64,000 nt of DNA. It comes from Plumapathes pennacea (taxonomy: Eukaryota > Cnidaria > Anthozoa > Antipatharia > Myriopathidae). The position numbers and the translations under genes were made by a program. The notes under the pieces are model-generated. The model made no database searches and was not told where the DNA came from. It saw only the letters and a list, made by a program, of their open reading frames with translations. Numbering within the stretch: position 1 is the first letter of the stretch; every line of letters starts with the position of its first letter. The stretch is taken from NCBI GenBank assembly GCA_964036295.1, contig OZ038462.1, positions 17,923,264 through 17,987,263 on the forward strand, in the 5' to 3' direction. This document shows positions 1 to 64,000 of this stretch, one piece after another.

Positions 1-59
1 TATCGGTTTTCAAGGTAGCTAATTGTTTTTTCACGCCAGTAGCTGTGATAGCGCTCCAA

Positions 60-1085
60 TACCGGGTTTAGGATTTTCACCGGGACTCGGGATTTTGTTC
101 ATATCTTCTTTGGTGAAGACACAGGAGAAATGTTTACTCAAGGCCTAAGTGATTATTTTACCTTCGACTATGAAGTTCTCGTTGCCAGCATCCTTTTTCT
201 TTAACTTCTTGAGGTAAAGACCAGAAAGCCTTAGGGTTCTTCTTGAATTGCATTTGCTGAGGAAACCCGGGAGATAGTTGTCTCTGGCAGTCTTCAGGTT
301 TTTATGCAGTAGATTTCTAGCGCTTCTGAATTTAGCCCAGTCAGATTGGTTTCCTGACTTTTTTGCCTTGTTATAAATCTTCTGCTTTCTCCTGCTTTGT
401 CTTCTCAGCGTGCGGTTAAACCATGGGAGGTTGTAGCGTGAGCTGGTGAACTTGTGTGGAATGTGGGAATCCACTATTATATATCCTTTGTTGGAACACA
501 TTCCACTTCCTTTCCACAAATTCGTTTTTCAGTGACTGTTTGAAGTGTTCAGTAAGGTTTTGTAGTTCTTCTTTAATGAGGTCTGAGTTGGCTCTTTTCC
601 TAATGTAGATATTCCGTTTAATCCGACGCGGATGTTGTTTACAATCTCAACATTATTAGTTAGTACTAGGTCGAGAATATTTTCCGTGTTTCCTTGCCTT
701 CTGGTGGGCTCTCGTACTGTACCAGTTGGTTGATCTCATGTTCATCAATGATTTCAAGAAGTCGTTCAGATGAAGAGGGACTTGTTGCGTTGTGATCAGT
801 CCAATTTATGTTAGGAGCATTGAAATCTCCTGCCACAATCACATTGTTTTTGTTGAGTTTGTCACCCAATTTGAACAGTGATGCATCACATGTTTCAAGG
901 TTATCGGTGTCGTTCATCAGTTGGTCGATAGTAGGAACAGAGGAAAAGAGATTTTGGCCTTGATCTCTTGCTCTGGATTTGGCATTGCGTCCAGATGATC
1001 TCACAGTCGGTGTTAAGATCTTTACGATGAGTGACTATTATATCCTCCTTAATCATAAATATTACAATTTCCTCGAATGTGATTG
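60..1085 (-). pseudogene. LINE (CR1/L2-like) fragment: endonuclease C-terminal part and linker
   Basis: On the - strand, positions about 1085 to 670 translate in shifting frames to the middle and end of an APE-type endonuclease. Visible are a segment ending CSYYRPTDERHR and, farther on, a GDFNAPNINW core, which is the catalytic GDFN motif. A linker at 519-145 follows, with the basic stretch LPWFNRTLRRQSRRKQKIYNKAKK typical between endonuclease and reverse transcriptase in CR1/L2-type elements. The reading frame changes between about 1004 and 901, so the copy is dead. The reverse transcriptase would lie beyond the left edge. It belongs with the fragment at 2215-3140; the two halves are separated by about 1.1 kb of unrelated DNA. 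Confidence 0.8.
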
Positions 1086-2214
1086 GTTCATAAACCCCCC
1101 GATTAATCATTAATTGGACACCTATTGTTCTGTAATCGGATACTTCTTTGTTCTGTAATCGGACAGTTGGCTTGACCAATCATAAGCAAGAGTGAAATTT
1201 AAATGCACCAATCAGCGTTACACTGATTTTCAGTGGAAAACTCGATTGCCGGTGTGAGTTTGTGGCATCTCGAAAGGCGAATTTTGTTAATTCTTGGACA
1301 ACTTAACATGCAAGGAAAACAGTTTGTGGTCAGTCAAAGAACGTGAACAGTCACTATGTAACGAAAGAAGACAGGAAATTTTCGCCGGTCGGGCGCGTTT
1401 GTTTAGTTCACGACATCACCAGCATGCTGTGCTATAGACACTCTGAAACTTACGGCTCGGCCAATGTCAATGAACGTCGTTAATTTATTTCAAAATCATG
1501 GAAGAAACTTAACTTTGTTGTGATGGACTGTGATGGACAAACGCTCCTCGAGAATTAAGCCGTCAAGAAATCGGTAAGTTTGTATTTGCTGTGCCGACTC
1601 GCTAAGATACAGATTTTTTCAGTCTTGAATATATCCTTTGAATGCTTTGGAGTAAACTTCTGTGAAAAAAATAAACTAGTATTCTGAGTTTCAAAGTACC
1701 TGTTATGTTAAAAAATGTAAACCTGAAAAGTTGAAAGAAACTGTCTTTCAATTTGTGAGTTCGTGATGGGTTTACTGATTTTTACTGAGTGTACAGAACT
1801 TACACATTTTTTACTTTTACTTCAAAAATCTGCATTCAACTCAAGTCATTGGGTAAATTAGCTTCTTTCTCTCAAGTATTTTAAGTTGATATAACTGAGA
1901 GCTAGATGACTACGAACAAGCGGCGTGTTTACAAACGCCGAACCGTGTGTACGCGCGTGTTAAAATAGATCGGCGATGAAGTACTGGCTTGATGCTTTGT
2001 TTTTATGTATAGTACAGGAGAAGACGCTGAAGCTATATGATCGTTTCATTCTTAGAAATTGTAATATTTATGATTAATTGGTAAGAGGACTTCGTGTCGT
2101 CCGATGTCGGTCTGTAATCATACTCGTGATTACGAAATCAGACTCCCGCGAAGCGCGGTCGTCCGATTTCGTAATCACTCGTATGATTACAGACCGAATC
2201 GGACTCCACTCAGT
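1086..2214. other. Insertion splitting the LINE, containing a foldback
   Basis: This stretch has no long open frame and separates two colinear parts of the LINE endonuclease. It contains two copies of TTCTGTAATCGGA near its left end (1129 and 1152) and a near-perfect palindrome carrying TCTGTAATC near its right end. A 23-bp inverted match, GAAATTGTAATATTTATGATTAA in part, links 1049-1071 with 2055-2077. I read it as a non-autonomous DNA transposon or rearranged insert. The class is not identified. Confidence 0.45.
2107..2197. repeat. Foldback hairpin, 37-bp arms
   Basis: Positions 2107-2143 and 2161-2197 are inverted complements with about two mismatches, around a 17-nt CG-rich loop. The arms carry TCGGTCTGTAATCATAC. 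The structure would extrude as a cruciform or fold in RNA and probably marks one end of the insertion that splits the LINE. Confidence 0.8.
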
Positions 2215-3140
2215 CCTATTACCATTATTTATAGCCTAGAATGCTCCTCCGTGATTGTCAGAAATACGATTTTTAGTCTGAAGACGTTGTATCCGACTGG
2301 GAAGACCTCATTATTAGCAATATCAGGGTATGGCCAGGACTCATTACCTAAAATGATGTCCGGTTTATGTTCTTCAATAATGGCTGCCATGTCAGCAACT
2401 TTATTTTTTAGGCTTCGACAGTTAATTGTGAGGCAGGTTAATCGGGAACGGCCGGTGCGTTTGCGTCCCGGAATAGTTATTTTCGGCGACGACGTGCCTT
2501 TTGGGAGACCTGGTCTGCCTTTTGGGAGGTCTGGCCCGTCGATTGAGTGGCCCGCAACACCACACGAGAGGTTGTAGTTCCAGACGGAGAAGAATCGGTT
2601 AGATTTAGAATTGAAAACGGATTTGGCGTCTCCATAGCTGATTCAATGTCGAATATAGAGCTTGAAAAGCTTGGTATATTACAGCTAGTGCATACCCATA
2701 CAGCACTGGAGTTCGCAAGGCCCTCATATACTTCGGGGCACATTTGCATGCACCGGTTGTGATACCAGTTGTCACACATAGTACACTGGATTCCCTTCCG
2801 GCTGTTTTTCACAGGCTTGGAGCATATTCCTGCAGGGGTATTTGCATTGAGGCCCTGGATTTAGCTCAATTATATTTCCGCACAGCATTAAGAGGGAGAG
2901 CTTGAAGTAGAGTTTAGAAATGGTACTCGTATGATTCAAAATGGCCGACCGTCCACGTGCTCGGGAGATTCGATAAAAAGCCTCTAAGCCAACTCCATTG
3001 GGCATCATCGCAGCAAACGTTGTGTTGAGGCCAAAGTAAATATGGTTATCTTGCATTTCTTGATAGTTTGAGCTTGTAGGGAAGATAAAAACAGTAAGCA
3101 AGTACAAAGTTGCAGGAGCTAACAAGTTCGTGACCGCCAT
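2215..3140 (-). pseudogene. LINE 5' half: 2A-like motif, PHD finger, endonuclease N-terminus
   Basis: Read from 3140 leftward, an open frame starts with a hydrophobic N-terminus and contains CGNIIELNPGP (about 2850-2885), close to the 2A ribosome-skipping motif D(V/I)ExNPGP. After a frameshift near 2790 comes GIQCTMCDNWYHNRCM, then C..C spacing around VWVCTSC, a PHD-type zinc finger. Farther on (about 2430-2265) the frame gives NCRSLKNKVADMAAIIEEH and NESWPYPD, the first endonuclease motifs. This order of 2A-like, PHD and APE endonuclease is known in CR1/L2-type LINEs of invertebrates. Frameshifts make this copy a pseudogene. Confidence 0.8.
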
Positions 3141-3334
3141 GTCCGACGACCGCTGACCAAAACCAATAGACGATTTTCAAGGTTGCGCGCGTATTCAAGC
3201 TTGAAGGGTAACAACCTTCAATATGAGAGCACTCATACGTGAACGGTGTAGAAAATGGTGTAGAAAACTCAAGATAGTCGCCCTAATTCAAACAAGAGCG
3301 CAGCATGAAGCGTTTACATCGAGGCCTCACATAA
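3141..3334. other. Spacer between two LINE copies
   Basis: A short stretch between the 5' end of the - strand LINE and the truncated + strand LINE. I see no gene or clear motif in it. Confidence 0.5.
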
Positions 3335-3401
3335 CCTAATCAAATGTGGTGTTCCACAAGGATCAATTCTTGGTCCACTCGTTTTCTTAATATATATTTA
3401 A
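3335..3401 (+). pseudogene. LINE reverse transcriptase fragment (left of insertion)
   Basis: The + strand encodes IKCGVPQGSILGPLVFLIYI, the conserved PQG-S-LGP block just before the FADD motif in non-LTR reverse transcriptases. It is 5'-truncated on the left and cut on the right by the 1.3-kb element at 3402-4712. The missing continuation (IFSCSNYLSF then FADDT) resumes at about 4717. Confidence 0.85.
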
Positions 3402-4712
3402 CTAGAAATACGATAATCGCAGATACCCCCTTGCTCTGCCATTGATGGGACTTTTACTTTGGTACTCCCAACAAGAGTAGCCTTTGTTTTACCGAAATGT
3501 TGACTCAATCTTCTCTTCAAAGTCAAGTGCTACAGGCAAAGGAAGGAGAAAAAGAATGGTGTGTGTTATAAGAGTCGATTGCGTGACGAAGTACGTATTT
3601 CCCACGGTCTGCACGTCAAATTAATTCATACAGTCTGCCAAGCACGTTCTCAAATTTAATATTCAAATTTTGAAGTTGGTCGGCCGTCGTAGTACGGAAA
3701 AAAAAGAACACTGATTTCCCAATTTTGAATTCATTGGCAGTACAATTAAATAGGCTTCCTGTGCAATTTGTTTTTACTCTGGACTGCATGCACAAGACTC
3801 AAGCATGCATGTGAACGCGCTCCTCAAAACAACATGAGTTCTCCCAGAATCAAAGCAAAACTTGAACGGTTTACTTCAAATTATACACGGGCTTCAGACC
3901 TAGTCATATTTCTAGGGCTTGTGAACGATTCTCGCTGCAATCGCCGCATGTCAAATTACAGTATTTGTTACAGTTTTAGCCTTGAAAGAAATAATAAGAC
4001 ATCTGACTAAATCATTCAAGACTCCAAGTTCCGATTGCTCTGAGCCAATACGGTAGCCGAAACTGGCGACAGAAGCGTATTAAAACAATACTTCGAGGGA
4101 AAATGATCTGCATACAGATTTTAATACATTCTTGAAGTGATCGAGTTACAAGATACGGGTAGAATATATTTGTCATGGTGATTGTTCGCTTTCCAGACTA
4201 AACTTTGTTGCTTGTCCTTTCTGAATAAGGATCTGAGTTTAACACAAGACGGCGTCTGAAGCTCCCGATTTGCTTCCAAGCGCTGTTCCCTTTGCGGAGC
4301 CGTTTCTTCGGCACGCTTCCGTTCATGATGCTGTCGGTTATCAATTGTTTGTCGTCTTTTCTCTAGACGCATTTAGCGCTGTTCGATTGTTTCACAATTT
4401 CGCCTTGCCCGTGCTAGTTCCCTTCTCTTTTGCAGACGAGCTTCGCGAGACCGTGCTGTGTCAAGTTTTCCAGTTTTCAAATTCATTTTCGTGAACGCAG
4501 TTACGTACAGTTGTTGCTTCGTTCAAACCTTTGATTGACCTCGCTTTGACGCTAATCGATAATTATTATTACGTCATTGCCTTAGAGATCGCCCTATGAC
4601 AGACTGACAGACTGACTGACGAACATTAGATTTCGAGATGGCGACTCGCTTGGAGTCTCCACACAAAGCGAATTTGCTGCATTAGTGCCGTGATTATTAT
4701 CTTCACTTCGCT
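3402..4712 (-). mobile_element. 1.3-kb interspersed element, copy 1 (Helitron-like end), inserted in LINE
   Basis: This segment is a second copy of the sequence at 14373-15676, matching almost end to end with scattered substitutions and small indels. On the - strand it ends in CTAG followed by T, with a small hairpin about 7 nt inside (TGCGA-tta-TCGTA), as Helitron 3' ends do. It encodes a remnant - strand peptide at 4372-4121 rich in Arg and Glu ([20 protein letters not shown]), similar in style to basic repeats near Helitron-type replicase genes. The flanking LINE reads through with no evident target duplication. The class is an inference; the 5' end does not show the expected A|TC. Confidence 0.6.
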
Positions 4713-4716
4713 CGAC

Positions 4717-5579
4717 ATATTTTCTTGCTCTAACTATTTATCATTCATTCTTTTTGCAGATGATACTAACATATTTCTTAATCACAAAGATCTCAAGGAA
4801 CTCACTGACATTGTCAACTCTGAACTAAAATCAGTATTTACCTGGCTGAAAGCCAATAAACTAACTCTTCATCCTGAAAAAACAAAATTTATACTTTTTC
4901 ATCCAGCTAGAAAAAAATAGACCTTAGTGAGTATAATATTCTAATAGAGAACAACAATATGGAAAGAGTTGAAGAAGCAAAGTTCCTTGGTATAATCATT
5001 CACCAAAATCTTTCATGGAAAGCACACATTAAAACCATCACGTCCAAGATAGCTAAATTCATTGGAATAATGAATAAAACCCATCAATTCTTCGATACGA
5101 AAACCATCAATATCCTTTACAACTCATTAGTACTTCCATACCTCCAATACAGCACAATAATATGGGCTTGTACCTACCCATCCCATCTTAATCCTATCTT
5201 GCTTCTACAAAAGAAAGTCTTACGTATAATTACCCACTCTCCTCCTCGTGCCCACTCTCAACCATTGTTTAAACAACTAAACATTTTTAACATATACGAT
5301 ATTTACAAATACCATATGTCCTGTTTTGTGTTTCTCCATATCAATAAACTCTTACCAATTCCCTTATCATCACTCATTGATTCTAATCCTGATTACCATC
5401 AATATGCAACCAGGAGTAGTACCAATTTACACATCCATCATCATAAATATTCCTACTCCCTCCGTTGTCAAAGTCCTTTAATTTGGAACTCCCTACCTCT
5501 ACACTTACGTAATAACCTAAATACACAAAACTACAAATCAAAATTAAAAGAGTATTTTTCCCCAAAATACTCACTTTGA
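4717..5579 (+). pseudogene. LINE reverse transcriptase C-terminal half
   Basis: The frame gives SNYLSFILFADDTNIF, containing the catalytic FADD box, then a segment typical of the RT thumb (LKANKLTLHPEKTKFILFHP). A stop at 4918 follows a run of A residues. Shifting one base restores DLSEYNILIE, so this is a simple homopolymer frameshift. The frame from 4959 then runs 206 codons: FLGIIIHQNLSWKAHI, a LPYLQYSTIIW block and a C-terminal domain ending at TGA 5577-5579. This is the CR1/L2-type C-terminus. Few lesions suggest a fairly young insertion. Confidence 0.85.
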
Positions 5580-6110
5580 GGAATCCAGTGCACTCAGCTA
5601 AATTTCTAAGATTTATTTCTATTGTATAAACCCCTAACATTATTATTATAGCAGCTGTTGCAGTTATTATTATTGTTTACATTTGTTTCTGTTGTTTACT
5701 ATTATTTATTATGTACATTTGTTTATTATTATGTATTTTGATGAATCCAGTGCACTCAACTAAAATTCTAAGATTTATTTCTATTGTATAAACCCCTCAC
5801 ACTGTCATTATGGCAGCTGTCGCAGTTGTTTACATTAGGTATGACTTTTATTACTTTCTATCCATAATTAACTATTATCCAATATTATGTTACTATATCA
5901 TTGTTATCATTATTATCTTGCCACTATAACTAGTATTTCATTAACATAACACTTCTCCTAAGTCCAACTTCTAACATCAAAAAAAAAAAAAAGAAACATC
6001 TGTATTTCCACTGACCCTCGCCATATAAGCCTTTGGCTTCGGCTTTTCACATGTAATCTCACAATATGATATAAGGAGGAATAAAATTGTTATTATTATT
6101 GTTGTTAAAA
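5580..6110 (+). mobile_element. LINE 3' untranslated region with internal duplication
   Basis: The region after the RT stop has two similar blocks (about 5579-5660 and 5743-5825) starting AATCCAGTGCACTCA and containing TTTATTTCTATTGTATAAAC, so part of the 3' UTR is tandemly duplicated. It ends in an AATAAAA-TTGTTATTATTATTG simple repeat tail, as CR1/L2 elements do rather than in poly(A). Confidence 0.6.
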
Positions 6111-6553
6111 AAACGCAGTCGGCCGTGAAGGCAAGCTACAAATTGAATTTGAAAGTCTTGGCCCGTCAAATTTGGATGCGCGCGCAACCTTGAGAAAGTG
6201 GCCTGTTGGCAGATTTTATCTTGCTGAGCAAGACTGGAATCAAGTGGAATCGTTCGCTTGGGAACATCGTAACTTGCATAGTTCGTTTCGTAGCTGAAAA
6301 TTAATATTCTATTTACAGAAAATCATGCACACCCCTCATCGTGTACTGTAAAAGCTCTAATAAGCCTCCGGGGGTAGGGGTGGGGGCTTTTGGTCAAAAT
6401 ATTATGTGAAGTTTTATGTGGCAAATGTAAAGTTAAGCCCTGGCCAAACGAGATGCAAGTCGGCGCAAGCATCCTATTACAAGCTGACCTAATTCTCGTA
6501 GTTTTCCCTGTGTAAAGTATATTACAGTAAGAAAGACTGGTTTAATTTGTTTG

Positions 6554-7022
6554 TTTAAAGTGCACATAAGCCCAATGACGATATCTTTACAATCGATTCT
6601 ACATAGAGTAAATAGTTGACTATTAGAATATTTCTGTGTTTCAACATTGCGCCTATAAGTTAAAGAGGTTTATGATTTCGAATATGGTAATGACGTGACG
6701 TCAAAGGAGTAATTCCATGTTATTTCTTTCTCTTCGTGATTGGAACTGTTTCCAGATTCATACAAAATATTTGGTAAAATCATTTACACAAAATTCAAAT
6801 ATAAAATGGACGTTGATAAAATGTCATTTATCTCTAACAACAAGATTTTGTATAACGAATTGTTCCTTTTTTGACGTCACGTCATTACCATATTCAAAAT
6901 ATAAACATTTATAGCTCAAAGGCGCAGCGTTAAAATGCAGACTTATTCTAATGGTAAACATATTTCCTTCATGTAGATTCGATTGTAAAGATATAATTTT
7001 TGGGTTTATATGCACTTTAAGT
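6554..7022. repeat. Long imperfect foldback element with TGACGTCA motifs
   Basis: About 160 bp at 6554-6715 is the inverted complement of about 6865-7022, with the best match in AATATGGTAATGACGTGACG and its mirror. The arms carry overlapping TGACG/CGTCA (CRE-like) palindromes near the centre. No protein is evident; probably a non-autonomous foldback (MITE-like) element. Confidence 0.75.
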
Positions 7023-7325
7023 TTTGTCAAGTTCCCGATATAGACACACAAGGGCGCAAAGCACTGGGCGCTTTCTCCTACTTGTTTCAGTTGTGGTACT
7101 CCTTGCTGAAAACATCCCATAGGCACTTCCTCCTCCGACCACTTCCTGCTTTTAAACTTATCCTTATTCGCAGCTGACACGGCCTTCCTCTTTCCTTTTG
7201 TTCGCACGTTATCATCAACGAGCTGTTCACTTTCCACCATCTTGTTTGAAATGATTAAGTCCCCATGATTATCGAAATGACAGAACATTCAGTGCGCACG
7301 CTCTAGGCCAACAATGTCGCGCAAA

Positions 7326-7546
7326 CCGTGCAAACGAACGCAACATGTTGCGATGTGCTTCACTGACCACGAGATCAAAAGAAATGTTGGCAGATGTTGG
7401 GCGAAAAGTTTGACCGATTTCAAACTTCACGCAACATGTTCCAACATTGTGCAACATCGCCCAACATGGCGTAACAACGATCGCAACATGTTGTGCCCAA
7501 CCATGTTGGACGATGCTGTGCCAACATGTTGCGTTCGTTTGCACGG
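7326..7546. repeat. MITE-like foldback with perfect 25-bp terminal repeats
   Basis: Positions 7326-7350 and 7522-7546 are exact inverted complements starting CCGTGCAAACGAACGCAAC. The inside is full of CAACATG/CATGTTG words in both orientations, so the whole element folds on itself. Open frames here are by-products of the palindromes. Confidence 0.85.
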
Positions 7547-8041
7547 GTCTTAAGGTTCTGTTACATGAGGCGATCGTCGCTGCAATATTAGCCTGCGTAA
7601 AGTAAAATATTGATTGATGGATTGACGGCTTAAGTCAAGCCCACAAAACAAGCTACACTCAAGCTACACAAAAGAGTTTTGCTATTTAGTAATACAGAGT
7701 TGACCATCTTTATAGTCCTTCAGTTTCATTGATAAGTATTCAAAAACAGCTGATCGTATGTTTTGGTGTATTTTCAGGCCAAGCACCGGTACGGGTTTCG
7801 TGTGTCAATGGTTTTGCAGAAGTGTGAAGATAATTTATGATCTATTTAAAAGTTTGGTCGTGTACTGCGGATCTTTGGTGATTTTGATATCCTAATATCC
7901 TGACGTCCTGCTTGTATTGCAAGATAAGTAAAATATTTTAAAATTTTTAATTAGAATGCCGATGCCGTGAGTTTACCGAGAGCGATGGCTTTTAGAGGTA
8001 GATTGGTTCGACTGAAGATTGTTTCTAACACCGACCATTTT

Positions 8042-8431
8042 CCACTTTAGAAATGAAAAAAGGACTGGCGGACCGAGTGTGGAAAATTGATCAAATTAGA
8101 AAACGACTCACAAGAATGAGCATGTCCTAATTAGTACTTGTGCCAAGTTTCGGAAAGTTTGATGCATCAAAAATTGAATGGCGAGCTTTTGAAAATCACA
8201 AAAATACGAGACTTTAGTATGGTTACAGGGGACGCTAATGTCTTCCCTTACATACTACAGTCTCTTATTTTCTGACTTTTAAACATTTGCCATTCTGTTT
8301 GCGTTTGCCCAAACTTTCTGAAACTTGGTAGATTTACTAATTAGGATGTGCTCTTTCTTGTGACGGAGTTTATTCTTTAAATTGATAAAGTTTGCACACT
8401 CGGTTGCAGTCATTTTTCATTTCTAAAGTGG
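8042..8431. repeat. Foldback element, about 390 bp
   Basis: The ends CCACTTTAGAAATGAAAAA (8042) and TTTTTCATTTCTAAAGTGG (8413-8431) are inverted, and similarity continues inward over about 150 bp on each side with substitutions. The spacer has no coding potential. MITE-like. Confidence 0.7.
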
Positions 8432-9148
8432 CTATTTGCCTGGGAGACAGAGCTGACAAACGCATTGCGCATGTTAGTGACGTCATCTTTCCGTCCACTG
8501 AGATAAACATTTTAATTTAAAATAACCTTCAAAAGTTTACATTTAATGGCAACGTTTGCAATAAAGCCTGAGGAGAGCTTATCTCACCTGGTGAGTTGCT
8601 CGGAGAGCAGGAGGTCTGTACAGTGGGTGGGTTTTATATACATTATCTGAAGAGGCTTTGTAGCTACCGCACCTCCGAGTCCCAGGTTGGCAGAATGGCA
8701 ATGACGCTCCAATGCAGTCAAATACGGGATGAAATCTTCCTGGAATTGGCTGCCGGTGTAATGTTTTGAAATGTTCCTCTCCGGGGCAAGAGAAACGAGT
8801 ATCCCTCCGTCGTAAGTTAGATTTTCAATTGAATTGATTCATCAACGTATTCGATTTATTTATCGTCACTGGAAATTCTTCCCTATAAAAGAAGTTTCCG
8901 ACAAGGAGTAGAACTTTCCATTGCATTGCATTGCTTGACCGGTCTTTTCACCTTGAGTACATTGCCCATTTATACCATTCACGATTTTCAAGGAACTCAA
9001 CAGTACCACGGCCGCTATGGCGACGAAAACACTTCGACAAGGACGAATTTGTTTTGCATTTTCAAGGAGGAAAGTGCAAAAGCTCAGGAAGAGAAAAACT
9101 ATTGAACTGCAAAGCTCTGAAACTTTGTAGGTTTTGCTTCTACGTCAA

Positions 9149-9186
<38 letters not shown>

Positions 9187-9693
9187 AGCCGTCGGAAGTT
9201 GTGTTTGGTTTTTGATAATAATAAGGGATTCAGTGGAGCGTACACCCGCGCCAGTTTCCGCGGGAATAAGTTTGACCGCGCGGCTTGCGTCGGATGCGAC
9301 GCCTCTGGAGTCTGGAGACTAGGAAAACATTACCCAGAATGCTCTAACGTCACGGAGAACGACAGCGCATGTCAGGCAGGGTGTGCAGCCTTCACATGCA
9401 GAAAGTCTCTTCCAACTTGAAAAACATTGGAATTTCCTTACGCCTGTCGTACTATCCTTTGGATTTATTCACATTTTACACTTCAGCAGTGACCCAGGGG
9501 ACCCTCGAAGCCCGTGTGTGTCGTCTGTGGCGAAATCGTGGATGTCTATAACGTGTTGATTGTGTCGGTGTTTTTACGTTGGGTTTTATATTATTTATGT
9601 TCCTATTCTGTCAGCTGGAGGGGCATCGTTTGACTCTGGAGGAAATGAAGAAGAGAAGCTTATTTTGGTGAAGAACGAGGCGATTGCAAAGCT
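8432..9693. other. Region upstream of intersectin; poly(A) tract
   Basis: No homologous coding exon is visible. A tract of more than 30 A lies at 9152-9184. The stretch 9230-9690 is richer in CG than the surroundings and probably contains the promoter and 5' UTR of intersectin. A TATAAAA at 8884 is about 800 bp from the start codon and cannot be assigned to a gene. Confidence 0.35.
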
Positions 9694-12600
9694 ATGGCTC
9701 ACGGGCTCGCCTCGTCGGGTTAGTAACTGTTTGATCATTGATTCATCCAGCATTCTTTGTTATTGATCACTGAATTGTGTCATTTTCAGGCTCTAACCCG
9801 TGGGTTGTCGCTGTCGAAGATCGGAAAAAGCACGAAGCCACTTTCCAAAGCCTGCAGCCAACCAGTGGTGTATTATCGGGTAAGTACTGTAAACAATACT
9901 GACTATTCTAATTTTCTCATAGGAATAATGGCGTCTGATCGAATATAACCCTACGGGTACATTATAGAGAATTTGGCTGACTGCCCGGTAGTGATTTTGT
10001 CGCCTCCCGAGGGTTTAATAGAGGCTTCTTCTTATTGCAAATGTTGATCACTTGAGAAGCTACATCACTCATCCGCCAGCTGTTGATGTGGACGTTTTCT
10101 CTATCGGCAATCAGCAAGCACCAAAATACATACATGTTATAGTATTGGTGCTTGCTATTTCTAGAATACTTTGAGCTGTTTAGCGTTCTTAGTATAACTG
10201 TTTGTTTAATTTTATAATTCAGTGTATACCCTTCATAATGTGTATGTTTAAGTAAATATGAATGCAGTATTATTACCTGCTACTGTACTCTCTCAAGATC
10301 AGCACAAGGAAAGAATAAATTAGTGGGATTCCTGCTATAGACAATTAGAATTTTTGAGATTTGTTCCCTCTGAATGTGTAATCATGATAAAGTGTGTAAA
10401 ATACAGGGTTTTTGTTGGCACCAAATAATACTGTGGAGTCCGATATCCCAATATAATTATGCAAGTCACCTGGGGTAAAATGTTTTGACTTGTTTTCCCA
10501 GGAGAAATGCTTGCTGCAGAAATGCTTGGATACATTTGATCTAAATCATAATTTTTCTTTGTTATATTTTACACTTGTGCAGTTTAGACTTGGGTTTCTT
10601 ATTAAATATTACATCTTTCACTCCCAAGGGTTTTCAATCTCTCACAGGAAAAATAACCTTTCTCATATGAAGGCTGATTGAATTATCAGTTCGCACTCCC
10701 ATCATATATCACACATTCAGTATTATTCTTGTGGGATGAGATAATTTGCATTATGAATTTGGTGAGCGAAAGGGATACAGTAGAATGCAACAAGACCTGA
10801 AAATGCATAAGGAATATAAATCTAAAGTTATTTTGTGGGTCAGGTGACAAATTTCTGTTTCATTTACACTTTCTGTCAGAATCTCAACATGTACATTGAA
10901 TTTGCAGTTGTTCCAGAATTAGGCTTTTATGCAGTATATTATTTGTATTTTCTGGCATACTGTACATAACAAAAACATATTTTCTTTATATGGTATTGAC
11001 ATGACATCATGAATGAATCACATGTACACAGTAGAGTTCTATACTGGGTGACTTTTGCAAAACCATTAAACCATGAATTGTTAATTACACCACCAATCAC
11101 AGAAGTTGTATGTCAGAAGTTAAAGTAATTTATTTTTGGTGTTACAATCAGCAGTGCAAAGAGATTCCATCACCACTTGCTTGCTTGCATGAGAACATAT
11201 TGTAAACATGTTTGCATTTTTGAAAGTACAGCATACTGTAGCACGCTTTGCCTCGGTTTTACTACATACAGCAGGGTTAGAATTTCATTTTTTTAGTCAC
11301 AAGATAGAAATAGCTTGTAGGCTTGATGCCTACAAGCTAAATGAAAAGGTCACAAGCTAAAATATCACACCAACTTTTATTGAAACATATACAAACCCAT
11401 CAGATAATTTTCCATAGTACTGAGTTCTGAATCTCAACAAATATTAACGCCCAGCCATAGTTGATGACAAGCCAGAAGTCGGCGCACTGTAAGCCATGTG
11501 CATCAGCAGCTGGGGTCAGCGGTTACTTCAGTCACCAGTCTTCCTTGGAATTCAAGATGGTGCCCGAGTTAAAATATACCATGCGTTGTTACTAAATGAA
11601 TCAATAGGGTAGACATTTGCATTGTTCAATAAGTTTATTTATTTTTTGTCAAGAGTCAAGGTAATGTTTTTATAGCAGTGGGGGCAGCTCGCTAAGAAAT
11701 CCGAGTTCAAATTATTTCTGCTCAATAACCATAAATTCAACTTGCATTTAACGAGTTAGCTTGTGTGAATTTCGAACCCTGTACAGAAAAGCGTGACCAA
11801 TGATCAGATCTAATAAATGTACTGTATCTTGGGTTAAAGCTGGCCAGACTATTAGTTGATTGTAGCTGTACCAATAGTATGGGATATTGTACCTGTACAT
11901 TTGTTGTCCAGAACAATCAATTCTCATTACTGCACCCATACTTTTTCTTCTCGATTGGTTGGGAGAATTTGTTGCATGAGATAAGAACTCAAATGGGAGC
12001 AGTATACAATATAGTGGAATCCCTATTTTTAGAATTTTTCAAACCTCCCGATTTTTCAAACCCTCAATTTTTCGAAACTCACAATTTATTGAACCACTTA
12101 TTGGTGTCCATAGCAAAAAACTACCCTCGATTTCTTGAACCTTAAAAATTTAAGAACCAATTGAAAACTGGTTTCAGTTACATGCGCTCCTTGATGCAAA
12201 TTACAACTTCTGGCAAGGTGTATTCATGCATTTTTTATTACAAAGCAAGTGACAAATCTGTCATCAGTGTCACTGGAAACAACAATTCGGCTGTTGCAGA
12301 ATGAGGGGCCTGGTTTACATGATAAAGTTCATTTGTCTGCTAGTTATGTTTCTCCTCCAAAGCATTTCCAACCTTGTAGAGAAGAGTTTCTGGGTTCAAA
12401 AAAGCAAGAGCTTGTCACCTGTTATCTCAGTCGAATGAACTCAATGTTTTTTGTTCACCAAATTGTAAATAAATTTAAATTCAGTCAAGAGTTTGCACAG
12501 AATTATCACATGCACATGGTTCTGTTCTGCTAATTTATGTTTTGTTTGTAAATAAAGATCTGTACAAGAGTGCCATAGTGTTCTTGTTTGCCTAATTCTT

Positions 12601-15600
12601 GGTTGTTATATAAGCAATAACTCAGTAAATCAAGCGTGATTCAACCCCACCTTTGATTTTTCAAACTCCCGATGTTTTTAACCAATTTCCATTTCCCAAG
12701 GAGGCTAGAAAAATTGGATTCCACTGTAGTACTATGCAGATCAATATATATATTTTTTATCTAGGATGGTGTACACATGGAAATTTAGAACTACAATCAG
12801 TAAAACCAGGCATTAATGATTATGCACTGGCAGTGACAGTACACTATAAAATACATTAATTTTCTTTATATTATTCCCATTGTTTGGACCACTTTCCTAC
12901 ATTATGCTGTTAAACACTTTTTTACACTACAATCTTTCAATTCTTATGTAAATTCTGTACTTTTGGTACATGTAACTAAACAATTGACACTTGACCAAAC
13001 CTTTTCAGTTAATTAGCTGTCACCCTTTATGGTACATTTTTTATGATTTGTGTCTGAAGTTGTGGCACTGTTACAGGGCTATTAGATAATCCCTTTGCTT
13101 GTCTTGAGAAAACTGTCTGCTGTTTTTTAGGTGAACAAGCAAAGAAGTTTTTTCTTCAATCCAAGCTTTCGCCTGTGGTTCTTGGCCAAGTATGGTGAGT
13201 CATTCACTTTGATTTGTGCAGGAAAAATGTGTTATAGTGCATCACCTCTGCTTGTGCTCATTTCAAGTGCTGCAAATGGTACTGCTAGTGGAACATTTGT
13301 AAATGCAAATCTACATGTACATCCATGATCATACTGACCCCTTTGATTGTAAAATGCACTGTACCGTGTGCAGTATGTACATGGGATGTATGCTATCAGT
13401 AATTTACTGTATTAGTCTGTAGATTTAGCTGAGTTATCAGTTACAATGTAGAGGATGTATACTGAAATATTTTAACTCACAATTCAATACTGATGTATTG
13501 TGGAATTTTCTGATCCTATTTTGTGATCTATCTCTGTTGGTATATTTTAATCTGTTCTTGAACATTGTTGACAGTGTCTAGTTGTACAGTTTGCATATTT
13601 AAGTAATTATGGCAAGTGGCACATTACTTACTGTACATTATGTTGTAAGTTAAAAAAAGGCAGGAATTAGTTCTGAAGACAATAAGTAGTTTTATGCAGT
13701 AAATTCTCTGTAACTTGGCTCTTTTCACCCATGCTTGACTGTATTATTGTGGCTCAAAAGATTTTATCATATACAGATTGAAGCAAATTCCACACAATTC
13801 AGTTTTACAGCACACTCACTGTTAATACTGCACATTTAGTTTGGGAAGAATACAGTTTGTATTATAGTGAAGGATATGGCTGTTGCTTACATACAATTCA
13901 TAGTGTGTGTACAGTACACAGATTAGTCACATACCTGAACCAGTGTTTCTGATAAAAAATTATACAATTGAAGTTATTATATTTTTGTTTGGATGTTTTA
14001 TTTTTATAATCTTCTTCTCACTAATATTGCATTGTGTTTGACTTTGATTTATATTATTTCAATTCTTTTGACACTGTTTTAATCCATGAATTATACACAT
14101 TGACACACCTGGCCAATTAGTGATTGTTATGTATCAAGATACGAGAGTTCTATTTTTAGATGGGGGAGGGGATTAAATGGAATTTTTCACCCAAGTTTAC
14201 TAAATGTGTAGTACTGCTTTTACAGTATAAGAGTTTTGTTTCATTCATGTGAGTGTACTGTTTTACTCTTTCTGTTTGCAGGCTTCACACAATTTGTCAA
14301 ACTTTCTCAAAATTTGTTAGCGCAGTCAAAAACTAGTTAATCCTAAGTGGTACTGCAGCTCTCATTTGTAGACTAGAAATACGATAATCGCAGATACCCC
14401 CTCGCTCTGCCATTGATAGGACTTTTACTTTGGTACTCCCAACAAGAGTAGCCTTTGTTTTACCGAAATGTTGACTCAATCTTTTCTTCGAAGTCAAGTG
14501 CTACACGCAAAGGAAGGAGAAAAAGAATGGTGTGTGTTATAAGAGTCGATTGCGTGACGAAGTACGTATTTCCCACGGTCGGCACGTCAAATTAATTCAT
14601 ACAGTCTGCCAAGCACGTTCTCAAATATCAATACTCAAATTTTGAAGTTGGTCGGCCGTCGTAGTACGGAAAAAAAGGAACACTGATTTTCCAATTTTTA
14701 ATTCATAGGCAGTACAATTAAATAGGCTTCTGTGCGATTTGTTTTTACTCAGGCATGCATATTTAATGAGCTCGAATTGTTTTGTATGTGAACCCGCTCA
14801 AATTCTCCCAGAATCAAAGCAAAACTTGAACGGTTTACTTCAAGTTATACACGGGCTTCAGACCTAGTCATACTTCTAAGGGCTTGTGAACGATTCTCGC
14901 TGCAATCACCGCATGTCAGATTACAGCATTTGTTACAGTTTTAGTCTTGAAAGAAAAAATAAGAGCTCTGACTAAATCATTCAAGACTCCAAGTTCCGAT
15001 TGCTCTGAGCGAATACGGTAGCCGAAACTGGCGACAGAAGCGTATTAAAACAATACTTCGAGGGAAAATGATCAGCATACAGATTCTAATACATTCTTGA
15101 AGTGATCAAGTTACAAGATACGGGTAGAATATATTTGTCACGGTGATTGTTCGATTTCCACTGACTAACCTTTGTTGCTTGTCCTTTCTGAATAAATATC
15201 TGAGTTTAACACAAAACGGCGTCTGAAGCTCCCGATTTTCTTTCAAGCGCTGTTCCCTTTGCGGAGCCATTTCTTCGGCACGCTTCCGTTCGTGATGCTG
15301 TCGGTTATAACATGTTTGTCGTCTTTTCTCTAGACGACTATTTGGCTCTGTTCGATCGTTTCACGATTTCGCCTTGCCCGTGCCTGTTCCCTTCTCTTTT
15401 GAAGACGAGCTTTACGAGACCGTTCTGTTTCAAGTTTTCCAGTTTACAAAACCAGTTACGTACCATTATTGCTTCGTTCAAATCTTTTAAAAACACTGGC
15501 GGAGACGCTAATTGATGATTATTATTACGTCATTGCCTTAGGAACCTGGCCTACAAAGTCGTACCACACACACACACACACACGAACATTAAATTTCGAG

Positions 15601-16555
15601 ATGGCGACACGCTTGGAGTCTTCAAATGAGGAGACTATGCTGCATTAACGTCGTAAATATTACCCTCGCTTTGTTCGGGGATAATTTGCTAAGAATGTAC
15701 AGAGAGGTTTCATCAATGGTGATTTTTATACTAAGAGATCACTGAATCAAGACTTCAGTTCTAGGTTGTTGATTATGAGAAGTTTCCAGATGGTTTCTGC
15801 TACAAATATTTAATCCTTTCACTCCAAGAAGTGATAAAGTTAAACTATAATTTCTCATGAAATTACGGAAAACTTTTGATACCTTGTTTTTGTGAAACCA
15901 ATCTTCACTACTCAAACATCTTCCTGCATGTATAAGGCTTTCAGAATTTGCACTTTGATCTAAGGAGTGAAAGAGTTAATAAAAATTGAATCTTGTAGGA
16001 ACTTGGCCGACATAGACAGGGATGGCAAGATGACCATGCAAGAGTTTACAGTGGCTGTTCATCTGATTCAGAACAAGTTGAAGGGTTTTGAACTGCCAAC
16101 AACTTTACCAAACAGCTTGAAAATGACTTCAATGCCGAGCACATTTCAGGCGTCGCAAAAGTCCAATGCAATGCCAAGTGGCGGATCGTTTGGCTTATCT
16201 GGCGGTGCTTCAGTTTCGAATGGATTTAATGCTGGATCTGGAGCAATGACTTTGCCTAAACAGTCTGGCATTGCCTGGTCAGGGATTGGACAAGGAGGAA
16301 CGACATCAAATACTGGTTTTGGCTCAACTTTTGGCTCATCTTCTTTTAACACTGGGACTGGTTTCAATTCATCAACCACAAGCGTAGGAATCTTAAATGG
16401 AAGCAATAGTAGAGAAAATGCAGCACTTTCAAGTAATTCTATGTCTGGAAATTTCCAAACAGCCGGAAATTATGGAACTATTTCATCATCAAATCGGTTA
16501 AAATATAATCAGATGTTCAAGGCAACCGACCTGCAGAAGAGTGGACTTTTAAGAG
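9694..16555 (+). CDS. ITSN: Intersectin exons 1-4: EH1 domain and Ser/Gly-rich linker
   Basis: Exons are 9694-9718, 9790-9879, 13131-13194 and 15999-16555. Joined, they give an EH domain: [14 protein letters not shown], then [20 protein letters not shown], then W with [16 protein letters not shown]. The D-x-D-x-D-G loop is the EF-hand calcium-binding loop, and the Trp split across the exon 3/4 junction sits where EH domains bind NPF peptides on epsin-type partners. Exon 4 continues as a Ser/Gly/Asn-rich low-complexity linker of about 130 residues and opens EH2 ([19 protein letters not shown]). Exon 3 is only 64 bp, the same size as exon 5, reflecting the EH duplication. Confidence 0.93.
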
Positions 16556-17236
16556 GTAACTGTTCTCTAAATAGCTGGGGAGCAAAATACCAGTCATCTC
16601 TTGTACTTGAATTTGTATTTAACTAATTTCTTAATGAGCATGTCCAAGACAATTTTTTCAGACAGTTGGCAAGCTGTCTCTCACAAATTTTGCAATACAA
16701 TTTCTAAACGCAGAAGTTTACTTTAAAGCGGCTACAGTGTATTGATTACACAGGAGGTTTTCTGCCTAAACATTTTTCATGGTCAGAATTTTTGCAAGCC
16801 TACTGAACATGTGGCATTGCATTTCATATTATCTGGACATGTCAACCGATTTTTTTGCGGACAACTAAAAAAAAAAATTAAAAACTAAAATTAGTGTCTC
16901 TGTTGTCCTTGGACAGGCAACCCAAAATTAAGCTTCGATACCGTTCGTAATTGACCATCGTTGCACTCTGAAGTAGATCATTTTTACTTTAATTTTCTCA
17001 AATCACTGTCTCCATTTGTAGGGGAACAAGCCAGGAACATTCTCATTCAATCAGGCCTGCCACAGATGACCCTCATGAAGATATGGTAATCCCATTTTAT
17101 ACTACACATACTTTAATGCTACTCTACAAATACATATATAGCATAATCGTAGGTTGCATTTACGTAGATAGCCTGCGTAGTTTACTCAGAAAATGTATTC
17201 GATACGCAGTCTGCTAACAAGAGTGCCATTTCTCAT

Positions 17237-17272
<36 letters not shown>

Positions 17273-20200
17273 TCCCATATGTAAGCCATATAGGTATGTG
17301 CCGCCCCAAAGGGTATCATTTCCAGCATTTTAGTCCGAAATAGGGTATAGATTTTGAGCCTTTGGTCCGAAACGTTCACAAACGATCAATTTAGGTTGAT
17401 GAATATTGCGTTTTCATTTGAGATTCGCACCTTTCCATTGTCTGTAAGAATGCTGCATAGTTTTGTCAGCCGAATTATCACTTACTCAATTCGGACGACT
17501 CAGCGATATTGATATTTTTTGCGGTAAAACTAGGTATTTGAGCCAATTTAGGCAAGCACCGAAAACTCAACAAAGACGAATCTGCATGTTGATAGTCTCT
17601 TCAATAACACATACGTCTGGAGGGAAGAACGTTTGGCGGGGTTGGTTGCTCAAAGTGTTAACCCTTTCATTCCCAAAAGCGATCAACTCCAATCTTCTCC
17701 TTCAGTCTGTCATTATAGAGACAGTACGCAGAACTTGGTTTCTGATGACTTGCTCAGATGAAAGCTGATTGTACTATCAGTTCTTCCTACATTACCAATC
17801 ATTTGCCTCTCAAAAGTTGAGAGAATCTGCAATAGTAATTTTATCGTTTACTCTGAATAATCCTGTCGAAATGTTTCTTCCAGGAATTTAGCCGATTTAG
17901 ACAAAGATGGCCAACTGAACATGGACGAGTTTGCGATAGCGATGCACTTCGCAGAGCAAGCCAAGCAGGGCATGGCGTTGCCTATGACTGTTCCAACAGA
18001 GCTCCTTCCTCCGTCATACCAACAACAACGGAGGGACAGCCAAGTGGAACTGGACTCTAGAGACAGATCAGGCAGTACTGCGAGCATGGAGGGTGGAAAG
18101 TCTCGCTCTGGAAGCATGACAAAAGTCTGTAAGTGATCTACTTTGGTAATAGTTAACAACTTGTATTTAGATATGATATGGATTTTGAAACACATACATG
18201 TGAAATGCAGGGCATAGAATGATAGTGAAAGTGACCCATAGAAAATATATTTTCCTTTTGATTAATTACGTTTTTTCATGTTGGGAACCAAGTTTAGCCT
18301 TGGATTTTCTTGATGTAAGCACACACATTGATATGGCTGTGAGGTCTCCTAGCAACTTTCGTGTCATTTCAATTCCTGTAGTTACCTTTGAAGACAAGCG
18401 CAAGGATAATTTTGAGAAAGGCCGCTTAGAGCTAGAAAGAAGAAGACAGGAACTACAAGACAAACTAAAGAGGGAGAGAGAAGAGCGCGAACGCAAGGAA
18501 GCCATGGAAGAAGAACGACGACAAAGAGCAAAACTAGAAGCCGAACAGAAGCGGCAAGCAGAACTGGAAAAACAACGACAACAACAGCTGGAGATGGAGA
18601 GGGAACAAGAAGCGCTCAGGAAGAAGATGATTCAACAAAGACTGGTCAGTTGCGAACTTACTTTACTGTTGTTGTTTTTCCAAAGACGAATTTCTTCGTT
18701 TCGCAGTTGAGATTTTTCAGCAGAGATTCTTTTTTCGCGTCGAGGAGCCTTTTTTATACGCACTTTTCCATGGATCGGTTTTCGGACAACTTTTCCAAGA
18801 AATTTGCGATTGGTTTAACTTTGAATAAGAGACCAATCAGCAGTGCGAGAAAATGCCATCTCCACTTGCTTGCGTGGGCAGATCCTCGCAATGGGGTTTT
18901 GCTTTTGTTCCTAGGTGGCCTAGAATGCTGGCGAACTTGAAAGCGTAGCATACGCAAAACGACCACACGATTACTTTCCACAGTCATACGAAAACGACTC
19001 TACAATCATGAAATTGCATTTAATATTTAACGTTAGGTATTTTGATATTGGATATGTTTACTGCTATATGTTGGCGTGCTGCGTGGTCGGTTTACGTGAA
19101 ACATAGTGCAATTATTTTCTGTTGTCGCACAGCAAGCACAAATAGAAGCCGAAAAACAGCGACAACTGGAATGGGAAAAGAGAAAAATGGAAGAACTAAT
19201 GAACCAGAAGGGAATGGAAGAAGACATCGTGAACAATCTCAAGGCCAGAGTAAAGAAACTCCAAGAAGATTTAGACACCGTGGTGAGATATATGCTGTAC
19301 ACACTACATTATACGCATACGTTTTCTTGGTAAAGGGTTGAGAGATTCTGCATTTTGAGCTTGAAAGTCCACGTAGTTCTGTATCCTCAGGACCTAAAAC
19401 GTTAGTCTGACTCATTTCAGAATAAAGCCAAGTCGATCGTCCAGCAGGGAGTTGATCATGAGCAACAGAACCGCTCTCAGTGCCAAAATGCGCTGTTACT
19501 GGTCAACCAGAGCAAGGAGATGAGGATTGCGGAGATCAGCAGAGTTCAGTGCGAGATTAGAGTGAGTTGGCGCGTTCACTAACAGCTAAGTTCTCACTCG
19601 TACGTCTTTTATTCCAAGGTAACTCATCCCAAATATATTTTTAGAAGTTACCCAGTCCCTCGCACATACAGTATACTACCTCGCGCGTGCGTTTTTGGTC
19701 ACTCGAAATTTTTATCCTCCACGACACATCCACGCAACGTGTTTTGAGGGACCAAACGTGTTTCTCGCGTTGCTCGCTGTTACGCGCGAGGTAATATATC
19801 CGCTGTGGACTGGGTACCTTCTAAAAATAAACTGGGAGGGATTCCCTTAGAATAAAATACCTATACGAAGAATTACCTCTCTTACCTTTCATACTCTCTC
19901 GTACTCTTATACTCTCTCGTACGTGCCTGACTCTGACTTGTGTACTGATTCGTTTTCTAACTGACTGCTCGTCCACATTGTTCTTCATCCACTCAATCTA
20001 TTAGAAGATATCACACGCTTAATATGCTCATATTTTTCAGGAGGTTCAGCAGAGTTTAGATGCGGTGAAGAAAGAGGAGGAGAGAGTCGTGTCTCAAGTA
20101 AACAAAGGAGATGCTAGCACGTTAGGTAGGTTTAAAAGCCTCGTATGAACTTCATTAGTCTGCACAGCAAGCGTTTCCGTAGGTTTCTCAGTGCCCGATA

Positions 20201-23200
20201 CTTTTTCAATTTTCTGCGAGCGAAAAAGGACGTGGGGGGGGGGGGGGGGGGGGTCGTGGGAGGGGTCGGGGGGTCGTGGGAGGAGTGTTTCCAATAACAG
20301 GGTCTGCGGGCAAGCGTTTCCTTCCCCCCCCCTCCCCCTCGACGCCCTTTTTGCGCTCGCCCCGATTTTTGCGTGGTCAAAAAGTTTCATTGCGGACAAA
20401 GTCATGTGGGACACCTTTCTTGAGCGGCTCTCAACTCGCAGATTCAATGCTTATGCATACCCGCTCCCCCGCTTTCGCTTTCCTGCACAATGTTGAAGAT
20501 AAGTAATTGACAGCGCACACACAATACAATGTATGTCTTGGTTACCCGTTTCCCAACATTGATAGGGGAGCGGAAGTGTGCTTGCGGCACCAAACCTGAT
20601 GTTGTCGTAACCTATCTTGATGTTTCTTCTTCCTTTTGTTTTGTTTCTGTGTAAGCAGCTGAAACACACGGCAACGCAATGGCCAGTCTGCAGGACTCCA
20701 AAGGAAACATGAGGCGACTGCAACACTGTGTGTCCAACCTCGAGGAGGAGTTAGCGACGAACTTGAAGGAACTCGATTCCCTCAACTCACAACTAAGGGT
20801 ACAGTGCATATGCTTTGCATTTCACGCAAACATCGCATTTTTATATCTGTCTAAGTATTTTATCCGTATATTTGTGCACGTGTACGCCAACACTCGTTCA
20901 TAATTTCACTCATGTACAAGATATACCCACTCTTTTATAACTCAGCTTTTACAAGTTTAAGACGTTTCCACGAACTTGTCGCAAATGATAGTCCATGCAT
21001 ACAGTACGTGTTATTTGGAATTAATAATGAGGAGGAGATCAATAACTTCCTAAAATGAAAGCTGGTTAAGGTCTCGATAAAGGTTCGCGCGTCCCTCAAA
21101 AGTGTTTTCGGAAAAAAAAAATCATTATAGCGTTGCTTTTCAATGTATATACACGTACTATACATCGCTGTAAAGGTACTCACTGAGTATCAGAAACAAA
21201 TTGTTTTAGCATTTTCAAATCAAACGGATAAAAGTTTTGATTCCCGTTTCCGAAACACTTAATTTTAAAAGGAACCTAACTCGTACTTCAACTTTAATGT
21301 GCTTGAAAACGATGAACATCAGATCTATATTTTGCAGTCCAGGACCTTTACAACGTTATATGTACGTGTATGTACGTTAAAATGCAAGGCTACAATGATT
21401 TTTTTCCGAGAGGGACTAGTGAACCTTTATCGAGACCTTAATTGAAGAAGCAATTCTCACTGTCACTCGTACCTTTTGTCTCAAATGGTTGGGAGAGTTA
21501 GCTCCAATTTTCTGCGGTCCTTGCTTCGCAGGATGCTCGAACAAGTGTACAGAACATGACAGAACAGAACGCCAGACTCCAGCAACTTGCGGAGGCCAAA
21601 CAGAAGGAGTACACCGTGTGGAAACAGAAGAAGGATGAGGAGGAGAGGCAAAAGAAAGAAGTGGAAGCGAGACGGAAGAGAGAAGAAGAAGAAGTCAGGA
21701 AGCAGCGGGAGAGAGAATTTGAAGGTAAGTAAGGTTGTAGATACATATGACTTAACGGTCCCATGGCCGTCACATGGGTGATTTGTTCCATACACAGCGT
21801 TAAACCGCAAACATTTTGATCCATTTTCCCAAAAATATTATTTTCCAGGTTTAGCCGCATTGAAAATGGGTAGGTAAAGAGTTTTAACTCTTAAAAGAAG
21901 GTTTCCGCTGTAAACTCGAGTAATGATAACAGAAAACGAAATAATGGTTGTACCGAGGCAACTTGTTTGAAATTGGGAATTTTTCACCGCTTCCTTGAAG
22001 ATCTTGATGCCAGGCATCTTTTACTCCAACACCTAAAGATAATTCACAAAATTCTTCAAGGAACAGGAGTTGACTAATATTCCTATCAAACTCTTTGCAA
22101 TGATAACGCACGCATTATTTACACGTTTTGAGCTGGGAAGGCGATCTTCCCTTACACTCCTTGACTGTTCTCGGTGTTACTCATACATGATCATCTTACA
22201 TGGTCAAACTAGAAATCGTAATAAATCACAGAAATGGTTGCTTCTTTTTCTGGTACAGACTTTGCATTCATTACTCGAATCCACAGCGGAAAATCTCTTA
22301 ACATGTAAAACGTTTTGTTGTTGTTGTTTTACGTCAAAACAAACAGTTAGGTCTATTCTTCCAACATGTCCCAAAAAAAAAAAAAAAAAAAATGTCAGCC
22401 TTGAAAATGAATAGGTAGAGTTGGTGTGTAAAACATTTTTGTTGTTGTTGTTTTAACGACAGCGATGAGACAGGAACGAGAGAGACAGCGCAAGGAGCAA
22501 GAAATGAGGAGGAGGCTGCAGGAAGCGAAGGAAGCGGAAGCGCGTCGACAAGACGTCAAACGAGATCAGCTCCTAAAAAAAGATCAGATCGTGGTACAAC
22601 AGCAGCAGATGCTGGCAACCAGTCAGCAGCCAATACTCGTCGCACAGCCCATTTCACAGAGCAGTACCAAGGGCACCAGCGTTATGCAGAAAGTGGAGCA
22701 AATGCAGAAACTCAGCCAGGAACAGAAGAGTGAAGTCAAAATAAGTATGAAGGCAATCGCTTATGCACTTTCACGCACGCACGCACATACGCGTGGTTGT
22801 GTACGAGTCTAAAGCCTCGTTTTCGTGAGCGACGCAAGCGCAAATGCCCTTTAGTTGACAGTAAAAACAGGTTGGCGCAAGTGCAAGCACAAACGTTAAT
22901 ACAAGGATCTTTTTTTTTTTCTTTTCCTTGTGTCTGCGCTTGTGCTTTTGTGCTTGCGTTGCCCGTAAAAACCAGGCTTAAACTTTACAGGGTACATTTT
23001 TCAATTTCATTTTTCATCTTTCTTTCATGGCGCATTTTCGTCACGTGTTCCGTACTTTTGTATCAACATAATCTGTGACTTCAGGTGCACCACCACCCAG
23101 ACCCCAACCACGTAAGAAGAGGGAGAGTTATCAAGTCCTGTATCAATTCGAACCACGCAACCCTGATGAGTTGCACCTTGAAGAAGGCGACATTGTTATG

Positions 23201-26200
23201 GTAATATTACTGAAATGTTTTTTTTTTTTTCTTTCACAAGACCTTATCAAGCCTTAACTTCATCCGTAATGCACCGTCGCTCTGAGGAAGATTTCGCGCT
23301 CGAAACGTCATAATTCGTGACGCTTGATAGATACGACATTTATAGATCTTCCCTCGCCCAAAATGGCTCGAGGTTTGACCATTATGAAAACTACTGGGCG
23401 ACCAGTAACAATGTACTCCACCCTCGTTAAATAAAGATATATGTTTTTTGTACTACTGGCCTTCGCAGATCAGTTACAGAGAAACCAGCCATCTGTTGAT
23501 GTCCTCCGTGTTTGTTATTCTTTTTGCAACAGGTGGACCCCGACTACAAGAACGCACCGCCCGGTTGGCTTCACGGGGAGTGCAGAGGCAAGTCCGGTCT
23601 CTTCCCCGGGAACTACGCGGAGAAAGTCAGCGCTAATGAGACCAAGCGAGAGACTGAAGAGCCAGTCAAATCCACGACAAACACCTCGGACATCGCTGGC
23701 TCTCTTACTGTAAAGTCTTTGGCCGCAGCTTTAAGTTTACAGTTTGGGACCGGGGGAGGCACTTCTGCTGTCACTCAAAGTCAGGCGCAACCTACTCAAC
23801 AAGCTGAAACGGTAAGTTTATTCTTCAACGCACGATAACAAGGTAACATTATCGTTTCTGATTGGCTGCCTGGAAGGATTATCCATTTCACTTCATGGTG
23901 CGAATTGGACTCAACGTAAAGACTTTAAACTAGTCCTGAAATGCCAAATTCAACAACTGATCGAATCACTGTGTACCACGATCTTAGTGTGGTCAATCTC
24001 CGTCAACTGGCGTAAACTAGTATTTTACCAGGTTGCTTTGCGCGAGGAAGTTTTACCATGCTGCTTTGCGTGACCAGTCTTTTACTAGGTTGCTTTGCGT
24101 GAGTAATGTTTGCCAGGTAACAGGTTGCGTGACTAGTCTTCGTCAAGTGTTGCTTGTTCCCGGGGGAAAATTTACTTTGAAATTGTTTTAAAACCTTCAC
24201 GCTGGCATTTTGAACAGTTCCCGATGCATCTCTACCCAAGTCAAATCCAAGCCAAAGAATTTTACCGATCAACATCGCTCTACCTATTCCGGAATAGACC
24301 CAATCGAATGCGGCCTTAGTGTAAGAATAATCTTGTTCTTTTTGACACAGGTGTCTAAACCAAGCGGGAGCAACAACACGGAGGGTTTCAGAACAATGGC
24401 GCTGTATCCGTACAGAGCGAAGAAAGAAGACCACTTAAGCTTCAACAAAAATGACGTCATCCTCGTGAAGGAGCAGCAGGACATGTGGTGGAGGGGCGAG
24501 CTGAACCGTAAAGCGGGCTGGTTTCCCAAGTCTTACGTCAAGTTAATTGGAGGGGTTGTGAAGACTGCGGGGTAAGTAAGGTTCAGAGTTGTTGTATGTT
24601 CTTGTTATGCTTCTACTCTAAAGTTTGTTTACCTTATTAGAGCACCCTTCGGATGACGTCGAAAACCAAATCCAAAGCAACCACAGAGCCAATTAATGAA
24701 GCGAGCAAAATCACGTCGGACCAATTAGAAATACGAGCAAAGCCAAAACTAAGTAGTTTCGATTGGTTTTACTACCTAATCAGCAGTGCGAGAACACGCC
24801 ACTTGCTTTCCTACGTGAGAATATGGCAACCAGGTTTCACTTTTGTTCTTGATTGGCCAAGAATGTTTCTAAGTTTGTTGGAACCAATTGGAAGGCGTGG
24901 TATACGCAAGACCAAAGCAGTCACACGATTACTTTCGACAGTCATGCGAAAATGGCTCTAGTAGCAGTATTTAAATAAAGTTGTTGTTGTTATTGTTGTT
25001 GTTTATGCGAATTCAGACCTAAGTGTCATGTATAGATCTCCCAACCAAAGTAGCAATGTGAGATGCAAAGATATTTTCCTAGGATTTGGTCCTTCCAGTA
25101 AAGTTACAGTCAAAGCTCTCCCTGCGACCAGCTCTAGTATTGTGATATCCCGTTTGAATTGTCACTCAAACTCTGTAATTAACAGCTCTCGTAAGCGACC
25201 GCGACCACTTTTGGGAATTACCAACTGGTCTTGTCCTTTGTTTTAAGCTCTCGTAAGCGAGCACTCAAAAGGTCTGACTCATAAGTCAACACTTTACTAT
25301 AAGTGAACACTACTTGATCACATTTACAGTGATAATATGACTTATTGCGCTAATGGTTCGTTTGATAAGATCTCAATCAAAAAGGTCAAGGGAGTTTTTG
25401 CAGGAGCATCCGAGCGGATTTATGCTAAAAGCTCTTGTAAGCGACCAGCCTCTATTGTTTCAGCGTGTGATCGCTAACGAGAGCCTATTCTCGTAAGCGA
25501 CCAGCTCTAGTTACGACCACGCCCACGAGAACTTTGACTGTACTTCATTTTTACAACATACGTATTTTAGGTTGTACTTATTTTATTCATTACTTATTTG
25601 TGGTTGGAGTATCTACAGTAGTATACAACGCCACTTACAATAACGCATTAAATATTTTGTGAGTAGAGTTTAAAAGGAGGAAATGTTTCTTGAACACATG
25701 CTAGTACCAGATGCCATGTTCTTATTGTTCTACATATCTGTGGGTAGAGTTTAAAAGGAGAAACAAAGTTGAACGATTAAAGTAGAGGTTTATGTCTTAA
25801 CTTTTTCTTTGCTCTATCTGTCGGTGTGAAATTTGTTGACGAGTTTCCTGCTGAGTCCGCGCCACCTGGGATAGGGAGCAGGACCTGGGAACGACCACCT
25901 TCACGCTGATTTGATCTTATTGACTTTATGATGCAGGGGTTCATCAGCGGCGGAAATGTCGCAGGATTCAGTTAAACTGAAAGCTCCAGCTCCTACTCCT
26001 GCACCTGCACCAGAGCCCGCACCTCCAGTTGATGTAAAACCAGCTAAACCAACAGTATTATTTGGTGAGTAGCAGTCTTGTCTGTCAATCATTTCATTAT
26101 CAACCAATCAATCGATCGATCAACCTGATCTGGTGCCACAGAATGATGTATCCATACTTAAAGACCCATTAGCACTTACCATGATGCACCGCGCTTTGTT

Positions 26201-29200
26201 TATTATGACACGTCACCCCGATCGGAAAAAGAACACTACAAAGACACAGCCAGATACATAATCAAGCCCTTGCAATTAAATAAAGGTCAGAGCATGCGAC
26301 AGATGCTCGGATGGCAATGGATTTTCCGCCACTAACTGTAGAATACGAGAAAAGTGATTTTTGTGGTCCCAGAAAATACGAAGCGAGCGCGGTGCATCGT
26401 GGTAAGTGCTAATGGGTCTTTAAAGGGGTCAATTCAATATTTTGTTTACATCTAGAAATGAGTAATACGTTATTTTGTTCAATAATAAGTTATTATGTCC
26501 CATAATAAGGCTATTTCCGTTTGTCAATCGGTAACTGTTTTATCACTCGATAACCGTTGTTCGTTCTGTTCCACAGAATGTGTGGCCATGTACAACTACA
26601 CAGGCGAAGTGGGAGACCTGAGTTTCTCTGAAGGAGACACAATTAGCGTGACAATGGCCGAGGGGGAATGGTGGGAAGGAACTTGCAGAGGGGAAGCTGG
26701 ACCCTTCCCTGCCAACTACGTCAAGAAAGTGGAGGCTAAGGAGGAGGTTAGATACCCACTGCAGAAATAAGAACAGTGAATAGGCCCTTTGCAGATCTGG
26801 GTCACATGACCCAAAAGTTACCACGTGACTGAATTCCCTTTGAGTGCCAGAAATGGAAAGAGCATCGTAAAATATGTAGACATGCAAATTTCTGGTCCGT
26901 CGTACAACTGTTTTGGCAACACTCTAAGGCCTAATTTAAAACGACGAAATTCACATGCGTCGAATACAGTGCAACTGGACATAACATTTTGTTTCAGCTA
27001 AATTACATTGCATTCGACGCATGTGAATTTCGACATTTGTAGTAGGCCTAAAGTTCCGAAGTACTAACTGAACTTATATAAGAAAAGTACCTTTAGTTAC
27101 TCTTTTTGATCAAAATTGATGTGTATATGCGATGGACCTGACCTTTTGCATGTCTACGGATGTTTCGATGCTCTTTCCATGTCTGAAAAGCCTGAGGTGA
27201 TTAATTTCAAGTCACGTGACGAATTTTGGATCATGTGACCAGATCCTGCAAAAGGCCTCTGCCGTGTTTACATGAGAGACATTTACCGCAGTAATTACCG
27301 CGGTAGATTTGCATTTACCTTGCTCTGCAAGATGGTAAATTGGCATTTACTACGGTAAATGTTCTACTGTTCTGAGCCAGACTTACCAAGGTTTTGTAAA
27401 TTGTCTACACGCGTGGTACGTTTACTGGAGTAAAGTAAAAGCTTTCACCGAGGTAAATGTGTCTCGTGTAAACACGGCCTAAGACATCGTTCTCGAAACT
27501 GGCCCTTGAATCACCACTAATGCTTTTAAGATCATGTTATCAGTTTTCATCTGAGCAAGCTATCCCAAATGCCATGTTCTTCCAACTGTATGACTATCTG
27601 TGGTGAAAGGCGAGTGAAAGGATTAACGAACTTTGTTTTATAACCATTTGTTTCTTTCCAGGTACCGAAGGCGGCGCCACGATCCCGGCCAGGTGAGACA
27701 GTTTATTTTTTCCTCCTCCAGTCGTGACATACACCACTGCTTATAAGTAAAATAAAGCGGAACAGTGTTTGCATGCGTGCGTATATAAATGCGTATTTGA
27801 AATGCGTAGGCATTATGTATACTGTAGAATGGTGGATTAGGTATATCGGGCGTTTATCCTTTGTAGTTTTCTTAGCCCGATTGTTCAAAGCTCGATTAGG
27901 CTAATCCTGAAAATCAGGATGGTTTGGTCACAAAACACGTCTTTCTCGTTATGGTTTGAACTAAAACAAGCGTTTTTTTTTTAAATCTGTGATCAAAAGT
28001 CTGCAGTTTTTTGGCCAAGAAGTCGAGAGAAAATTTCGTTAATCCTGGGTTTAATCCCAGGTCCTCTGTTGCAGCCGTTGTGTGACAAAAGGCAGGAGAG
28101 GAGAATTCTGGGTAATAGAGCCAATTTGCCGGCTACGTCACAAATATATAGCGTGGTCACGAACTCGTGCACTTGCCCACCTTTCGAAGCTTGCGTGATT
28201 AGTTTTTGTGAGACATGAAATCTATAAGGAGTGATGTTTCTACTGTGTGGAAGATGGCAATGTATTTGTTGTATTCTTGTAGAAATTGCTGTGGTCACGA
28301 CGCCGTATAACGCGGTATCTCCTGATCAGCTCACACTGGCTGCGGGACAACTAATCTTGGTAAAGAGGAAAGACGCGAATGGCTGGTGGGAAGGCGAGCT
28401 GCAGGTCAGATGCTGTCGTTTATACCTCGCACTTTAACCTTTTGCTTTTACTTCAAATAAAACTTTACAAACAAACAAAAAAATCGCAATGGAGAAAAAA
28501 AAAAACCAAAGGGGGACCCTTACTCCAAAAAACCACAAGGTACCCTTACTAAAAAAAAACAACAACAACAACAACAACAAAAAACAAAGGGGGACCCTTA
28601 CCCAAAAAGCAATGACATGAACAATGTTGTTAGAATGTATTCATCGAGAGCTTTCATTTGAGTACGTGGTTAAACCTTTAGGTTTTATTAGACAATTCAG
28701 TAGTCGAAAATGAGCACTGATATTAAAATGTTAGCCTGAAATGTCAGCCGTCTCCTTGGCCCTCAAGCCGTCGAATGTACTCATCGAGAGCTTTTATTTG
28801 AGTGGTCATACCTTTAGGTTGCATTTGACAGTTCAGGAGTTGAAGTTGAACACTGTTTTGAGAATGTATTCGTTGGGAGCTTTCGTTTGAGTGGTCAATC
28901 AGGTTTCATTTAACAGTTCAATATGTGGACGTTTATCTTACTAGCCTTCGTCAAGTTTGGCTCTGCATTGAAAGTGCTAAACCTTCTTGTTCCTGTGTTT
29001 AAATCTATCCCTCCCCCCCACCCCCCCCCCCACCCCCCCCTCTGGAATTTTGTGTCTGTCTCTGTTTAGATAGATAGAAACTCGTATTTATACAGGGTGA
29101 ACCTTTCAGCTTTTAAGAAAGTGTTAACGACAGATGTCCTGAAAATAAGTAGGTCTTCCCCCTCCTCGTCCTCCCTTTCTACCTCCGAACTGTCTATGTG

Positions 29201-32200
29201 TCTGTCGATCTTTCTTGATCTCTATCTGTTTCTCTCATGTGTACTCACTCTTTCTCTCTCCTTGATCTTTCAGGCTCGTGGCAAGAAGCGTCAGAGCGGA
29301 TACTTTCCCAGTAGTCACGTGAAAATCAAAGGACCGAGTGACAGAAGGACCAGCAATACGAGCGTAACAGCCGACTCAGGTGTAACAACATCCCCACCGC
29401 CTCTAGACGACTCTGTAAGTGCAACACAGGGAGTTAGTTGGCCTCCAGTGAACTCACGTTTGACCTACGTGGTAACTAAAGGCTGTCTCACACAAGTTAC
29501 GCAAGCGCAAGAGAATGTACACGTTTTCCTTTTCTTGCGCTTGTTTTACCTTGTGAACCAGCCTTAAGAGCAGTGTGCACTGTTTACATAATAGCGATAT
29601 GAATCCTTCAATTTAACGATGATTTTAATTAAAGTGCAACGGATTTCCTTCGTGTTGTTAAATAGCGCGCCTGAAATCTTCGAGCCGCCCTCTTGAAGGA
29701 CCCCAAAAATCAAGACAATCCTTTTTCGTCCGACTTGTATAGAATAAGTTAGCTTTATGAGGCACTTATGGAGTCTGGAAATGCAAATTCTCCCCACCAT
29801 ACCTGAAGAGACACAGCAGGTGACACAAAGAGATTTCACAGTTAGATCGGCTGTCTGCTGGCAGAAAACTCACTTGCGTTTTGTTTTGTTTTGTGTTCAC
29901 AGATTTACGACGTTCCCAGTTCTCTTGTACACACGACTGCAGGTGAGGCGAAGGGTAGGCACCGGAAACAACAGCAACTACATCATTGAAACAGAGGAGA
30001 AGAACTCCCCTCCAACACTGTTCATACACATGAAGCACAAACACAGGCATACACGCCATACAAGTACTTCATACACGCATTCATACACATACGAAGACAT
30101 ACGCTGTAGGAGCAAATCGTACTTTGATTCAAGTACATTGATACAGAATGATGTACGCACACAAACACGAACAAATCTTGATAGATATACTTCCACAAAC
30201 ACACGCACAGGTCTCTCTGTGCCTTCCTCTTGTCGTACGATCTGTGACATTCGAATTCTTGCAGGCAAGTTAGAGCAAGTTCTTGCGATGTTCCCGTACA
30301 CGGCACAAAACCCGGACGAGCTGTCGTTCTACAAAGGGAGCGTTTTGAATGTGATGAGCAAAGAGGGGGAATGGTGGAAGGGAGAAATGAACGGAAAAAT
30401 TGGGATGTTCCCTTCAAACTACGTACAACCACTGAGTGACCTCCCAGCCAGCACTACGCAATGTAAGTAGAGTGACCAGTTTTATGTTGTAGCATCTTTT
30501 GAATCATAACTTTTGCTGCGATGTCTGCCTTCACGCTTTCAGGTTTAGGTCATTTTGTTGTTGTTTGTTGTTTTGTATTTGTCTTTTTTACGAATCACGA
30601 AAATCTACTCATCGACAGCTCTCATTTCAATGGTCATACTTCGTGTTTCCACGTTTTGAGAAATTATAGCACCGAAGTTTTTGAGAGGCCTAGAACTCAA
30701 GGGGTTAAGGGAACTCAACCATAGTGCTTTGCGCGCCTGTGAAATGACAGCCAGCGTTTCGTAGAAGAAAAGAAATATCAAAAGAGAAAGGTGAAAGCCT
30801 GGTGAAAGTTCAAATCATGCTCTGTCTTTCCCGACATTGCACAGTCATATACAGTAACGTAAAGCGCGCCTTCGTTTATATTTACCTCAATATTTGATAT
30901 CATGGTTTACTGGTCAGTTTGTTTACTATAAAAAATATGATTGAACTTTCTTGAGAGGTTTTGTTTTGTTTTGTTTTTGTTTTGTTTTTTTGTTGTTGTT
31001 GTTGTTGTTGTTTTTTTTGTTTAGGCGAGCCTTTTATGTTTATTTTAATAACTAATTTAAAGTTTATAAGTATTTCCACATGGTCCATTCGGCACTCAGG
31101 AAAACTTTGCCCATTCATTCTTTCCAGCGTATTAATGTAGAACAACTTGCGCACGTTTAGTTCGTGAACTATATTATGGTGGACATTGGATATTATGGTG
31201 CACAAAACCTCATTCAACCCAGTGGCACCTTCCGACATAAAGTCATAACAGAGGATAATTTTTGTGAGATTTATTTTAGCTTTCTGTTGCAGACAATATT
31301 GTTACAGCTTTATAGTTTGGTTTGTGTGTGAATGCTGAGACGTGATGTCAAGAGCAGTGCTTATCTTACTCTGGTCCCAGAGGTTTCTTCTTGTGAACGA
31401 GGAGCTGCGCTGCGATCTCGTTCTCTGGGAGGAAACCTCTGGGACCAGAGTATGCTAATCTCTAACCTTAGTCTAACTGTTAAAACTTTATTCATAATTA
31501 TAGCTGCACGATGCACTGGCCTCTTTTCCAAACCTGCACTCCAACACCCCCGCCCCAGACCGTGCCAATACAAAACGTGCCTAAGTATCCGATTGTGTGG
31601 CTACGAAGAGCTTTGGCGCATATGCAGTGAATAGCTTAAGTTCCTATCAGTAGTTTCTCAGAAATACTAACTAATTATTGTACTATTTATGGGGGCCTGT
31701 GTGCAACTAGAAGCTCGCCGAGTAGTGGGTCTATGAATGGTCTTCATATGGTTGTTTTTGTCATGCGATTCATTTGTTGCTTCACTTCATCTCTGAAACC
31801 TGGCTATGTAGTTACAGTTTTCAGATGTTTATTCTCGTTCATGGGTCCATTTCTTTGTTTGACCTGCATATTTTAAACGTGGCTGTGTGATTGGTTTCAA
31901 CATTTCTTTCTCGTCATGGGGTTCATTTTTTGCTTTACTACAGCTCTGAAACTTGGCTGTGTAAAGTCCAGTTTTGAGATGTTCGTATCTCAAACTTGGC
32001 TGTACGACTAATTTCAACATTTCTTTCTCGTCATGGGGCTCATTTGTTTGTTTGGCTACAGCTCTGTAACTTGGTTGTACGACTAATTTCAACATACTCT
32101 TTTATAGAATGTGGTTCATTTATTTTCTTGACTTACAACTGTGAAACAAGTCTTTCACGTCAATGGGTTCATTTATGAGTTCGTCCTGCACCTCGCTCTG

Positions 32201-35200
32201 TTGATTTGGTATAAACCTGGGCTGGGGAATGCTTCACTTTTTTTGAAACCATATGAATTGAAAACAGTGGACGAAACGGGAACGCGGAGGTGAATGTTTG
32301 GTAATTTTGGTTTTCATTTTCTTCCAGGACATATTTTACAGTAGCTGTTGTAAGATGAGAGAAAAGGGATCAAAAATGCTTGAGTGCGGACATCTTAAGC
32401 GTCAATCGAATTTAGCTAAGTGTATCATCTTGCAGGGGACTTCGCGGTGTCGGGGAGATGAGGGTAACTGCAGAATCCCCCGTCAACCCAAACAGTGGTT
32501 TAGCATCTAGTTAGTATAGTAATGGGTTGTTTGGTCTCGCGGCTACTTATGTAGTGGCTACTTATCCACTTGGTCGTTAACGTTTCCTGGGCGCGTTTAT
32601 TTGGTCAACTTCAAAGAAAAATTCTGAAAATTTATACCTTTTGGAATAAAATGGACTAATGTTTCACAAGAAACACAGAACGTAGATCACAAATGATCTC
32701 CGATGTTAAAGTCACGGACTCTTCGAATTACATGCTGAGATGTTTCCACTCGATTCCATTCGGAGTCAGAACAAAAAAAAAAAAAAAAAAAAAAGGAAAA
32801 TCGCGCATTAGTACAGCGAGGGGAGGGGAAGTGGTGATTTTAATCATCTCAGTTAATGACATTGATGTTATGTGCTCTCGTTAATGCGCGTCCCAAGGAC
32901 TTTTTCCCCGATTATGGCTTCAGAAGGGCAATAACTTCAGTGTTTATAAGCAAAGCGAAGTGGGTACGAATTACTTCATTGTCGGAGTTGACCAAACAAA
33001 CGGGCCGTTAGTTAATTTCCCTCTATGCGAAAAAGGTTCAGTTTAAGCCATCATAAACTCTGCGCAATTTTATTCGAGTGAGAGCTATTGCCAGAGTTAT
33101 AAAGATGATAAACTCTATTTCTTCGCACGCCTTGTTCTTCGTAGCCACCACTGCACGTTTGATTGGTGGGGTGTTCGGAGTGCATTCTCTTGTTTGACTG
33201 CATCAGAGAATCGTGCTAAACAGCGTAACGCTAGAGAAAATTTCCAGTGTCATTTTTGTCGTAAATTTTAGTTCAAAACGTGCAATAATATAGTGCAGAG
33301 TTTATATGAAGACAAGGAAAAGGTTGATTAGAATATTCGTCCTCTTGTATTTTTGAAAAATTCTGCGAATAGCATTGGAAAGATTGCAATTCTTCCGTAA
33401 TACAGAAATAAATTGGAGGAAAAGACATTTTCCTCTGGTATTGAAAGACCATAAAAAATGACGGAAAACAGTTCTGATAGTTCGGGATTTGACTGGGATT
33501 CTTTTGCCTCGATCAATTCCGGTTGTTATCATCTCACTTCACCTCCGGGCAAGGTTGCCCCTGGGGCGGTAGCGGAAAAGGGTAGAACAAAGCGTGGAGG
33601 GGGGGAGTGGGGGGGGGGGGGGGGGGGGGATTTGTCGCCATGCTGAAAGTCCCAGCCTCCGTGCTTCGAGAAGGGGGGGGGGGGGGGGGGGGGGATGGTA
33701 ATAATAAGTGGAATTGATCGATGTATTATTTCTTACTAGCTTTCTTCCAGTGCGACGTGGATCGAGATCGAAATTTATCATTTCAAGTACATTATCTTGT
33801 GCGATATTTGCTTTCATTTACGTGAGACAAACTTACAAAATCGTGGTGGAAATCCTGTTATGTTTGATATCAGGAAATTTTAAAATGTCGGAATAACAGA
33901 ATTCGCACTATTTGGAACTGTCAAATGAAATCTAAAGGTATAACCACTCAGATTCAGTTAATTTTAACATCAATTTTCACTTCCAACTCCTGAACTGTTA
34001 AATGAAAGCGAAAGTTGTTGATAAGTACATTTTAGTGGCAGCATGTCATTGCCGAGTGGAGTTAATCGATTTTTTATTTGGACTTAAATGACTATGAAGG
34101 TGTGTTTCAACTGGACCAGCTCCTAGATTTTTACTCAGAAGAATGTGGTCACCAAATATCATAGATTGGACCTCCCTTATCGTAACTACTATCAGTCGGT
34201 ATCAGCATATAGCCCGGCAGTATTTTTAGCCAGCCCTTCTGAGTTGTTCCTGCGGTCTGGCGCCAAGAGGACTGCCTCGTGTCAGATCCCGGGGATTGTG
34301 AAGGAATTTGTTGGAGTATATCCGTTTACTTGACTTAGCTATCTTTTTACTTTGAAAAATTTTATTCACACCATTCATTTCGCTCTTCAAATGAAGAGAG
34401 AGTATTGAACATCGTTGAAGCAAAATATTATATTTGAATTCGAGAATAACGCATCTTTAATCTAGTTAGGAACATGTAATGCTTTATTAATAATTCTCTG
34501 CTATAGATTCTGGTTGATTGTTATTATTTTTTTAATTTGTCGGCTGATTAGTCTCGGCGACGTGACATTCTTGCGAAATCTATGAGTTGTAATTGCTGAA
34601 TAAAAATGCTTAAGAGTGTGTGTGTGTTCTGCCGTGTCGTGTCGTGTCGTGGAATTTGCTTTCAAAGTATCCTCCAGGGACCATTGAGGTGTGCGTTGGC
34701 TATTCCGTTCCTAATTGTGATTTTTTCCAGTGTATTGTAATACTGTTCACTGTAACAGACATGTTCATACCCGCGTCCCTTTTGTGTTATTGTTAAAATG
34801 ATGAAATGAAGTGTACATCAACCAAAGGCGCATTCCAAATTGACCGACGATCTTAAAAAGTTTGGCCATATAATGTGATCGCATTCACAATGGCTGCACC
34901 TAAGGCTCATGAATGTGGGAGGGGAACTTCTGATATTACAAGAAAGATCGTGTTTCGAAAGGAAACGCAATATAGGAAGAAGGTAAATTTCAATCAAATC
35001 GAAGCTTACAGTCATCTCTCTATAAGCGGACACCTCTCTAAATCCGACAGCATGCAGATTTGGTCCTTGCCGATTTTCCCTTTTTTCTTAACTGAACGAT
35101 CTCTAAGACGGACACTAAATGCTAGTCCCGAAGGACTGTAGTTGTATAGCCAAGTGTAGGAGAAAACACGAAACCGAGGCAGCTTGTTTTCCCTGTGATG

Positions 35201-38200
35201 TGATAAACGCGTTCTTTATCGCAGCAGAGAAAACGTTTCGTAGTAGTGCTACTTGTACAAGCCGTGTGACATTATCATGGGGTGGTATAGCAAAGAAATA
35301 TGTGTTGTAGTTGTGATCCATGACAAATATTATGCCATCGTAGTCGAATAACAATGTGTATCAGCAGTTGTGGATAAGCTGCTTGGTGTAGTATTTGTTA
35401 GGTTTCAGTTTTAGTTACTTCTGGTAATAGGGTTTTTGTTCATGTCGTTATTCAGATGTTGTAAACAGGAAGCGCGGACACAAAACAAAAGCTCGCTTTG
35501 TCGTTCTCTCATCTGTGAAAGCAATATTGTTTCAACTGCCAGTTAATGTCTGTATTGCTCAAGAAAATTATGGATCCCTGCTTGCTTATAACACATTGAT
35601 CGTGTTCGTTCAAACATTCGTTTTACCCTGATATGTCTTGACAAGCATCCACGCCGTTTAAACTTTCACAAAAGGTAGTAAACCGCTGTACAAAAGTAGC
35701 CGAAATAATTTTTTTATCAGTATATAGCAAATATTCCTCCGGCGTCTCAATTGTTTTATTGTCCGTTGAAGTGCATCTATTTTAGTGTATGATAACCTGC
35801 AAATTTTGCGGCAGGAAATTTAATTCCATAATTAAATATTTGGGTTTTTTTTTGAGCGCTTAACGTATCCGTGTGGTTTTCAATAGTCGAGGTTTTATCG
35901 GCGAGCGAATGATGCAATAATAGCAGGTACTTTCATGTGTTGTTATTAAATTAACATACTTGTATTAAGGTACCACATCTGAAAGAAATTGCAGGAAAAC
36001 TTCAACCAAGAGCGTCGATTTTCTTTCGAGTTTCAATTTCCATTATGACCCATGAAATAGAAAGGAATAAAAAAATCAGTTTCGAGCGGGCAATTTAGAG
36101 AGATAGAGATAACAAAGATGTAATGTACGAAAATAGACCGATATTGATATGTGGTCTGTGTTGGTTTCATATACGTGTAACTTATGACTCATGAATATAT
36201 TTAGCTGTGAGATAAATTGCTCTGCTCGCCGGTGTGCGCGTTGTAGATTGTCCGTCTTCGCCCACGCTCGTTTCGCCCGACACAACTTTCATTTTAGCGC
36301 TGAATTTGGTTTACCCACGATGGTATCTCTCAGAAAACACGCCTCGTCAAAAGCTCGGCTGGCCTTGAGAACGTGTAAAAGGCTGTTTCGTAAATTATAC
36401 GTTGATCGGATGAAGATTGAAAAGCATTTTCAGCCACAGCACACTCCATCAACCGGTATGTTGCATAGCTTTTCCCTCTGCAATATTTGTTAGTTTTATG
36501 TATTTTATATCATCCTGATACTGAAGGTTCGAATGATGAATGTCAACTAGTTGACCTTTATTATGAGAACTTCTGTGGTGATACATTAGGTGGAATTCAC
36601 AGTGAACCGTGAAGATATTTTGTATACGGTGTTGACAAGATAAGGGTTTTGGCGTGACCTGCCTAGTCGTAGTTTAGGGATGGAGGAAAATCCATGATTT
36701 AGACAGGAAAGATTTTACTTGACCCCCGAGGTCTGTGTTTGTCGTCTGTCCTTCTCGTTTGTCTCTACGTACTGTTCCTGTCTTTATCTTTCTCCCTTTA
36801 TCTGGTCTACTCGTCTTTCTGTCTGTCTGTTTATTTGACGTATTTTATTTCTCGTCTCTCTGCCTCTCTGCCTCTCTGCCTTTCTATCTGCGATGGTCTG
36901 TCTGTCTGTTCGTTCGTCTTTTTGTTTGTCTCTCGTACATGTGTTTGTCTGTGTCTAGATTTCGTAATTCGACCAGGCGGCGACCGAAGAGTCAGTTACC
37001 TTTTCTTTTTTTTCTTTTTTTTTTTTTTTTTTCTGCCAAGCCTATATATTATTGGAGACGTTCTTACTTTTGGGTTAGGTTGCTCGCATTAACACGTTCC
37101 AACATAGGTTCGTATTCTAAGCGCAAACGCTCGCCCACAAACTTGTGACACAAGTTAACTTTAATCGGACCAATTCTCCTTCCATCTTTTCTCGGTGTTT
37201 TTTTCATATTATACCGCCAAGCAAAGTCCACCATACAGACTGGCAAATGCCAACTGAGGATACTGTTTTCGTAAACTACACGTGTTGTTTTCTATAACGG
37301 CCTCGTTTTTTGGACAGTCCGACATCATTGTTAAGTGCCGCATCACTTAAATGTAGCTGTGTTTGCCTATAATGTTTACTACCTTTCGTTACTATGGTTT
37401 GTTACTATGGTCACTAGTGTTTACCGAGTTTGTGATTGGTACATTTAAATTCAGGTCGTTGATCTCTAATGTTCAAACTACAAAGGGTCCAATGCTGCAA
37501 TACTGAATAAATCTGATAAATATGCATGAATCGGATTACTAATAGAGGAATTTGAGTCTAAGTCTAAGACATATTAAAGTATGGCTTTAATAATCATGGT
37601 GTAGTTGACATTTGTAAAAGTTATATGGTTTATTTTGTGTGTATGATATTGAGTTATTGTCAACTCTGCTTGGCTGCTTCTAGTGGCTTATTGTTGCGTT
37701 GAGTTACGGTTGTTGTTGTTTTCAACATTTCTGTCTTGATCGTTTCTGTTTCTTCTGCTGCTAAACTTGATGTGCCTTTTGTCATTGTTGTTGCTGCTGC
37801 TGCTGCAGGATTTGATGTTGCCTTTTTTTCTTGTTGCTGCCGACGTAAAGATATTGTTTATTCTTCATGAGCCTGTTGTAATTCGTTGGTTTCTTACTGT
37901 TGTTATTCGTTGCTACAGTATGTTGTTACCTTCATTAAGTTTTCTTTTTGCCAACTTAACGATATGCACTAATCAATCCGCAGGGACCGCTGGTACATAC
38001 GATGCGAAGCTTTTGTCCTCGTTGTCTGACACGGAACAAAAACGGCAGGTTTGTGCAGTTGTTCAGCGCTTTAAAGCGTTTTGTTTTCAATCAATACCAG
38101 AAACCTTTTCGGCGCTCTATTTGTGCCCAGTGTTATTTTTGTTTTGAACATGACCGATTAGTGAAAAGGGACATTTAATGTCATCACCTGACGTATATAT

Positions 38201-41200
38201 ATTCAAAAGGACAGAAAAACTGAAGTTAACCGCAGTAAATAGAATTTGTTTTGATTCATGAACAATTCTGTAACCGCCTATTTTAAGCGTGCGATCACCT
38301 TATTTTGAGTCAGCGATCATTGCACAAAACTGTAGAAGCCACAGTAAAATTCAAGTGAAGTTTTCGTAGTTCGTCTTCCCCGAGACTTAGGCAAGAAACT
38401 CAAAAACTGATACTCGCTACTCAATTATATGCTAGTTTAATACGTTTTCTATGACATAACGGTTGTGCCCAAGAAAACGTGTTTAAATTGAGTTTACCTC
38501 GAGTTAGATGAGCAGTGGAAACGAACGAACGCTGACCAACGGACTTGACGTTAAAAACGTATTTCCGTGGTGCCATTCCTTTTACCCATTTGGTGTCATT
38601 AACTCGACTTTTAATTCTTTTCTCATTCTTTACCTTTTGTTTTTGTTTTTTTTCTTCTTCTTCTTCTTCTTCTTCTTCCGGTAGAATGTGATCTATGAGT
38701 TGATTAACACAGAGCAGACCTACATGGATGACTTGAGTTTGACCTTGGAAGTGTTCTTCAACCCCATGGCTGAATCTGGAATGCTGAGTGAGCAGGAGTT
38801 GAACTCTGTGTTTGTCAACTGGAGAGAGCTGATTAGCACAAACATGAAACTATTAAAGTAAGTCAAAGTGAGAGCAGGTGAATCAGTGAGTGAATGAGTA
38901 ACTATTGATTTTGATTTTCGACAGTCATCCAAAATCCGATATGAGACTAGGATGCCATTCTTTTGCTCACAAAACAGCTTCACGTAACAAATATAACAAC
39001 TAGAATATACCAAATATAACAACCAGAATATACCAAATATAACAACTAGAATATACCAAATATAACAACCAGAATATACCAAATATAACAACTAGAATAT
39101 ACCAAATATAACAACTAGAATATACCAAATATAACAACTAGAATATAACAAATATAACAACTAGAATATACCAAATATAACAACTAGAATATACCAAATA
39201 TAACAACCAGAATATACCAAATATAACAACCAGAATATACCAAATATAACAACCAGAATATACCAAATATAACAACCAGAATATACCAAATATAACAACT
39301 AGAATATACCAAATATAACAACTAGAATATACCAAATATAACAACTAGAATATACCAAATATAACAACCAGAATATACCAAATATAACAACCAGAATATA
39401 CCAAATATAACAACCAGAATATACCAAATATAACAACCAGAATATACCAAATATAACAACTAGAATATACCAAATATAACAACTAGAATATACCAAATAT
39501 AACAACTAGAATATACCAAATATAACAACCAGAATATACCAAATATAACAACTAGAATATACCAAATATAACAACCAGAATATACCAAATATAACAACCA
39601 GAATATACCAAATATAACAACTAGAATATACCAAATATAACAACTAGAATATACCAAATATAACAACCAGCCTGGAGTGTTTCAAGTTTCCCGTCTATTC
39701 TGTTTGCTGATGCTGTTTGTTATCTACTTTTGTCACTGATCTTTCACTGTTTGCTATTTTGTTTGTAAATACCTTTATTCCAATCTCCAGATCTTTCATT
39801 GTACGCAAGAAGATGAGTGATAACGGCCGTATCATGATGATCGGTGACATTCTTTGTGAACAGGTGAGGACGTACGCCGATGCCCTACCCCTCCCCCCAA
39901 AACTATAGAGAAATGCATTCTGTTTTCAGTTCTTGACATTATTTGCCTCGTCCCAGTCACTCCTCCATTTATGCGGGATGTTTAGCAAGAGTTCGTGGGC
40001 ACGAGCACTTGCCCAACTTCCTCGCGTTAAAGACAGCACGTTTAATTTATTTCCTTTCAGAACACATTTTATGTGTTATTGCATGTACAACTAATGTTCC
40101 AAGTCACAAACTTTCCATAGATCTGTGAATAAACTCTGCAGAAACAAGTCGAATTTGGGCTGTTCATTAGTGTCTTTAGCTTAGTACGCGCTGTTCATTC
40201 GCTGTTCGTTTTAGCTCTCCCGGATGTCGTCTTACGTGCGGTTCTGCAGCTGTCAGCTTAAGGCCTGCCTACTGCTCCAGCAGAAAATAGAAAGCAGCCC
40301 AGAGTTCAAGCAGTTTGAGAAGGTACGTGACGCTAGTGCGTGGCGGTTTAGTCTCTTTGTTGCCAATCCACTGCCAAAATGGTATTTGCTCAAATTACAG
40401 TGTAGGTCGTTATGTATTACTGGATTTAGCTGTTTTGTTTGTTTGTTTGTTTTCGTTTGTTTGTTTGATTGTTTTGTCTTTTGTTTTTTGTCTTTCAAAG
40501 AAATGTGCGGCAGACAGGCGAGCCAGTGGTTTACCACTGAGTAGCTATTTGCTGAAACCTTTGCAACGTGTCTGCAAGTATCCCTTGCTTATAAGAGAGG
40601 TAAGGATATAGCAGTAAGGCTGTATCAAACTATGTGTTTGTAGTTTTGATCCTGGCTTGAAGGAAGATTAAAGGGAATGAGAAGCATTAACGTGTAAAGG
40701 ACAATTAATGCGAATTGGTGTAGCAACCAAAACTGAACATTACTTTAGAAAACGGTACAATTTTTCCACCGAAGGCGAGGAAACGAGCAGACGAAAGAAG
40801 GGATTTATGGGTTGGAGACTATGTGGTACATCGGAGTACAACAGAACTATTGAGAAAGAGAAGAAGAGGAGGTTCAGGCAAAATTGTTGTCAGCGCGTGT
40901 GATGTGAAACACACACTCAGTCACATAACTCACTCACTCACTTTTGTCAACTGCAGCTGTTGAAATACACTCCAGAAGGCCATTTCGATCGAAGCAATTT
41001 AGAGACCGCTTTGGAGCGAGCTGAAGAGCTTTGTCAACAGGTCAGTACAAGTAAAGGGAAAAGGAACAAACTCTCCTCTATGTCGTGATGACAATAGAAA
41101 GGAGGTGTTTTAGTGTTTTCTTTCTTAAATCAAACCAAAACCAGTAGCTCACAGCGACAATCACGGAGATCGTGAGAGAGAAGACACAAAAATCCGCGCT

Positions 41201-42273
41201 TTGTTGTCAAATCAGTAATTACCGCGAGAAATGCAATCACCACTTGCTTAAATGCACGAGCACCTTGCATTGGTACAGTATAGACTTTATTTTCTCTTGT
41301 GTTATCAGGTGAATGAAGGAGTGCGATCACAGGAGAACACCGACCGCTTAGAGTGGCTACAACATCACGTGAACTTGGAGGGGATAGGAGAGGTACAAGA
41401 CAAAAGACTGATACAGTGTATCTGTCTCTATTTTTATTTCTACTTCTTTTCCCTTGCCTTGTTTTCGTCCTTCTCTTTTGTCTTTTCTCCCACTTCCCCT
41501 TATTCTAACTTCCCCGACCTCGCGTCGCGTTCCGTTGCGTTACGTTGCGTCTCTCCTCCTTTCTATTTCATTGAATGTGTTCATTTCCCTTCTCCCCTCT
41601 ATAATCTAATCTCGAATTGTCTCATGCTGTAATTTCCTATATTTTTTGCTCTCTGCCCCATAGCGTCTGATATTTAACTCGAGCACCAACTGCCTCGGTC
41701 AAAGAAAACTCCTGCACTCGGGCACATTATGGAAGGTCAGTAATTCCCTCATGAACCCACTGTTGTCCTTGTCATAATTGTCACAGCCTTCTTTGTCGCT
41801 TATCCGTGTTATGTTAGTCCCTTCATATAGTTTCTAAAACTTTGTACATTGATGTGTCAACTTTTTTTGTAATTTCCTATTTATTGCCGAATGCTTTTAT
41901 TATCACAGTAATGTATATTCAACAGACTCTATTCGTTTCAGGCTAATTTTGATTTAAATTAAGAATGAGAAGTGAGGGGTGGATTGGTGGGGATGTATCC
42001 CAGTCGAAAGCTGAATATGCTCACCATGTACCAGCAACGTTTATTTACTTTCTTTTTTTCCCCTGTAGGTCAAAAGCGGCAAGGAGCTAAAAGCGTTCCT
42101 GTTCAACGACTTTCTGTTGTTAACAAGACCACAGAGTTCCATTACTGGAAGCTTGTCAAAGAAAATTGGTTTTGATTCAGTTGATTCAGACGTTATGTAT
42201 TCGATATATAGAAAGGTAAGAGCTGTTGAAGAAGCTGCATCTGCCTGGCGGCGTTTTAAAGTTGTCCAATTTA

Positions 42274-42315
<42 letters not shown>

Positions 42316-45300
42316 TCTATTATCTTACGATGAACAGTAAAGATCTCTTTACTTTCGTCACGTTGAAAGCGTTCTAATCAATAGTATTTATTGGCTGTAT
42401 TACGTATTGTGACTATTTTTCCTATTCTTGTTTCAGCCCATCGTCTTAAATGAAGTGATCGTAAAACACAAAGAGTCAAACAGTAAGTTGCCGTCGCGTA
42501 CAAATCTGGTCAAAAGTGTTCATAGAGTATTATCAAAATATTCTCAAAACTATCTTGTGCGGTAGCTAACGTTTTGTTATGTCGTCCAGGTGATGAGATG
42601 GTCTTCCAATTGTCACACATTGACCGCATATACGCTTTCAGAACGGAAAGTAAAACCGAAAGGTAAGACTGTGTTAAGTGTGTGTTATTCCCCCGTGTGT
42701 GATTGCTTTGGTTTTGGGTTTGTACGCTTTCCGATCGGTTCTAACAAGTTTAGAAACATTTTTGACCAATGAAGAGCAAAAGGAAAAGCTGGTTGAAGTA
42801 TTCTCGAGTAATTGGCAACGGCGTGTTCTCGCACTGCTGATTGGGTAGTAACACAAATCTCAATTACTCGGTTTTGGTTTTGGTTTGCTCGTACTTCTAA
42901 TTGGTTCAACGTGTTTTTGCCCGCCTCATGGACTGGCTCTGTGATTGCTTTAGTTTTCGACAGTCATCTGAAAAGCGCTCTAATTTTTGGGAAATATCAT
43001 TTCATTGTGTGTGAACTTCTATTCCAGGAACCGTTGGGTTGAAAGCCTTGAAAAGGCGTCTGAAGATTACATTCACACGGAACGATCGATGAGACAAAAA
43101 CTACACAGAGGTTAGGCAGAGTTTTATACTTGGTACCTTGAACCTAAGCAGATAACTTCACGGTCTGGTCCCAGTTGCTTAAAGCACTGGGTTAGATTTA
43201 AAGTTTTCTTTATTTTTAATCCTGAAATTAGGAAGCTTCAGCTTCCAAAACGACTTACTTTTTACGACTTACGTTTTTGGTTAGTCTTCGATCAAAATTC
43301 TGCAGTTTGTTCACCAAAACCCTTGGAAGTAATAATTGGTTCATCCTGGGTTAGCTTAATCGAGCTTCGAATGTCCAGACCCTAGTGTAGTGTTATCAAG
43401 CATGATAACAATAGGAACTGGTTCCCAGTTAATGTCTACCTGCATGCATGTCACACTAAAAGACAAAAACAAGCAAACGAAAACATTAACGTTTTTACCA
43501 GGAGAATGAGTAGTACACTTTTATCGGACTCTTTTTTCCTCTTATGCGCTGGTTATAAATGCAAGTACAATTTTTCTTGCGTTCCTTTTCTTTCGTTAAT
43601 CTATAGCGCGCTCTTTCCACTCGTCTGGAGGACTGGGGAACCTCACCGTCACTTTACTCGAAGGAGTCGACCTACACGCAGCCGACCCCAACGGTAAGAG
43701 AGTTTGTGGTACGGGACGCGAGGGTTAGTAAAGCCTTGTTTTGTTTCTCTTTCTTTCTTTTTTTTTCTTTTTTTTTTTTTTTTTCTCTTTTGTTTTTGTT
43801 TGTTTGTTTGTTGATGAATATCAGTCAAGGAGGATATATTATTTCTAGCTTTGTAGACTGGCTAGATGCTTGTATTCACGTTCAAATATATTTATTTCCC
43901 TGTCAGCTAGCGAACAATTTTATCATTAGTTCATTTGTAGTGTGTGAACGTGCTTTCTAAGAATGTTCAAGAAAGATTTTTTTGCAAGAACAGGTTTCTC
44001 TCTTAGAGTATACTCAAGCTTCTGAGAAAGTGAATTATGAGGCGCCATTACAATGTGTTTATGATCGATTATGCTTCGGTTTGGTTAACGTTTTATTTTG
44101 TTACACAATGCACTGTAATACCCCTCTTTGCAACTTGTCTCGCAACGAGAAATTGCAAGGCTGGGTTGCAGGGACACTAGAACAGACCAACTTAATTTTT
44201 TTCCCGTTGATAGTTGGCAAGGACGTTGCCTGAATGTCTGACACCCAACAACAACGTGCGATGCTTTGCTGTCACTAATTGCATGAAAAGTTGCTTCCTG
44301 CAACGTAAAATTGAACTCAATACCAGATGAATCGTACGTGTTTAAAAGCGAGTTATTGTGTACTACCAATCTTGAATAACAGCTGGTTTAAGGAAAAACT
44401 ATCCCACGTTTAAAGTGCTGGAGTTGCGATTTATTTGTTCAACCGCAGCCATAATTATGACTACAAGTGTAGCACTCCAACAGCACTCACTCACTCCACG
44501 ATAGCCATAGCTTCAGCTGAGCCCGACTGATTTTGCTTTTGTGAGCGAAATAGAGGCGTTTGCCATTTAGTAGGCGAAGTAATTCAATATAGAAACTGAT
44601 AGCTGTAAAGAGCTTACTCGAAATCGTGCGACTTGCACAGACATATATGTGTATTTAAGATAATATTCTAGACATATCTGTTCATTTAAGTTTTAGTGCT
44701 TCTCGACCCTTTCACAGTCAATAGACTTTTAAAAACTGTGCTAAAGAAGACTGCATTGAAAGTATATTTTCTTTCTTTTTCTTTTGCCTTTTTTCTATTT
44801 GAAAGTATTCGTCGAGAATTTTGGCTCCTTCACTCAAAGTAGGCTTAAAAGCAAGCGAGAGAGACACTCAGGGAGACTTTTATTCAAACGAAGTATTTAT
44901 CGTGGGTGGAATATTCAGATATCATACACACACAGCGCGTTTTCAGGAAATTGATAAGAAAAATAATGACGTACGTGTATATAATACATTTTGAAACTGT
45001 AAATCTGTTTGTTTTAAAATTAAATCCCACCCAATTCTAGTACTTTCTTTCAGAACCGACTGCCTGTTGACTGAAGCTCTGACATGCAATGAAAAAAACA
45101 AATACAAAAAAAAAATGCATCGCTAATCAGACTTTTAGTTCAATCTGTAATCCTATTGAAGCTAGGGTTAGCTAAGTCCCTGTTTATGGAGAAAGGTTGT
45201 GCTAGGGACCAGAGACATGGGTGGGTCAGCTATCCGTATGTTTCTTTTGAACGAAACCAGTTGACAAGGGAAGATACTGAAAATTGGATTTGCATTTTTT

Positions 45301-48300
45301 CATATTTGCTCACGATCTCCTTTGACAATCAGCTGTTTTTCTGTTATAAGTCTAATACGATCTTCGAGTAAATAGTTGCACTCGAACTTACGATTTTTGG
45401 CGACCGATATTGATAACATTGGTCAGTGAGACATACTGTAGACATTGCACGCTCACAGCTGAACAACTACCATTCTGTTTGTTACTCTTCTTTCTTTCTC
45501 CTGTTTTGCCGTATTCTTGCTTTTATTTCTCGAGTTATAATTAAGGTTACGGTTTCTACTTTTCTCTTCTCTATTAACAAAGTTTCAGGTTTTGTAAAAC
45601 CTCTCGAAAGGCGATCCGATAATTGGAACTTGCGAACGCGTAAACAAACGGATTAAAAGCGCAGTTGCTGTAAACTAGGAACGTGGAAACTTTATAAAAT
45701 ACGCTAGAAGTTAATACCATGAACGCCGAACCCATAATAAAGGGCACAAAACAAACCAGAAAAAGAACAGTGACCGTTAGCAGCATAAAAACAATCCTCT
45801 TCTTAGAACGAGCATCTTCTCTGGCGGAAGCGCTCTGAACACTTGAAGAAAAGACCGTGTCACTGAAGAACATGCCTCGAATTATGCTGAAGTAGCATAA
45901 AGTTATAATGAGTAAAGCTCCAATCACTATCAATGCTAGCGCTCCCCAGTAGAAGGGAGCGGCTTGAATTACAGGCCAGTAAATTACACAGGCTTTTAGT
46001 TCCTCCGAGTAATTTTCGAAGATAAACAGGGGCGCCACCAAAACGATCGCAACTCCCCAAATGAGGGCGATAGCGTATCGCACGTTGTGCGTGGTCAGTA
46101 ATCGATGCATGTCCATTGGCCTCATGAGAGCCTTGTAACGCTCCACGGAGATCAGAGCGAGTGTGAGACCCGAGACGACCAAGGTGATTCCGGAGACAAG
46201 ATGCATTGTGATAAACTTGCAAAAAAAGTCGCCAAGGTTTCCGCTCGGGTGAGGGACGAAACGCATCGTAACAGCCGGCATACACCAGATTAATGTGAGT
46301 AGGTCGGCGACGGCCAAATTTGCGAGGAGAATGTTCGTCGTAGACTTCATCGAGCGCTTCGTTCTAACGACTGATATGACGAGCGAATTGCCTGCAGTCC
46401 CGAGGAGAACTATAAATGCGTACACTGGCATCAATGCTACATCGATCGTCATGGTGCGAGAATTCCATCCAACAGTATCATTCATGTTGAGAGTTCTTCG
46501 TGTGTTTCTTGGTCTTCGCCCGGAACCGTTAACAGTCGGAATGCTTTCTATTCTCAGTATTGATTCATTTGCTGGGATACTTCAACTATGATATAATTTC
46601 ACACAGGCTCTTGACAGCTTGCTTGTCAGGAGTTGTGCAATCTGCACTTTCTCGGAAGCAAGCTTGCTGGATTTTAATCTCTTCTAAGGGCCGCGCGGCC
46701 AACTTATGACAGCTTCAATCTTTGATTGCTTTTGAAACAATTCCCCTCGCGGTTTTCTTTACTTTTTTTTTTTTTTTTTTTTTTGTTTTTGTTTTTGTTT
46801 TTTTCAATGCTTCAAAATTGCCATTCGAGTGCAGTGAATCCTTTTGTTGGGCGTCATTTTCATTGCTTTTGTTAAGTGTGGAGGAGTATGACACAAAGGC
46901 TAGACCGAAAGTGCTTCTTGTTTGTTGTCCGTTTTTAATTTTGACGTGGAGCAGCTGCGTAAACTGTGGTGATGAATTGTCCGCCTGGTTTTCTTTCAAT
47001 TCTTTCAGCTCCGAACTATTAATATATCCACTTTGTAGCACCTGAGAAATCATCCATGCATTTCACCTGTCGCAAGCGTTTGGTGTCTCCATAAATTCGA
47101 AGTAAACATGACTTGGTTGGATGCAATTAGTTGGGCACTTATGAAACAAGCAGAGCAACTTGATATAAACAGAAAGTGTAATATATTTTGTATTGTAAAT
47201 TGCCGGTTGTTCAATTTATTTTTTACTGTTTTTGAAGGCTGCAGGCCCAAATAATACCTAAAGGTGTGAGCACTGAAATGAAAAATCTCAATGATAGCAT
47301 TCTAATAACGTTTTTCACTTCCTTATTAACAGGACGAGTTCTTTTTTCGCTTCCGATTTTTAATTTAGACAGAGATGCTAACAAATATCAGAATTCAACT
47401 TATTGATGTTTTGTTTCATTTAAGTCACAGGATGTTTCATAATGTATCTTGTTGATGCATATAAGTTAATACGTTGTGTTCAGTTTTTGGCCCTTCTCTT
47501 TTGAGTGCTTATTCACATGTGATTGTATTGATTCTGCTGGGAGCTAATTTGCAGTCGGACTGCGCACTTTGGACAGTACGGAACTTGGTTTTCGGCCGTG
47601 TGCCTGATGTCTGAGTCAGCAGTCATTGCACAAAACTGTGGATTCAAGTGTAGATTTTGTAGTTCGCTAGTAAGCTCATAAAACGTGTTTCCGCGGTGAC
47701 CGCATCATCACCCTCCATCCACACTCACTGTTTTCTTCTCTTTTCATTTTTTTTCTTTTTTTCATTTTTTTTTTTCATTTTTTTTTTTTTTTTTGCTCTT
47801 CTTTCTGCTCGTTTATTCGTTCTGCATTATTTACTTATTTATTTTTTCTGTATTCTTCTATAAAATAAAGGCTTAAGTGACCCGTACTGTGAAGTCAATA
47901 TGGGAAGCCAGGAGTACCGCACGAAAGTCGTCCCGCAAACGTTAAACCCGAAATGGAATTCGACGGTAAGGAAACGTTTCACTGCACCCAACACCCCCCC
48001 CCCCCCCCCCCCCTTTTTTTACGCCCACCTGCACTTTTCTTGGTATCGTCTGAACTTAGAGTTTCCTAATATTATATTGACTTGGGGGTGGAGGGCTAGG
48101 TGGTTGGTGAAGGGTATCTAAATGAACTGTCTATACGGTATTTATACTTTCGCCATCACTCTTCGATTTTTGCTTTCTCTTACTATAACTATATCACACA
48201 GTACAGACAACTTGGTATTTGATAGCTTGTTTTTTTTTTTGTTTTTCTTTTTTTTGTTTTTGTTTTTGTTTTTTTTTTGTTTTGTTTTTGTTTTTTATCG

Positions 48301-49455
48301 ACTTTTCCTTTAAGTTTTTCAACAGAAATATATAATACAGTATGTTGAATTTGGCTTTTGATACTTTCTCAGTTTACAGCTGATTATCCTATCAATTCCC
48401 GCTACACATATAACACAGTTCCTTCTCACAAGGCCGGGAGAATATCTGTTTTGAGCTTGAGAGTGGAAGGGTTAACACATGTATTGTGTTTCTCTTTCAG
48501 TTGACTTTCACGGTGAAAGATTTAGATCAAGACGTGCTATGTATCACAGTGTTTGATAGGGATTTCTTCTCACCAAACGGTTAGTTACCAGTGCTTCACG
48601 TTCCTTTAGGTTGTGTCGTCAGAGCTTGGGAGCCTGGCCATAAAAGTGGTCTAAGCTGACGTTTCGAGCATAAGCTCTTCGTTGGAGCAAGCACAAGGGC
48701 TAACGCTTGAAAACACAGCACAAAACCACCTTTTTGGCGTTCAGTTTTGTTGCTACATAATACTAATGTTAATATTTTAATATAACTAGTTCTCACAGGG
48801 ACTACATTCAATGACAAAAGTTCTTGAGACACTTTCAAAAACTGAAGTATCTCAGATACAAGTCATTGATTAACGGTACTGAAAGGCGCGAAACCATTTT
48901 TCTCTCCCCCCTCCCTCCCCTCTGTACAATGTTGCGTGTGTTTGGAAAAACAAGTTCAGGCCACTTCAACATTGACCGGGGGAGGGGGGTGGTGGTTCAA
49001 CTGAAACAGTAGAGAAATTACTGAAACTGTGCGAGTGTCCCAAGACTTTGGTCACTGATTGTAGCATTTCATGTTGTTGAATGTGTATTTATTGTCAGTT
49101 TCTTTGCGCCTCGTTTTGTTTGCTCGTTTGCTTACTCCTTTTATTTACTCAATTTTACGCCTCGTTTTTGTTTGCTAAGTTTGTTTACGCCTCGTTTTAT
49201 TTACTCTTCGCTCTGTTTACTCATTATGTCTACGTCTTGTTTTTGTCTGCTCAGTTTGTTTATGTACGTCTCCTTTTGTTTACTCATTTTGTTTACGCCT
49301 CGCTTTTAACGACAGATTTCCTGGGTCGAACGGAAGTCAGTATCGCCAGCTTGCTGAAGAAAGGCAAAGGTCCTTGGTGTGAAAGACTGCTACTTCATGA
49401 AGTATCCACTGGCGAAGTGCTCGTAAAGATCGAGCTGAAAATGCTTGAAAGATAA
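9694..49455 (+). CDS. ITSN: Intersectin, long form (39 coding exons, 1750 aa predicted)
   Basis: Intersectin is a cytoplasmic scaffold that links clathrin-mediated endocytosis to actin through Cdc42 activation. I assembled 39 exons whose junctions all obey GT..AG and keep one frame. The sum is 5253 nt, an exact multiple of three. Domain order is that of ITSN1/2-L: two EH domains (about aa 10-105 and 227-330), coiled coil (about 350-690), five SH3 domains (about 780-1240), DH (about 1268-1450), PH (about 1478-1615) and C2 (about 1625-1750). Predicted length 1750 aa compares with about 1720 for human ITSN1-L. The start is ATG 9694 (gct-ATG-G context), giving [15 protein letters not shown] just before EH1. 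TAA is at 49453-49455. Exon coordinates are in the domain entries. Introns carry many transposons, and an antisense GPCR sits in the intron before exon 37. Confidence 0.95.
9880..13130 (+). other. Intersectin intron 2 (3.25 kb)
   Basis: No further exon was recognised. The AT-rich sequence includes a short inverted pair CAAGC..GCTTG near 11310-11360 and a probable transposon remnant at about 12007-12736. Small open frames here lack family features. Confidence 0.6.
12007..12736. repeat. Possible pogo/Tigger-type non-autonomous element
   Basis: The left end reads TATAGTGGAATCCCTA and the right end TTGGATTCCACTGTAG, an inverted pair AGTGGAATCC/GGATTCCACT about 730 bp apart. Next to each end are CGATTTTTCAAACCC-like blocks, a style seen in pogo-like DNA transposons. 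No transposase is visible. The class is an inference from the ends. Confidence 0.4.
14373..15676 (-). mobile_element. 1.3-kb interspersed element, copy 2, in intersectin intron 3
   Basis: This is the second copy of the element at 3402-4712. Both start (on +) CTAGAAATACGATAATCGCA and remain alignable to GCATTAACGTCGTAAATATT near the right end. Copy 2 has an added (CA)n run at about 15564-15583. On the - strand it again ends CTAG|T. Remnant - strand peptide frames correspond to those of copy 1. It is intronic and antisense to intersectin. Confidence 0.6.
17022..18128 (+). CDS. ITSN: Intersectin exons 5-6: EH2 domain
   Basis: Exons are 17022-17085 and 17884-18128. They continue EH2: [20 protein letters not shown], Trp split over the junction, then [20 protein letters not shown] with an intact D-x-D-x-D-G-x-L calcium loop and the LLPPSY tail that closes EH domains. 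A Ser/Arg/Gly-rich segment (about 35 residues) follows. EH2 in intersectins binds NPF-type ligands such as epsin and the stonin family. Exon 5 is 64 bp with the same phases as exon 3. Confidence 0.93.
17241..17272. repeat. (AT)n microsatellite
   Basis: About 15 uninterrupted AT dinucleotides in intersectin intron 5, directly followed by the repeat at 17275-17400. Confidence 0.95.
17275..17400. repeat. Dispersed repeat shared with 51050-51240
   Basis: The words GCCATATAGGTATGTGCCGC, GGGTATCATTT.CAGCATTTT and TTTGGTC.GAAA occur in the same order here and at 51050-51190. Each copy follows a simple repeat ((AT)n here, poly(G) there). Family unknown. Confidence 0.7.
18382..22744 (+). CDS. ITSN: Intersectin exons 7-13: coiled-coil (KLERQ) region
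   Basis: Exons are 18382-18644, 19133-19282, 19421-19561, 20041-20125, 20659-20798, 21532-21724 and 22463-22744. Exon 7 starts with [20 protein letters not shown], the conserved block that opens the coiled coil in human ITSN1 (TFEDKRKENFERG). It continues as a Glu/Arg/Lys/Gln-rich helix. Exon 8 has [18 protein letters not shown], matching the human sequence in order. Exon 9 contains SKEMRIAEI. The region mediates dimerisation and binds Eps15 and SNAP-type partners in vertebrates. Exon 13 ends in a Gln-rich stretch leading to SH3A. Confidence 0.92.
18790..19010 (+). repeat. SINE-like dispersed repeat, copy a
   Basis: Blocks AATCAGCAGTGCGAGAA, CACTTGCTT, GGTTT.GCTTTTGTTC, GCATACGCAA and CACACGATTACTTTC.ACAGTC occur here and in the same order at 24650-24962. 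An inverted copy is at 42685-42985. About 300 bp when complete. Confidence 0.7.
20225..20295. repeat. G-rich tract
   Basis: A run of about 20 G followed by several GTGGGAGG and GGGG groups lies in intersectin intron 10, close to exon 10. Open frames predicted across it are artefacts of the homopolymer. It has G-quadruplex potential on the transcribed RNA. Confidence 0.85.
21066..21441. repeat. Foldback MITE-like element
   Basis: Perfect 21-bp terminal inverted repeats (TTAAGGTCTCGATAAAGGTT at 21066; its complement ends at 21441), with imperfect pairing inward (for example TACACGTAC..GTACGTGTA). About 376 bp, in intersectin intron 11. Confidence 0.85.
21725..22462 (+). other. Intersectin intron 12
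   Basis: Contains a poly(A) tract near 22374-22391 and no recognisable exon or element otherwise. Confidence 0.6.
23085..23811 (+). CDS. ITSN: Intersectin exons 14-15: SH3A domain
   Basis: Exons are 23085-23200 and 23533-23811. They give [25 protein letters not shown], then [20 protein letters not shown] and [12 protein letters not shown]. The ALYDY-like, WL (here PPGWLHG) and FPxNY motifs needed for proline-rich ligand binding are present. In vertebrates SH3A binds dynamin, SOS and N-WASP and has an extended n-Src loop, as here (PDYKNAPPG). A Thr/Ser/Gln-rich linker of about 60 residues follows in exon 15. Confidence 0.93.
23268..23430. repeat. Dispersed repeat fragment with CGAAACGTCA block
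   Basis: CTGAGGAAGATTTCGCGCTCG followed by AAACGTCA resembles blocks at 48650-48700 and 62840-62875 (TTTCGA with a CGTCGGAGCA or TCTTCGTTGGAGCA block). It looks like a scattered old repeat family, possibly Penelope- or SINE-related; class not established. Confidence 0.4.
24010..24165. repeat. Short imperfect tandem repeat
   Basis: Four imperfect copies of a unit near 40 bp carrying TTTTAC.AGGTTGCTTTGCG lie in intersectin intron 15. Confidence 0.65.
24351..24571 (+). CDS. ITSN: Intersectin exon 16: SH3B domain
   Basis: A single exon encodes the whole SH3[40 protein letters not shown], and [12 protein letters not shown]. The AKKxxHLxF...EQQxxWW...[12 protein letters not shown] signature is specific for the second SH3 of intersectin, where human reads WTAKKDNHLNF. 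The exon ends in phase 2. It was probably an independent binding module for proline-rich partners such as SHIP2-type proteins in vertebrates. Confidence 0.94.
24572..25936 (+). other. Intersectin intron 16
   Basis: Holds the SINE-like copy and, at 25150-25520, several scattered copies of AGCTCTCGTAAGCGACC, an imperfect short repeat. No exon seen. Confidence 0.6.
24650..24962 (+). repeat. SINE-like dispersed repeat, copy b (most complete)
   Basis: The copy starts with AACCAAATCCAAAGCAACCA and contains CCTAATCAGCAGTGCGAGAA and GTCACACGATTACTTTCGAC. It ends near a GTTGTTGTTATTG tail, which suggests a SINE 3' tail. Related to 18790-19010 and, inverted, 42685-42985. Confidence 0.7.
25937..26064 (+). 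CDS. ITSN: Intersectin exon 17: Pro/Ala-rich linker
   Basis: This 128-bp exon joins SH3B and SH3C and encodes an alternating Pro/Ala segment ([18 protein letters not shown]). The frame was chosen because it is the only one free of stops that also fits the phases on both sides (preceding GG + G). Linker length varies widely among intersectins. Confidence 0.85.
26163..26418. repeat. MITE with 32-bp terminal inverted repeats
   Basis: GACCCATTAGCACTTACCAT at 26163 is mirrored at 26387-26418; 31 of 32 positions pair. About 256 bp, in intersectin intron 17. Confidence 0.9.
26577..26746 (+). CDS. ITSN: Intersectin exon 18: SH3C domain
   Basis: One exon encodes [40 protein letters not shown] and PANYVKKV, a complete SH3 with AMYxY, WW and FPxNY motifs. 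It aligns to the third SH3 of human intersectin (EYIAMYTYESSEQGDLTF). Vertebrate SH3C binds dynamin and synaptojanin. Confidence 0.94.
26782..27258. repeat. Nested foldback element
   Basis: Outer arms (about 26782-26890 and 27148-27258) share TCACATGA.CCAAAA, CACGTGACT, GGAAAGAGCATCG and GTAGACATGCAAA in inverted order. Inner arms (26925-26970 and 27020-27055) pair around AAATTCACATGCGTCGAAT. So a hairpin sits inside a hairpin. No protein. Confidence 0.85.
27261..27478. repeat. MITE with GCCGTGTTTACA terminal repeats
   Basis: The ends GCCGTGTTTACATGAGAGAC and the complement of GTCTCGTGTAAACACGGC are inverted. The interior repeats GGTAAATG/CATTTACC in both orientations. It abuts the preceding foldback within 3 bp. 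Confidence 0.85.
27662..29414 (+). CDS. ITSN: Intersectin exons 19-21: SH3D domain (with 31-bp microexon)
   Basis: Exons are 27662-27692 (31 bp), 28283-28404 and 29274-29414. The microexon encodes [10 protein letters not shown] and leads into [40 protein letters not shown] and [19 protein letters not shown]. The ARGKKRQ insertion before the FP motif is diagnostic of intersectin SH3D (human [19 protein letters not shown]). The canonical FPxNY is FPSSH here, so the Asn-Tyr pair of the binding groove is replaced. A Ser/Thr/Pro linker follows. Confidence 0.93.
28500..28600. repeat. Low-complexity (CAA)n/GGGACCCTTAC repeat
   Basis: AAAGGGGGACCCTTAC occurs twice, with a third diverged copy (AAGGTACCCTTAC), separated by poly(A) and (CAA)n. 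Confidence 0.7.
28640..28930. repeat. Tandem copies of a short dispersed repeat
   Basis: Three copies with GAGCTTTCATTTGAGTGGTC, a CCTTTAGGTT block and GACAGTTCAGGAGT lie about 90-140 bp apart. Single or inverted copies occur near 30610, 33905-34020, 50150-50240 and 53030-53085. Unit about 75 bp; unknown family. Confidence 0.65.
29012..29041. repeat. C-rich tract
   Basis: Runs of 7 to 10 C interrupted by A in intersectin intron 20. Confidence 0.9.
29903..30462 (+). CDS. ITSN: Intersectin exons 22-23: SH3E domain
   Basis: Exons are 29903-29942 (40 bp) and 30265-30462. They encode a 13-residue linker, then [40 protein letters not shown] and [12 protein letters not shown], a complete fifth SH3 matching human SH3E (CQVIGMYDYTAQNDDELAF). 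In vertebrates SH3E binds N-WASP and CdGAP and helps hold the DH domain in check. Reading through the donor at 30463 gives Cys-Lys-stop, the expected architecture for a short isoform ending after SH3E. Confidence 0.94.
31368..31451. repeat. Short hairpin, perfect 20-bp arms
   Basis: ACTCTGGTCCCAGAGGTTTC at 31368-31387 is exactly mirrored at 31432-31451, around a 44-nt loop. The arm itself is partly palindromic (CTGGTCCCAGAGG). Foldback or MITE core. Confidence 0.9.
31730..32190. repeat. Imperfect tandem repeat, about 105-bp unit
   Basis: Four diverged copies contain TTTCTTTCTCGTCATGGGG, TTCATTT, GCTACAGCTCTG and ACTTGGCTGT in order. An open frame on the - strand merely reflects the repeat. 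Confidence 0.75.
33597..33694. repeat. Two long G-runs
   Basis: Runs of about 18 and 20 G, 40 bp apart, with G-quadruplex potential on the sense RNA. Confidence 0.9.
36320..36455 (+). CDS. ITSN: Candidate alternative first exon for a DH-PH-C2 isoform of intersectin
   Basis: ATG 36320 lies in a good context (acg-ATG-G) and opens 45 codons plus one base, ending at a donor GTATGT. The phase (1 base left over) is exactly the one needed to splice to exon 24 at 37984, giving ..[19 protein letters not shown]. The peptide is strongly basic ([20 protein letters not shown], then [13 protein letters not shown]). The frame is also open upstream to an ATG at 36191. As an internal cassette exon it would bring a stop in the phase set by exon 23, so a first exon is the only coding use consistent with the frame. 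Not verified by any transcript. Confidence 0.45.
37984..41392 (+). CDS. ITSN: Intersectin exons 24-30: DH (RhoGEF) domain
   Basis: Exons are 37984-38048, 38685-38857, 39791-39863, 40215-40322, 40501-40599, 40957-41040 and 41309-41392. Together they give [20 protein letters not shown] (conserved region 1, with the catalytic-face Glu), [54 protein letters not shown] (conserved region 3) and [20 protein letters not shown]. This aligns along its whole length with the Cdc42-specific DH of human ITSN1-L. All internal exons from 27 on are phase 0. It exchanges GDP for GTP on Cdc42 at the membrane to drive actin assembly. Confidence 0.94.
38280..38580. repeat. Dispersed repeat, copy a (AGTCAGCGATCATTGCAC)
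   Basis: The words GCGATCACCTTATTTTGAGT, CAGCGATCATTGCACAAAAC, AAGAAACTCAA, TCTATGACATAA and CGCTGACCAACG.ACTTGACG recur in order at 57720-58065; a shorter copy is at 47605-47715. A family of about 300 bp. Confidence 0.7.
38645..38680. repeat. (CTT)n tract before exon 25
   Basis: About nine CTT units form the polypyrimidine tract directly upstream of the acceptor of intersectin exon 25. Confidence 0.9.
38989..39670. repeat. 23-bp minisatellite with 7-unit higher-order structure
   Basis: About 30 nearly identical copies of a 23-bp unit (AAATATAACAACTAGAATAT + ACC). The only frequent variant is T or C at the 13th base (ACTAG/ACCAG). Its order includes TTTCCCC, TTTCCCC, then TTTCTCC, so a 161-bp higher-order unit has been copied. 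One unit near 39145 has AAC for ACC. Because 23 is not a multiple of 3, the array has no stops on the - strand and yields spurious Tyr/Ile/Leu-rich frames. It sits in the intron between DH exons 25 and 26. Confidence 0.95.
41664..43110 (+). CDS. ITSN: Intersectin exons 31-35: PH domain
   Basis: Exons are 41664-41735, 42069-42215, 42437-42482, 42590-42662 and 43028-43110. They encode [40 protein letters not shown] (the [14 protein letters not shown] block of human), [26 protein letters not shown] and the closing helix [16 protein letters not shown] with the invariant Trp. The PH domain packs against DH and binds phosphoinositides. A charged linker ([12 protein letters not shown]) leads to C2. 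Confidence 0.93.
42273..42315. repeat. (ATC)n microsatellite
   Basis: About 13 CAT/ATC units in intersectin intron 32. Confidence 0.95.
42685..42985 (-). repeat. SINE-like dispersed repeat, copy c (inverted)
   Basis: On the - strand it carries GCAGTGCGAGAACACGCC, ACTTCTAATTGG-type A/T box blocks and the CAATCACACA end shared with 24650-24962. It lies in the intron before the last PH exon. A weaker relative may lie at 49790-50000. Confidence 0.65.
43607..43693 (+). CDS. ITSN: Intersectin exon 36: start of C2 domain
   Basis: Encodes [20 protein letters not shown] and VDLHAADPN, the first strand of C2 (human: GRLMVNVVEGIELKP). Ends in phase 1 at a GTAAGA donor. The next coding exon is 4.2 kb downstream, beyond the antisense GPCR. 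Confidence 0.92.
45522..45527 (-). terminator. Candidate polyadenylation signal of the GPCR
   Basis: TTTATT on + is AATAAA on -, about 47 bases after the GPCR stop codon. Position and orientation fit a short 3' UTR. Confidence 0.45.
45574..46485 (-). CDS. Class A (rhodopsin-like) G protein-coupled receptor, intronless
   Basis: A 303-aa single-exon receptor with seven hydrophobic segments. Family marks: GTAGN in TM1 (Asn33), LANLAVAD in TM2 (Asp61), Cys89 at the top of TM3 paired with Cys166 in loop 2, ERY at 115-117, Trp143 in TM4, Pro248 in TM6 and NPFVY at 278-282 in TM7. The TM6 motif is CFVP instead of CWxP, so the toggle Trp is replaced by Phe. N-glycosylation is possible at Asn2 (NDT). 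The C-tail is short with a final Cys. The overall look is peptide-receptor-like, but the ligand cannot be named. ATG 46483-46485 has A at -3. It lies antisense inside an intersectin intron, so the two genes would not share exons. Lack of introns is common among cnidarian GPCRs and fits retroposition origin. Confidence 0.92.
   Translation of the reverse strand: MNDTVGWNSRTMTIDVALMPVYAFIVLLGTAGNSLVISVVRTKRSMKSTTNILLANLAVADLLTLIWCMPAVTMRFVPHPSGNLGDFFCKFITMHLVSGITLVVSGLTLALISVERYKALMRPMDMHRLLTTHNVRYAIALIWGVAIVLVAPLFIFENYSEELKACVIYWPVIQAAPFYWGALALIVIGALLIITLCYFSIIRGMFFSDTVFSSSVQSASAREDARSKKRIVFMLLTVTVLFLVCFVPFIMGSAFMVLTSSVFYKVSTFLVYSNCAFNPFVYAFASSNYRIAFREVLQNLKLC
47605..47715. repeat. Dispersed repeat, copy b (partial)
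   Basis: GAGTCAGCAGTCATTGCACA, GGATTCAAGTGTAG and GTGTTTCCGCGGTGACCGC match parts of the repeats at 38280-38580 and 57720-58065. Confidence 0.6.
47871..49455 (+). CDS. ITSN: Intersectin exons 37-39: C2 domain and C-terminus
   Basis: Exons are 47871-47965, 48501-48579 and 49316-49455. They encode [50 protein letters not shown] and [17 protein letters not shown], then [18 protein letters not shown] and the stop. The SDPYC, NPKWN and D-x-D-x-F-x-x-D-DFLG motifs are the Ca2+/lipid-binding loops of a C2 domain, and the human order is identical. The C2 ends at the protein C-terminus as in ITSN1-L. Confidence 0.94.
47990..48018. repeat. Poly(C)/poly(T) tract
   Basis: About 18 C followed by T-run, directly after intersectin exon 37. 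Confidence 0.9.
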
Positions 49456-50940
49456 TGGAAGGGATGTGGGTTCATTTGTTACCCTTTGTGGGCAACTATG
49501 AAATTCGTACCAGTATTCCCCGGTCCGCATTGGCCTGATCGCGCCAGCATAGTCTCTTGAGGCGGCGGAGAATGGAAGCGGCTAAGAATATGTCGTGTTT
49601 AAAATAGACTCTTTGCTTCGGGGTTCAAGCGACCTAAGTGTTTAGAGAAGTGGCTTCTTTATTCTAGTTAACTGTGGATTGGGTAAGGTCTTTATGGTTA
49701 CTTCTCTTACTATTATCGTACGTACTGGAAATAAGGTTTTAACGATTTCGACGGATGTTAAATGTTTGAAGTAAGTTTAAAACATCTGACCAATCAGTGT
49801 GAAGCTGTGTTTTTGGTTTAACCGGATCGTCACGACAGCCAGCAACTAGTACGTTGTACGGAATGCTTGTTGACCAAGATACTCTGGCTTCTGGTTGGTT
49901 GGAAATGTTCTTACGACTTCTGAGACTGGCGTTATATTTTGTCCAATTGGTTGACAGTTTCGTGCGGCGTGTGCGATTCGTCAGCTCACGAGAGCCAAAA
50001 CCTATTTGTGACATACACTGTTTATGGAGAATTCAAGGGTTTAGCGATCTTTCTTTAGAAACGCTGCACATACAGTTATAGCTCTTTTTGTGGGGTGGAA
50101 TCAATCGTTTGAATTTCTGAGTATCCTTTCACTGCTAAACTCAGTATGGAAACGCCCAACTCCTGAACTGTCACTGAACTTACTATCATTGTCCAGCCGA
50201 AATGAAACCTAAAGATGTAACCACTCAAACGAAAGCAACAGAATGTTCACGTTTTCGTTCAGTATAATCCATGCTTTGGTAGTATACTGTCGACAGTGAA
50301 CGAGTCAGTCTACATTTAAAGAACTTTTGACTAGGATTATGTCTGTCTTAACACTATATAGTTACTTGTGTTTCAGTTAAGTACGAGAAAATCTAAAAAA
50401 AAGGTGCAAATATTATACGTCTAATAAGAACTCCAATTTTTTTTCAAGTAGACACAAGAAAATGAGTTTTTTTTATAGAACTGAATAATGTAAAGAAGCC
50501 TGTCATATTTTTTTGCTCATTGATATGTCGTTTGAAGACAGAAATGTAAATAGAAGGATTTGGTTATTCAGCATCAATCTATTTTATTGTTCTATATGTG
50601 TTCATGACATACTGGAAAGCCTTTTATATCGTTTTTCATAACTCGCTGCTTGAATACTTAAATATCAAACTAAACATAAAAGGGTGCAAGTCTTGACGTC
50701 GTATAGTACAGTTAATATTAATCTCGTAGCAACTCTTAGCATAAAGCGACTATGAAGTATATTTAGGCTTAACTTGCTTATTAAATTTTATATTAAGGAA
50801 TACATGTATCTTGGTTCAGGTGGTTGTTTTGTTTGTCCGATTCCTTGTTTGTTTGTTTTCTATGCGCTCGTGCGTCCAAGATGCATTATTTAAAATATGA
50901 TGTGATGAATAAATGATTCATAAATAAAGTTCCAGTAACG
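49456..50940 (+). other. ITSN: Intersectin 3' UTR
   Basis: About 1.5 kb from the stop to tandem AATAAA signals. It includes a degenerate copy of the SINE-like family (about 49790-50000, inverted) and a copy of the GAGTGGTC repeat (50150-50240, inverted). Extent is inferred from the signals, not from transcripts. Confidence 0.5.
50909..50928 (+). terminator. ITSN: Tandem polyadenylation signals of intersectin
   Basis: AATAAA at 50909-50914 and again at 50923-50928, the only strong pair found downstream of the intersectin stop. Confidence 0.55.
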
Positions 50941-51029
50941 AATTACAAAATGTCTACCACAAACGTAATAAGTTGTGAACGTGATTATGGTATTATTGTC
51001 TTCATTACAGCAACAGTACAGTCAACTGT

Positions 51030-51240
51030 CTGGGGGGGGGGGGGGGGGGTTACTCCCATCTATGTGCCATATAGGTATGTGCCGCCCAAATGGGTATCAT
51101 TTTCAGCATTTTAGTCAATTTTAACCTTTAGTCTGGAATAGGGTCGGAGATTTTGATATTTGGTCTGAAATCAACCCCCCAATGTGTCTGCCTTAGAGAT
51201 AGTTCATGTGACCTGAAACCCGAACTTCAAAACTGAAACC
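51030..51240. repeat. Poly(G) tract and dispersed repeat shared with 17275-17400
   Basis: A run of about 18 G followed by TACTCCCATCTATGTGCCAT and the GGGTATCATTTTCAGCATTT block. Same family as in intersectin intron 5. Confidence 0.75.
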
Positions 51241-52300
51241 AGTTTCTTATTACAGTGTACAATGTAATCACATGACGGACCGGTTGAGTCTCTTTTAGTC
51301 CTAACGGAATCCAACACAGCTCATTCGCATTTTGAACGTTTGTGAATTAACTTTAATAGCAAACTCGTTTGTGCCACCCTTGGTATTTTACTTGGAGTCA
51401 GGGTTCATAACCTTTCAATGCGAAAAAATATTTCCAAGTACAAGCTTTAAGGTGTTCCAGAGGCTGTGGCCTGGGGCCAATTCAATAAAGCCTATACAAG
51501 TGTATTTTACAAGTTGGACTAACTCCTCTGCACGTTAAAACAGTTACACTTTAATCCAGTAATATGGCTCAAAACTGTTACAGTTATGCATGCGGAGACC
51601 AGTATCTGTAATATTTTGCAGACTTTTGCTTGATTAGAGTCCATTTAGTGGTGTTTGAATAATGGCCCGACTTGTAAAATACACGTGTAAATGTTTATTG
51701 AATTGGCCCCTGGATAGCAAGGTTGCATGGACAAAGAAAACAAGAAGTCGGATTAAAACTGCCGTTGATCGAAACCAAGACGAGAAAATGCGAAAGAAGA
51801 ATGCAAATGACTCTAGTAGCTCCCTACTGTCAGGTCCACATTTTATTGTGCTAATTTTCTATAACATACGTTGTGCACAAAAAAAGCAAACCTCGAAAAC
51901 GCTGTAGCATGAACGGAGAAATAAATTCCAAAAATGGCAAAAAAAAGTTGCATTTTCAAAATACAGCGAACAAGTGTGGAGAGGGCCCCAGTAAAACACT
52001 GGCATCAGGATATTGGAATGAAAGTGGATGCCCAGCATGTTTTATTAATGGTATTATTTCTATTCGCATTTAAATGCTTATACAGCTGGTTTTAGAAAAA
52101 GCGAAATCTGTTTAAAAATTAATACCCGCTGTAATTAATTCGCACGCTCGAAAAATGTTCTGGGTTCCAGTATCTTTGCCTAACACTAAATCATTCCTCA
52201 GCAAGTTGATGAACCAAGTAGGTTTAGTAAGTTTTTTTGTTTTTCGACCATTGTTAGCTCTTGATAAATTGGGGTAATTCTTTAATGATTTTAGTGTTCA
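51241..52300. other. Intergenic region between intersectin and TMEM117
   Basis: No gene recognised. Small open frames lack homology or compositional support. The segment CTTGTAAAATACACGTGTA at 51670 is mirrored by GTGTATTTTACAAGTTGGA at 51500, with AATTCAATAAAGCC at 51479 mirrored near 51700. This suggests a further diverged foldback between about 51450 and 51720. Confidence 0.5.
51465..51720. repeat. Foldback element upstream of TMEM117
   Basis: GGGGCCAATTCAATAAA (51474) pairs with TTTATTGAATTGGCCCC (51695-51711), and GTGTATTTTACAAGT pairs with ACTTGTAAAATACACG. The spacer also has AACTGTTACAGTTATG-type symmetry. MITE-like. Confidence 0.8.
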
Positions 52301-52304
52301 TATG

Positions 52305-52318
52305 GTAGCCATAGCAAC
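52305..52318 (+). promoter_or_regulatory. X-box (RFX-binding site) in TMEM117 promoter
   Basis: GTAGCCATAGCAAC fits the RFX consensus (GTTGCCATGGCAAC, 12 of 14) with both half-sites and correct spacing. It is 64 bp upstream of ATG 52382. RFX sites at this distance from the start are typical of cilium-related promoters in animals. Not proven functional. Confidence 0.55.
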
Positions 52319-52381
52319 CTAGGCAAACACAATTCGAGTTTTTGCGACTCAACATTTCGTGCCGAGATAGCTCGGATCATT

Positions 52382-55300
52382 ATGGCGAGCAAAATTCACC
52401 CGGTATCTGTGACGTCGAAAGAACTACGTGAAATACAGAAACTTCACGAACTCGGGAAGAAATACTGGGTAAGTTTACGCCTTTCTCTCTTTTTTCCCAG
52501 TCGACACAGTTTACAGCTTGGTCTTGGTCGTTTTTGCATCTTTCGTTTTCTCGTACAATTAGTAGCACTTTCGGCATTCTTTCAGAACAGTTAGAGACAT
52601 ATGAAGCTAAGTGAAGGTGAGAATGAGAGTTCTCATTGTCAGCGTAAACACGTCGATCTAATTTTTTAAAGGAATTTCCAGTCTAAAAATGATGAATGTA
52701 CTAATGAAGTAGCTGATGAACCAGCATTTTTAGAACACAATCAGAGTTTAGTAGTTTGACGACATAAAATAATTTAAAAAATGTCAAATTGGTTTGGTGA
52801 CCTTCATTATTTACAGCAAACATAATAATGCTTCTAAATTGTTGACGAGAAATCAACGAGGATTTTATAGTCAACATTTATCATAAAACTACCACTTTAC
52901 AACTACCCGGCGAAATTATCAAGATTTCGGGCCTCAAACTCTTCCTCTTCCGCTGCTAAGTTTGTAACAAAATGGCACTGATAAAACTGTGAACTTCGCC
53001 AAACAACAATTGAGTAAATACTGCTATTAGAGTGTACTACTCATTGAGTGATTACACCTGGGTTTCATTTGACAATTCAGGAGAAGTTTTCAAGCTTATA
53101 TTGCCTCGTTTCAACAGCGTTAAATAGTTAAGTAAGGCATGTATAAGGCTGGAAAACTACACGCGAACCATCAGGCAATGGTTCTGTTCCCAAGGGCAAC
53201 CGAGGTGATTTATGTGGGATTAGCTTGCTTTATACAATATTATTTTTTACTTCTGCAGCCCGCACCTGACACTGTTAAGTTCAACGAGGAGGCGAAAAGA
53301 CCAGAACCGACTCGGTGGCGACACTACTTCAGACATCCTTACTCGAGGCTGTGCACGTCCTATTTGGTAGTGTTTTGTAATTTCCTGATTTTTGCGGAAG
53401 ATCCCGTCTCGCACAGTTACACCGAGTGCACTATCAACATCATCGGCGATATCTACACGTTTATGTGCATAAAGTGAGTAAGCGATTTTAAATTGTTATG
53501 TCTTTGCTTGAGTGTGTCCTTAATTTCTTCTAATTTTCTTTCAGCGTGTTTTTATTGCTAACTAGACTGGCCTTGCCAGTGAGCTCGCGGCGTGAGTTGG
53601 GTCGAGACCAGAATATAAAATGGAAAGTAGGGGACAAGAACGGAACTCCCAAGAGAGACTTCCAATTTCTTACCATAAAAATATCACACAGTATAGAGAA
53701 CTTGGCTTTTGACACCTTGCTCTTTTGACACCTTGATTAAACTAAAAATTATTATTACAACACTCATACACTTGCTTCTTAAAGGTTGAGCGACCCTGCA
53801 TCTTGAGAATGCGTGACATATATTTTTATGCACAATCGATTTTGACAGTTTGACCTTGACTCATATTTCTAATCAGAGGCCACGATTAATCCAGCCTTCG
53901 CTTCACTACTTATGTGTTTTCTTTTCTTAACTCAATACGTTTCTTCTATCAGGCTTTCGAGTATTCGTGCTCTGTAACAAATATAAAATTGAAAGCGAGG
54001 AATGTCACACGAGAGATGTTTACAATATTATTGCGCTTTTGTTCACAGTGTGTTCAGTCCATTTGTGACTGCAAACTCAATCCTCAGAATTATTTCGGTA
54101 TATTTTTCATTTCTGGTATTTAATGAACATTGCGAAACAAAGACTACATGATCGACTGAAAGAAACACTTCAACAGGCAATGTACGATACGCAGAAGAAT
54201 TTTATGAGGCAACAGATGTCATGTACAGAGTAAAGCATAAAGCGTCATTGTTTTACGGCTAAAGCTCACCGTAGCTTTGGTTTCTGTTTTCGCCCTGTTA
54301 TCTTCCCAAAAGTATTTCGTGTCGCCACAGAAAGTTTCGTCGGGACTAAATACTTATCGGCGATAGAGATATTTGCAATACCCCAGAAGTACCATCAAAC
54401 ATTTGTTTACGGCTATTCTCAAAGCTTGTGCGGTGAACGCCAGCCAAAATCTTTTCCTAAAATCCAGTTTATCCGTGCCTATTCCACAGAGCCAAATGGC
54501 GTTGAATTTGAATGGGATGCAGTTTACTTTTTCGCTTCACTACTTATATGTTTTCTTTTATTAACTCAATACGTTTCTTTCTATCAGGCTTTCGAGTATT
54601 CGTGCTCTGTAACAAATATAAAATTGACAGCGAGGAATGTCACACGAGAGATGTTTACAATATTATTGCGCTTTTGTTCACAGTGTGTTCAGTCCATTTG
54701 TGACTGCAAACTCAATCCTCAGAATTATTTCGGTGTATTTTTCATTTCTGGTATTCACTGACCATTGCGAAACAAAGGCTACATGATCGAATGAAAGAAA
54801 CACTTCAACAGGCAATGTACGATACGCAGAAGAATTTTATGAGGCAACAGATGTCATGTACAGAGTAAAGCATAAAGCGTCATTGTTTTACGGCTAAAGC
54901 TCACCGTAGCTTTGGTTTCTGCTTTCGCCCTGTTATCTTCCCAAAAGTATTTCGTGTCGCCACAGAAAGTTTCGTCGGGACTAAATATTTATCGGCGACA
55001 GCGGTACCATCAAATATTTGTTTACGGCTATAACAGCGGTCCATAACAGAATCCACAGAGCCAACTAAGGCAAGCAACGCGCAATTCCATCGCCCACATA
55101 TCTCCTTCAAAATGGCGAAACTGCTCGCCCGGCCACAGGCGGCCCAAGCTGATTGACTGTGTGACGTCACGGTTGGGTTTTATAAGCAAATGTATGGGAG
55201 ATTTTAGTCGATCGATAACTCGAAAAATATTGCGAGAATAAAGCTTAGACTTGCTAACCTTGTTGTTGTGGTGGTTTTCTTGCTGCTGTAGCGATTTCAG

Positions 55301-58300
55301 CGTGTCTCGCTGAATTTTTCCTCTCTAACAGAAAAAATTTCAAGGCTGGCAACTCGGTCGATCTGGCATCCAGAATGGCTCCAGAAAAGTCTCTCAAATG
55401 CGGCCTTTCAACCTCCGTATGGCCACAAAACCCAGACATATGTCGAGTTGAATCCTTTTCCCATAAGACTGTCGCAAAAAAATTTCGAAAACGCCAGTTG
55501 AGTCCGAAGAAATTGCCGAAATCGGCCGTCAAAATGGTTTCTGACAAGCCGTGAGGCCCACTCTTGGTCCACGGAAATGGCGTTTGAATTTCATGTCGAG
55601 CTCTGATTCGCTGCCTCTTTCGCATGCTAATTCAATTTACCGCGACACCGGGGAGGGGCAAGGCTACATTTGTATTAACCTTTGTGTATCGCATGAAGAA
55701 GTATGACAATTAGGCTTTGAAAACATCTCGGAAACAGCAACATCTCAAAACGTCAACAAAAACATTTCTCGGCTAGGTGAAAAGCCGGCATCGCTCCTAT
55801 TGGCCTGCGCGAGACAATGGTTGTGACAATAATCCTCCCCTGGAGCCCGGGGTTCGTTTCAAAATCCGACTACAAATGTAGCCTTGCCCCTCCCCGGTGT
55901 CGCGGTAAATTGAATTAGCATGCGAAAGAGGCAGCGAATCAGAGCTCGACATGAAATTCAAACGCCATTTCCGTGGACCAAGAGTGGTCCTCACGGCTTG
56001 TCAGAAACCATTTTGACGGCCGATTTCGGCAATTTCTTCGGACTCAACTGGCGTTTTCGAAATTTTTTTGCGACAGTCTTATGGGAAAAGGATTCAACTC
56101 GACATATGTCTGGGTTTTGTGGCCATACGGAGGTTGAAAGGCCGCATTTGAGAGACTTTTCTGGAGCCATTCTGGATGCCAGATCGACCGAGTTGCCAGC
56201 CTTGAAATTTTTTCTGTTAGAGAGGAAAAATTCAGCGAGACACGCTGAAATCGCTACAGCAGCAAGAAAACCACCACAACAACAAGGTTAGCAAGTCTAA
56301 GCTTTATTCTCGCAATATTTTTCGAGTTATCGATCGACTAAAATCTCCCATACATTTGCTTATAAAACCCAACCGTGACGTCACACAGTCAATCAGCTTG
56401 GGCCGCCTGTGGCCCGGCAAGTCATGTGATGACAAAACGTCATCATAAATCACGTGAAAATATGAACCAATCACCGTGTGCTGATTCGTAACCCAGAAAA
56501 AAAATAAAAATAAAAATAATAAAAATAAAAATATGACGATGATGAAGACACGCTTTCCAATCCTAAGCTCGTCGGCTTCGCCACGAGCAATTATAAAACG
56601 GTTCTTTAACCACTTGGAGCGTGGGTAGTATCATGGCTATTTCATAAACTAATACAACAACACTGCACAAAATAGTACGGCATAGCACCAAAACACACTA
56701 TAACACATAAAAAGCAGAAGAGCACAGTAAAACAGCAGAGCAGAGCGCAGCACAGCAAAGCATGTCACAGCACGGAAAACACAAACACATCACAGCACAA
56801 CACAAAACGACAGCAAAGAATAGCACAACACAGCAAAACACAACACGACACAGTACAGTAGAGTACAGCGCAGCACCACACTACACTACACTACACAGCA
56901 ACACAGTAAGTAACACAACACCCCACCATACTACACCACTATTCACCGAATAAATCACTATCACTTTAAGCTTATTTCATTAACTGTATAATCAGGTGGA
57001 TAGCGCTATCCATTCTATAAACAATTTAGGCCAGTAGACGCTTACCATAATCAATTTGTCCAAATATGACAGGTGGCCCAGTGGATCCTTCATCGCCCTT
57101 AAACTCGGCTGTTGGCTGTTTGCTGTTCTGCTAGGACTGTTAGTTGGCAAGTTCATTGTTCACAAATGGATCTTCTGCAAAAAGCTTAAACTGAAGGTTT
57201 TCACAGAAGATGGACAAGGTTCGTGGATGGTGATGTTCATGACCACTGTTATGTCGCTGTACATATTCAGCTTTGCTTACAACGGCTTCCTCATGCTGGA
57301 GGGAAAATACATGGACAGACTGCATGCCAGTCCGCGCATGCGCATGCAGAATCAAACGTTCATGAAACTTGCAGCCCTCGGCACATGGCTTGGAGATTTC
57401 CTCACCGCCTGGATGGTCACTGATATGATGCTTCAGGTAAAGCCTAGTCCTCACTAGTGCATGAGAATGCTTGTGATAAGTATACGCACAAGACAGGGAC
57501 AGTGACGACATTGGAATAAGCCGCATAGGATCAAACATGCCCGTCCCTTATGCTTGTGCTTTATGTCGCCACTGTCGCTCTCTTGTGCTTACGCTAATGC
57601 TCGTGTGCTAGGGAAGAACAGGCTTAAAAGGAATCGACGCATTTGCCTAGTGGTGTTGTTGAAAGGAGGGGTTTGCTTCTCGACACTTCTTAAGTGTGTT
57701 CTTTCATAGCACGCTGAAAAGTGCTCTATGGAAGACCGCGGAAATACGTTTTTCATCCTTGCGGTCACCTTGCTTTTGAGTCAGCGGTTATTGTTTAAAG
57801 CCGTGGATTCAAGTGCACATAGTAAATAGTAACGCTCGTAAAACCTCAAGACTTCAATACTTGGACAAACCAAGAAACTCAATACTTGGACTTGATACTC
57901 AACAATAAGTTACTTTAAGTTACTTCAGTTCATTTTCTACAACATAATCTTTGCACAAGAAAAACGAGGCTTGCACACGATATGAAATCTTACCTCGAAT
58001 TACGAGAAGTTAGATAGCCATGGCGACGAACACTGACCAACGCTGACGTCAATGGGTTGTGAGAAGTGTGCTTCTGTAAAGTGAAGTCAACTAGAGCGCT
58101 GCATGGTCTAGTGTAGTCTATTGTGAAAGTTGTTGTACTTTGTGAAGTATAGTGTTATCTGGTAATACGTATAGTGTGCAATACAATGTCTGCCAATATA
58201 ATATCATATGTGGTGCCGTTTTATGCAACGAATACTCACAGGAAATAGTTTTACATTACAATCTAATGTAGTGCGTATTTCTTGTGTCCCCTGCCCTCCC

Positions 58301-59705
58301 CTGCAGGGAGTGAAGTATCCCCACTGGGCCGGTGGTTTGCGGAAGATCTGGAAACAAGGTTTGAACCGTGTGTACGCGTTTTGGTTCATAACCCTCGGCA
58401 TGACCGCGGTGGTGATCACGGGAATTACCACGGATTTTGTTGACTGGGACAAGATGAGTCAAAACTTCGTGTCGTCAAACGAGATAGCGCGTGCCTTTTT
58501 GGCGTCCTTTATCCTCGTCATGGATCTGCTCATCGTGTTACAGGTACAGTCTGCGTGACGCCTTTTGTGACATACCGCGTGACACTGAAATAACATTTCA
58601 ATGGTAAAACAAACAAAAAAGGTTTGTAATACTGTAAATGCTCTAATAAGCTCCCTTCTCTGAAAAGCCCCTTCCCCTCTAGAAGGTATTTTTTTAAATA
58701 AGACCCCTCCCCCCCCCCCCCCCCCCGTTTACTTGCTGTCGACTTTGAGCGCAAAAATTAGTACACTAGAAACAAGAAAAATTACACGCATCAGATGTTT
58801 GGGTATAAATGTTTGAACATTAAATTTCTCTCATCCCCGCTACAAGTTCACTTTTAGAGCATTTACGGTGAGTCAATAACAACAGTCTACAAAATATTTT
58901 CACAAAATTTTGTGTGTGTTCTAAATAAAGGCCACTTTACATGGCCCGAATCCAAAATTGTACAGTGTAAATAGAGAGAGCATCGTGTATACTTACTGGT
59001 GTCTCACCTCTGTTTCAAAATGAGCCAGAGTTAGCATCGTGTCGCTAAGGTGTTTGTTTCCTGAAGGACTGGGAATTCCCTCACTTCGCCGGCTCACTCG
59101 ACATCAAACTCCCCGGAATGAACACGGACTCCATGAGCTTCCGCCTCCCCTCGTGCTGCGGTCGGGAGCCACTAGACGTCTACATTACCGGGAAATGGTT
59201 CAACTACGGCATCATCTTCATCGTCATGATCCTAGACTTGAATATGTGGAAGAATCAGATCTTCTACTCGCCATACGAGTACGGTCAATACACCGACGCT
59301 GAGGGCTTCATCTACACAGTGGCTGACAAACAGTTCCTAAGATGGGCTGACAAAAGCATGATGACTTACGAGTGGCGATGGGGTCACGTGAACCCGAAGA
59401 CCAACAGGACTTATGGGATTGATGACCACCGAATGAACGCCAAATACAAAGGCTACAGTTTGATTTTGAAAGGTTTGGCCTTTATCCCCTCCATTACTGC
59501 ATTCTGTTTGTTCGGATACCTTCTGTGGGTCTTTGGTCAAGAGGAGAACCCGGATGATGCTTTAGTGCGCAAGTACAGATGTGACGTCAGACGACGTCGG
59601 CAGTTGGCGCGATTAAGGAAAAAGAGGAAACTGAAGGTCAGGCGGCGTCGAGTGGCCGCACTGCAGGCTGCAAGTCTACAGGCTGCTGGTGTGGTAAGTG
59701 ACTGA
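52382..59705 (+). CDS. TMEM117: TMEM117-like eight-pass membrane protein, unit 1 (5 exons, 513 aa)
   Basis: Exons are 52382-52468, 53259-53473, 57073-57436, 58307-58543 and 59067-59705. All junctions are GT..AG with consistent phases, 1542 nt including TGA. The family signatures are YFRHPYSR...FCNFLIFAEDPVSHSY, EDGQGSWMVMF, FMKLAALGTWLGDFLTAWMV, RAFLASFILVMDLLIVLQ, DWEFPHF and KWFNYGIIF...LDLNMWKNQI, in the order of human TMEM117 (514 aa). Eight hydrophobic segments are visible. Human TMEM117 is a plasma-membrane protein linked to ER-stress-induced mitochondrial death; mechanism unclear. Exon 1 (MASKIHPVSVTSKELREIQK..) is extra N-terminal sequence relative to human. The C-tail is very basic (RRRRQLARLRKKRKLKVRRR). 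Exon 3 starts at AG|G 57073, chosen because it is the only acceptor that restores frame. A donor GTG|GTAAGT at 59694 lies just before the stop, so the end may differ (see findings). Confidence 0.9.
53897..54998. repeat. Direct tandem duplication, about 468 bp per copy
   Basis: 53897-54364 and 54531-54998 match nearly base for base (offset 634). After a short gap the similarity resumes (CATCAAA.ATTTGTTTACGGC). Both copies keep a frame reading FVLCNKYKI.SEECHTRDVY, NIIALLFTVCSVH, then stop, and farther on LKETLQQAMYDTQKNFMRQQ. They may derive from an old coding exon, but no family was recognised. Confidence 0.85.
55254..55625 (-). pseudogene. Hypothetical 123-aa frame, left arm of inverted repeat
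   Basis: An open frame identical at the protein level to that at 55920-56291. No known domain. It is rich in Arg, Phe and Ala with a basic start and a PPQQQG end. Preservation on both arms follows from arm identity and does not itself prove coding. Confidence 0.3.
55920..56291 (+). pseudogene. Hypothetical 123-aa frame, right arm of inverted repeat
   Basis: The mirror of the frame at 55254-55625, with the same translation. It lies in sense orientation inside TMEM117 intron 2. No upstream acceptor with matching phase was identified, so use as an exon is not supported. Confidence 0.3.
56495..56945. repeat. (AAAAT)n and degenerate (CACAG)n/(ACAAC)n low-complexity DNA
   Basis: An AAAATAAAAAT run is followed by several hundred bases built from ACAGC, ACAAC and ACACT words. 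It is a decayed pentanucleotide satellite. The Gln/Thr/His-rich frame across it is spurious. Confidence 0.85.
57720..58065. repeat. Dispersed repeat, copy c
   Basis: Same ordered blocks as 38280-38580: GAGTCAGCGGTTATTG, AAGAAACTCAA, TTCTACAACATAATC, CTCGAATTACGAGAAGTTAG and GACCAACGCTGACGTC. Located in intron 3 of TMEM117 unit 1. Confidence 0.7.
58700..58728. repeat. Poly(C) tract
   Basis: About 19 C residues in TMEM117 unit 1 intron 4. Confidence 0.9.
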
Positions 59706-60411
59706 ACAGTACGAAATGTCGGCCCTGCAAAACCTTCGAAAGCTACTTTTACCTCACAAGCAAACACAGTATATTGGTGATAAGCGAGGTGCAGTATACA
59801 ACTAATCTTGTATTGGTGGATCGAAAATTTAAGGTGGCCTAAAATTTCCAGTTGAAAACGCTCTGCAGGCAAATGCTTTGAGCTGTCTTTATGGCTATTC
59901 AAATCGTGAGCAATGACTTGCTTCCACCTTGCAACTATTACGACGGAATGTTCCATAATACTAGGCTAAGTTAGATTGGAATTCATAAAATCTTTAGTCA
60001 CGACTACAAGTCTTGCTTGACCAAAACCCTCATACCATCGAATGATCAGACTTTTTGAGTTTGAGTTTACTAGTGTTCCATTTCTTGTACGTTCTCGGAC
60101 GTAAACAATGCAACAAATTGATTGAAACGGTCTCGGACTCATAATGTAAATTTGGGCCTAAGTAATGGTTATACAAGCTCAAAAACCTAACACAGCTTCA
60201 TCATAGCATTTCTTTTTTCTTTGTACATTTACAACTTTTAAACAGCTCGCAAGCGGTACTTTGTAACCGATGAATATTGTGTAAGTCGCTACCAAACTTA
60301 AAAAAGACGCCGTCTCTGGATGCTTTAGTACTTTATGACTCGGATACTCACTTTGAGTGGATACTCAAATGAGAATTCATGTTATACGAAATGGTCTCAA
60401 TTCCTTCGCAG
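59706..60411. other. Junction between the two TMEM117 units
   Basis: 706 bp with no AATAAA or ATTAAA seen, no recognisable first exon and no obvious promoter element. An ATG at 60379 (and one at 60391 in good context) continues in frame into the next exon. An in-frame TGA lies two codons before the first of these. Confidence 0.6.
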
Positions 60412-63400
60412 CCATTGGGAAATCTTCCACAACGGACCCGTCGAGACCAAACGCGGAAAGACGCAAATGAAACGACCCTGAACATCACGCTTGACGAAGA
60501 AGCAGAAGCAGACACAACGCCTGAAGAAACCGCAGAACCAGCGAAGACCAGAAAAAGCCTCGTGTACTACTTCCGCCATCCGTACTCACGCATCTGTACT
60601 TCGTATTTAATCGTGTTTTGCAACTTCTTGATTTTCGCCGAGGACCCCGTTTCGCACAGTTACAGTGACTGTATCATTGATATAATTGGGAACATGTACT
60701 CGTTTGTGTTTTCAAGGTATGTGATTGGTCTAAAATTCCTCGCCCTTCCAGGCCTGCGCATGTGCCACAAAGCTGACCAGTTTTGCGTGCAGGCACAATG
60801 ACAAACTCTTTTCCAGGAAACTTTGATCCTGTTTATTTGTGGGTAACCAAGAACAGCCATGACTTGCAGCTTGCGACAGCGCAAACTTGCAACTTGTTTG
60901 ATCACCGTGCGTAGAGGAGTGTCAAAGGATTATCAAGAGGGATTTCTTTTTTTACCTTTGATGCAATTTTTTCATTAAAAATTTGTACAGTGGTGAATAG
61001 CGAATTCCGCTTACATCCAATATAGCCGACACGTCCTGATTACTCTTTCACTTCTAAGAATGATCAGCTTTAATGTTCTCCTTTAATTTGTCGCCAGAAA
61101 AATAACATTCAGTATGAAGAACTTGGCTTTTGATACCTTGCAGATGACAACTGATTCTCATTGTATCACTCATAGATTTTCCTTTCGAATCGGGAGAATC
61201 TGCATTATGTATCTGCATTATGAACCAGTGGTAAATAAAGCAACGAGGCGCTCGCAGAGTTATGGGCCTTTTCCCCTAATTGTACTTTTTGAGGGCGCTG
61301 ATTGGCTGATAAGTGACAAGGATGAGAGCTGAACACTTCATTTTTTGTCGTATTTCCAGATACCCGCCACACGCCGGTTACGTAGCTTTGAAAATCTTCA
61401 TGTTCACCTCTGCAGCCATCGCAGGAATGCTGGTCGGCAAATATTTCCTTCACAAGTTCCTGCTTTGTCGAGTCTTCAAACTCAAGATGTTCTCTGAAGA
61501 TGGTCAGGGTTCGTGGATGGTGATGTTCCTGACAGTTCTCCTCTTTCTATTCATGTGGAGTTTTGTTTACAGTGAGTTCCTGCTGCTGGCCGGCCCTGAA
61601 TACGAGGCGTACGTCGCTTCGAGCAACTTGGGCATTGAGAACCAGACTTTCATGAAACTGGCCGCCATGGGAACGTGGCTGGGGGATTTTCTCACGGCCT
61701 GGATGGTCACTGACATGATGCTACAGGTGCGTTAAGGGAGGGCTCTTACCGATCCTCGTTTATTAAACCGAGGATATTGTGCAAACTAGTTCAACAGTTC
61801 TCGACAATGTGCACATTTTCTGTTCCATCCGAAGTTTACCATGTCTGTATTGATTCCAAGCATTGTTTTGCTAAAAGTTCCTGTAGAACTGAAATCAGGT
61901 CCCTGATAAATAAGAAGCTTACGAGCAGAGTTGAATGCCCTGCGCGGTAAACTGACAACACTACATGCGATGAGTCTGGTAGTAACGGCAAATGATAGCC
62001 AGAGGCCATTTACATCGTGTGCGACATAGCGACAACAGGTAAACTCCAAACAACGCCGAAAAGTAGATCCACTGCTAATTTCAACGCCATACAATATTAA
62101 ATTAAGGACAATTTGGTACTAGGTAATCGACCGTTGACTTTCTTTTCAGCTAGTATGCAACCAATAGTAGAAATCAGAGGCCATATTCGTAAAAAATTTG
62201 AGCACAAAAAAAAATTTTGTATGACTTACATGCACATCGAAACAATGACTTACGCAAGCTATCTTGCACAAAAATAGTAGTATGCACAAGTCCTTACGAA
62301 CACTTTTCTACGCACGGAAATTCTGTGACTCCCCATGCCCCCGGCGGGAGCGTTGCTTCGGTTGAGGGTCCCAGTCATGCTTGTATTTGCATATACATCC
62401 AGGCATAAGATATGATCAGATAAAATCCTAATATAAATATTACTACTATCATTTTACAGGAAGACGATTACCCACAGTGGAGTCCTGGCCTCAGGAGGTT
62501 CTGGAGGCGTGGTCTTAACCGCGTGTACGCCTTTTGGTTTGTCAGTTTCAGCATGTCGGCTGTCGTAGCAACCGCTATCAAAACTGACTACCTGGACTGG
62601 GACCGGATCAGCCGGGACTTCATGCCCACAAACGAACTGTCAAGAGCGTTCCTGGCCTCTTTCATCCTCGTCATGGACCTCTTGATTGTCATGCAGGTAA
62701 ACGAGTAGTGTATAGCAGCCGTGGAAAGCTTCATGTCTTCATACAATGGAATGTTAGTACTTGGGAGAAGTAGTTTTTAACTGCGTCAGCGCGGAGGAAT
62801 GTGTATAATGAATCAACTGGGACGCCGTTAAGAAATCTGAGCTGATGTTTCGATCGTTCCCTCCGTCGGAGCAAGTAAGAAATTGTGGGTAAGGAGGGGC
62901 TATATAAAGGGTCGGTTAAAGACTGAAGAGGTCACTCGCAAAATCTTACTTGAGTGCGAATTTCTGAAGCGTCGTGTTTCGGCGCGAGATTCACGGCTCA
63001 CATCAAATCGCGCGCTTCTTCACACAGCACTGTTTTGCTAATATAACTCACGCAGGGAGTGGCTGCTGCCGAACAGGCAGAATTATCACGTCAACAACCT
63101 ACAATAGCTCTTCTACAACAGTATTCATACTTATCTATTTATTCGTTTTTCTTCTGTCTCTATCCCTTTTTTATCTTGTAGGACTGGGAATTTCCTCATT
63201 TTGCGGGGGGAATGAACATCAAGCTTCCAGGCGTGAACACGGGAGACATCAAATTTCACCTGCCCGGTGGAGACGTCCACATTTCCGGAAAATGGTTTAA
63301 CTACGGCATCATCTTCATCGTCATGATCCTAGACTTGAACATGTGGAAAAACCAGATATACTACGAGCCCTTCGTCTACGGGCAATACACCGATAAAGAT

Positions 63401-64000
63401 GGCTATATCTACACTGTCAGTGACAGAGATTTCATTGCCAACGCCACTACAACCACGCTGAGTTACGCATGGCGATGGAGTCACACCAATCCGCTGACCA
63501 ACCAAACGTACGGACCGCTTGACCACAAGATGAATTCTAGATTCCTCGGGTTTCCATTCAGAATCAAAGGAATAGCATTCTTTCCATCGTTGCTTGGTTT
63601 TGCGATGTTTGGACTTCTCGCGAAGCTCTTTTCCAGCGAGAAGCAAACTTCGAAAATTAAACCGAACCACAGGGAGGCTTCCGATAGTGATATGGCACTG
63701 CAAAGCCTCTCTCATCTTCAAGACGAAGAAGCAACCATCGGAGATATTGTCCCGCCAGATCTGCAAGAGAACGAGGCAACTTCGAGGGGAGGTGACGCGG
63801 CAAGCACTAGTGACGTCATGTCAAGGAAAGATGACGCAACAGACAGAGTGTCTGTAGGGTTTGGAGAGGGCCTGGAGAAAGATGAGGACCACATGGAGGA
63901 TCTACTCGACTTTCAGAGGAGCATAGATGCCGACCTTGCTGACGGACGATCAGAAGCTAGTGTAAGGCATCCAAGGTCCTCTGGAAGCCTTCGAAGAAAA
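60412..64000 (+). CDS. TMEM117: TMEM117-like membrane protein, unit 2 (partial; runs off window)
   Basis: Exons are 60412-60716, 61360-61726, 62460-62696 and 63182-64000 (open at the edge). The phases and lengths copy unit 1 (237 bp in both for the third of these; 364 and 367 for the second). Signatures: YYFRHPYSRICTSYLIVFCN, FAEDPVSHSY, EDGQGSWMVMF, FMKLAAMGTWLGDFLTAW, RAFLASFILVMDLLIVMQ, DWEFPHFAGGMNIKLPG and GKWFNYGIIFIVMILDLNMW. The N-terminal part carries an acidic Thr/Glu segment. The C-tail is long and acidic (DEDHMEDLLDFQRSIDADLA), unlike the basic tail of unit 1. The start may be ATG 60379/60391, or the exon may be spliced onto unit 1. The acceptor at 60411 (TTCCTTCGCAG) is phase 0. 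A possible donor AGT|GTAAGG occurs at 63961. Confidence 0.88.

Follow-up and report, generated by a model that had tools for sequence, protein, structure and literature searches.

The plus strand of contig OZ038462.1 of Plumapathes pennacea carries two complete TMEM117 units arranged head to tail, 706 bases apart, and the most likely reading of their sequence, to which we give an even chance, is a single transcription unit encoding a fused double TMEM117. Splicing would link the last exon of unit 1, from 59693, to the core exon that opens unit 2 at 60412 (coordinates are those of the window, the whole 64,000-nucleotide stretch analysed, positions 17923264-17987263 of the contig), yielding a protein of 1201 residues that contains both TMEM117 domains complete, one after the other. 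As a sequence feature, the splice junction 59693^60412 is strong but unproven; its use, as well as the membrane topology and the function of a fused product, is what we infer.

Three TMEM117 copies in the genome

A search with the TMEM117 profile (PF15113) over the whole 290-Mb genome, in 24 contigs, returned twelve exon matches, which belong to three genes, two in the window and one on contig C2. The domain is full-length in both units of the window: against a curated cut-off of 27 bits, unit 1 scores 679 bits (profile positions 2-410 of 411) and unit 2 664 bits (positions 3-410). The C2 copy scores 680 bits and is nearly full-length as well.

Unit 1 alone encodes 513 amino acids in five exons. 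The first, at 52382-52468 (MASKIHPV...KKYW, ending in phase 0), is putative; it is modelled, without homology support, as an ATG followed by a phase-0 donor (TGG/GTAAGT, 4.68 bits; the slash marks the splice site) and is the best of five such candidates in 50001-53259. The other four match PF15113: exon 2 at 53259-53473 (215 nt, containing the first transmembrane segment, TM1), exon 3 at 57073-57436, exon 4 at 58307-58543 and the last exon at 59067-59705, which has its stop codon TGA at 59703-59705 if unspliced and ends at 59693 if the donor there is used. The acceptor of exon 3 (57073) is weak (−2.22 bits, with 24% of AGs scoring as high), and the true junction near it, beside a repeat-filled intron, may be a different one.

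The core exons of unit 2, all matching PF15113, are located at 60412-60716 (305 nt), 61360-61726, 62460-62696 and 63182-64000; the last of these encodes a long polar tail and extends 348 nt past the end of the window, to a stop at 64348. Read from its own ATG (60391-60716, 61360-61726, 62460-62696 and 63182-64348), unit 2 encodes 698 amino acids. The third gene (C2:37255169-37258215, minus strand) has five exons, the first again putative, and encodes 513 amino acids. It resembles unit 1 in its intron phases (0,2,0,0) and in the identical lengths of exons 2 and 4, but differs from the window pair in that it is a plain single gene followed, 157 nt past its stop, by a cluster of AATAAA. The equivalent of exon 2 is 215 nt long in unit 1 and in the C2 gene and 305 nt, or 90 nt longer, in unit 2.

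Over 402 core columns, units 1 and 2 are 60.2% identical, unit 1 and the C2 copy 56.2%, and unit 2 and the C2 copy 58.7%. Synonymous sites are saturated among the three copies (pS 0.74-0.80), as against pN values of 0.25-0.27. By these measures the duplications are old and the tandem is constrained, and purifying selection seems to act on each of the three copies. We would expect a close relative to share the arrangement. That unit 2 kept an original long C-terminal tail which unit 1 lost was considered and rejected, since the tails of unit 2 and the C2 protein are no more similar than chance would make them (their score is reached in 746 of 1000 shuffles).

The candidate junction

Unit 1 ends in ...GCT GGT GTG/GTA AGT GAC TGA (...AAGV/VSD*). 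The candidate 5' splice site at 59694-59699, GTG/GTAAGT, lies in phase 0 exactly three codons before the stop, as the preliminary description had claimed, and scores 5.50 bits (5.495 before rounding). This places it in the top 0.47% of the 4033 GTs of the window and makes it the strongest GT of 59537-60411. The candidate 3' splice site at 60410-60411, TCAATTCCTTCGCAG/CCA, is likewise in phase 0 (...TTCCTTCGCAG/CCA in its wider context); at 4.38 bits it ranks first among the 32 AGs of 59740-60420, ahead of a runner-up at 0.16 bits, and is a good acceptor, as had been described. Across the junction the joined mRNA would read ...GCTGCTGGTGTG^CCATTGGGAAAT... The join leaves a frame open through both TMEM117 domains. 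At least 1086 codons had been described, which is the length up to position 64000; read past the window, the frame continues to 1201 amino acids, with its sole stop at its end.

The splice matrices used are approximate metazoan textbook values, and we compared the candidate intron (59694-60411, 718 nt; 59706-60378 would alternatively be intergenic spacer) with the remaining 11 introns in the models of the three genes, two of which depend on the putative first exons. These have donors of 1.35 to 7.09 bits, acceptors of −2.22 to 8.33 bits and lengths of 184-3599 nt (median 733), and the candidate lies within their range in all three respects. Only three of the 11 have a stronger donor, and seven an acceptor that scores at least as high. 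The terminal exons of unit 2 and the C2 gene contain no comparable donor, their best scoring 2.79 and −0.56 bits, respectively.

When the tail of unit 1 was resampled by codons, a phase-0 donor at least this strong arose in 1.2% of cases within the last 171 coding nucleotides and in 0.07% within the last 12. A phase-matched donor/acceptor pair this strong is expected by chance at 0.09% of comparable gene ends with minus-strand densities (8 donors and 46 acceptors as strong per 64000 nt) and at 0.31% with plus-strand densities (19 donors and 67 acceptors per 64000 nt, real sites included). With loose thresholds of 2 and 0 bits the expectation rises to 9%, so the argument for the junction is carried by the strength of the sites.

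A retrocopy of the joined mRNA was sought in the genome with a DNA query and with a 24-nt junction pattern allowing up to three mismatches; neither revealed one, a result that is uninformative for most genes. The linker protein sequence, searched against the genome, matched its own two exons only. An origin of the acceptor at 60411 as an inherited ancestral one is weakened by the 90 additional nucleotides of unit 2 in its equivalent of exon 2.

How unit 2 could start

Unit 2 does have possible starts of its own. Upstream of the acceptor, after an in-frame TGA at 60370, the stretch 60379-60411 contains in-frame ATGs at 60379, in weak context, and at 60391 (GAA ATG G), in strong context, with a purine at −3 and G at +4. 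These ATGs permit, without proving, a separate unit 2 gene. Among the 3709 AG sites of the window, 763 (21%) are preceded, within 120 nt and with no stop intervening, by an in-frame ATG, but 134 (3.6%) have, within the same distance, one with a purine at −3 and G at +4, which speaks for an independent start. This argument is softened by unit 1, in which the exon-2 acceptor (53258) also reads open upstream, to two in-frame ATGs, one at 53139 and one at 53178 (GCA ATG G, again in strong context); unit 1 too might start unspliced, at 53178, with an extra hydrophobic stretch before TM1. In the C2 gene no in-frame ATG precedes the exon-2 acceptor. This leaves two readings, one in which both units of the window start without splicing and one in which such ATGs are incidental.

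Downstream of the acceptor, reading from 60412, the first transmembrane segment of unit 2 is passed before any in-frame ATG is met, the first ATG there being out of frame; a full-length unit 2 made with acceptor 60411 therefore needs an upstream phase-0 coding exon. We could recognise no separate one, as had been reported. With a cut-off of −4 bits, the spacer offers three ATG-to-phase-0-GT candidates for a first exon, none convincing; none of their donors (0.12, 0.04 and −3.18 bits) reaches the lowest score among the 11 modelled ones (1.35 bits). It follows that acceptor 60411 is joined to an exon of unit 1, by the fusion or, less probably, by splicing from exon 1, or else is unused, with translation of unit 2 beginning at 60391 or 60379. 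The two-way choice drawn in the preliminary description is thus the right one.

The spacer

From the stop of unit 1 to the acceptor, the spacer (59706-60411) measures 706 nt. It was said to be free of AATAAA and ATTAAA, and both are indeed absent. Fourteen other hexamers were tried, of which CATAAA (59984), TTTAAA (60237) and AAAAAG (60301) occur. From the stop of unit 1, no AATAAA or ATTAAA is met for 1269 nt, compared with distances to the first of 157 nt in the C2 gene and 847 nt in unit 2. The absence is weak evidence, because both hexamers are missing from 311 of the 633 window segments of this length (706 nt) and the end of unit 2 itself has none for 847 nt. The observed/expected CpG ratio of the spacer (0.97, versus 0.37-1.17 in the introns) does not set it apart.

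Footprints of the duplication were sought around the junction. At E ≤ 1, 59706-60560 matches nothing in the introns of units 1 and 2, in 45000-52381 or in the downstream stretch; against the C2 region it gives two short matches, with E values of 0.03 and 0.10.

Neighbouring features

Part of the spacer, about 60224-60336, is 76-87% identical to four other places in the genome and lies some 55-170 nt before the possible start of unit 2; it is perhaps an old repeat. The unusually long intron 2 of unit 1 (3.6 kb) contains a 551-nt inverted repeat (55124-55674 and 55871-56421), the arms of which are 99% complementary and separated by 196 nt, and which resembles a foldback element or a sequence inserted recently. 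The same intron carries a 300-nt direct repeat (53944-54243 and 54579-54878, 98% identical). A dispersed repeat is present at 53664-53770; of 1110 candidate places in the genome, 40 were scored, and every one of these matches it at 99-100% identity. An older copy of part of this repeat, 82% identical, is found at 61085-61141 in the first intron of unit 2. The match between 53664-53720 and 61085-61141, the only strong one between introns of the two units, was consequently rejected as a trace of their duplication, the sequence being a dispersed repeat.

Further upstream, a single open frame of 335 codons on the minus strand (45577-46581) matches class A G protein-coupled receptors (PF00001, E 1.4e-43). 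It is situated between the TMEM117 units and a plus-strand region (about 15964-42374) with open frames for two EH domains and for SH3 and PH domains, in which four of the seven plus-strand frames scanned have a Pfam match. The domain order suggests an intersectin-like gene.

Weighing of the alternative readings

The locus may instead hold two ordinary tandem TMEM117 genes, a serious alternative that we nevertheless regard as rather doubtful. Unit 1 would then end at 59705, the promoter of unit 2 would lie in the 0.7-kb spacer, translation of unit 2 would start at 60391 (698 amino acids) or 60379 without a separate first exon, and the splice pair would be coincidental. This agrees with each unit being by itself a complete, constrained PF15113 protein (513 and 698 amino acids), with the strong context of ATG 60391 and the matching unspliced start of unit 1 at 53178, and with the third copy, on another contig, being a plain single gene. 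It must, however, accept a donor/acceptor pair of 0.09-0.31% chance and a spacer devoid of AATAAA and ATTAAA. Moreover, the C2 gene needs a separate first exon, since no in-frame ATG precedes its exon-2 acceptor, and unit 2 would have swapped this exon for a start in former intron or spacer sequence. Both the usable start at 60391 and the strong splice pair would find a role if separate genes were accompanied by regular read-through or an alternative isoform, with a promoter inside the spacer and a polyA site of low efficiency there giving rise to unit 1, unit 2 and the fused protein; CATAAA at 59984 fits such a site, but all three products are putative, and we consider this unlikely. Still less probable is a shared first exon, in which exon 1 of unit 1 (52382-52468), or another of its phase-0 exons, is alternatively spliced to 60412 and the two units serve as alternative bodies of a single gene. 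Exons 1, 3 and 4 of unit 1 do all end in phase 0, and joining 52468^60412 gives a 720-residue product in the frame of unit 2, but the donor at 59694 is then left unexplained and exon 1 is itself putative. A leader trans-spliced in an operon, or a first exon of unit 2 that is non-coding, would make use of the good acceptor at 60411; given that no in-frame ATG follows 60412 until past the first transmembrane segment, so that the leader itself would need one, the sequence nearly refutes this and we give it hardly any weight.

For the fusion, the splice pair contributes a likelihood ratio of roughly 55 to 190, obtained as 3/11 (donors) times 7/11 (acceptors) over 0.31% or 0.09%. Intron-like spacing together with the missing polyA signal adds an assumed factor of perhaps 5 to 10, while the strong-context start codon counts against fusion by a factor of roughly 14, assuming that half of real starts have such a context. 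With an assumed prior of 1-3% for the fusion of an old tandem pair, the resulting odds are about 1:5 to 4:1. Unit 1 also has its own stop and a complete domain, which speaks against fusion, as does the placement of acceptor 60411 away from the exact ancestral position, and fused gene models are a known annotation error, as reported for a lancelet annotation (PMC6071037). The preliminary description had proposed that the two units form one double-length protein with 16 transmembrane segments; what stands of this is a strong, intron-like splice pair that chance is unlikely to have produced, while the strong-context start of unit 2 at 60391 had been given too little weight.

Predicted topology and the TMEM117 family

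Human TMEM117 is described as a plasma-membrane protein with eight predicted passes, for which a cytosolic C-terminus and N-glycosylation at N353 and N371, between TM7 and TM8, were both tested in HeLa cells (PMC4938508). All three copies here have sequons in this loop: N414 in unit 1, N397 and N417 in unit 2, and N378 and N396 in the C2 protein. Kyte-Doolittle analysis (19-residue window, threshold 1.4) gives seven clear peaks, not eight, for each of units 1 and 2, 14 for the fusion and eight for the C2 protein, the last of these in its C-terminal tail. The candidate is like the family in that each unit covers nearly the whole 411-position profile and has TM7-8 sequons as the human protein does, and unlike it in consisting of two units where the C2 copy and, as described, the human protein (PMC4938508) are single ones.

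On the fusion reading, which the topology of the human protein fits, a single 16-pass product is plausible. Given an even number of passes per unit, as predicted for human TMEM117, unit 2 would enter the membrane in the same, normal orientation as unit 1, and the stretch of about 100 residues between them, basic and then acidic (26 K/R and 16 D/E in 104 residues), would be a cytosolic linker. The likely consequence would be that the TMEM117 modules are covalently tied in a fixed 1:1 ratio and, if TMEM117 works as a dimer, form a built-in heterodimer. To a stable double TMEM117 of about 1200 residues, with sixteen passes, a basic-acidic cytosolic linker and the character of a heterodimer built genetically from an old duplication, we assign slightly less than an even chance.

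Two-pore channels and four-domain sodium and calcium channels are tandem-duplicated membrane proteins fused into one chain. The candidate would be like them in its repeated membrane modules, cytosolic linker and fixed stoichiometry; shared ancestry is not claimed. No solved structure of a TMEM117 relative was found by sequence search, and the literature matches listed for TMEM117 include no double TMEM117 protein. In viral and prokaryote contig collections, pattern searches for relatives gave 24, 600, 45 and 40 matches, none confirmed by tblastn, as expected for an animal gene.

If the two units are not fused, the locus is a clean example of old tandem copies that gene predictors are able to fuse. 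If the fused protein is real, it would suggest that TMEM117 works as a pair, and would provide a natural covalent dimer for structural work.
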